Assembly (NCBI GenBank): GCA_913009415.1
Contig: CAJVYM010000009.1
Location: 1-41,286 of the forward strand
DNA from: an uncultured bacterium
GTDB taxonomy: Bacteria > Bipolaricaulota > Bipolaricaulia > UBA7950 > UBA9294
Direction of reading: 5' to 3'
Length of the DNA stretch: 41,286 nt
Under the pieces are notes generated by a model that was not told the DNA's origin, made no database searches, and saw nothing but the letters and a program-made list of their open reading frames with translations. Shown piece after piece: positions 1 through 41,286 of this stretch (positions within the stretch are counted from its first letter, which is position 1; every line of letters begins with the position of its first letter). The translations under genes and the position numbers were made by a program.

Positions 1-141
1 TTCCTCTCTCCTCTTCTCCCCTTTCTCTTTTTCTTTTTTTCTTCTTTTCTTTTTTTCTTTTTTTTTTTTTTTTTTCAAGCAGAAGACGGCATACGAGATA
101 TATCAGTGTGACTGGAGTTCAGACGTGTGCTCTTCCGATCT
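1..141. other. Sequencing artefact: pyrimidine/T-rich run (1-75) plus Illumina P7 adapter (76-99), 8-nt index ATATCAGT (100-107) and read-2 primer sequence (108-141)
   Basis: Exact CAAGCAGAAGACGGCATACGAGAT, 8 nt, then GTGACTGGAGTTCAGACGTGTGCTCTTCCGATCT. The ORF-track peptide beginning MCSSDL is adapter-derived. Confidence 0.98.
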
Positions 142-334
142 AGCCATCAGCTATCAGCAGTCAGCCGTCAGCTATCAGCTATCAGCTATCAGCCGTCAGC
201 CATCAGCTATCAGCTTGAAGAAACGGCAACGAGAAGCTATCAGCTATCAGCCGTCAGCCATCAGCTATCAGCTATCAGCTATCAGCTTGAAGAAACGGCA
301 ACGAGAAGCTATCAGCTATCAGCCATCAGCTAGA
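142..334. repeat. Heptameric tandem repeat array (AGCTATC/AGCCGTC/AGCCATC) with two interspersed copies of AGCTTGAAGAAACGGCAACGAGA
   Basis: 7-nt periodicity read directly; higher-order unit repeated twice. Confidence 0.93.
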
Positions 335-453
335 ACGAAAGGCTGAAGCAGTACGCTCGTTCTTTCAACTTCATAGCGGACATTTCATGTCTCCTCATCT
401 CCGTGCCTCTCGCCCTTTCCCTTCCTGCCCCCTTCTCGTACCATCAACCAACA

Positions 454-2343
454 ATGTCCCTTTTGCAGATAGATAAACTGACAAAATCATTCGGAGGCCA
501 GACCCTGTTCGCACCGTTCTCCGTGGCAATCGCCCGTGGAGAGAAGATTGCCCTCGTCGGCGACAACGGTGTCGGTAAATCCACGCTCCTATCGATCATT
601 GCCGGCGCGGAGAAGGCTTCTGGAGGGACGATCCATCACTCGGCCGACCTGCGTATCGGTTACCTGCCACAGGTTGCGCGCCTGGAACAAGGGAAAACGC
701 TCGCCGAAGCGATGCTCTTGCCATTCGCCGATCTTATCAGCATGGAACAGGAGTTGCGTGTTCTGGAAGAGAAGATGGCGTCAAGCAGCGATCCGCAAGT
801 GCTCCACCGCTATGACGACCTGCTGCATGCGTTTTCTAGAAATGGAGGATACGAGATCGAAGCGCGCATCCGCTCCGTGCTTGTGGGGGTAGGATTTGCT
901 ACAAGCGAATTTGATAAACAAGTTTCTCTGTTATCAGGCGGGGAGGAGGCACGCGCCGCCTTGGCGCGAGTGTTGTCACAGAGCGTCGACCTCCTCATGC
1001 TGGACGAGCCGACAAACCACCTCGATTTTGCCGCCCTCGATTGGCTGGAAGAAGAGCTTCTCGACTTCCCTGGCGCGCTCCTCGTTGTCTCTCACGACAG
1101 GCACCTACTTGATCAGGTCACCAACCGAACGTGGGAGATCGTCTTCGGCGAGATCAACACCTACCGCGGGGGCTACACCGCCTCTCGCGTGCAGCGCGAT
1201 GCGCAGATCGCCCGGCGGCATGATCTTTACGAGGAGCAGCAGGCGACCGTTGCCCGCTACAAGGACTTCATCCACCGGCATCACGCCGGCCAGAAACACC
1301 GTCAGGCCAAGGATCGCGAGAGGAAGCTCGCCCATCTGGAGGAGCAGCTCGTCGAGCGCCCACGCACGGCGCGGCAGATCTCGCTTCAAATCCTACGGGG
1401 GACGGCGAGCGGGAAGAAAGTGCTCACGCTGAGCAATCTGCGGATCGGATACGATTCTGTGCTCTTCTCCTGCCCCAATCTGGTGGTCGATCGAGGCGAG
1501 AGAATCGTGATCATCGGGGAGAACGGTTGCGGGAAGACATCGCTGCTGAAGACGATCACCGGCGATCTTCCGCCATTCCATGGAAGTGCCGCGCTTGGCC
1601 ACGGGGTGAGACCGGTCGTTTACACACAGAAGCAGGAGGGGCTACACGGAAGTGAAACTGTGATCGATATGATCCTTTCGCGCTCCAACCTCACCATCGG
1701 TCAGGCGCGCGGTCTTCTTGGTCGGTTCCTCTTCTCCGGCGACGACGTGATGAATCGTTTGCGTGACCTCTCGGGCGGCGAGAGGAGCCGCGTAGCGCTG
1801 GCGATCCTCTCACTGGTGGAGGGAAACCTCCTGCTGTTGGACGAGCCGACAAATCACCTCGACCTGCGCAGCCAGGAGATCCTCGAGAAGGCCCTTCTCG
1901 AATACGCGGGGACGATCATCCTCGTCTCCCACGATCGCGCACTGTTAGAGGCCGTAGCAACACAGGTGTGGCAGATAGGGGGAGGGAAGCTGCGCGTGTT
2001 CAGGTACGGATTTAGCGAGTACCGCCGCCGCCGTGCTCTCATCTCATCGACACAGGCCGTGAATCCTTCAAAGCAAAAGCAACCCAAATCTGCTTTACCA
2101 AAGCCAAAGGAAGACCGATACCAGCAGAAAAAACGCCAAGAGGCCCTCGCTGAAGTCGAGAAAAGGATTGAGATTGCAGAGGAAAAGCTTTCAGAAATTG
2201 AGAAGCTACTCGTGATCGCAAGTGAGGAAGCAAATAGCGAGAAAATCGCCGAGCTTGGGCGCCAGCACAGCGCTCTGGCGCGTGAGATCGAGGATCAGAT
2301 GCAGGCATGGGAAGAGACCGCTGGAGATAGCCCACGCAGTTGA
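454..2343 (+). CDS. ABC-F family ATP-binding protein (Uup/YdiF-like), two ABC domains and C-terminal coiled coil
   Basis: GDNGVGKSTLL and GENGCGKTSLL Walker A; LSGGE signatures; LLMLDEPTNHLD / LLLLDEPTNHLD. Start taken at internal ATG (MSLLQIDKLTKSFGG). Confidence 0.93.
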   Translation: MSLLQIDKLTKSFGGQTLFAPFSVAIARGEKIALVGDNGVGKSTLLSIIAGAEKASGGTIHHSADLRIGYLPQVARLEQGKTLAEAMLLPFADLISMEQELRVLEEKMASSSDPQVLHRYDDLLHAFSRNGGYEIEARIRSVLVGVGFATSEFDKQVSLLSGGEEARAALARVLSQSVDLLMLDEPTNHLDFAALDWLEEELLDFPGALLVVSHDRHLLDQVTNRTWEIVFGEINTYRGGYTASRVQRDAQIARRHDLYEEQQATVARYKDFIHRHHAGQKHRQAKDRERKLAHLEEQLVERPRTARQISLQILRGTASGKKVLTLSNLRIGYDSVLFSCPNLVVDRGERIVIIGENGCGKTSLLKTITGDLPPFHGSAALGHGVRPVVYTQKQEGLHGSETVIDMILSRSNLTIGQARGLLGRFLFSGDDVMNRLRDLSGGERSRVALAILSLVEGNLLLLDEPTNHLDLRSQEILEKALLEYAGTIILVSHDRALLEAVATQVWQIGGGKLRVFRYGFSEYRRRRALISSTQAVNPSKQKQPKSALPKPKEDRYQQKKRQEALAEVEKRIEIAEEKLSEIEKLLVIASEEANSEKIAELGRQHSALAREIEDQMQAWEETAGDSPRS

Positions 2344-2374
2344 CGAGCATCTTCCATCTTGCTAGACTCCTGCC

Positions 2375-3778
2375 ATGTTCACGAATAGCAGACAGATAAA
2401 CGCAAGTCGCCAAACTCAGGTAGCCTTCCTCTTCCTTCTGCTGCTGCTTCTTTTAGGCACACTTGCCTTTGCACAAGTAGGTACGACATTGCACGTGCAG
2501 ACGGATTCGTCGATCCAAGCGGCGATCGATCACGCCCCTGCCGGGTCAACAATTGAGCTTTCGCAAGGCACGTGGCAAGAAGACCTGCGGATCGACAAGT
2601 CACTTGTCATCCGCGGAACTGGCGTGGGAGAGACAATCATCACAGGAAAAGCGGATGGCTATCCGGTGATCTGGATCGCGCCACCGGGATTACAGACCGT
2701 GTCGGTGACAATCTCCGGGGTGACAATCTCCGCTGCGAACAGCGACTGCGCGGATGCCTCTCAGGGCAAGTGCGCCGATGGAATACTGGCACAAGGGCGT
2801 GCCACCATCGTCGTCAACGACGCAAGCTTCACCGATAACTACGCTGGGATCTGGCTGCGCTCGTCCGCCAGTGCCACAATTGATCGCACCACATTGCTAG
2901 ATAATACCTACGGTATCGTCATCGCCGAGCAGGCACAGGCGAAAGTCAACAATTGCACGATCTCCAGTAGCACGAAGGACGGGATGATAATCGCTGATTC
3001 CGCACGGGTGAAGCTCAGCGGCAACAGTATTATCGGCAACAAACGCATGGGGATAAGCGTCGATGTGCCTCCCTGCTACAAAACGACGCGCAGCTTCAGC
3101 GGATTGATCATTGGAGGGAACAACACCATCCCGGGACCATCAACGGATCAAGGAAACAGGGGCGCTTTCTGCCCGCCAGCTCTCAGCCTCCTTTCATCGC
3201 GAGACGGAGGATTCTATCCCACGGAAGCGACCAAAAGGATGCTGTCTCGCCTCCCCACGCTCCCTCCGATGGAGGGAAATGCGGACGCTCCGGTGACGAT
3301 CATCGAGTTCACTGACTTTACGTGTCCCTATTGCAACAAATTCGTCACCGAGACACTCCCCAAGATTGAAGCCGCCTACATCGATACAGGAAAGGTGAGG
3401 CTCTACTTCCTTCCATTCCCGGTGCATGGAGTGACAGCCTATCGGGCTGCCGAAGCCGGATTCTGTGCGCAAGAACAAGGGGTATTCTGGAGATTTGAGC
3501 GCCTGCTGTTCACCCAATACCACATCCGTCGGACTAGCGCGGTAACGCCCGCTGGCCTCACCGCCATCGCCGTGTCAGCCGGTGCTGATCGCGGGCAGTT
3601 CCTGAAGTCTCTCCTATCAGGAAAGTACGCGGCGGCTGTCAAAGAGTCGGTGGCATTGGGCAGGAACCTCGGAGTGGGCGGCACACCGACGTTCTTCATA
3701 AATGGTCGCGAGATCCCCGGTGCCGCGCCTTACAAGGCCTTTGAGCAGATAATCGAGGCAGATCTGGCCCAGAAATAG
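2375..3778 (+). CDS. Secreted protein: signal peptide, right-handed beta-helix (NosD/pectate-lyase-like) domain and C-terminal DsbA-like thioredoxin domain
   Basis: Hydrophobic N-terminus; SIQAAIDHAPAGSTIELSQGTW beta-helix repeats; C-terminal VTIIEFTDFTCPYCNKF with CPYC motif and GGTPTFFINGREIPGAAPY. Confidence 0.85.
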   Translation: MFTNSRQINASRQTQVAFLFLLLLLLLGTLAFAQVGTTLHVQTDSSIQAAIDHAPAGSTIELSQGTWQEDLRIDKSLVIRGTGVGETIITGKADGYPVIWIAPPGLQTVSVTISGVTISAANSDCADASQGKCADGILAQGRATIVVNDASFTDNYAGIWLRSSASATIDRTTLLDNTYGIVIAEQAQAKVNNCTISSSTKDGMIIADSARVKLSGNSIIGNKRMGISVDVPPCYKTTRSFSGLIIGGNNTIPGPSTDQGNRGAFCPPALSLLSSRDGGFYPTEATKRMLSRLPTLPPMEGNADAPVTIIEFTDFTCPYCNKFVTETLPKIEAAYIDTGKVRLYFLPFPVHGVTAYRAAEAGFCAQEQGVFWRFERLLFTQYHIRRTSAVTPAGLTAIAVSAGADRGQFLKSLLSGKYAAAVKESVALGRNLGVGGTPTFFINGREIPGAAPYKAFEQIIEADLAQK

Positions 3779-3829
3779 GGCCATTCCCAACTCCATCACC
3801 CAGTTGATGGTAGATAGAACACTCCGCCA

Positions 3830-3858
3830 TTGACAGAGGAGGTGATTATCCCTATACT
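3830..3858 (+). promoter_or_regulatory. Sigma70-type promoter TTGACA-N17-TATACT ahead of the aromatic supraoperon
   Basis: TTGACA 3830-3835, TATACT 3853-3858, spacer exactly 17 nt. Confidence 0.8.
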
Positions 3859-3867
3859 GGGATTAAC

Positions 3868-3969
3868 ATGCTAGAAGCTAACGGGCAGTTGACCTTGATC
3901 GTTCGAAGTGACTCCCCCAGCTTCTATTGGTACTACTACTTTAAGACTGGCTTTCCTCTGCGCACCTAG
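3868..3969 (+). CDS. Putative 33-aa aromatic leader peptide MLEANGQLTLIVRSDSPSFYWYYYFKTGFPLRT
   Basis: ORF read directly; codons 19-25 are Phe-Tyr-Trp-Tyr-Tyr-Tyr-Phe, with another Phe at 29; lies between a promoter and a terminator upstream of aroH. Confidence 0.82.
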   Translation: MLEANGQLTLIVRSDSPSFYWYYYFKTGFPLRT

Positions 3970-4003
3970 TTGTAACTAGGTAGCAGGTTTCAGGAAAGCC
4001 AGT
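3946..4003 (+). promoter_or_regulatory. Leader hairpin: perfect 12-bp stem ACTGGCTTTCCT/AGGAAAGCCAGT enclosing an inner stem ACCTAGTT/AACTAGGT
   Basis: Arms 3946-3957 and 3992-4003; inner arms 3964-3971 and 3974-3981; 5' arm overlaps leader codons Thr-Gly-Phe-Pro. Confidence 0.85.
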
Positions 4004-4008
4004 GTGAC

Positions 4009-4038
4009 GACTACAGGCATTGCCTGTGGTCTTTTTTT
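4009..4038 (+). terminator. Intrinsic terminator (attenuator) before aroH
   Basis: 10-bp stem GACTACAGGC/GCCTGTGGTC (one G-U), 3-nt loop, then T7 at 4032-4038. Confidence 0.9.
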
Positions 4039-4079
4039 GGATCGGTGAAAACCGCGACCCTAAGAGGAGGATCCGTAGA

Positions 4080-4457
4080 ATGAGATGTTTGGGAGTGCGA
4101 GGGGCGACGAGCGTCACTGACAACACCCGAGAGTCGATCATCGCTGCCACCAGAGAGGTCTTGGAGGAAATCGTAGCGAAAAACGACCTATCAATCGATG
4201 ATGTGGCAAGTGTGATCTTTACCGCCACCTCCGATCTTGACGCTGCTCATCCGGCTAACGCAGCGCGGGAGCTGGGGTGGATCAATACCCCGCTCCTCTG
4301 CATGCAGGAGATGTTCGTCGTTGGGGGACTGCCGCGCTGCGTGCGCGTCCTCATCCTGTGGAACAGCGAAAGGCAAGCTGATCAAGTGCATCACGTCTAC
4401 CTAGGAGAGGCACGTAGCCTGCGCCCAGACCTACTGAAAGGAGAAAACGATGACTGA
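4080..4457 (+). CDS. aroH: Chorismate mutase, AroH type
   Basis: MRCLGVRGATSVTDNTRESI..., monofunctional AroH-like; SD AAGAGGAGG upstream. Confidence 0.88.
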   Translation: MRCLGVRGATSVTDNTRESIIAATREVLEEIVAKNDLSIDDVASVIFTATSDLDAAHPANAARELGWINTPLLCMQEMFVVGGLPRCVRVLILWNSERQADQVHHVYLGEARSLRPDLLKGENDD

Positions 4458-5328
4458 GGTGATGTTCCAAGGAATTGCCGGGGCATATTCGGAAGAGGCG
4501 ATTCGTCAGTTCTTCGGTCCGCAAGTAACAAGCGTGCCCAGCGCAAGCTTCGCGAAGATGTTCGCAGCAGTGGAGGCGGGGGAGGCTAAGTACGCCATGC
4601 TCCCCATGGAGAACTCCATCGCCGGGACGGTCAATCAGTCGTACGAGCTGTTGATGGAACACGACCTGCGCATCTATGGAGAAGTGATCTTGCGCGTGGA
4701 ACACATGCTGCTCGCCCCTCCGGGCACGTCCCTTTCCGATATAAGGATGGTTCGCTCACACCCACAGGCATTGGCCCAGTGCCAGCGATACATCGCCGGA
4801 AAAGGTCTCACCCCCGAAACAGCAATCGATACGGCGGTGAGCGCTCGCGACCTGGGACAGTCTCCTGAAAGAGGGGTGGCCGTCATCGCTAGCCGGTTGG
4901 CAGGCGAGCTGTACGGGCTCGATATCCTGGCTAACAACATCGAAGACTTCCAGTTCAACTACACCCGCTTCTTCGTCCTGTCACTGGAGGAGGCCGTGCG
5001 CGCACAACGTTCCAAGACCTCGCTCGTCTTCACCACCCCCCATCAACCTGGGGCACTGTACGCGTGCATCGGGGAGCTGAGCAGGCGGGGGATCAACCTC
5101 ACCAAGTTAGAGTCGCGCCCCCGCCTCAACCGACCGTGGCAGTACCTGTTCTATCTGGATTTCGATGGCCACTACAAGGATCCGGATTGCGAGGCAGCGA
5201 TCCTCGGGCTGTTGCACCGCTCCTCGTTCGTCAAGCTGCTCGGATCGTACCCCGCAGCGACAACCCCGGTCCCCCAGGAAACCGCGGCCCCCACAGATAA
5301 CCCAATAAATCAGGAGGCATCTCAATGA
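4450..5328 (+). CDS. pheA: Prephenate dehydratase with C-terminal ACT domain
   Basis: [39 protein letters not shown] and ACT region LTKLESRP; overlaps aroH. Confidence 0.93.
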
Positions 5329-6338
5329 TGATCGTGATGAAACAAGGAGCAACGACTGCTCAGGTGGCGAACGTCACCGCCCGCATCGAGCAGATGGGGT
5401 GTCAAGCGCACCTGTCGCGTGGAGAGGAGAGGACGATCATCGGGATCATCGGCAACGGCCGTCCGATCGATCAGGAGAAGTTGGTGCAGATGGACGGAGT
5501 GGAGCGCGCAGTCCCCATCTTGAAGCCTTTCAAGAGGGCAAGCAGGGAGTTTCATCCCCAAGACACGCTGGTCTCGGTGAACGGTGTCGTGATCGGTGGA
5601 CCGAAGCTGGTGGTGATGGCCGGGCCGTGCGCGGTGGAGAGCGTGGAACAGATGCTGGAGGCGGCACAAGCAGTGAAGGAAGCGGGAGGGACCATCTTAC
5701 GAGGAGGGGCGTTCAAACCGCGTACCTCACCCTACAGCTTCCAGGGACTGGGAGTGGAAGGGCTGCGTATCCTGGGTCAGGTACGCTCCGAGGTCGGCCT
5801 GCCGGTAGTCACCGAAGTGATGGATCCGGAACTGGTCCCCCTGGTGAGCACATATGCCGATATCCTCCAGATCGGGGCGCGCAACATGCAGAACTTCGCG
5901 CTTCTCCACGCCGTGGGGGAAGCACAGCGGCCAGTCCTCCTGAAACGAGGGATGATGTCCACCATCGAGGAGCTGCTGATGGCAGCAGAGTACATCCTCT
6001 CACACGGAAACGATCGCGTCATCCTGTGCGAGCGAGGGATCCGGACCTTCGAAACATACACCCGCAACACGATCGATATCAATGCCGTCCCCTCGCTCAA
6101 GCAGCTCACTCACCTACCGGTGATCGTCGATCCGAGCCACGGGACGGGAAAATGGGAGTTAGTGGAGCCGGTCTCCCGTGCCGCCATTGCCGCGGGAGCG
6201 GACGGGCTGATCATCGAAGTCCATCCGCACCCCGAAGAGGCGCTGTCCGACGGTGCTCAATCCCTCAGACCGGAGCGATTCGCCGCTCTCATGGAACACC
6301 TGCGCCCAATCGCCGCAGCTGTGGGGAGAGAGTTATGA
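5325..6338 (+). CDS. aroF: 3-deoxy-7-phosphoheptulonate synthase with N-terminal ferredoxin-like regulatory domain
   Basis: [43 protein letters not shown] overlap with pheA. Confidence 0.95.
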
Positions 6339-7195
6339 CCCGGCTTGCTGATGCGCGCGTAGTCATCGTCGGTCTCGGGCTGATGGGGGGATCGCTTTCC
6401 GGAGCGCTGCGCGGACGATGTGCAAGGGTCACCGGCGTGGCACGTCGGGAAGAAACCATCGAGAGCGCTCTTTCACGTGGGCTGATCGACGATGGCACAA
6501 CTGACCTCGTAAGCGTAGTCGACGGGGCGAAGATTGTAGTATTAGCAACACCAGTGAGGACAATCATGAGGCAGATCGAAGAAATCGGCCCCCTCCTCTC
6601 ACCTGGCTGCTTGCTGATGGACATCGGAAGCACCAAAGCGCAGATCGCCAAGCAAATGGAGCACCTCCCCGCGAGTGTGGAGCCGTTGGGTGGCCATCCC
6701 ATGTGCGGGCGAGAAGTGGCGGGGATCGCAGCGGCTGAGGCGACTCTCTATCGTGGATGTACGTTCATCCTCACCCCGCTTGCGCGTACCTCCCCGGATG
6801 CACTTGCACTCGGGGAATCTCTGGTGCAAGCGGTTGGGGCTCATCCGCTAGTCCTCAAGCCAAACCAACAGGACCGATTGGCAGCGACGATAAGCCATCT
6901 ACCGTATCTCCTTGCCTGCGCCTTGGTGAACACAGCCGACGTTCTTACGTCGAGCGACCCGGCGGCGTGGGAGATCATCGCCGGCGGTTTCCGTGATACA
7001 ACCCGCATAGCGGGAAGCGACGTGACGATGATGCTCGACATCCTGCTCACCAACCGCGAGGAGGTCCTGGAGGCGCTCAACACCTACCGGGCACACGTGC
7101 GAAGGTTGGCTCAGCTAATCGCTTCGGGAGAGGAGAAGGACCTGCGTCAAGCTTTGACAACGATCCGCAAGTTGCGCAGGGAGATGTACCCGTGA
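6335..7195 (+). CDS. tyrA: Prephenate dehydrogenase
   Basis: [17 protein letters not shown] Rossmann motif; [22 protein letters not shown]. Start ATG at 6335 overlaps aroF stop; the longer ORF upstream is spurious. Confidence 0.92.
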
Positions 7196-8484
7196 AGCGC
7201 CTGAGAATAGAGCCACACCATCCATTGCAGGGGAGGCTGCAGCCTCCTGGGGACAAGTCGATCTCCCATCGGGCGCTCCTTCTGGCAGCAATCGCCGATG
7301 GTGATAGCGTCATCACTAACTTCCTCCCCTCCCGCGATTGCCTGGCCACGCTCGCCTGCGTACGCGACTTGGGAGTGCACATCACCGTGCACGATCACGC
7401 AACGCTCACCGTACACGGTCGGGGATTACACGGACTGCGCTCATCAACAGGCCCTCTCGATTGCGTGCGGTCAGGAACGACGATGCGCCTCCTCGCTGGT
7501 CTGCTCTCTGGGCAAGCGTTCTCCACCATCCTCACGGGTGAGGAACAGCTGCTGCGCCGACCGATGGAACGGGTCGCGGGGCCACTGCGCCGTTTGGGCG
7601 CTAAGATAGAGACGAGCGATGGTCACGCTCCCCTCTCCATACACGCGGGTGAATTGCAAGGAGGCAATCTGCCCCTGAGCGTACCCAGCGCACAGGTGAA
7701 GAGCGCCCTCCTCCTCGCCGGATTGTACGCTTCATCGCCTGTGAGCGTGCATCAATCGGCACCGACGCGGGACCACACCGAGAGGATGCTTGCCTGGATG
7801 GGGGCGGATATCACCATCGATGTAGATCGCGCCACTGTTAATCCTACAAACTGCCTATCACCGCTCTCCATCGGTATACCAGGAGATATCTCCGCAGCGG
7901 CGTTTCCCATCGTCGGGGCAGCCATCGTTCCGGGATCGGAAGTCATCCTCACCGGGGTGGGAATTAACGCCACCCGTACCGGGATCGTCGATGTGCTTCA
8001 AGAGATGGGTGCACAGATCGATATTTCTCACGAGCATATGGAGGGGAACGAACCAGTGGGACAGATCAGGGTGAGCGCTTCCGCGCTTCGCGGGGTGAGG
8101 ATCGGCGGAGAGACGGTGGTGCGGATGATCGACGAGCTCCCCCTGCTCGCTGTGGCAGCGACGCAGGCTGAAGGGCGGACGGAGGTGTGCGATGCGGCGG
8201 AGCTACGAGTGAAGGAGACGGATCGGATCGCCACGGTGGTGGCGGAGCTGCGCAAGCTTGGGGCCCGAATCGAAGAAAAGCCTGACGGGTTAGTGGTCGA
8301 GGGGCCGACCGCGCTCACCGGGGGGACTGTCGATAGTCACGGAGATCATCGCCTGGCAATGGCACTAGCAATCGCGGGCCTGGTAGCCGAGAAAGAGGTC
8401 GTCGTGCACAACATAAGCTGTATCGGAGATTCATTTCCCGACTTCATCAGCCAGATGAAATCGATCGGAGCATCCTATGATTGA
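7192..8484 (+). CDS. aroA: 3-phosphoshikimate 1-carboxyvinyltransferase (EPSP synthase)
   Basis: GDKSISHRALLLAAIADG, SGTTMRLLAG, RVKETDRIATV, DHRLAMALA; GTG start. Confidence 0.96.
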   Translation: MKRLRIEPHHPLQGRLQPPGDKSISHRALLLAAIADGDSVITNFLPSRDCLATLACVRDLGVHITVHDHATLTVHGRGLHGLRSSTGPLDCVRSGTTMRLLAGLLSGQAFSTILTGEEQLLRRPMERVAGPLRRLGAKIETSDGHAPLSIHAGELQGGNLPLSVPSAQVKSALLLAGLYASSPVSVHQSAPTRDHTERMLAWMGADITIDVDRATVNPTNCLSPLSIGIPGDISAAAFPIVGAAIVPGSEVILTGVGINATRTGIVDVLQEMGAQIDISHEHMEGNEPVGQIRVSASALRGVRIGGETVVRMIDELPLLAVAATQAEGRTEVCDAAELRVKETDRIATVVAELRKLGARIEEKPDGLVVEGPTALTGGTVDSHGDHRLAMALAIAGLVAEKEVVVHNISCIGDSFPDFISQMKSIGASYD

Positions 8485-9367
8485 CGCGCGCACACAGCTT
8501 GTGGGACTGATCGGCTGGCCGGTGGAACACAGCCTCTCTCCTGTAATGCACAATGCTGCGTTTGCCGAGCTTAAAATGAATTGGTGTTACGTGCCGCTAC
8601 CCGTTCCCCCTCATGAAGTGGCTACCGCCCTGGCCGGCTTGGCCGCGCTGGGTTTTCGCGGAGCGAACGTGACCATCCCCCACAAACGCTCGGTCTTAGG
8701 TGTCCTCTCCTCCGTCTCCCCCCAGGCAAGAGCCCTTGGCGCAGCGAACACTCTCGTGATCGAGAAGCATGATAGAAAGGCTATCAGGGGAGAGAACACC
8801 GATGCCGCGGGATTCTCCGCTGCCATCGCCGCCGCGGGATTCTCCGCTGCCGGCAGCAAAGCGCTGATCGTCGGCGCGGGAGGCGCGGCGCGCGCTGCAA
8901 TCTACGCTCTCATCGAAGGCAAGGCGGAGACAGTGACGGTTCTAAGCCGCCGCGTCGCTAAGGCGCGGGAGGTCGTAGACTGGTTCACCGTGACCAGGCA
9001 GAGTAGCACGCGGCTGCGCGCAGCAGGACTGAATGCAGAAAGCCTCATCGCACACGCCGCAGACGCTGACCTGTTAGTGAACGCAACGCCCGTGGGGATG
9101 TGGCCCGCGGTCGAGGGCTCCATCTGGCCAGAAGGAAACGCGGTCCCTTCCCACCTGACCGTATTCGACCTTGTGTACAACCCCGACCGCACGCGTCTGC
9201 TCCAGCAAGCAGCAAGCTGCGGAGCAAGGGGTATCTCGGGTCTGGAGATGCTGGTCCAACAAGGAGCGCGCTCGTTTTTCATATGGACGAACAGACAGGC
9301 GCCGATTGAGAGCATGCGACGAGCGTGCAAACAACAACTTATGCATGAAGCAGGGAGGATGGGATGA
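8477..9367 (+). CDS. aroE: Shikimate dehydrogenase
   Basis: GLIGWPVEHSLSPVMHNAAF, NVTIPHKR, GENTDAAGF, IVGAGGAARAA. Confidence 0.95.
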   Translation: MIDARTQLVGLIGWPVEHSLSPVMHNAAFAELKMNWCYVPLPVPPHEVATALAGLAALGFRGANVTIPHKRSVLGVLSSVSPQARALGAANTLVIEKHDRKAIRGENTDAAGFSAAIAAAGFSAAGSKALIVGAGGAARAAIYALIEGKAETVTVLSRRVAKAREVVDWFTVTRQSSTRLRAAGLNAESLIAHAADADLLVNATPVGMWPAVEGSIWPEGNAVPSHLTVFDLVYNPDRTRLLQQAASCGARGISGLEMLVQQGARSFFIWTNRQAPIESMRRACKQQLMHEAGRMG

Positions 9368-9441
9368 CCATCGTACTGCTCATCCTCCAACTCAACCACT
9401 TCCTATCCTGGCGTCTGGCGCTGTGGTGGCGTCCCATCTAA
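9364..9441 (+). CDS. trpL: Putative trp leader peptide, 25 aa: MTIVLLILQLNHFLSWRLALWWRPI
   Basis: ATG overlaps aroE TGA (ATGA); SD GGGAGG at 9353-9358; three Trp codons including a tandem pair (9424-9429); lies directly ahead of trpE. Confidence 0.72.
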   Translation: MTIVLLILQLNHFLSWRLALWWRPI

Positions 9442-9501
9442 CTCATGTTGCAACTGGAGCGATTTTGAATTCGTGGAGAACCAGAAAAAAGGAGTTAGAT
9501 G
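9435..9501 (+). promoter_or_regulatory. Long-range inverted repeat pairing the trpL stop region with the trpE RBS/start
   Basis: CATCTAACTC (9435-9444) perfectly complementary to GAGTTAGATG (9492-9501), which carries trpE SD bases and ATG. Confidence 0.65.
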
Positions 9502-11019
9502 ATGTATTATCCTAAGCTTGATGAAGTGAAAAAACTTGCTACAACCGGGAACTTGATCCCCATATACAAAGTGATCTCTGCTGACCTGGAAACGCCTGTT
9601 TCCGTATACCTCAAGCTACGGGGAGCGGGCCCATCTTTCCTGTTAGAAAGCGTAGAGAAAGGACAGCAGGTGGGGCGATACTCTTTTCTCGGGGTAGATC
9701 CAACCGGCGTGTTCACCGCCACGAATGGCGAACTCACCCTGAGTGAAGGCGGGACGACAACCAAGTTTGATCCAGAAAACGCAGATCCATTGATCGCGAT
9801 GAAACAGGTGCTGGGGCGCTACCATCAGGTGCCAAACGCGCACTTGCGAGGTTTTACCGGAGGACTGGTCGGGTATCTTGGTTACGACGCGGTGCGCTTC
9901 TTCGAGCGCGTTCCCCTGTCGGCCGAGGAGGGTCTCGATCTTCCCGACGCCGTCTTCTTGTTGATGAGCCGGCTGGTGATCTTCGACCACGTCAAGCACC
10001 AGCTTATGGTGGTGGCAAACGCACACACAGACGGGGATGTGGAGCGCGCTTACGATGAGGCCACCGCGGCCATCGACGCCGTCATCGAGCGGCTGAAACT
10101 ACCGCTCGCGGAGCAACCCGCGCCATCCTTCGATCGCTTGCCTGCTGAGAACTGGCACGCCAACCTCTCACAAGAGGCGTTCGAGGAGAGGGTGAAAACG
10201 GCAAAGGAGTACATCCGCAGCGGCGACATCTTTCAGGTGGTTCTCTCCCAACGCCTGTCCCGCGACTGCCATCTGGATCCCTTCTCCATCTACCGCCACC
10301 TGCGGATGCTGAATCCATCCCCGTACATGTTCTTCTTCCAACTGCCAAATGACCTTCACATAATCGGTTCTTCGCCAGAGATGCTAGTGCGTCTACAGAA
10401 AGATGACGCGGAGGTACGCCCGATCGCCGGCACCCGCCCCCGAGGAAAGACACCGAAGGAGGACGAGGCCCTTGCCGAGGAGCTAAGCAGTGATCCTAAG
10501 GAGAGGGCAGAACACGTAATGTTGGTCGACCTGGGGCGCAACGACTTGGGCCGCGTTTGCCGCTACGGCACCGTCTCCGTTCCTGAGCTGATGAAGATCG
10601 AACGCTACTCGCACGTGATGCACATCGTCTCCAGCGTCAAAGGGACCCTGCAGCCGGAGAAGGACGCGTTTGACCTCCTGCGGGCAACCTTCCCCGCGGG
10701 GACAGTATCTGGCGCTCCCAAGATCCGCGCCATGGAGATCATCGCCGAATTGGAGAAGGAGAGGCGCGGGCCGTACGCCGGCGCAATCGGGTACTTCAGC
10801 TACTCGGGAGGCATGGATACGTGCATCGCCATCCGCACATTGATCATGAAGAACAAGAGGATCCATGTCCAGGCTGGGGCGGGAATCGTCGCCGACTCCG
10901 ATCCAGCGCGGGAACACCAGGAGACGCTCAACAAAGCACAGGCACTGGCCGAGGCAGTGCGCACCGTGGAGGAAGAGGTCGTAGCGAACGCGTCAATATC
11001 GACAGGAGGCGAAGCATGA
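9499..11019 (+). CDS. trpE: Anthranilate synthase component I
   Basis: SGDIFQVVLSQRLS, PIAGTRPRGKTPKEDEALAEEL, FPAGTVSGAPKIRAMEII, GAIGYFSYSGGMD. Confidence 0.96.
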   Translation: MMYYPKLDEVKKLATTGNLIPIYKVISADLETPVSVYLKLRGAGPSFLLESVEKGQQVGRYSFLGVDPTGVFTATNGELTLSEGGTTTKFDPENADPLIAMKQVLGRYHQVPNAHLRGFTGGLVGYLGYDAVRFFERVPLSAEEGLDLPDAVFLLMSRLVIFDHVKHQLMVVANAHTDGDVERAYDEATAAIDAVIERLKLPLAEQPAPSFDRLPAENWHANLSQEAFEERVKTAKEYIRSGDIFQVVLSQRLSRDCHLDPFSIYRHLRMLNPSPYMFFFQLPNDLHIIGSSPEMLVRLQKDDAEVRPIAGTRPRGKTPKEDEALAEELSSDPKERAEHVMLVDLGRNDLGRVCRYGTVSVPELMKIERYSHVMHIVSSVKGTLQPEKDAFDLLRATFPAGTVSGAPKIRAMEIIAELEKERRGPYAGAIGYFSYSGGMDTCIAIRTLIMKNKRIHVQAGAGIVADSDPAREHQETLNKAQALAEAVRTVEEEVVANASISTGGEA

Positions 11020-11600
11020 TCGCCGTCATCGACAACTACGACTCCTTCACCTACAACCTGGTCCAGTACCTGGGAGAGATGGGAGCACAGCTAGAGGTGT
11101 ATCGAAACGACGAGGTGACGCTGGAGGAACTGGAGAAGCTCCGCCCTTCGGCGATAGTAATCTCGCCCGGGCCGGGTCGCCCGGAAGGAAGCGGGATCTG
11201 TCCCGAGGTAATCCGTCGCTTTTACACCACAACCCCGATCCTCGGCGTCTGCCTCGGCCACCAAGCTATCGCCTACGCATTCGGCGGAACAGTCGGACCG
11301 GCCCCGCGCCTGATGCACGGAAAGACATCCAGCATCTACCACGCTTCACAGGGTATCCTCTCCTCCATTCCCAGTCCGTTCATCGCCACCCGTTACCACT
11401 CGCTCATCGTGGAGGAGCCGCTCCCCGCAGACCTTGTAGTGACAGCGTTCACCACCGCGGGGGAGATCATGGGATTGCAACACCGCACTTATCCCGTGTT
11501 TGGCGTGCAATTTCATCCTGAATCGATCCTCACTGTCGTGGGAAAGCGCTTGCTGGAGAACTTCCTTGTCATCACAAAGGAGGCGAAGAATGGATATTAA
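11016..11600 (+). CDS. trpG: Anthranilate synthase component II (glutamine amidotransferase)
   Basis: MIAVIDNYDSFTYNLVQYLGEMG, ISPGPGRPEGSG, GVCLGHQAIAYAFGG, GVQFHPESI; overlaps trpE by ATGA. Confidence 0.96.
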   Translation: MIAVIDNYDSFTYNLVQYLGEMGAQLEVYRNDEVTLEELEKLRPSAIVISPGPGRPEGSGICPEVIRRFYTTTPILGVCLGHQAIAYAFGGTVGPAPRLMHGKTSSIYHASQGILSSIPSPFIATRYHSLIVEEPLPADLVVTAFTTAGEIMGLQHRTYPVFGVQFHPESILTVVGKRLLENFLVITKEAKNGY

Positions 11601-12627
11601 GTCAGCATTAACAACCCTGACCAAGGGAGAGAACCTCTCGCTTGCTCAGGCCGAAGAGGTGATGGAGGAAATCATGAGCGGTGGGGCAAGCGATGCCCAG
11701 ATCGCTGGCCTGTTGATCGCCCTGCGGATGAAGGGGGAGACAGTGGAGGAAATCGCGGGCTTTGCTCGTTCCATGCGGAAGAACGCTGTCGTGGTCCCTT
11801 CGGGTCATCCGTTGCTGCTCGACGTCTGTGGCACAGGCGGTGACAGCCGGGGGACGTTCAACATCTCCACCGCAGCGGCGCTCGTCATAGCCGCTGCTGG
11901 GGTCCCGGTAGCTAAGCACGGGAACCGCTCCGTGTCCAGCAAGTGTGGCAGCGCGGACGTCCTCGAACGACTTGGGGTCAGGTTCAACCTCACCCCGCAG
12001 GAGATCGGACAGTGCATCCATGAGGTAGGGATAGGCTTCCTCTACGCTCCCCACCTCCATCCCGCCATGCGCTACGCCATCGGGCCACGGCGCGAGATGG
12101 GGGTGCGCACCGTGTTCAACATCCTCGGTCCATTAACCAATCCCGCGGGCGCGAACGTCCAACTCCTGGGCGTCTACCGCCCCGAGCTCACCGCGGTTAT
12201 GGCCAAGGTACTGCACGCCCTCGGATGTCAAGGAGCGTTCGTGGTGCACGGGGGTGACGGGTTGGATGAGCTCTCCACCACCGGGAGGAACCGTATCACC
12301 GAGCTCCGGGGGGAGGAGATCAACACCTACACGCTCGATCCGCGTGACCTCGGCCTTCCTCCAGCGACGCTCTCCGATCTGCAGGGGGGAGACGTAGAGG
12401 AGAACGCAACGATCATCACCCAGATCCTCGATGGAGAACTCGGCCCGAAGCGCGATATTGTCCTGCTAAATGCCGCTTATGGTCTTGTCCTGGGAAAGGT
12501 GGCAGCAAACATCAGCGACGGGTTGCAACAGGCAGCTTGGGCGATCGACTCGGGGGCGGCGCGGGGAACGCTCGCCTCGCTGGTCGCCTTCACGCAGGAA
12601 AGGAGCAAGAGTGATGATCCTCGATGA
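11590..12627 (+). CDS. trpD: Anthranilate phosphoribosyltransferase
   Basis: DVCGTGGDSRGTFNIST, VAKHGNRSVSSKCGSADVLE, GPLTNPAGA; start ATG at 11590. Confidence 0.96.
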   Translation: MDIKSALTTLTKGENLSLAQAEEVMEEIMSGGASDAQIAGLLIALRMKGETVEEIAGFARSMRKNAVVVPSGHPLLLDVCGTGGDSRGTFNISTAAALVIAAAGVPVAKHGNRSVSSKCGSADVLERLGVRFNLTPQEIGQCIHEVGIGFLYAPHLHPAMRYAIGPRREMGVRTVFNILGPLTNPAGANVQLLGVYRPELTAVMAKVLHALGCQGAFVVHGGDGLDELSTTGRNRITELRGEEINTYTLDPRDLGLPPATLSDLQGGDVEENATIITQILDGELGPKRDIVLLNAAYGLVLGKVAANISDGLQQAAWAIDSGAARGTLASLVAFTQERSKSDDPR

Positions 12628-13411
12628 GATAGTTGCCCATAAGGAGGATGAATTGCGCCAACGCCGGGTGGCAGTACCCATCTCCACCCTGGAAGCAAGG
12701 GTCAAGGCCCAATCGGCCCCGATTTCGTTCGTTGCGGCGCTGCGGGAAGGACGCCCGGCGCTGATCGCGGAGATCAAGAGGGCCTCCCCTTCCCGCGGAG
12801 AGATCGTCGAAAGGCTTGACCCGGTGAAGCTGGCCCTCATCTACGCCGAGCACGGGGCTAATGCTATCTCGGTGCTCACAGATGAACACTTCTTCCGAGG
12901 CTCTCTCGCCGATCTGGAAGCGGTGAAGCAGGCGCTGTCGAACGCTCGCTGGGAGATCCCGGTCCTGCGCAAGGACTTCATCCTCTCCCACTACCAGCTC
13001 CTGGAAGCACGCGCTGCCGGAGCGGACGCTGTCCTGCTCATTGCCTCCATCCTCTCGGACACGCTGTTCTCATCCCTGCTAGCGGAGACACAATGGTTGG
13101 GGATGACCGCGCTTGTTGAGGTACATACCGAAGAGGAGTTGGCCCGGGTTCTGGCCCACCATCCGCGGGTGATCGGGATTAACCGTCGCGATCTGCGCGA
13201 CTTTCACATCAACCCGGACATCTTCGCGCATCTGCGCCCACTGATCCCGCCTGACTCGCTCGTAGTGGCAGAAAGCGGGATCCACAGCCGCTTGGATGTT
13301 GTCAAGTTGCACAGGATGGGAGCCGATGCCGTGCTCGTGGGAGAGGCGCTGGTAGGTGCGAATGACGTCGGAGCAAAAGTGGCGGAATTGTGCGAAGGAG
13401 GTGGAAAATGA
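12614..13411 (+). CDS. trpC: Indole-3-glycerol phosphate synthase
   Basis: ALIAEIKRASPSRG, VLTDEHFFRGSLADL, LRKDFILSHYQL, GINRRDLRDF, VAESGI; GTG at 12611 is an alternative start. Confidence 0.95.
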   Translation: MILDEIVAHKEDELRQRRVAVPISTLEARVKAQSAPISFVAALREGRPALIAEIKRASPSRGEIVERLDPVKLALIYAEHGANAISVLTDEHFFRGSLADLEAVKQALSNARWEIPVLRKDFILSHYQLLEARAAGADAVLLIASILSDTLFSSLLAETQWLGMTALVEVHTEEELARVLAHHPRVIGINRRDLRDFHINPDIFAHLRPLIPPDSLVVAESGIHSRLDVVKLHRMGADAVLVGEALVGANDVGAKVAELCEGGGK

Positions 13412-14058
13412 CCGTGGTCAAGATCTGCGGCATTACCAACAAAGAGGACGCCCTCGCCTCAGCACAGGCAGGAGCCGACCTGTTGGGGTTCGTCTTCTAC
13501 CCCCCGAGCCCAAGAAGCATCGATCCGGCACGCGCAACGAGGATCATCGACACGGTAACACGCGCCGGATACCCGGCACGCTTCGTGGGGGTATTTGTCA
13601 ACGAGCCAGAAGGCCACATCAGGGAGATAGCTGCTCACTGCCACCTTCATCACGTGCAGCTTCACGGGAGCGAACCACCGCAGCTTGTCTCTCACCTGGC
13701 TCAGGACGGCCTCTCCGTGATCAAGGCAGTGCGTATCGGTGGCGATGACTCGCTCCTTGAAATGATGCGTTACTCGCCCTCCCTGTACCTGTTGGACAGT
13801 TCCGTCTCTGGTTTTCTCGGAGGGAGCGGGAGGAGGTTCGACTGGAAGATCGCCCAGCGCGCCAGGGACCTCGGCTCGTTCCTCCTTGCCGGCGGGCTTG
13901 ACCCAGACAATGTCGCCGCAGCTGTCCGCGCAGTGCGGCCGTGGGGAGTGGATGTCTCAACCGGGGTGGAGAGCTCCCCTGGACAGAAGGATCACGATAA
14001 GATTCGTCAGTTCATCGCGCGTGCAAAGGAAGATGATAGGAGACAATATGCCCAATAA
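13408..14058 (+). CDS. trpF: Phosphoribosylanthranilate isomerase
   Basis: [55 protein letters not shown]. Confidence 0.95.
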
Positions 14059-15280
14059 GGAAAATATAGAAGACACGATGTATCATGAAACCCTCCCCGA
14101 CCCACGCGGCTACTTCGGGCTTTACGGGGGGAGGTACGTCCCCGAGACGTTGATGTCCACGCTCGACGAGCTGGAGAACGCCTACCAGGAAGCAAAAGCC
14201 GATCCATCGTTCCATCAGGAGCTGGACGGACTCCTGGCAAATTACGTCGGGCGGCCCACTCCGCTTTACTTCGCCCGCAACCTGAGCAAAAGCTGCGGCG
14301 GAGCCAAGATCTACCTGAAGAGGGAGGACCTCGCCCACAGCGGCGCACACAAGATCAACAACACTCTCGGACAGGCGCTTTTGGCGCGACGAATGGGAAA
14401 GCACCGCTTGGTGGCGGAGACCGGGGCCGGGCAGCACGGCGTGGCCACGGCCACCGCCGCGGCGCTACTAGGTATGGAATGTGTCATCTACATGGGAAGC
14501 GCGGACATGGCGCGACAGGCACCGAACGTGGACCGGATGCACCTGTTAGGGGGAACGGTGCGGGAAGTAAATACCGGGAGCCGCACCCTCAAGGACGCGA
14601 TCAACGAGGCGATCCGAGATTGGGTGAGCAACGTGCGTTCCACCTACTACCTGCTCGGCTCGGCGTTGGGCCCCCATCCCTATCCCCTGATCGTGCGCGA
14701 TTTCCAGACCGTCATCGGTCGAGAGGCGCGAGAACAGATCCTCGCCGCTGAGGGACACCTCCCTGATCTCCTTATCGCCTGCGTGGGAGGAGGATCGAAC
14801 TCCATCGGATTGTTCCATCCGTTCCTCGATGACCCGGTAAGGATGATTGGAGTGGAGGCCGGAGGTCGAGGGATCGAGACCGGAAAGCACGCCGCCCGGT
14901 TTGCCGACCCGCGGCGTGGAAGGCTCGGCGTGCTGCACGGCACGCGCACCTACGTGCTGCAGGACGCGGATGGGCAGATCCTCCCCACACACTCCATCTC
15001 CGCTGGCCTCGATTACCCGGCGGTGGGCCCGGAGCACAGTTATCTGCGTGACCAGACCCGGGTGAAGTACACTTACGCCACAGATGCGGAGGCGCTTGAC
15101 GCGTTTCACACCCTCTGCCGCATGGAGGGGATCATTCCCGCGCTAGAATCGGCGCATGCGGTTGCCGAGGCAATCAAACGGGCACCAAAATTGGGCCCGG
15201 ACCAGGTGATCATCGTCAATCTGTCGGGACGCGGGGACAAGGACTTGGACACCGTAATCAAGATAATGGAGGCGGAATGA
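14048..15280 (+). CDS. trpB: Tryptophan synthase beta chain
   Basis: [71 protein letters not shown]. Confidence 0.97.
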
Positions 15281-16080
15281 TGGACGGAATCGAGCACATC
15301 ACCGCTGCGTTTGCGCAGGCAAAACGGGAGAATCGGGCAGCGGTGATCCCTTATCTCCCCCTGGGATATCCGCAACCGGAGCGTTCGCTCGCCCTGGCCG
15401 AAGCGGCGATCGACGGCGGCGCAGATCTGTTGGAACTCGGCATCCCGTTCTCCGACCCGTTGGCGGACGGGCCCCTGATTCAACAGGCAACGCACACCGC
15501 CCTCCAACAGGGGATAACGGTCGCTCGTTGTCTGGAGATGGCAAAGAAGCTGCGAAAAAGGGAGATCTCCCCTCCGTTCGTGTTCATGGGATACTACAAT
15601 CCCATTCTTGCCTACGGGGTGGAGGAGTTCTGCCGCGGATGCACTGACGCGGGCGTAGACGGGCTGATCGTTCCCGATCTCCCACCGGAAGAGGGGAAGG
15701 AACTGGAAGGCGCATGCCAAGAACAGGGGATCGCCCTTATCTACCTTGTCGCCCCCACCAGCCCCCCAGAGCGCGTGCGGCTCATCAGCGAGCGTTCGCA
15801 GGGGTTCATCTATCTCGTATCGGTGACCGGGATCACCGGACCGAGGGATCAGCTCCCCTCCGATCTAGCCGCGTTCGTACATCGAGTGCAGATGATCACC
15901 GACAAGCCACTGGCAGTTGGGTTCGGCATCTCCTCCTATCCTCAAGCAAGCAGAGTGGCGAAGCTTGCCGATGGGGTGATCGTGGGAAGCGAACTGTTGC
16001 GCCGGGCGCAAGGGAACGATGGGGTAGCGCAGGTGCGTGCGTTCGTCGCTGGGTTGCGCCGGGCAGCAATAAAAGGATAA
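15277..16080 (+). CDS. trpA: Tryptophan synthase alpha chain
   Basis: [51 protein letters not shown]. Confidence 0.96.
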
Positions 16081-16091
16081 AAAGGAGGACG

Positions 16092-17207
16092 ATGAGCGCT
16101 ATTCGTTTCTTGACTGCGGGGGAGTCACACGGGCCGTGCTTGACCGCTATCGTAGATGGCCTCCCCGCAGGCCTTCCGATCGACACCTCATTGATCGACC
16201 GCGATCTTGCGCGGCGCCAGGGCGGGTACGGGCGCGGTGGGAGAATGGCTATCGAGAAGGATCACATCGAGATCACCTCCGGTGTCATCGGCGGAAAGAC
16301 GACCGGGGCGCCGGTGGCACTACGAATTGAGAACAGAGATTGGGAAAACTGGCGCGAGCACTGGGCTGTGGGCGACCTTCCCGCACTCACCGTTCCCCGC
16401 CCCGGGCACGCCGACTACGCCGGTATGATCAAGTACGGCCTGCCCGACGCTCGGCCAATCCTGGAGCGCGCAAGCGCCCGCGAGACGGCGGCACGGGTAG
16501 CGGTCGGAGCGCTGGCAAAGCAGCTCCTCGCTGAGTTCGGGATCACCGTGGGAAGCTACGTCGAGCGGATCGGCGCGATAAAAGCACAAATCCCGGATCT
16601 GCCGCAGGCAGAGCTGTGGACTCTTGCCGAGACGAGCGACGTGCGCTGTCCGGACGTGGACGCGACGGTCCGTATGCGGGCAGCGATCGACGCGGCGCGA
16701 ACGGCCGGAGACACCCTCGGCGGAACTTTCGCAGTCATCGCCACCGGCGGTCCGGCCGGTCTGGGGAGCCACGTCCAGTGGGACCGGCGGCTCGACGCCC
16801 GGCTGGCGCAGGCGCTCGTCTCGATCCCAGCAGTGAAGGGGGTCGAGATCGGAGACGCGTTTGAAAACGCCACCAAGCCAGGACGAGAAGTGCACGACGA
16901 GATGTTCCCGGACAACCGTGGTAATGTAACGCGCATTACAAATCGGGCCGGGGGGATCGAGGGCGGGATGTCGAACGGCTCTCCGATCGTGCTCAAAGCG
17001 GCGGTAAAGCCGATCCCGACGACACTCACACCGCTGCGCTCAGTCGATCTAGCGACCGGCCAGTCAGCCCGTACAGAATATCAGCGTTCGGACGTGTGCG
17101 TGGTGCCAGCAGCGGCGGTGGTTGGAGAGGCGATGGTTGCGTTCATCCTTGCCGATGCGCTCATCGAGAAGCTGGGCGGGGATTCTATCGTGGAGATGAA
17201 ACGATGA
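16092..17207 (+). CDS. aroC: Chorismate synthase
   Basis: RFLTAGESHGPCLTAIVDGLPAG, DLARRQGGYGRGGRM; start ATG 16092 after SD AAAGGAGG. Confidence 0.96.
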   Translation: MSAIRFLTAGESHGPCLTAIVDGLPAGLPIDTSLIDRDLARRQGGYGRGGRMAIEKDHIEITSGVIGGKTTGAPVALRIENRDWENWREHWAVGDLPALTVPRPGHADYAGMIKYGLPDARPILERASARETAARVAVGALAKQLLAEFGITVGSYVERIGAIKAQIPDLPQAELWTLAETSDVRCPDVDATVRMRAAIDAARTAGDTLGGTFAVIATGGPAGLGSHVQWDRRLDARLAQALVSIPAVKGVEIGDAFENATKPGREVHDEMFPDNRGNVTRITNRAGGIEGGMSNGSPIVLKAAVKPIPTTLTPLRSVDLATGQSARTEYQRSDVCVVPAAAVVGEAMVAFILADALIEKLGGDSIVEMKR

Positions 17208-18769
17208 GAAACATCATCATTACAGGCTTCATGGGCACGGGGAAGACCGCGGTTGGCCGCGTTGTAGGGCAGAAGCTCGGACGCGAGTTCGTAGACACAG
17301 ACGCCAGGATCGAAGCACTGACCGGAAGAGAGATATCCAAGATCTTCACGCGCGATGGGCAAGAGGCATTCCGTAACATGGAACAAGATGTCTGTCGCAA
17401 GCTAAGCGAAAAGGAGGATCTTGTTATCGCCACCGGCGGCGGGACGCTGATCGATACAGAGAACCGGGAGCTGATGATGCGTACAGGCACAGTGGTCTGC
17501 CTTACGGCAAGCGCAGAGGAGATAATGCGCCGACTCGGTCGCACCGATAAGTCAAAGCGACCGCTCCTTGAAACCTCGGACCTTGAAGTGGCTATCGAGA
17601 GCTTGCTCAAGGCGCGCAGTCAGATTTACCAAGCTTTCCCGTGGCGAATAGACACAACGCACCTGACGATCGAAGAAGTGGCCAAGCGCGTTGTCGAGAT
17701 CTCCGAGCGGATCGCGATCCCGGTTCGCTACCCGGGGGGGGAATACGATATCCGGATCGGCGCCGGCCTTCTCGAACGCGTGGGACAGATCCTGCTAGAG
17801 GAACTATCTACAGGACGGATCTGCGTCGTCACAAACACGGTCGTCTCACCCCTCTACAACGCTGCGGTCGAGAAATCGCTGCGGAAGGCTGAATTCAACG
17901 TGTCCACCTGCATCATCCCTGACGGGGAGGAGCACAAGACCTTGAACACCGTGTCGCGCCTGTACGAGAAGCTACTCGACGCGGAATTGGATCGGGGCGG
18001 GACGGTCGTCTCTCTTGGCGGTGGGGTGACCGGCGACATCGCCGGATTCGCCGCGGCCACGTTTATGCGCGGAGTGAAGTTCGTCCAGATTCCAACAACA
18101 CTTCTGTCGATGGTCGATGCGAGCGTCGGAGGAAAGACCGGAGTCGACCTCCCACAAGGGAAGAACCTCGTCGGCGCGTTCAAGTTTCCACAGCTTGTCC
18201 TCATCGATACGCATGTTCTAGCCACCCTGCCCGATGAAGAGATCAGAAACGGTGCCGCCGAGGCGATCAAACACGGTATCATCGCCGATCCCGACCTGTT
18301 CGATCGCTTGAGGAACGGGCCCTTGCCGTTCACACCGGAGCTGATCGCGCGTGTTTTGAGGGTCAAGATAGGGATCGTTGAGGAGGATCCATACGAGCGT
18401 GGACGCAGGGAGGTCCTCAACCTCGGGCACACCGTGGGACACGCGATCGAACAGGTGAGCAAGTTCACGATCCCTCACGGGGCTGCTGTGGCGATCGGCC
18501 TCGTCGCCGCGGCGCGGATTGCCGTTCGGCTCAAGCTGGCGGATCACGATCTGGTAGAGCGGATAGAGAACGCCCTGTCCACATGGGAACTTCCGATCAA
18601 GGTCCCAGAGCTTTCCGTAGATGAGATCATCGCGGCGCTGGCCCACGACAAGAAAAGAAGAAACGGGCAGACCCGCTTTATACTCCCGCGAAGGATTGGG
18701 GCAGTGGAGGCGGTGGACAACGTGTCGGCGGCGATAATCCGATCCGTACTGCACGAGATGGAAGAGTGA
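17204..18769 (+). CDS. aroKB: Fused shikimate kinase / 3-dehydroquinate synthase
   Basis: N-terminal IIITGFMGTGKTAVGRVVG (kinase P-loop); C-terminal GGGVTGDIAGFAAATFMRGVKFVQIPTTLLSMVDASVGGKTGVD (DHQ synthase); one uninterrupted frame. Confidence 0.95.
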   Translation: MRNIIITGFMGTGKTAVGRVVGQKLGREFVDTDARIEALTGREISKIFTRDGQEAFRNMEQDVCRKLSEKEDLVIATGGGTLIDTENRELMMRTGTVVCLTASAEEIMRRLGRTDKSKRPLLETSDLEVAIESLLKARSQIYQAFPWRIDTTHLTIEEVAKRVVEISERIAIPVRYPGGEYDIRIGAGLLERVGQILLEELSTGRICVVTNTVVSPLYNAAVEKSLRKAEFNVSTCIIPDGEEHKTLNTVSRLYEKLLDAELDRGGTVVSLGGGVTGDIAGFAAATFMRGVKFVQIPTTLLSMVDASVGGKTGVDLPQGKNLVGAFKFPQLVLIDTHVLATLPDEEIRNGAAEAIKHGIIADPDLFDRLRNGPLPFTPELIARVLRVKIGIVEEDPYERGRREVLNLGHTVGHAIEQVSKFTIPHGAAVAIGLVAAARIAVRLKLADHDLVERIENALSTWELPIKVPELSVDEIIAALAHDKKRRNGQTRFILPRRIGAVEAVDNVSAAIIRSVLHEMEE

Positions 18770-18777
18770 CACGGTAA

Positions 18778-18797
18778 CCCCGCAGCGTGCTGTGGGG
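18778..18797 (+). repeat. Intergenic hairpin CCCCGCAGC-GT-GCTGTGGGG downstream of aroKB
   Basis: 9-bp stem with one G-U; no U tract; the flank ACGGTAACCCCGC recurs inverted at 32161-32173. Confidence 0.6.
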
Positions 18798-18872
18798 CAT
18801 TGAAGGTCTAAGAGGAGTTGGTCCTCATTGTCGCAGTTTAATGTACCGCTTTGTCGCATAGGAAACAACCCC

Positions 18873-18912
18873 GGAGGGTGTAGTAATTCCTATACCGGCT
18901 ACTACACCCTCC
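18873..18912. repeat. Perfect 13-bp inverted repeat GGAGGGTGTAGTA ... TACTACACCCTCC
   Basis: Arms 18873-18885 and 18900-18912, 14-nt loop. Confidence 0.85.
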
Positions 18913-18915
18913 AAG

Positions 18916-19338
18916 CACACAAGGTGCAACGCTACATACATCTCTTGGCTCTCTGTCATTTCAAGCGGACAACCAAAGAGAAAGGTTCAAACGCTAAGAC
19001 TCCCACAGAGGGACAGAACTGCTTCACCACGAAGGACACGAAGCACACGAAGCGGTCAAAGGACGAGGCGCTTGATCCGAAGCTTGGTGACATTACACAG
19101 CCAATTATCGCATTCGACAACCCATCGAGCTCAATTCTTCGTGTCCTTCGTGCTCTTCGTGGTGAATTCCCTTCGACCTCCCGTCTTGCTTCGCAAGTAG
19201 CCCGTACAAACAACAAACCAATTCGCCCCTGGCGGATCTTCGCTTTCCTCCTCACAGCAAGCTACGGGGTGTCCAGCGAAGGCTTCTCATGAGACAATGT
19301 GACCTGTAATCAACGTCGCACACAAGGTGCGACGCTAC
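18916..19338. repeat. Direct repeats CACACAAGGTGC[A/G]ACGCTAC (18916-18935, 19319-19338) bracketing a long inverted repeat (19023-19052 / 19137-19166)
   Basis: Direct copies 19/20 identical; inverted arms ~25/28 identical, built of CACGAAG-type 9-nt units. Confidence 0.75.
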
Positions 19339-19363
19339 GAAAGCCCTAGTAAAGGAGGTATCT

Positions 19364-19867
19364 ATGAATACCACTGAAAATAGGCAGTTTAGTATCCTTA
19401 TTCTGCACGGCCCGAACTTGAACCTTCTTGGGACTCGCGAACCCGAGGTGTACGGCGAGACGACGCTGGAAGCGATCAACGCCAAGCTGCGCGACTACGC
19501 GCGTGTACAGGGGATTGAGCTTCGCATCCTGCAATCAAATCACGAGGGGGCTCTGATCGACGCGATTCACGACGCGGTCGGCTGGGCGGATGGGATCGTG
19601 ATCAACCCCGGCGCTTACACCCACACGAGCATCGCGCTGCGGGACGCGATCGCAGGGGTCGGTATACCTACGGTGGAGGTACACCTGTCGAACATCCACT
19701 CCCGCGAGGAATTCCGCCACGCGTCGGTAATCGCTCCCGTCTGCGTCGGTCAGATCTCGGGATTCGGGGCGGAGAGCTACATCCTTGGGCTGAGTGCATT
19801 GACAGCCCTGCTCGCTTCATCGTCCGGTGTCGATGTTGACTTTGGCGCTTCGCGACGGCATGATTAG
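19364..19867 (+). CDS. aroQ: 3-dehydroquinate dehydratase, type II
   Basis: [68 protein letters not shown]. Confidence 0.96.
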
Positions 19868-19896
19868 CCAAGACTGGCTATAGCCAGATTTGGCTA
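19865..19896. repeat. 32-bp imperfect palindrome TAGCCAAGACTGGCTATAGCCAGATTTGGCTA, copy A
   Basis: Symmetric TAGCCAA-N3-TGGCTATAGCCA-N3-TTGGCTA; first 3 nt are the aroQ stop codon. Confidence 0.9.
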
Positions 19897-19908
19897 AGGG
19901 GGAGACTT

Positions 19909-21066
19909 ATGGAAGCACCATTCAAGGTGGGAGGAGTCGTGGTGCCACCCTATTTTGCCGACCGGGTGAGAGACCTGGATGTCCTGGGACGTTCCGCCCG
20001 GAACTTGGACCAGCACTTCCTAATCCTTGCCCCACGGCGCTTCGGGAAGACATCTCTTTTGCTGAACCTCCATCGCTACTTGGATGATGAAAAATCTCTT
20101 CTTGTTCCCTACGTCAATTTTCGAGACGTAGCTGGGCCGGAGGACATCTATCGGCTCATGAGCCGCGCTTTGCTCGAGGAGATCGAGCGAAAACAGCGCC
20201 TAAAGGGGATCTGGACTAAGTTTCGCACAGTGTTCGGAGAGGGAATGCTGCGGGCGATGCGCTCCCTGGAAGGATTAGGCGGGGAAGTCGGGGAGTGGGG
20301 AAAGGTCTACCTGCGGTTCCGCGAGCACGAGATCGACGACAAAGAACTTCTGCGGGCTGCATTCTCTTTCCCGAAGCGGGTTGCCAGTGAACATCGGGTG
20401 GGAGTGGCGTTTCTCTTGGACGAGTTCCAGGAGGTGGCGGGCTTCGACGGCTACTTGTTCTCCGTTTTGAAGAAGGAGATGGACCAATCCGGAGATGTGC
20501 GGTACTTCTTCACCGGTTCTTCGCTAGGGTCAATCAAGGAGATCTTCCTGCGGGAGAACGCGCCACTCTACTTGATGGTAACACGGTACCGGTTGGGCCC
20601 CCTGCCGCGTGATGAAGCGATGAAATTCCTGAAAGAACGGTTCTCGTCCGGAAGACTGGACGTAGATATGGAGGCGATAGAGCACCTATACTCTCTTACC
20701 GACGGGATCCCATTTTACCTGCAGAAACTGGGCCTGATCTTGTTTCAGCGGACATTGATTGAAAAGCTTGCGTCGGTGGACGAAAAAGACGTAGATGCGG
20801 CGTTCGAACAGATGTTAGCCGAGCTCGATGGCGAGTTCGAGGTACGATGGCTCCATAAGTTCAGCCGACTTCAGCGCAGGATCCTGCGGACTCTAGCGAA
20901 GATCGAGGCGTTAGGCGTAACGAGGGTGGCCAGCAGACTGGGTATGAAGCCCTCGGATATCTCCTCCTCCCTCGCGCGAATGCGGGAGACAATGGTAGTG
21001 GAAAAGGGCAATAGCGGCTACCGTATTGTGGATGCGGTATTTTCTCGCTGGATTAGGAGCCTTTAG
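19909..21066 (+). CDS. AAA ATPase of the archaeal-ATPase type (COG1672/PF01637-like) with C-terminal winged-helix-like region
   Basis: FADRVRDLDVLGRS, LAPRRFGKTSLLLNLHRYL Walker A, VAFLLDEFQEV Walker B, YFFTGSSLGSIKEIF; C-terminal TRVASRLGMKPSDISSSLARMRETMVVEKGNSGYRIVD. Confidence 0.85.
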   Translation: MEAPFKVGGVVVPPYFADRVRDLDVLGRSARNLDQHFLILAPRRFGKTSLLLNLHRYLDDEKSLLVPYVNFRDVAGPEDIYRLMSRALLEEIERKQRLKGIWTKFRTVFGEGMLRAMRSLEGLGGEVGEWGKVYLRFREHEIDDKELLRAAFSFPKRVASEHRVGVAFLLDEFQEVAGFDGYLFSVLKKEMDQSGDVRYFFTGSSLGSIKEIFLRENAPLYLMVTRYRLGPLPRDEAMKFLKERFSSGRLDVDMEAIEHLYSLTDGIPFYLQKLGLILFQRTLIEKLASVDEKDVDAAFEQMLAELDGEFEVRWLHKFSRLQRRILRTLAKIEALGVTRVASRLGMKPSDISSSLARMRETMVVEKGNSGYRIVDAVFSRWIRSL

Positions 21067-21095
21067 CCGGACTTGGCTATAGCCACTCTTGGCTA
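21064..21095. repeat. 32-bp palindrome TAGCCGGACTTGGCTATAGCCACTCTTGGCTA, copy B
   Basis: 24/32 identical to copy A plus shared AGG after it; first 3 nt are the ATPase stop codon. Confidence 0.88.
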
Positions 21096-21124
21096 AGGTG
21101 TGACACAGGTAGAAGGAGGACGAC

Positions 21125-22303
21125 GTGAAGATAAAATCAGATCGAATCGCGAACATGCCCGCTTATCCGTTCGCTCGCTGGGGTAAGCGGGTGAACGCCG
21201 TTCGCGCTCGGGGAATCGACGTGATCCGGCTCGATATGGGGAACCCTGACCTGCCGCCCCCGGACGCCGTGATCGATGTCCTTTGCTCATCGGCGCGGCA
21301 GCCCAATCACCACGGCTATCCCGGCTATCGCGGGATCCCTGCCCTGCTGGAGGGAATCGCCGCTTACTACGCACAACGGTTCGGGGTGAAACTCAACCCC
21401 AAGAACGAGATTGTCCCGCTCCTTGGATCCAAGGAGGGGATTGTTCACTTGTCACTGGCGATCCTCGATCCCGGAGACATCGTCCTCGTCCCCGATCCCG
21501 GCTATCCCTCGTACACGATGGGCGCGGTACTGGCCGGGGCTGAGGTCTACAGGTTTTCACTCGATCAAGATCACGGGTTCCTTCCCGACTTCGACGCGAT
21601 ACCGGTCGAAATCGCCGATGCGGCCCGAATGCTGTGGCTCAACTACCCGAACAACCCGACCTCCGCGACAGCCGATCTCGGTCTCCTCGAACAAGCAGTC
21701 ACATTCGCCCGCCGTTACGATATCCTCCTCTGCCACGACGCACCGTACTCTGGCATCGTCTACGACGGTCACACCCCACCAAGCATCCTCCAAGTATCAG
21801 GAGCGAGCAAGATCGCGGTCGAGTTCAACTCCTTTTCCAAGACGTACAACATGGCCGGCTGGCGGGTGGGGATGGCCGTCGGGAACCCGGATGTCCTTGC
21901 CTCCCTCTCTCGGGTGAAGTCGAACGTCGACTCCGGCCAGTTCCTCCCGGTGCAGGAGGCGGCTGCTCACGCCCTGACGACTCCACAAGAGTGGATCGAG
22001 GCCCGCAACCGGATCTACAGTGAAAGGATGCGCACAGCGATCTCCGGGCTTGCATCTCTCGGATTTCCGGTTACTCCGCCGAAAGCAACCTTTTACATCT
22101 GGACCCGGGTCCCGGAAGGCTGGAACTCGGAAGGATTTGCCACCGCCCTCCTCGAGAAGGTCGGCGTCTCCGTTGCCCCGGGATCGTTCTTTGGAGAAAA
22201 CGGCGAGGGGTACATCCGCATATCGCTCACCTCTCCGGAGCCACGCATAGCCGAGGCGATCGACCGGATTTCGAAGGTTACAAAGGGACTCTCTTCGAGT
22301 TAG
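21125..22303 (+). CDS. PLP-dependent class I/II aminotransferase (LL-DAP/aspartate/aromatic aminotransferase-like)
   Basis: LDMGNPDLPPPDAVID, LWLNYPNNPTSATADL, CHDAPYSGIVYDG, FNSFSKTYNMAGWRVGMAVG; GTG start. Confidence 0.92.
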   Translation: MKIKSDRIANMPAYPFARWGKRVNAVRARGIDVIRLDMGNPDLPPPDAVIDVLCSSARQPNHHGYPGYRGIPALLEGIAAYYAQRFGVKLNPKNEIVPLLGSKEGIVHLSLAILDPGDIVLVPDPGYPSYTMGAVLAGAEVYRFSLDQDHGFLPDFDAIPVEIADAARMLWLNYPNNPTSATADLGLLEQAVTFARRYDILLCHDAPYSGIVYDGHTPPSILQVSGASKIAVEFNSFSKTYNMAGWRVGMAVGNPDVLASLSRVKSNVDSGQFLPVQEAAAHALTTPQEWIEARNRIYSERMRTAISGLASLGFPVTPPKATFYIWTRVPEGWNSEGFATALLEKVGVSVAPGSFFGENGEGYIRISLTSPEPRIAEAIDRISKVTKGLSSS

Positions 22304-22711
22304 AGTGAGTAACAAACCTCTAATAGGAAGGATCAAACTCGCTTCTCACATCCGCTCGCTTTGCTTGCTCAAGCCGCTGAGACTGCGAAGTAATGCTTTA
22401 TGTTCCTGCCCTTCCAATCTCTCTGGAGTTGCTTCCCCGCGCCTTGGGACGTTTACCTGAAACGCCTCTTGATACCGTGTCCTCTCGCGGTGAGGCAGTT
22501 CATTGATTTCGCTTTTCTCTGCGCCTCTACCGTCCCTGCGCGAGACATAAGCTTTTCCTTGCGCCCGCTCACTATCGCTCGCTCAAGGTGCAGTGATCAC
22601 GAGAGCTTTCAGCAATCAGCGACAAGCACTCAGAGATCAACGTTCCAAGTTTCTAGTTCAGCTTTCCGAGTTCCGAGTTGCCTCTTCTGTTCCGCGTTCC
22701 TGCTTCCCGAC

Positions 22712-23140
22712 CTAGGCGTCCATCGCCAGTTTGGTTCTTATCCTCTTTATCTGGCTCTTGTTCGTCTCTACGTCGCCTTCTACGCGATCGATGCGCGCGT
22801 TTGTCGCAGCTCTTTCCTGATCCACGCGGAGGAGCACAACCATCATCTGGTCTTGACCCTTGATGATTTCATCCAAGCGTCTGTTCATTTCCTCTTTTGT
22901 CGCCATCCGTTCACGGTTGTCGAGAACCAGAGAAGTCAATCTGCTAAGAGTCGCACTTATGTCATCGATCTTCTTACCATTGGCTTCGATCTTTGCGCTG
23001 TTCGCATCGATCTTCTTACCATTGGCTTCGATCTTTACACTGTTCGCATCGATCCTTGTGATGAGCTGCTGCTTCAGTTGGTCGAGGTCTCCTTTGGTCG
23101 CTGGTTCGTCATGGTGTGCATCCATTCTTCTATCCTCCAC
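22712..23140 (-). CDS. Small coiled-coil protein with internal 14-aa duplication
   Basis: Heptad-rich; IDANSVKIEANGKK / IDANSAKIEANGKK repeated (42-bp direct repeat 22963-23004 / 23005-23046). Confidence 0.6.
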   Translation of the reverse strand: MEDRRMDAHHDEPATKGDLDQLKQQLITRIDANSVKIEANGKKIDANSAKIEANGKKIDDISATLSRLTSLVLDNRERMATKEEMNRRLDEIIKGQDQMMVVLLRVDQERAATNARIDRVEGDVETNKSQIKRIRTKLAMDA

Positions 23141-23223
23141 AAGGAGTTATAGCAACATGTGGCGCGGGTGTCAAATCTGAGCATCAGCGTCAAATACGAA
23201 GCGGGGGCAAGGCCAGAAGATGA

Positions 23224-23372
23224 AACGTGGCAGACAAGCCACGCGTGGCAAGCTAGTGCGCTCCGAAAACAATGTTTTTTGTGTAGCGTCGGGTCTTGCA
23301 CCCGACGTTGCGCTGTGAGCTTGTGTCGTAGGCCATTCCTCAACGTGGCAGACAAGCCACGCGTGGCAAGCT
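23224..23372. repeat. Two exact 31-bp direct repeats AACGTGGCAGACAAGCCACGCGTGGCAAGCT (23224-23254, 23342-23372) flanking hairpin CGTCGGGT-CTTGC-ACCCGACG (23287-23307)
   Basis: Exact copies; each contains CGTGGC-AGACAA-GCCACG. Confidence 0.88.
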
Positions 23373-23461
23373 GCACACGCAGAAGCACGGTATATCGGGG
23401 TTTACCCATCAGCCCAGAGCTTGACACAGGACCAGGTTCCCGCTAGCTTTCATTTTAGTTG

Positions 23462-23510
23462 TTCCGCCTTCCGCCTTCCGCCTTCCGCCTTCCGCCTTCC
23501 GCCTTCCGCC
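23462..23510. repeat. Heptamer tandem repeat (TTCCGCC)x7
   Basis: Seven perfect 7-nt units immediately downstream of the giant ORF stop. Confidence 0.97.
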
Positions 23511-23519
23511 TTCGCTATT

Positions 23520-26500
23520 CTACTTCTTCACGACCTCGGCGTGATCGATCGTAAGATCGCCGTTGTAGTCGTCGATCGTCAGGACGACGTGCGGCTGGAC
23601 GACGCGGTAGTTGCTAAGCGAGTACTCCACCACGTAGCGGTAGTCGTCCTCGGAACCATCGCCGTCAAAGTCGCCTTTCTTCACGTCCCTCGGAGCAAGG
23701 ATCCGCACCCGCACATCGACGAGACCGTTGGAGTCGATGTCGATTGCTACCGAATTAGCGATACCACAGCAAACGGTCGGCTCCAGCCACATCCGATCGT
23801 CGATCTCCTGATCAAAGTCGAGGTCGATCTTGCAGTAAGCGGTCGGGTGGTCTTCCGGATCGTTGGGGTGCGTCCCGGCAATGATTTCATCATCGTCGGA
23901 GAAGCCGTCGCCATCGGTGTCGATCGGTTGCATCTGCACCGGCTGCAGGATCGGGATCAGTTCCGAGTTGCACGGATCATCATCGAGCCCGTCGATGAAC
24001 CCATCGGAATCGGAGTCACGGTTCGTTGGGTCGAGGACGTCGACGTGACGGACAGTAAAGTCCGGCCCGTCCTCGTCGATCAGACCATCACCATCGTTAT
24101 CGATCCCATCGGGCGGGTCCTCATCGATCAGACCGTCGCCGTCGTTGTCCAACTCGGCGTGCGTGATCTCGGTGCACACGTAGGCGACTTCGGGCCCATC
24201 GAGGATGTAGTCGTTGTCCGTGTCGTGGTCGAGCGGGTTGGTGGGGTTGAACGGGTAAGCGGCGGCCGGGTTCGGCTGGTACCGCTCCGCGTAATCACTC
24301 AACCCATCGTGGTCGGTATCCGGATCACAGGGGTTAGTCTCCGTGGGATACGGAATCGGCGGGCCGGGGAGCGGATCGGCATGGTCGAACTCGCTCGGCA
24401 AGAAGTCGAAGTTCCCGTCATGGTTACGATCCTCGTAGCCATCGGAGAGGCCATCGCCATCGGTGTCAGCGACCAGCGGCTCCAGACAGCCGGGTGCGGG
24501 GTAGGTCACGGTAATCGCCCGGCCAAACAGGTCGGTCGTCGGGATCCAGCTCTGGCGTGAGGTCGAGAAGCTAAGCACCTCGATACCGTCGCCATCCCCA
24601 TCGCCATCCGTGTCGTATTGATTGGGATCGGTCTCTGGCGTTCCCGGCTCACCACTCTGCCATAGCTGCCCGATCGCCCCGTCCCAAGCACCGTTTCCGT
24701 TCTTGTCCTCACCGTAGCCGTGCGGATTCGGGTGATCCCCAATCCCATCGGCACTTCCGGTACGCACGCCACCAGTGCCGCAGTCGCTCAATCCAGGGGT
24801 GGAACACGCCTTACAGATCGGATTGACGGTAACGGTGGGGTGACTGCTTATCATGTATGGGGTTCCCGTTCCGCCGTCGCACAAGCCATCGCCGTCGGTG
24901 TCTGCGTTGGTCGGGTTAGTAGGATTGGACCCAAACACCTCGGCTGAGTCGAGCAGTCCGTCATCATCGGTATCCGGATCAAATGGATCGGTCGGGATCG
25001 GGCCGCCACCGGTTACCTCGTGCCAGTCGTTGCGACCGTCGTCGTCGGTGTCCCAGTCCTGGGGATTCGTACCCAGTCCAACCTCTTGTCCGTCGGTAAG
25101 CCCGTCACCATCGGAGTCCGCATCGCAGACGTTGCAGATTTGGTCATCATGCTGCTCCCCGGTCGCCGGGGTAACAACAGTGCGCACCGTCCCCGGAGCG
25201 GCAACGTCCGCCGCAGGGACATCGTGGAACCCCTCGATGAACGTGTAGGAGTAAGCAAAGCCGTTTGGCCCTGTGTGTGAGATCGGGATCACTGCTCCAT
25301 CCTGCACGCCGTCATCGTCGGAATCGGCATTGTTGACAAACGGACACTGCGTGTCCCGAGTTCCTCCGATCGCCCCAGCTAGGACGCTTACCCCGGTACC
25401 CGTGTAGACGGGAGTGCCACAGGATCCCTCGACCGGATCGGGGAGGTAATCATCATCAGTGTTGATGTCCAACGGGTCCGATTCCTGATCGAAGGTGCGC
25501 TGCGGATGGGTTCCGGGTGTTCCGCCGGTGGCGATCAGCTCGTCGGCGTCCATGATCGTGTCGTCGTCCGAGTCGGCATCCAGTGGATCGGTCCCGGTGG
25601 TATTGACCTCTTCGTAATCGGAGAGGCCGTCGTTGTCCGAGTCGACGTCGAGAGCGGGGACCGTGGGGGCGATAGCCGGACCGGGGGTCGGGGTGAAGGT
25701 GTAGAGCGGTCCGGTACCGGAGTAGTCCGCGACGGGGAGGACGGTGGACCGGCCTTCCGGAGTGACGGTGTTGAACCCTGGAGAAGGCTGGGAATCGGGC
25801 CAAGTCGCGGGCCGCCCGGCGACAGGCCCGCCGCCGAGCTGGGCCACTTCCTCGCCGTCGAGGATCCCATCGCCGTCGGTATCCGGATTGCACAGGTCGG
25901 TTTCGTAGTAGCCGTCGCTCGCCGGAGCGGCCTGAGTGTCGAACGATCCGATGGTACATCCCGATCCGTTCACGCCCCACGTCCCATCGTGGTTGGCGTC
26001 CTCCACGCCGTCCTGCAGCCCGTCGTCATCGGAGTCGTCATCGTTCACGAACGGGCAGTCGAGATCACGTGTTCCGCCAGTAGTGCGGGTGATCCCTAGG
26101 TCAGAGCCCTCCCACTCGATGTTGTCGGTAAGGCCATCGTCATCGGTGTCGATGTCCAGGGGATCGGATTCCTGGTCGAACGTACGCTGCGGCCATGATC
26201 CGCCGGTGCAGATGAGCTCATCGGCATCGCTGATCGTGTCGTTGTCACTATCGGCATCGAGCGGGTCGGTGTGGGTGATGTTCACCTCTTCGTAGTCGGA
26301 CAGACCATCGTTGTCCGAGTCGTCATCCAGGGCGGGCACCGTTGGATCAAGATCAGGGCCACTTACACCCACAGTGGTTGATACACCTTCCGGGATGACC
26401 GTGTTGAACCCCGGCGATGGCTGGGCCGCTGGCCACGTCGAGGGCCGACCGTCCACCGGTCCACCGCCGATCAGGGATGCTTCCTCACCGTCGGTGAGCC

Positions 26501-29500
26501 CATCGCCGTCGGTATCCGGGTTGCACAGGTCCGTCTCCCACAACTCCCCCGACTTGACGGATTGCGTGTTCGATTGCCCGCCCGTGCTCCCCGACCCGAC
26601 ACCGCCGTGGTTGGCGTCCTCTACCCCATCCTGCAGGCCGTCGTCGTCCGAGTCGTCGTCGTTCACGTACGGGCAGACGGTATCGTCGCTCCCACCGTCA
26701 TTGCTGTGGCTCGTCCCCAGGTCGGTGCCATCGTACTCGATGTCATCGGTAAGGCCATCGTCATCGGTGTCGGGATCGAGGGGGTCGGAGATCTGCTGGA
26801 ACTGGCGGTGCGGCCAGGCTCCACCAATGGCGACAAGCTCGTTCACGTCCCAGATCCCGTCCCCGTCGGTGTCGTAGTTCAGCGGGTCGGTGTGGGTGAC
26901 GTTCACTTCCTCGTAGTCGGACAGGCCGTCGTCATCGGAATCGGTGTCCAGGGCGGGATTGGTAATGGTCCCGTAGGGGGTGATAACGTGGACGTCGCCT
27001 GAGCCGAACAGGGCCACCTCTTCGCCGTCGGAGAGGCCGTCTCCATCGGTGTCGGCTAAACAGAGGTGCGTCTCCCCGTGGCCGGTGCTCGCGGCACCGT
27101 TTCCCGTACCCCCGATGGTGCCATCCCAGATTGCATCACCGTTCGTCGATTCGTCCCCATCCGGGATGCCGTCTCCATCGGAGTCGGAGTCGTTGACGTA
27201 AGGCGAGTAGCCTCCGTCCCCATCGACGGTAGAAGCCAGCGTCGTAGCATCAACTGCCAAGTGACCGGAAAGATATTCTACACCGTCATTCAATCCATCG
27301 CCGTCAGTGTCGGGGACAAGTGGCTCACACTGGTCGCGCGTGTCCGCGCGTGCCGTGGTCAATCCTTTATCATTCGAGTCGTAGTCAGTGTATGTAGTAA
27401 CTTCTTGCCAGTCACTTACACCATCGCAGTCCGTGTCCTGAACGCACGGGTCAGTATCGTAGGTGAAGTACTCGGCGCCATCCGCCAACCCGTCTCCGTC
27501 GCTATCCCAGTTATTCGGATCAGGACGTCTTGTTCCTCCGTAGTAGCCACCAGCGACCGCTACCTCAAGGCCATCTGACATGCCGTCGTCGTCCGTGTTC
27601 TTATCGTAGGGATCCGTATGTGTTATGGTGAGCTCGACCACATCAGGAAGGCCGTCACCATCGAGATCGGACGAAATAGTCGTCTGAAAGGCGGAGATGG
27701 CGAGCTTGGTTCCCGAAATCACGGCCGAGATGATGTTTTTCATCGGGATCTCGTAGCCGGTCACGACGACAACTCCGCCCCCCACAAACGGATTCGGGTA
27801 CATGCTGATCGGAATTTGCAGCGCAGAGAGATACATCTGCACACCCGTCAATGCGAGATTTGCTGACTTGAGCCCGAAAATGATGTCTGTGATGTTTGCC
27901 CCTCCGCTTCCGCAGCCGCCGTGACAGTCGGAGCCGTCGGAGCCGTCGCCCCCCCCATCGGTCGGGAATTGATCGGAACGATCGATGTCCTCTGATCCCA
28001 TGGAGTCGAGGTGAACATTGTCATCTGCTTCGTATCTCACGCTCACGTTGGTGAGCAGGGCATCGGAATCCACATCGAACGTGCAGCTTGGAGAAGAACC
28101 GGACAGGCTGCCACACCCTGAGATGTCTTCGTTGGGGTTGCCGACAAGAACGAACTTTCCGGTGAGAGTCGATGGTGTTCCCGCGTTACCGGGATCCTCC
28201 TCCACCGTTGCCGTGCACGTGACACCATCGGCAGTGCTAGATCCCCCGGAGACAGTCGTAATTGTGGGCCTCCTCTGGATCGATTGTACGAACACCCCGG
28301 CGTTATCCTCGTGAATGCCGTCCGATGCCGTGAAGTCCGCTCGGATGGTATCGAACCCTGCGGCGTCGTCAAGACCTGTACACACATAGTCGAAGCTCCA
28401 CTCCCGATTCCCGTCTCCATTTATAGTTGGCCCAGAAAGGTTGCGCGTCTCGCTCGTCCCTGATACGTCGGTCGTGAGAGAGCTGATCGCGCCAGCAGGC
28501 GCAGACGCGGTTCCTTCATCCGCGACGTCTTTCACGGTAATTGTGCAACCGGAGACCATTTGACTCACAAGGATCGGATCCATCGAACAGACTACGCGCG
28601 TTTCAGTGGGACGCAGGTTGACCACGAGATTGTCAGATGTGGACTTCCCGGTGTGGATAGAGGACCCCTCGTAGATTGCGATGATCGTCGTAGTGCCGGC
28701 GTCGTATGCCCCAGGCGTATAGGTCACGGTGCAATTCCCACTGCTGTCGAGTGAGGGCGCATCGTTTGAGAATGTTCCGTTCTTCCCACCGTCATTGAGG
28801 GTCACCGTGCCCTGCGGGACGGACGGCGTGCCTTCCGTCGTGTCATCCTCAACGTGTACGGTGACCGTAACATCCTGGCCGATGTACGCCGTTGTGGGAT
28901 TGAGGGTCAGGATCATGTCCGCCGCGCGCTTCACGATCTCCTGGGAGTAGGTCCCCGTGCTTGCAACATGAGAGTCGCTTGGCACGTATTCAGCGGTAAT
29001 CGCGTGCGGCGTTGGGTCCGCGCTGGACGGCGTGTAGGTGAAGGTGCACCGTCCAGCCGCATCGAGATTCACGGTTGTTGCGCTCAGTGTCCCGTTCCCT
29101 GTCGGGTTCACCGAGACGTTCACGGAACCGGCCGGTACAGTGGTCCCTGTACCCCCTGACGTATCGACCACCACCACGGTGTATGTGGCAGTGTTGCCCA
29201 CGATCAATGGAGTATCAGCGCCCATCACCTCTGTGCGCGTCGCGGGGTTCGTGTAGGTGTGTGATTCCGTGTCTGACGTTGACGTTGCGTCGAAATTCGG
29301 GTCTTCCCTGTTGTACGAAGCAGTCAGGGTGTACGTGGCCGCCGCGGTTGTCGGATCTGAAGTAATGCTGCAGCTCCACGTTCCGTCGGAATTCACAGTC
29401 CCTGTACACGTGTTGGCCTCGGTAGAGCTGTCCACCACCGTCACGGTTCCCGTGGGGTGACCATCCCCGGGAGAGTCCACTGTTACCGTTCCTGTAACAA

Positions 29501-30626
29501 GGTATGGTTGTCCCAGGACAGAGGAGTCAGGAAGGTCACTGGCAATGTGCGCTGTTGTACTCGCAGGGTTTACTGTCTGAGAAAGTGAAGCGCTGGTGCT
29601 GCCTGCGTAGTTCCCATCTCCGTTGTAGGTAGCGGTAATCAAGATGGGACTATCCTCTGCGTTGAACGCAGCAGTGCATTGTGCCTGAGCGCTACCATCG
29701 AGCGACATGTTCTGGCCACCGACAATCGGAATGCTGTCAGCGTAGAAATCCACCGTGCCTGTGGGCGTTCCTGAACCACTGGTGGGTGCGACGGTTGCAG
29801 TAAATGTAACGGTCTGCCCCGTCACGGAGGGGTTGTGGTTCGATGTCACGGTCGTCGTGGTCGTTGTGCGCACTGTTTGGGTCAACGTATCGCTGCTCCC
29901 AGCGTACTTGCTGTCCCCGTTGTAGGTGGCGATGATCGTGATTGGGCTATTCGAAGCGTCGAACGATGCTGTCACACTTGCCGTTCCGCCACTCAGCGCG
30001 ATCGTGCCGAGAGTCCCTCCGGGACTTGCGGTGAATGTCACGTTCCCACCGATGGCCGGCCCTGTAGCCCAGGATGACGTAACCGTAGCAGTAAGTGTCA
30101 CCGTCTGCCCGGTCACGGATGGATTGATGTTCGATTCCACCGACGTCGTCGTGCCGGCCTTGCTCACCGTCATTGTTTTCGGCGTGGCACTGCAGGCGTT
30201 GAGCTCCGGATCGCAAGACGTACAGCCCTCATAGCTTCCCTCAATTGTGTAGTCTCCTGCTACTGACGGGGAGAACAGGTACTCAACCCCGAACGGCTCG
30301 CCGCCGCTCGTGGCAACCCCGCCCGAAAGGATGTCGCACGTTCCAGAACTGGGCGACTTGACACAGCGAGTCAGTGTCCCGTCAAAGGTAACACCAGAGG
30401 CAGTCTGTGGATTAAGCGTCCACGTGATGGTCACGGCCTGACCTATGACTGGGGAAGAGGGATCCCATGAAATGTCGATCTTCGTGTCTGCCCCGGCCAT
30501 TACACAGGAAGATCCAGCAATTAGAGCCATGACGAGGGTGAAAACGGTTACTAAGACCATTCGGTTCCTCAGCCATGTCTTCAAACTTCCCAGCTCCAAA
30601 ATGGCGTACAACAAATGTCCTTTCAT
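23520..30626 (-). CDS. Giant (2368 aa) secreted/surface protein: N-terminal Ig-like (Big) repeats, long thrombospondin-type-3-like Ca-binding repeat region
   Basis: Signal/TM-like N-terminus; repeated SVTGQTVTLTATVT...Ig-like modules; ~33 DxDxDGLxD-type motifs counted by eye. Confidence 0.93.
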   Translation of the reverse strand: MKGHLLYAILELGSLKTWLRNRMVLVTVFTLVMALIAGSSCVMAGADTKIDISWDPSSPVIGQAVTITWTLNPQTASGVTFDGTLTRCVKSPSSGTCDILSGGVATSGGEPFGVEYLFSPSVAGDYTIEGSYEGCTSCDPELNACSATPKTMTVSKAGTTTSVESNINPSVTGQTVTLTATVTSSWATGPAIGGNVTFTASPGGTLGTIALSGGTASVTASFDASNSPITIIATYNGDSKYAGSSDTLTQTVRTTTTTTVTSNHNPSVTGQTVTFTATVAPTSGSGTPTGTVDFYADSIPIVGGQNMSLDGSAQAQCTAAFNAEDSPILITATYNGDGNYAGSTSASLSQTVNPASTTAHIASDLPDSSVLGQPYLVTGTVTVDSPGDGHPTGTVTVVDSSTEANTCTGTVNSDGTWSCSITSDPTTAAATYTLTASYNREDPNFDATSTSDTESHTYTNPATRTEVMGADTPLIVGNTATYTVVVVDTSGGTGTTVPAGSVNVSVNPTGNGTLSATTVNLDAAGRCTFTYTPSSADPTPHAITAEYVPSDSHVASTGTYSQEIVKRAADMILTLNPTTAYIGQDVTVTVHVEDDTTEGTPSVPQGTVTLNDGGKNGTFSNDAPSLDSSGNCTVTYTPGAYDAGTTTIIAIYEGSSIHTGKSTSDNLVVNLRPTETRVVCSMDPILVSQMVSGCTITVKDVADEGTASAPAGAISSLTTDVSGTSETRNLSGPTINGDGNREWSFDYVCTGLDDAAGFDTIRADFTASDGIHEDNAGVFVQSIQRRPTITTVSGGSSTADGVTCTATVEEDPGNAGTPSTLTGKFVLVGNPNEDISGCGSLSGSSPSCTFDVDSDALLTNVSVRYEADDNVHLDSMGSEDIDRSDQFPTDGGGDGSDGSDCHGGCGSGGANITDIIFGLKSANLALTGVQMYLSALQIPISMYPNPFVGGGVVVVTGYEIPMKNIISAVISGTKLAISAFQTTISSDLDGDGLPDVVELTITHTDPYDKNTDDDGMSDGLEVAVAGGYYGGTRRPDPNNWDSDGDGLADGAEYFTYDTDPCVQDTDCDGVSDWQEVTTYTDYDSNDKGLTTARADTRDQCEPLVPDTDGDGLNDGVEYLSGHLAVDATTLASTVDGDGGYSPYVNDSDSDGDGIPDGDESTNGDAIWDGTIGGTGNGAASTGHGETHLCLADTDGDGLSDGEEVALFGSGDVHVITPYGTITNPALDTDSDDDGLSDYEEVNVTHTDPLNYDTDGDGIWDVNELVAIGGAWPHRQFQQISDPLDPDTDDDGLTDDIEYDGTDLGTSHSNDGGSDDTVCPYVNDDDSDDDGLQDGVEDANHGGVGSGSTGGQSNTQSVKSGELWETDLCNPDTDGDGLTDGEEASLIGGGPVDGRPSTWPAAQPSPGFNTVIPEGVSTTVGVSGPDLDPTVPALDDDSDNDGLSDYEEVNITHTDPLDADSDNDTISDADELICTGGSWPQRTFDQESDPLDIDTDDDGLTDNIEWEGSDLGITRTTGGTRDLDCPFVNDDDSDDDGLQDGVEDANHDGTWGVNGSGCTIGSFDTQAAPASDGYYETDLCNPDTDGDGILDGEEVAQLGGGPVAGRPATWPDSQPSPGFNTVTPEGRSTVLPVADYSGTGPLYTFTPTPGPAIAPTVPALDVDSDNDGLSDYEEVNTTGTDPLDADSDDDTIMDADELIATGGTPGTHPQRTFDQESDPLDINTDDDYLPDPVEGSCGTPVYTGTGVSVLAGAIGGTRDTQCPFVNNADSDDDGVQDGAVIPISHTGPNGFAYSYTFIEGFHDVPAADVAAPGTVRTVVTPATGEQHDDQICNVCDADSDGDGLTDGQEVGLGTNPQDWDTDDDGRNDWHEVTGGGPIPTDPFDPDTDDDGLLDSAEVFGSNPTNPTNADTDGDGLCDGGTGTPYMISSHPTVTVNPICKACSTPGLSDCGTGGVRTGSADGIGDHPNPHGYGEDKNGNGAWDGAIGQLWQSGEPGTPETDPNQYDTDGDGDGDGIEVLSFSTSRQSWIPTTDLFGRAITVTYPAPGCLEPLVADTDGDGLSDGYEDRNHDGNFDFLPSEFDHADPLPGPPIPYPTETNPCDPDTDHDGLSDYAERYQPNPAAAYPFNPTNPLDHDTDNDYILDGPEVAYVCTEITHAELDNDGDGLIDEDPPDGIDNDGDGLIDEDGPDFTVRHVDVLDPTNRDSDSDGFIDGLDDDPCNSELIPILQPVQMQPIDTDGDGFSDDDEIIAGTHPNDPEDHPTAYCKIDLDFDQEIDDRMWLEPTVCCGIANSVAIDIDSNGLVDVRVRILAPRDVKKGDFDGDGSEDDYRYVVEYSLSNYRVVQPHVVLTIDDYNGDLTIDHAEVVKK

Positions 30627-30635
30627 CTCGCCCTC

Positions 30636-31946
30636 CTAAAATACCACGCCGGCGGTGACCGCGGCGCGTGTCAGTCCATATCGCCCAAATGTTGCCCGCA
30701 CCGTCACCACCGCTGGGCTAAACCGGAACGTCAGCGAGCTTCCCAAACTGGCAAAGCCGAACTTCTCGGCACGATTGGCAAATGCCACGCTCGTCCCCGC
30801 AGAGAAGATCCCCTGCGATAGCGACAGCCTCATTGATAATCCGGTCATCCCCCGCTCCAACCCCGAAGCCGTCATCGAGAACCTCCCGGTCATCGCTCCC
30901 ATGTTCAATCCCGTGCCAAAGCTTAACGACATCGATCTAAGTTCCAGCGTGTCCAACGCAAACGCGACCCGAAACGGCTCCATGCTGATTGAAAGCGTCA
31001 CCCCACCAAACTTCGGCGGAAATGGCGCGAGTGTTACTGATCCACTGATACTAACCTTGTCCCATAACCTGCCGGAGAGGCTAATCCCCGTTCTGAATGA
31101 TGTTGTCTCCGTACCCGTAGGTGGCTTTCTGTACGAAAAACTCGTTCCAAGCATCACCGATTGAAATGCCGTACCTCCCAAATTCATATCCGCAAGCTTA
31201 ATGCCGCTGATACCAATGCGAGCAAAGAAGTTGTCGGGCAAGACGCTGCCGGTAGCAGAATACCCTTTTATGCTCCTGCCCGATTGCGATGCGTTGATTC
31301 CCAAGCTTGCGCTCATCGAGAAGCCTGCTTGCGCGCGCCAACTGGCGGAGACCAAGCTTCCAACAGCGAAGCTCTGGCTCTGCACCGGGTAGTATAGCGG
31401 CGTGTAGGAAGATCCGGGATTGGGAAAGTTGATGTCTTCAAGCATTGCCAGGGTTTTCATGCTGAATCCGGATATCGAGGTTGAAAGCGTAACCCGTGCC
31501 TTGATGAACATGATGTCCGCTGGCGGGATGATCACCGAGTTTGGCAGGTTGTTGACGTCATTGACCGCCTCAAAGGGAACGGCAAACCACATCTCGGGGA
31601 CGATGCTCAGCCTGTCGAACTGAATCTCGTAGAAGGGCAGGTCCCCCAGGTCAAGCGGTGCCTTGATCACGCAGTGCTCCGGCCCGGCCGTGTTCACCAC
31701 GGCATCAATATTCAGGTCGGCAAATCCGAAGCTAGCGTTCAGAATGAGGTTTGATGCAATAGCGAACTCGAGCATGACAAACTCGCTCGGCGTATTGAGC
31801 TTAATCTCCCCAGTTAACGTCGTCGGAATTCGCCGAGCGACAAGATCCAGCCCAAAACGCCCCGAGATCTGCGCGAATGCCGCACACCCCCCGATGATCA
31901 CCAATGCTATCGGGCAGCAGATCCAACAGAAGGTTCTCCTTGGCAT
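30636..31946 (-). CDS. Secreted/outer-membrane protein, probable beta-barrel
   Basis: Signal sequence ending GGCAAFAQ; alternating amphipathic Gly/Ser-rich strands to the C-terminus; ends 9 nt upstream of the giant ORF start. Confidence 0.65.
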   Translation of the reverse strand: MPRRTFCWICCPIALVIIGGCAAFAQISGRFGLDLVARRIPTTLTGEIKLNTPSEFVMLEFAIASNLILNASFGFADLNIDAVVNTAGPEHCVIKAPLDLGDLPFYEIQFDRLSIVPEMWFAVPFEAVNDVNNLPNSVIIPPADIMFIKARVTLSTSISGFSMKTLAMLEDINFPNPGSSYTPLYYPVQSQSFAVGSLVSASWRAQAGFSMSASLGINASQSGRSIKGYSATGSVLPDNFFARIGISGIKLADMNLGGTAFQSVMLGTSFSYRKPPTGTETTSFRTGISLSGRLWDKVSISGSVTLAPFPPKFGGVTLSISMEPFRVAFALDTLELRSMSLSFGTGLNMGAMTGRFSMTASGLERGMTGLSMRLSLSQGIFSAGTSVAFANRAEKFGFASLGSSLTFRFSPAVVTVRATFGRYGLTRAAVTAGVVF

Positions 31947-32764
31947 TCTCGCCCTCCCTGTTTAAATGTTATGCGATGTTATGTCACCTTCCTGCAGTGG
32001 TCTCTTCGCTGTTGACGAAGCAAAATGCCCTTCGATCAATGAAGAGCATTCTTAAGATACATCCTCTACACAGCGCCACTACAGCCACTAAACCTTCTCC
32101 CCGACCCTGGCAGCCCGGCGGTCTCCTTAGAGATCCGTAGCTTTGTACAGCCGCTTCGCAGCGGGGTTACCGTATTCAGGATCTAGCTTTAATACATCAA
32201 TATGCTTAAACCACTATACAAGGATTCGGGCGCTTTGTCAATAGCTGTGTCTCTTCGCCTAGAACATACTACAAACAATACTCTTTTCATCCTCAGATAC
32301 CACTCAAAGAAAGCGGTTATCACAGAACACGGATCCAGAGGAGGTATTTGTTTTGACAGCGCCACGGAAATGCCTCTTGTGTTTCCAGTGGTTTCCTTTG
32401 CGTCCTGTCTGTCAGAACACGACGGCAGACAGGCCTTTGCGTGAGAATGCTCTTGCCTTCCTCATTACCTGTCACTCACAACCCATCACTGTTTCTCGTC
32501 TCTGCGTGAGACACAAACTTCTTTCACACGCCCGCCAAGATCGCTAAGAAAGACTGGCACGTTCTGTTCTTCTCCGATATCGAGGTTTGACTTGCTGGCT
32601 CTTGCGTTGATGGATACCGAGAACGTTGGACACCAGGCCTGACGCTACCACAAGAAATGCATTGCTTTCGTAGCGTGGTAGCTTGCCTGCCACGTTCAGG
32701 CACGGCTCGCAACACGCGCCTCACGCGGCTATGGTCAACCAAATGGCGCGAACAACGGTGAGTC

Positions 32765-33001
32765 CTAACGCTTCCGGCGGCGCGCGAGCTGGCGAAGGCC
32801 GGGCAGGCTCACCATGTCTTTGTAGCCGCTTGTGAGAAAGGTGACCTCATTCTTGGCCATTCCCATCCGTCGCAGGGTGCGGGAAAACCTGTGGACCGAC
32901 CTTTGCCGCCTGTAGAGATAGCCTATCATCATCCCGCCGGTAGCGACGATGAGCTTTACGATCGATGCGGTAATGGCGAGTATGTGAACTATCCGTTTCA
33001 G
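32765..33001 (-). CDS. Small membrane protein (78 aa), probable CTG start: (L)KRIVHILAITASIVKLIVATGGMMIGYLYRRQRSV...
   Basis: AGGAGG then 7 nt then CTG, starting one base before the upstream gene's stop; hydrophobic N-terminal segment; not in ORF track (ATG-only start would give MMIGYLYRRQ...). Confidence 0.5.
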   Translation of the reverse strand: MKRIVHILAITASIVKLIVATGGMMIGYLYRRQRSVHRFSRTLRRMGMAKNEVTFLTSGYKDMVSLPGLRQLARRRKR

Positions 33002-33300
33002 TTCTCGTCCTCCTGCTCATCATCGTCGCGGTGATGATGGGTAAAATCACCGATGTTGATCCCCTTGTTTCCCATGATGTCACGCAGGTTGATCATGTAT
33101 CCGCGCGCCATCTCCAACGCGTCCTCCTTGGGGATCCCAGATTCTACCAGCTTCTTGTAGAACGTGCCCACCGATTCCGCCATGTTCTCCGCCGATTCCT
33201 TAGAGTAGAGTACGTCTCTCAGGCCTCGCAGCAGGGCTGGGACCTTGTCCGCTACAACGTTTAGCACCTCTCGCAGTTCCTCTACATCATGAGTCTCCAT
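32998..33300 (-). CDS. Conserved-looking hypothetical protein (100 aa) with acidic/His C-terminus
   Basis: In operon with anti-sigma factor (14-nt overlap with the upstream ORF). Confidence 0.7.
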   Translation of the reverse strand: METHDVEELREVLNVVADKVPALLRGLRDVLYSKESAENMAESVGTFYKKLVESGIPKEDALEMARGYMINLRDIMGNKGINIGDFTHHHRDDDEQEDEN

Positions 33301-33679
33301 TATGTTCCTCCTTTTCTCTTGTACTGTATATTGGTACCTGCCTTCCGAACAGGCGCAGGTTGCTTGTAAAGCGCGGTCTTCCTCTTCTCGTAAGGGACAG
33401 TCCCAAAGAGAGTCCGAGGAGGAAGGATCCGAGGTCGAGGCTCCCCAGCAGAAGCTCCCCTTTCTCTGTTCTTACCCGGTCCCAAACGCGCTCGGGGACG
33501 GATGGCGTGTCGTCCATTGCGTTTCTTACTTGAAGCGATAGCTGAAGCATCTCTGCCAGCTCTTCTCGGCAACTTGGGCACGAAGCGATGTGCGCTGCCA
33601 CTGCGGCGGCCTCTCTACAAGGGAGCGTCCCGTTTACGTACCATGGAATCAGTTCTCGTACCTGTTCGCAATCGATCAT
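33287..33679 (-). CDS. Putative anti-sigma factor with zinc-finger (zf-HC2-like) N-terminus
   Basis: MIDCEQVRELIPWYVNGTLPCREAAAVAAHIASCPSCREELA (H-x3-C-x2-C). Confidence 0.85.
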   Translation of the reverse strand: MIDCEQVRELIPWYVNGTLPCREAAAVAAHIASCPSCREELAEMLQLSLQVRNAMDDTPSVPERVWDRVRTEKGELLLGSLDLGSFLLGLSLGLSLTRRGRPRFTSNLRLFGRQVPIYSTREKEEHNGDS

Positions 33680-34182
33680 GTGAGCGCCTCCGCAAGCTTC
33701 TTCTTCGCGTGATACATGCGCGATTTCACCGTTCCCTCCGGTATCTCAAGCAGATTCGCGATCGCCTTGTAGGAAAGGTTCTCATAGAAGGTGAGAAAGA
33801 CGATCTCACGCTGATCTGGTGGTAAGCCCTTCATCGCCGCGTGAACCCGCTCTTGGCGCTCGATCGCTGGAGCCGGATCATCCATGATGGCACGGCTTTC
33901 AGTTGCACGACCTGCCTTCTTCTCCCCGTTGAGGATGTCGTACGCCTTGTGGCGGGCGATCCCGAAGATCCAGGTAGAGACGCGCGAATTCCCGGCATAA
34001 GTGCTCGCCTTGCTCCACACGGTGATCATCGTCTCCTGTACGACCTCCTCAGCCAGGTGATGGTCGCGCAGCAGCGTGAGCGCGTAACGGAAGATCCTTG
34101 TCGCGAATTCCTCGTACAAGCGCTGAAAGGATGCCTCGTCCTTGCGGGCCACTCTTGCCAGCCACTCACGTTCGTGGGCCAC
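33676..34182 (-). CDS. RNA polymerase sigma factor, ECF/sigma-70 family
   Basis: FQRLYEEFATRIFRYALTLLRDHHLAEEVVQETMITVW; region 4 REIVFLTFYENLSYKAIANLLEIPEGTVKSRMYHAKKKL. Confidence 0.95.
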   Translation of the reverse strand: MAHEREWLARVARKDEASFQRLYEEFATRIFRYALTLLRDHHLAEEVVQETMITVWSKASTYAGNSRVSTWIFGIARHKAYDILNGEKKAGRATESRAIMDDPAPAIERQERVHAAMKGLPPDQREIVFLTFYENLSYKAIANLLEIPEGTVKSRMYHAKKKLAEALT

Positions 34183-34440
34183 TTGACCTCCTTAGCGCGC
34201 TGCATCGGCCAACCGTCTTCTCCAGCACCTCGAACCGCCCCTTCGTTCGATCATCGGTCTCTTTTTCTGCTGAGCATTAACCATATTAGAGTGCTCCGTC
34301 TTGCGAAGAAGGTGTCGATATCGCATGAGCGCACGATCAGCATCAATTCTACCACATAGCTTCATCATCACACTTCCCCCTTTTGCAAGTAAGTAGCTAT
34401 TGGCGGACAAAAGGTTCAATCGGGCAAGAGAAACGATGAA

Positions 34441-34475
34441 CGCGGAACGCGGAACTCGGAACGCGGAATGCGGAG
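34441..34475. repeat. Heptamer tandem repeat, ~5 units of CGCGGAA (reverse complement TTCCGCG)
   Basis: CGCGGAA CGCGGAA CTCGGAA CGCGGAA TGCGGAG. Confidence 0.85.
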
Positions 34476-34543
34476 TTCAATGCAAGACGTCTTTCACCAC
34501 GGTGGGCACGAAGGCGAGGAGTGCCACTCGCGCAAGGATATTG

Positions 34544-34915
34544 CTACTCCTGGCTGCGGGGCATCAACTGCTCAGTGGGAGATGATTGGGTGGAAGTATT
34601 CCCCGCAAGTTCGAAGGCAAGTTCGAGGAATTCCTGCACCTGCGGCAAGCGAAGCGAGTAGAAGACCTGCTTCCATTCGCGCCGGCGTTCGAGGTAGCCG
34701 CGATCGTAGAGGACACGTAGGTGTGAAGAGACGTGCGCCGGAGGCAGGTTCACCTCTTGTGAGATATCGCTCACGTTCTTCTCTCCGGAAAACAAAGCAC
34801 ACAGGATGCGAACGCGGTACGGATTGGAGAGGACAGCGATGAATTCCGAGGTCAATAAACAGGTTTCTTCATTCATGGCGCCTCCTTGAGCCTCTGGTAC
34901 TGGGTGATCGTTCAC
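34544..34915 (-). CDS. ArsR-family winged-helix transcriptional regulator
   Basis: LLTSEFIAVLSNPYRVRILCALFSGEKNVSDISQEVNLPPAHVSSHLRVLYDRGYLERRREWKQVFYSL. Confidence 0.9.
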   Translation of the reverse strand: MNDHPVPEAQGGAMNEETCLLTSEFIAVLSNPYRVRILCALFSGEKNVSDISQEVNLPPAHVSSHLRVLYDRGYLERRREWKQVFYSLRLPQVQEFLELAFELAGNTSTQSSPTEQLMPRSQE

Positions 34916-34983
34916 GTGTACGCTCAGTTGACGGGATTATAATATTATACTATTGTACAATGACAGTGTAGTACGATACCACG

Positions 34984-35736
34984 ATGAGTGAAAGGGGACA
35001 GATGAGCGGGAAAGATTGGACTAAGAACGGTCGTTGGTTAATCATACTTACAGGTGTAGTCTTAATAGCGGTCGGGGCGGTGATCGCGTGGAGTGTCACA
35101 TCGCACCGTGCTCCATCATCGCAGGGCGCGCAGACTGCGGAGGCAACGACAAATGAGGTCCCTGCAGCATCGACGAGTAGCGAGACTCCTGCGAACAGTA
35201 CGCCTGCGAGTGGCACTTCTGCGAACAACACGGTTGCTGGCAATGCCGCCGCAAGCAGCACACCTGTGTCAAAACCGGAGGAAACGCCGCCGGCTCCAAC
35301 AGCTCCGGTGGGCACTTCAGTGGGACAAACTGCCCCCGACTTTACGCTCAAGGACCTCAATGGGAACAGCGTCTCACTGCATCAGTTCCGTGGGCATGTG
35401 GTCATCCTCGACTTCTGGGCCAGTTGGTGTCCTCCTTGCCGGGCCTCAATGCCGTCGCTCGACAAGTTCGCCAGTGAATACAAGGATAAGGGTCTCGTGA
35501 TGATCGGGGTAAGCCTCGATCGCAGTGCAAGCGATACAAGTTCCTTCCTTAAGAAGAACGATTACCACAGGCTGATTGCCCTGTGGGGATCTGTCAGCGC
35601 TTCGCAGGGAGTGGCGAGAATGTATGGAGTGAACGCCATCCCGCATACCTTTGTCATCGATCCCAATGGGATCATCCGTTTCACTGATCACCCAATGCGC
35701 CTGACGGAGTCGTTCCTCGATACTCTCTTTCAGTAA
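34984..35736 (+). CDS. Membrane-anchored TlpA/ResA-like thiol-disulfide oxidoreductase
   Basis: N-terminal TM; Ala/Thr/Ser-rich linker; APDFTLKDLNGNSVSLHQFRG, DFWASWCPPCRASMP. Confidence 0.93.
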   Translation: MSERGQMSGKDWTKNGRWLIILTGVVLIAVGAVIAWSVTSHRAPSSQGAQTAEATTNEVPAASTSSETPANSTPASGTSANNTVAGNAAASSTPVSKPEETPPAPTAPVGTSVGQTAPDFTLKDLNGNSVSLHQFRGHVVILDFWASWCPPCRASMPSLDKFASEYKDKGLVMIGVSLDRSASDTSSFLKKNDYHRLIALWGSVSASQGVARMYGVNAIPHTFVIDPNGIIRFTDHPMRLTESFLDTLFQ

Positions 35737-35819
35737 ATTTAGGCTAACAATTTCTTTGGGCTATAATGCTTGTGGCGGGTGGGTAGATGCCTGCCTAACC
35801 TATTGGGAGGAGATGTCTG

Positions 35820-37313
35820 TTGGATACACTTGCTGCATACAAGGAACACCTGCGTGAAATCGGAAAACTGGAATCGGCCCTTTCTCTGCTCAATTGGGAT
35901 CAACGCACCAATCTGCCGCGCAAAGGACATCCCGCGCGTGCTGAAGTGATCGGTAAGCTGACGAAGATGGTCTTTTCTCTCTCGGTATCGGATAAGCTGG
36001 GCGAGTATCTGGAAAAGCTGCAGGGGCAGGACGGTCTGACCGAGGTGGAACGCGCCAGCGTGCGCGTGGTTGGGAAGGCATACCTGCGGCACAAGGTGAT
36101 CCCCCCTGCTTTTTACGAGGAGTACGCCATTGCCGCAGCGCGCTCGGAGACCGCATGGGAGGAGGCAAAGGAGAAGTCGGACTTTGAGCTGTTCAAGCCT
36201 CACCTCGAGCGGATGGTCGACTACGCCCGTAAGTTCGCTGAGTACTACGGATACGACGAGTCGCCCTACGATGCTCTGATCGAAGAATTCGAGCCGGGGA
36301 TGACGAGCGCGGAACTGAAGACGATCATCGAGCCGCTGAGAAGCGAGCTCGTCCCGTTCATTAAGCGGCTAATGGAGGAGGGGAAACGCCCCAAGGACGG
36401 GTTCATGCAGGGGACGTTCCCGGAGGAGATGCAGCGAACACTCTCTCTGAAAGCACTGTCCGCGATGAATTATGACTTCGATGCCGGGAGGTTGGATCAG
36501 ACCGTGCACCCGTTCACCACGACCATCGGCCCGTCCGATGTGCGCATTACCACGCGCTACCTCCCCCACAACGTCCTATCTGGTCTGGCGAGCTCGATGC
36601 ACGAAGGCGGCCACGCCTTGTACGATCAAGGGATACCAGACGACCTCCGTTGGAGCGGTCTGGACGAGGGGGCATCTTTCGGGATACACGAGTCGCAATC
36701 GAGAATGTGGGAGAACCTTGTTGGCCGTAGCCGTCCATTCTGGACGTTCTTCGCGCCGATCGCCGGTGAGGTGGTCCCGCAGCTCTCCGTGGTTTCCGCT
36801 GAGGACCTGTACCGCGCGGTGAACATCGTCAAGCCGTCATTGGTTCGGGTCGAGGCCGATGAGGTGACGTACAACCTGCACATCATGCTGCGTTTCGAGT
36901 TGGAGCAGGCTCTGATCACCGGAGAGATAAACGTCTCCGACCTGCCCGGATTGTGGCGCGATGCGATGAAGCGCTACCTCGGCGTCGTCCCCGAAGACGA
37001 TGCGCACGGCGTGCTGCAGGACGTACACTGGTCTTCCGGCCTGTTTGGCTACTTCCCATCCTATATGTTGGGTAATCTGTACAGCGCCCAGTTCTTCGCC
37101 GCCGCGCGACGAGAGATTACGGACCTCGATGAACAGATTGCGGGTGGGAAGCTGTCGGAACTACTCGCTTGGCTGAGAGAGAATATACATCAGTATGGGA
37201 AGATGTACGAGCCGAAGGAGCTGGTCGAACGCATCACTGGCGAGGCGCCGAACTCCTCTCACTTCGTACGCTACATTGTGGATAAGTACACTGACGTCTA
37301 CGGCCTGCGCTAG
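35820..37313 (+). CDS. Thermostable-type carboxypeptidase (Taq family, M32)
   Basis: LNWDQRTNLPRKG; SSMHEGGHALYDQGIP (HExxH); GIHESQSRMWENLVGRSRPFW; TTG start with GGGAGGAG SD. Confidence 0.94.
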   Translation: MDTLAAYKEHLREIGKLESALSLLNWDQRTNLPRKGHPARAEVIGKLTKMVFSLSVSDKLGEYLEKLQGQDGLTEVERASVRVVGKAYLRHKVIPPAFYEEYAIAAARSETAWEEAKEKSDFELFKPHLERMVDYARKFAEYYGYDESPYDALIEEFEPGMTSAELKTIIEPLRSELVPFIKRLMEEGKRPKDGFMQGTFPEEMQRTLSLKALSAMNYDFDAGRLDQTVHPFTTTIGPSDVRITTRYLPHNVLSGLASSMHEGGHALYDQGIPDDLRWSGLDEGASFGIHESQSRMWENLVGRSRPFWTFFAPIAGEVVPQLSVVSAEDLYRAVNIVKPSLVRVEADEVTYNLHIMLRFELEQALITGEINVSDLPGLWRDAMKRYLGVVPEDDAHGVLQDVHWSSGLFGYFPSYMLGNLYSAQFFAAARREITDLDEQIAGGKLSELLAWLRENIHQYGKMYEPKELVERITGEAPNSSHFVRYIVDKYTDVYGLR

Positions 37314-37385
37314 TTTTCAGCTTTTCAGCAGTCAGATCATCTGTTCTTGGGACATCCGAAGCTGGCTGCTGAAAGCTGGGCGCTG

Positions 37386-38015
37386 TTACGATCGTCGCCT
37401 ATGCCGACGCGTTGGGTGGCGTTCTCTTCTCTTAGCGGGGCTCATCTCGGGAATCGGTGGTGCGGCGGCCATTGCCGCCAGGGCGTCGTGGATCGTTTCC
37501 AGTTGATAATCGCGCGTGTTCTTCGTGACCGGGATCGTATCGAAGACCTTCACCCCGACGCGAAGCGCGAAGCGTTCCAGCATCTCCAGGCACGAGAGCG
37601 TCCCGTGCCCGGTTCCACCGGCCGCGGCGACGAGGACTGCCGGCTTCTTGGCAAGGATGCTCTTCTCTCCCGTGCTTTCGTCCTTTGTGGCCTCACAGCG
37701 GCGCAATCGATCGATCATCGCCTTCATCGGTTCGCTCGGCTCGCCAAAGTAGACCGGGGTGATAAACACGTACCCCTCCGCTTTCTCAATCGTGTCCTGC
37801 AGGTTTTGGAAGTCGTCCTCCAGTTGGCAGTGGTGCTTTGTGTGACAGGTCCCCCAGCCGTCGTTGTGCACGGCGCAGCGGGAGATGGAGAGATCGTTTA
37901 GGTTGACAACCCGTGCCGGACTGCGGCTATCGATCACTCCCTGCCGGGCCGCCTCTCCACACGCGGATGTGAGGCCATTGCTGTTTGGACTGCTTGTTAG
38001 TATCAGAATCTTCAT
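37386..38015 (-). CDS. Flavodoxin / NADPH-dependent FMN reductase family protein
   Basis: MKILILTSSPNSNGLTSACGEAA; GYVFITPVYFGEPSEPMKAMIDRLRRCE; start corrected to internal ATG. Confidence 0.87.
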   Translation of the reverse strand: MKILILTSSPNSNGLTSACGEAARQGVIDSRSPARVVNLNDLSISRCAVHNDGWGTCHTKHHCQLEDDFQNLQDTIEKAEGYVFITPVYFGEPSEPMKAMIDRLRRCEATKDESTGEKSILAKKPAVLVAAAGGTGHGTLSCLEMLERFALRVGVKVFDTIPVTKNTRDYQLETIHDALAAMAAAPPIPEMSPAKRRERHPTRRHRRRS

Positions 38016-38064
38016 ACTTCTCCTCTTCCTTAAAAAAGAATCTTCTAGAAAAGATTGCTCGTAC

Positions 38065-39450
38065 TTACCTACGGGGGACTTGCTCAAAGCGGGCGATAAA
38101 GTGCCGTAACGGACCAGATCCCTCTGTGATCGCGTATCCCGGCAGATCGCCCTTCATTGATGCGACCTCCATCATTCCATCGACCACAGCATCCAGGTGG
38201 GTGCGGGTGTACATGCGCCGTGGGATTGCTAGTCTCACTAGCTCCAGCTTAGGGTAGACTACATTTCCGTTCTCATCCGGGTGAGCAAACATCACGCTTC
38301 CTATCTCCACAGCGCGTACTCCCGCTTGTTCGTACAGTGCGACAACGATGGAGAGCGCCGGAAACTGCGATTGCAAAAATTCCGGCAATAGCCCAAGAGC
38401 ATCGATATAAACGGCATGCCCGCCTACTGGTTGGATGATCGGGATCCCGTGCTCCGTGAGCTCATCTCCCAAGTAACGAGTCTGCCCGATGCGGTCGCGC
38501 AGATAATTGAGATCGAGCGCCTCGCGCAGACCGACCGCAATAGCGTCGAGATCGCGACCGGCGAGGCCGCCGTACGTGGTGAACCCCTCCATCAGGATCA
38601 GGCGTTCACGAGTAGCGGCGAAGATTCCATCGTCGTTCATCGCTAGGATGCCACCGATGTTTGCCAGGCCATCCTTCTTGGCGCTCATCGTCATCCCATC
38701 TGCCAGAGAGAAGACCTCGCGCGCGATCTCGATCGGCTCTTTCTCCGCGTATCCTTCCTCGCGCTCACGGATGAAGAAGGCGTTCTCCGCGTAGCGGCAG
38801 GCGTCGATGAAGAACGGGATGCCGTGCGCGTGGGCGATCTCGCTCACCGCGCGGATGTTCTCAATGGACACCGGCTCGCCGCCGCCGCTGTTGTTGGTGA
38901 TCGTCATCATGACAAGCGGGATGCGCTCTACCCCCACCTCATCGATCAGCGCTTCGAGCTTGCCGGTGTCCATGTTCCCCTTGAACGGGAGATCGGCTCC
39001 AGGATCGTACGCTTCGTCGATCACCAAGTCGACCGGCTCGCCGCCGTTGGCGATGATGTTTGCCCGCGTGGTGTCAAAGTGCATGTTGTTGGGGATGATG
39101 TGCCCCGGCTTGACGACGCTCGAGAAGAGGACGTTCTCCGCGGCGCGCCCTTGGTGGGTGGGGAGGATGTGCGAGAAGCCGAAGATATCGTGGGTCGCCT
39201 CTTGAAAGCGAGCGTAGCTGCGGCTGCCAGCGTAGGACTCATCCCCGATGAACATCGCCGCCCACTGTGCTTGACTCATGGCGCCGGTTCCGGAGTCGGT
39301 CAATAGATCGACATAGATGTCATCTGCATTCAGGTTGAATACGTTGTACCCGGCGGCCCGGATTCGTTCCACACGCTCGGAAAGCGTGGGAACAGTAATC
39401 GGCTCCACCATCTTGATGCGATACGGTTTGTAGGTTGTCCCTCGTTCCAC
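38065..39450 (-). CDS. Tryptophanase / tyrosine phenol-lyase family beta-eliminating lyase
   Basis: [73 protein letters not shown]. Substrate (Trp vs Tyr) not resolvable by eye. Confidence 0.92.
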
Positions 39451-39465
39451 CCGTTGCCTCCTTAG

Positions 39466-39945
39466 TTAGAAGTAAAAATGAATTCCCGTCCCAAGTGCCA
39501 TTGCGAGGTTTCCCGTGCTCGATATCGTGCCGCCGAACTCCACGTTCCACGCGAGATTCTTGGCAAACGCGAAGTTAAATTCGATCCCTCCGACTGCAGA
39601 GAAGAGCACTGGGGAATGTCCGTAAGCGGAAAACGGGAAGGTGGCACCTGAGGCGATGTAAAAATCCACGGTTGGCGTGTCGCTCAACTTGTACAGGATA
39701 CGCCCGGTGAAGACGCCGAAGTAGTCGTTAGCCTCTCCCCAAGCAAAGATGATCCCCTCCACGGCAACGGTGGGATTAAACCAGTAGCGGCAGCTCACCA
39801 ACCCTCCCCATGGGAAACCGACCTGCATTCCGATCCCGAAGCTGCGGCCATTGGAGAGGTTCTCATCCGTCTCTTGCGCGAAGGTGGTAACGGAAAGTGA
39901 GAAGATAACGAACACGATCGTGAGCACGACGATTGATCTACGCAT
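39466..39945 (-). CDS. Small secreted/outer-membrane beta-barrel-like protein
   Basis: Signal peptide MRRSIVVLTIVFVIFSLSVTTFAQ; alternating aromatic strands; C-terminal GTGIHFYF. Confidence 0.65.
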   Translation of the reverse strand: MRRSIVVLTIVFVIFSLSVTTFAQETDENLSNGRSFGIGMQVGFPWGGLVSCRYWFNPTVAVEGIIFAWGEANDYFGVFTGRILYKLSDTPTVDFYIASGATFPFSAYGHSPVLFSAVGGIEFNFAFAKNLAWNVEFGGTISSTGNLAMALGTGIHFYF

Positions 39946-40078
39946 GTATTCCTCCTCTTACTGGTGTTGATGTTAGTGGAAAGACGGAATGGCGACAACC
40001 GAATCTGTGCGATTGTTTGACATATGACGCGCTTGGAAGTTAAATGGTGCTGCAAGTACAGTCTTTGGGAGGGGTGCA

Positions 40079-40924
40079 ATGCGTGAGGCGATAGATCGAG
40101 TCATTGATGCAAACGAGATGGAGAGGCTGCCTTCCGTTCTTGAAGGGGCGGGGATGCCAGAGGTCCATTATGCTGTAAAGAAGATTTCCCGCATGCGCGG
40201 AGAGGATGAGCCGCTTCTGTCTATGGCGGAGAAGCTTGCTGTCAGCAAGCAGGGACAGTCACGCCACGTTGCCTGTGGGTTGATCGGCGAGGGTTATTTG
40301 CAGGACCCAGAGAAAGCGGTTGATCTCCTGTACGATCTTATAAACGACCCCGACTGGACGGTGCGTGAGTCGGCGGGAAACGCGTGTGGAAGGGCATTGC
40401 GGGATGACTTTCCCGGGATGAGCGAGGTGTTGCGCAAGTGGCGGAGCGATGAATCGGATAACGTGCGCAGAGCAGTCCTCATCGCGGTGATGAAGGCAGC
40501 TCAATCACGAACCCCGGGCTGGGGAGAGCCACTGTTGAAGCTCATCGAGCCACTCGTTGCCGACAGGGCTAAGGTGGTGAGGAGAAATCTCGGCCCCTTC
40601 GCTCTGGGGAGCGCAATGTTGAACCACTATCCGAGCATCACCTTCGAGTATCTGGTGAAGTGGTCGACGACTACCGACGAACAGATACTGTGGAACGTAG
40701 CGATGGCCTTCTCCGCCTCTGCTGGACCACCGCTTGTAAAACGAGCGCTGATCGTGCTTCGCAAGCTCTCCCTCGACGAGCGGAGGTACGTGTGGCGGGC
40801 CGTTGCTGCAGCGATGTGGAAGCTGGGGCGTAAGAAACCGGAGGTAGTTCGCCCCGAGCTTTCTCGCTGGCTGGAGGATGATCGGCGCGTGCACGTGGCG
40901 CGCGAGGCGCTGAGGTTCCTGTAG
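40079..40924 (+). CDS. HEAT-repeat / DNA-alkylation-repair-like helical repeat protein
   Basis: LINDPDWTVRESAGNACGRAL, DNVRRAVLIAVMKAAQ, AKVVRRNLGPFALGSAML. Confidence 0.7.
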   Translation: MREAIDRVIDANEMERLPSVLEGAGMPEVHYAVKKISRMRGEDEPLLSMAEKLAVSKQGQSRHVACGLIGEGYLQDPEKAVDLLYDLINDPDWTVRESAGNACGRALRDDFPGMSEVLRKWRSDESDNVRRAVLIAVMKAAQSRTPGWGEPLLKLIEPLVADRAKVVRRNLGPFALGSAMLNHYPSITFEYLVKWSTTTDEQILWNVAMAFSASAGPPLVKRALIVLRKLSLDERRYVWRAVAAAMWKLGRKKPEVVRPELSRWLEDDRRVHVAREALRFL

Positions 40925-40944
40925 CGGCCAGAGACAATGATGAG

Positions 40945-41286
40945 TGAAAGCGCCGGTAAAAACCGGCATGGAGGAGGTGGTGAAAGTCCACCACGTAGTA
41001 AGGCGTAGCGAGCCGCTACGGACCCGAGTCATGCGTCGGCTACTCGTAAGGGGGCGGCGAAGCGTTGGCGCGGGGCTGCGTAGGCGAGGTATTGAGCTCC
41101 GAAATCATGGCTTTGGTGCGTCGACCTTGTACTCATATGGGGAAGACAATACGGTACGTAGCGTTAGGCGAGGTGCGTACCGGCCCACGGAGTCCGAGAC
41201 CCTCTGCATGCGTAGAAGCTCCATGCGCGGGAACCGGGAGAGCCCGGAAGCGACTGAGCAAGTTCCCAGCTCAGTCCGGCTGGGGA
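40945..41286 (+). mobile_element. Probable 5' portion of a group II intron ribozyme, truncated by window end
   Basis: Dense hairpins (GCCGGT-AAAA-ACCGGC, GGTGG-TGAAAGT-CCACC, GACTGAGC...GCTCAGTC); resemblance to intron domain I sequences (GGTGAAAGTCC..., CCCACGGAGTCCGAGACCC, GCATGCGTAGAAGCTCCATGCG); no long coding ORF. Confidence 0.65.

Follow-up and report, generated by a model that had tools for sequence, protein, structure and literature searches.

What controls an aromatic supraoperon that carries both aro and trp genes, and could a single leader peptide in front of it sense Phe, Tyr and Trp together? In Proteobacteria, trpL, pheL, thrL (Thr and Ile) and ilvL/ivbL (Leu, Val and Ile) combine a short open reading frame (ORF), runs of codons for the product and a terminator before the first gene. 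We examined a comparable element in the window, by which we mean the whole 41,286-nucleotide stretch analysed here, the ninth contig of a draft genome of 2.3 Mb.

Leader element and operon in the window

The element and the genes behind it comprise the following features.

3830..3858, + strand: sigma-70-type promoter with a 17-nt spacer, TTGACA at 3830-3835 and TATACT at 3853-3858 (sequence)
3868..3969, + strand: leader peptide ORF of 33 codons, MLEANGQLTLIVRSDSPSFYWYYYFKTGFPLRT and a stop (sequence; orthologous ORFs in relatives)
3872..3926, + strand: hairpin A:B, outer stem 3872-3879/3919-3926 (RNA fold)
3922..3942, + strand: sensor codons TTC TAT TGG TAC TAC TAC TTT, reading F Y W Y Y Y F
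3946..4003, + strand: hairpin C:D, perfect 12-bp outer stem 3946-3957/3992-4003 (RNA fold)
4009..4038, + strand: intrinsic terminator E:F, GACTACAGGC-ATT-GCCTGTGGTC-T7, stem 4009-4018/4022-4031 (RNA fold)
4080..4457, + strand: aroH, monofunctional chorismate mutase, the first structural gene (NCBIfam TIGR01796, 3e-40)
4450..9367, + strand: pheA, DAHP synthase (aroF), tyrA, aroA and aroE (NCBIfam; same order in relatives)
9499..16080, + strand: trpE, G, D, C, F, B, A block (NCBIfam/Pfam)
15714..19867, + strand: aroC, aroK-aroB fusion and aroQ, a type II dehydroquinase (Pfam; tblastn synteny)

A preliminary description of this DNA had proposed a leader-peptide attenuator before an aro/trp supraoperon, and the promoter, the 33-codon ORF with its FYWYYYF run, the 12-bp stem and the terminator on which it built were all recovered, in sequence and fold, at the coordinates it gave. 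Gene order, the conserved run, the terminator and the stems support this proposal. The short ORF lies directly 3' of the promoter and 5' of the first structural gene, its run of end-product codons is kept among relatives in sequence comparison, and the intrinsic terminator separates it from aroH. Only 9 nt lie between the -10 box and the leader ATG (3868), and the leader mRNA probably has next to no 5' untranslated region. When the 500 nt upstream were dinucleotide-shuffled, 1 of 4000 shuffles contained an ORF with seven of eight aromatic residues; elsewhere in the window, counting both strands, no short ORF has as many as six of eight.

The region 3865-4045 is predicted to fold at -73.6 kcal/mol (z = -5.5; equalled by none of 200 shuffles) into three separate hairpins: A:B, C:D and the terminator E:F. 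Hairpin A:B, which was absent from the preliminary description, links the start-codon region with the first sensor codons. The apical stem of C:D (3964-3970/3975-3981) includes the leader stop codon, and 3 nt separate the last sensor codon from the base of C:D. Rfam models, including T-box, Trp_leader and Phe_leader at the gathering threshold, gave no match in the leader region of the window, and a scan of the leaders at eleven related loci likewise found none, the same three models included.

Downstream, the operon runs aroH-pheA-aroF-tyrA-aroA-aroE-trpEGDCFBA-aroC-aroKB-aroQ. In same-genus and same-family operons aroE adjoins aroC directly, without trp genes (tblastn synteny), and trpE is confined to the window genome among the 33 family genomes and 35 order genomes examined. 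Compared with full-length TrpE matches from other members of the phylum, the window TrpE shares only about 43-50% identity with most. On this comparison the trp block (9499-16080) was possibly gained laterally. Directly 5' of trpE, a 25-codon ORF, MTIVLLILQLNHFLSWRLALWWRPI and a stop (9364-9441), overlaps the aroE stop (ATGA) and contains three Trp codons; within 9364-9498, pairing is possible between the CTAACTC at this stop and GGAGTTAG, the trpE Shine-Dalgarno region. This ORF is possibly a second, Trp-specific translational control.

Elsewhere the window holds a c-di-GMP-I riboswitch at 32106-32181 on the reverse strand (Rfam RF01051, 38.8 bits), group II intron domains at the contig end (40983-41202; Rfam RF02005, 156.6 bits) and a 2368-codon ORF on the reverse strand (23520-30626).

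Leaders of aroH in relatives and the Trp codon

Relatives were sampled from 100 genomes of the phylum, all of one class. All seven aroH operons found there begin with a leader ORF followed by this terminator, with sensor runs of FYWYYYF in the window, FYYYF in two same-genus relatives, and FYYRF, FYYWF, FFFYF and FFWF in the others. The second set consisted of 30 aroH upstream regions from a class reached via a Chloroflexota relative, including a second Chloroflexi genome (L050). Here an F/Y-rich leader and terminator lie upstream of aroH in 28 of the 30; the corresponding figures were 1 of 30 for the reverse strand and 1.5% for shuffles. An aromatic-rich ORF is kept across both sets, and C:D and the terminator covary in an alignment of aromatic-type leaders from the window's lineage (see below), in line with the preliminary description. 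A Firmicute aroH relative (L004) has no comparable leader with a terminator.

The preliminary description had also claimed that Phe, Tyr and Trp are sensed together, and here the evidence is divided. Aligned with the same-genus FYYYF leaders, the window run contains TGG TAC as an in-frame two-codon insertion; the window leader has a Trp codon and its operon has trp genes, whereas the same-genus leaders and operons have neither. This pattern suggests that the leader was re-tuned upon arrival of the trp block. Because the insertion is a single event, and because two relatives in which trpE was not detected, G023 (FYYWF) and G034 (FFWF), nevertheless carry a Trp codon, the re-tuning reading is suggestive rather than proven. 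Both of these genomes are 79-81% complete; they contradict a strict tie of Trp codons to trp genes. The FYWYYYF run in a trp-containing operon fits pan-aromatic sensing, if more weakly than had been claimed.

Four of the phylum's seven aro leaders have no Trp codon, nor do 26 of the 28 aromatic runs from the Chloroflexota set, and a separate ORF with three Trp codons stands directly before trpE. All of this would suit a leader that senses mainly Phe and Tyr, with its one Trp codon there by accident and the trp block under a Trp control of its own. We regard this as a real possibility, though the less probable one. It sits poorly with a clean two-codon insertion placed precisely within the sensor run, in the sole genome with trpE among the 35 of the order, and few codons per amino acid are enough in mixed leaders such as that of ilvGMEDA.

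Apart from the aroH leaders, three genomes of another family, f6 (loci L108, L110 and L111), have in common a 29-codon ORF ending SWPWLN or SWLWIV, about 220-370 nt upstream of a trpE match. These ORFs are probable Trp leader peptides.

A cassette family with other sensor codons

An exact-pattern search with the terminator stem alone returned 32 sites in 19 of the 100 genomes, several per genome. Of the 30 pattern loci with sequence examined, 27 are terminators of leader ORFs, and the three exceptions (two in family f4, one in f6) look like chance. A covariance model of the terminator gave 57 hits in 30 of the 100 genomes, nearly all in one bacterial family; at 20 further loci from this model a leader ORF was present at each among those listed. 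Sixteen of these 20 entered the analysed set of 44 leaders.

Across the 44 leaders the sensor classes are Thr, Met, Trp/aromatic and hydrophobic amino acids, and they usually match the downstream gene. Runs of TTTT or TTT precede homoserine dehydrogenase. An MMM run stands before a PLP enzyme of the methionine family plus aspartate kinase, and WYW or FYWFWY before the tryptophan-binding TrpX (or a similar protein) with a permease. The hydrophobic runs FIIMLL, HLVYWI and VVHYFILWM precede branched-chain-type binding proteins. On sequence comparison, the window leader is one member of what appears to be a single cassette whose sensor codons have been altered to suit downstream genes across the bacterial family. 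At five loci (L080, L030, L031, L044 and L045), MMM leaders lie 5' of LivK-like binding proteins; as a guess, methionine, and not branched-chain amino acids, may be the substrate of the transporters behind them. Thr-run leaders at L083, L092 and L097 precede small ORFs, and the two of these tested, those of L083 and L092, had no Pfam match.

The geometry of the leaders is constant. Three hairpins, including A:B and C:D, are present in the minimum free energy fold of all 44 leaders, with a mean z of -1.85 for A:B complementarity. A median of 5 nt separates the end of the sensor run from the base of C:D, and a median of 4.5 nt the end of C:D from the terminator. In 36 leaders the best-matching promoter has a spacer of 17 nt, and the distance from -10 box to ATG is 9-12 nt in 40. 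In an alignment of 15 aromatic-type leaders, the covariation score was 0.362 against 0.197 for shuffled alignments, a level reached by none of 500; over C:D and the terminator, two-sided cells numbered 34 against 11.9 in shuffles, and the signal was lost on sliding. Two-sided changes occur in 6 of 9 pairs of C:D and in 5 of 12 pairs of the terminator E:F.

Among leaders chosen by pattern, the terminator sequence is nearly constant even where C:D hairpins and sensors are unrelated, and the pairing tests described below found no RNA-only switch. Both observations would be in keeping with a trans-acting factor: a protein or small RNA would bind the conserved terminator or C:D, and the leader peptide would only help. 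However, shared descent accounts for much of the constancy, and distant members have compensatory terminator changes from A-U to G-C, so that the sequence itself is not strictly needed. We consider a trans-acting factor unlikely.

The switching step and known leaders

The preliminary description had drawn a classical attenuator, in which a stalled ribosome would mask 3946-3957 and the freed 3' arm would pair with the terminator 5' arm as an antiterminator (GCCAGTG/TACAGGC). That pairing can be drawn, between 3998-4004 and 4012-4018, and each of the three same-genus aro leaders, the window's included, has some weak D:E hairpin of -5.9 to -9.0 kcal/mol. In the window, however, it is weak, at -5.9 kcal/mol, and no better than in shuffles (z = +0.8); the pairs differ from relative to relative and are not kept in the other cassette groups. 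Across the 44 family leaders the terminator 5' arm has no pairing partner that is conserved, and group-wise consensus folds leave this arm mostly free. With a ribosome modelled on the last sensor codon, pairing of E was 0.35 against 0.51 with shuffled upstream RNA, and lower in 36 of the 44. Since E is less paired than in shuffles, the thermodynamic model predicts termination in every state. We therefore judge a D:E antiterminator in this lineage to be more doubtful still than a trans-acting factor.

Other candidates were also rejected. Long-range A:E pairing had a z of +0.57, and A:F pairing was inconsistent at -0.9. Enriched pairing of D with the U-tract arises only from the 7 nt adjoining the terminator stem, anti-Shine-Dalgarno complementarity of the D strand, as a 30S-binding site, is not in excess, and a start codon in the terminator loop is not conserved on inspection of the family leaders.

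By anatomy, the element works like a leader-peptide attenuator. Of the features that define such attenuators, a mutually exclusive antiterminator was looked for and not found in the window lineage, but was found in the Chloroflexota aroH leaders. In the latter, a stretch often about 20-30 nt past the run resembles the terminator 3' arm and can pair with the 5' arm at a mean of about -13 kcal/mol. In a swap test it paired better with its own terminator than with those of others (-12.8 against -11.4 kcal/mol; better in 22 of 28, p = 0.009), and the candidate stretch tracks changes in the terminator 5' arm. The classical antiterminator arrangement does fit these leaders.

We give a probability of roughly 85% to the reading that the window element is a ribosome-reading, leader-peptide transcription attenuator of the aromatic operon and a member of a re-tuned cassette family. 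A chance short ORF beside an unrelated terminator has a negligible probability: short ORFs are common, but this one was matched in 1 of 4000 shuffles, recurs at 7 of 7 phylum and 28 of 30 Chloroflexota loci, and shares the constant geometry of the 44 leaders.

From the computed features of this attenuator we infer its start site, translation, stalling and direction of control. Transcription would start about 2-4 nt 5' of the leader ATG, and a ribosome would read the peptide at once. If charged Phe-, Tyr- or Trp-tRNA were scarce, the ribosome would stall on FYWYYYF, wedged with A:B behind it and C:D ahead, and C:D would be held open; the sensor codons lie directly 5' of C:D, so by this geometry a ribosome on the last codon must keep the C:D base open. 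With ample supply the ribosome would clear, the three hairpins would form, and RNA polymerase would stop at E:F before aroH. The geometry also implies that A:B would shut the start region after that ribosome leaves. For the step from open C:D to read-through, no conserved antiterminator pairing appears to account. Tentatively, and against the odds as we see them, this near-leaderless, three-hairpin cassette, duplicated and re-tuned, may switch without an antiterminator, the wedged ribosome signalling via open C:D by an undescribed route.

Like trpL, pheL, thrL and ilvL/ivbL, the window leader has a short ORF, end-product codons and a terminator, and its run is mixed as in the thr and ilv leaders. 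Unlike them, it is a candidate for sensing the aromatic amino acids together, is probably near-leaderless with a hairpin over its start region, and has three compatible hairpins, no recognisable antiterminator and no Rfam family. The Bacillus supraoperon differs in using an RNA-binding protein, TRAP. Mixed leaders are covered in the available text of published work, as are leader peptides from Proteobacteria, Actinobacteria and Firmicutes and supraoperons for which attenuators have been proposed (PMC2965389, PMC1262725, PMC1173090, PMC7298713). Sinorhizobium meliloti trpL (rnTrpL) is described there as leaderless, its 5' end being the ATG (PMC7298713); the window transcript would likewise start almost at the peptide ATG, but rnTrpL is a Trp leader, and the likeness is one of start position. 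The Firmicutes hisS/hisZ leader peptides and 'hopping' attenuators, in the available text of Naville and Gautheret (2010; PMC2965389), are also leader peptides outside Proteobacteria and Actinobacteria with an attenuator copied between genes, whereas the window cassette appears to be re-tuned to several amino acid classes, and in another phylum. The TyrA review, in its available text, gives aro/trp supraoperons and predicted attenuators before Phe/Tyr operons (PMC1173090); as there, trp genes adjoin or sit within an aro operon. The aro/trp supraoperon literature searched does not, in its available text, describe a leader peptide that combines F, Y and W codons. Nor, in keeping with the preliminary description, was any leader sensing Phe, Tyr and Trp together found in the literature searched as a whole, which is weak evidence given that subscription papers were mostly outside it.

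These findings would add two groups to those with leader-peptide attenuation, neither of them covered in this respect by the literature searched, and they provide a candidate leader for several aromatic amino acids at once, covering the whole pathway. The window and its same-genus relatives would form a natural before-and-after pair, with trp genes entering an aro operon and a Trp codon entering its leader. In the cassette family the same device may be seen with varied sensor codons, which opens to direct test how the position of a ribosome would be converted into read-through when no antiterminator is visible.
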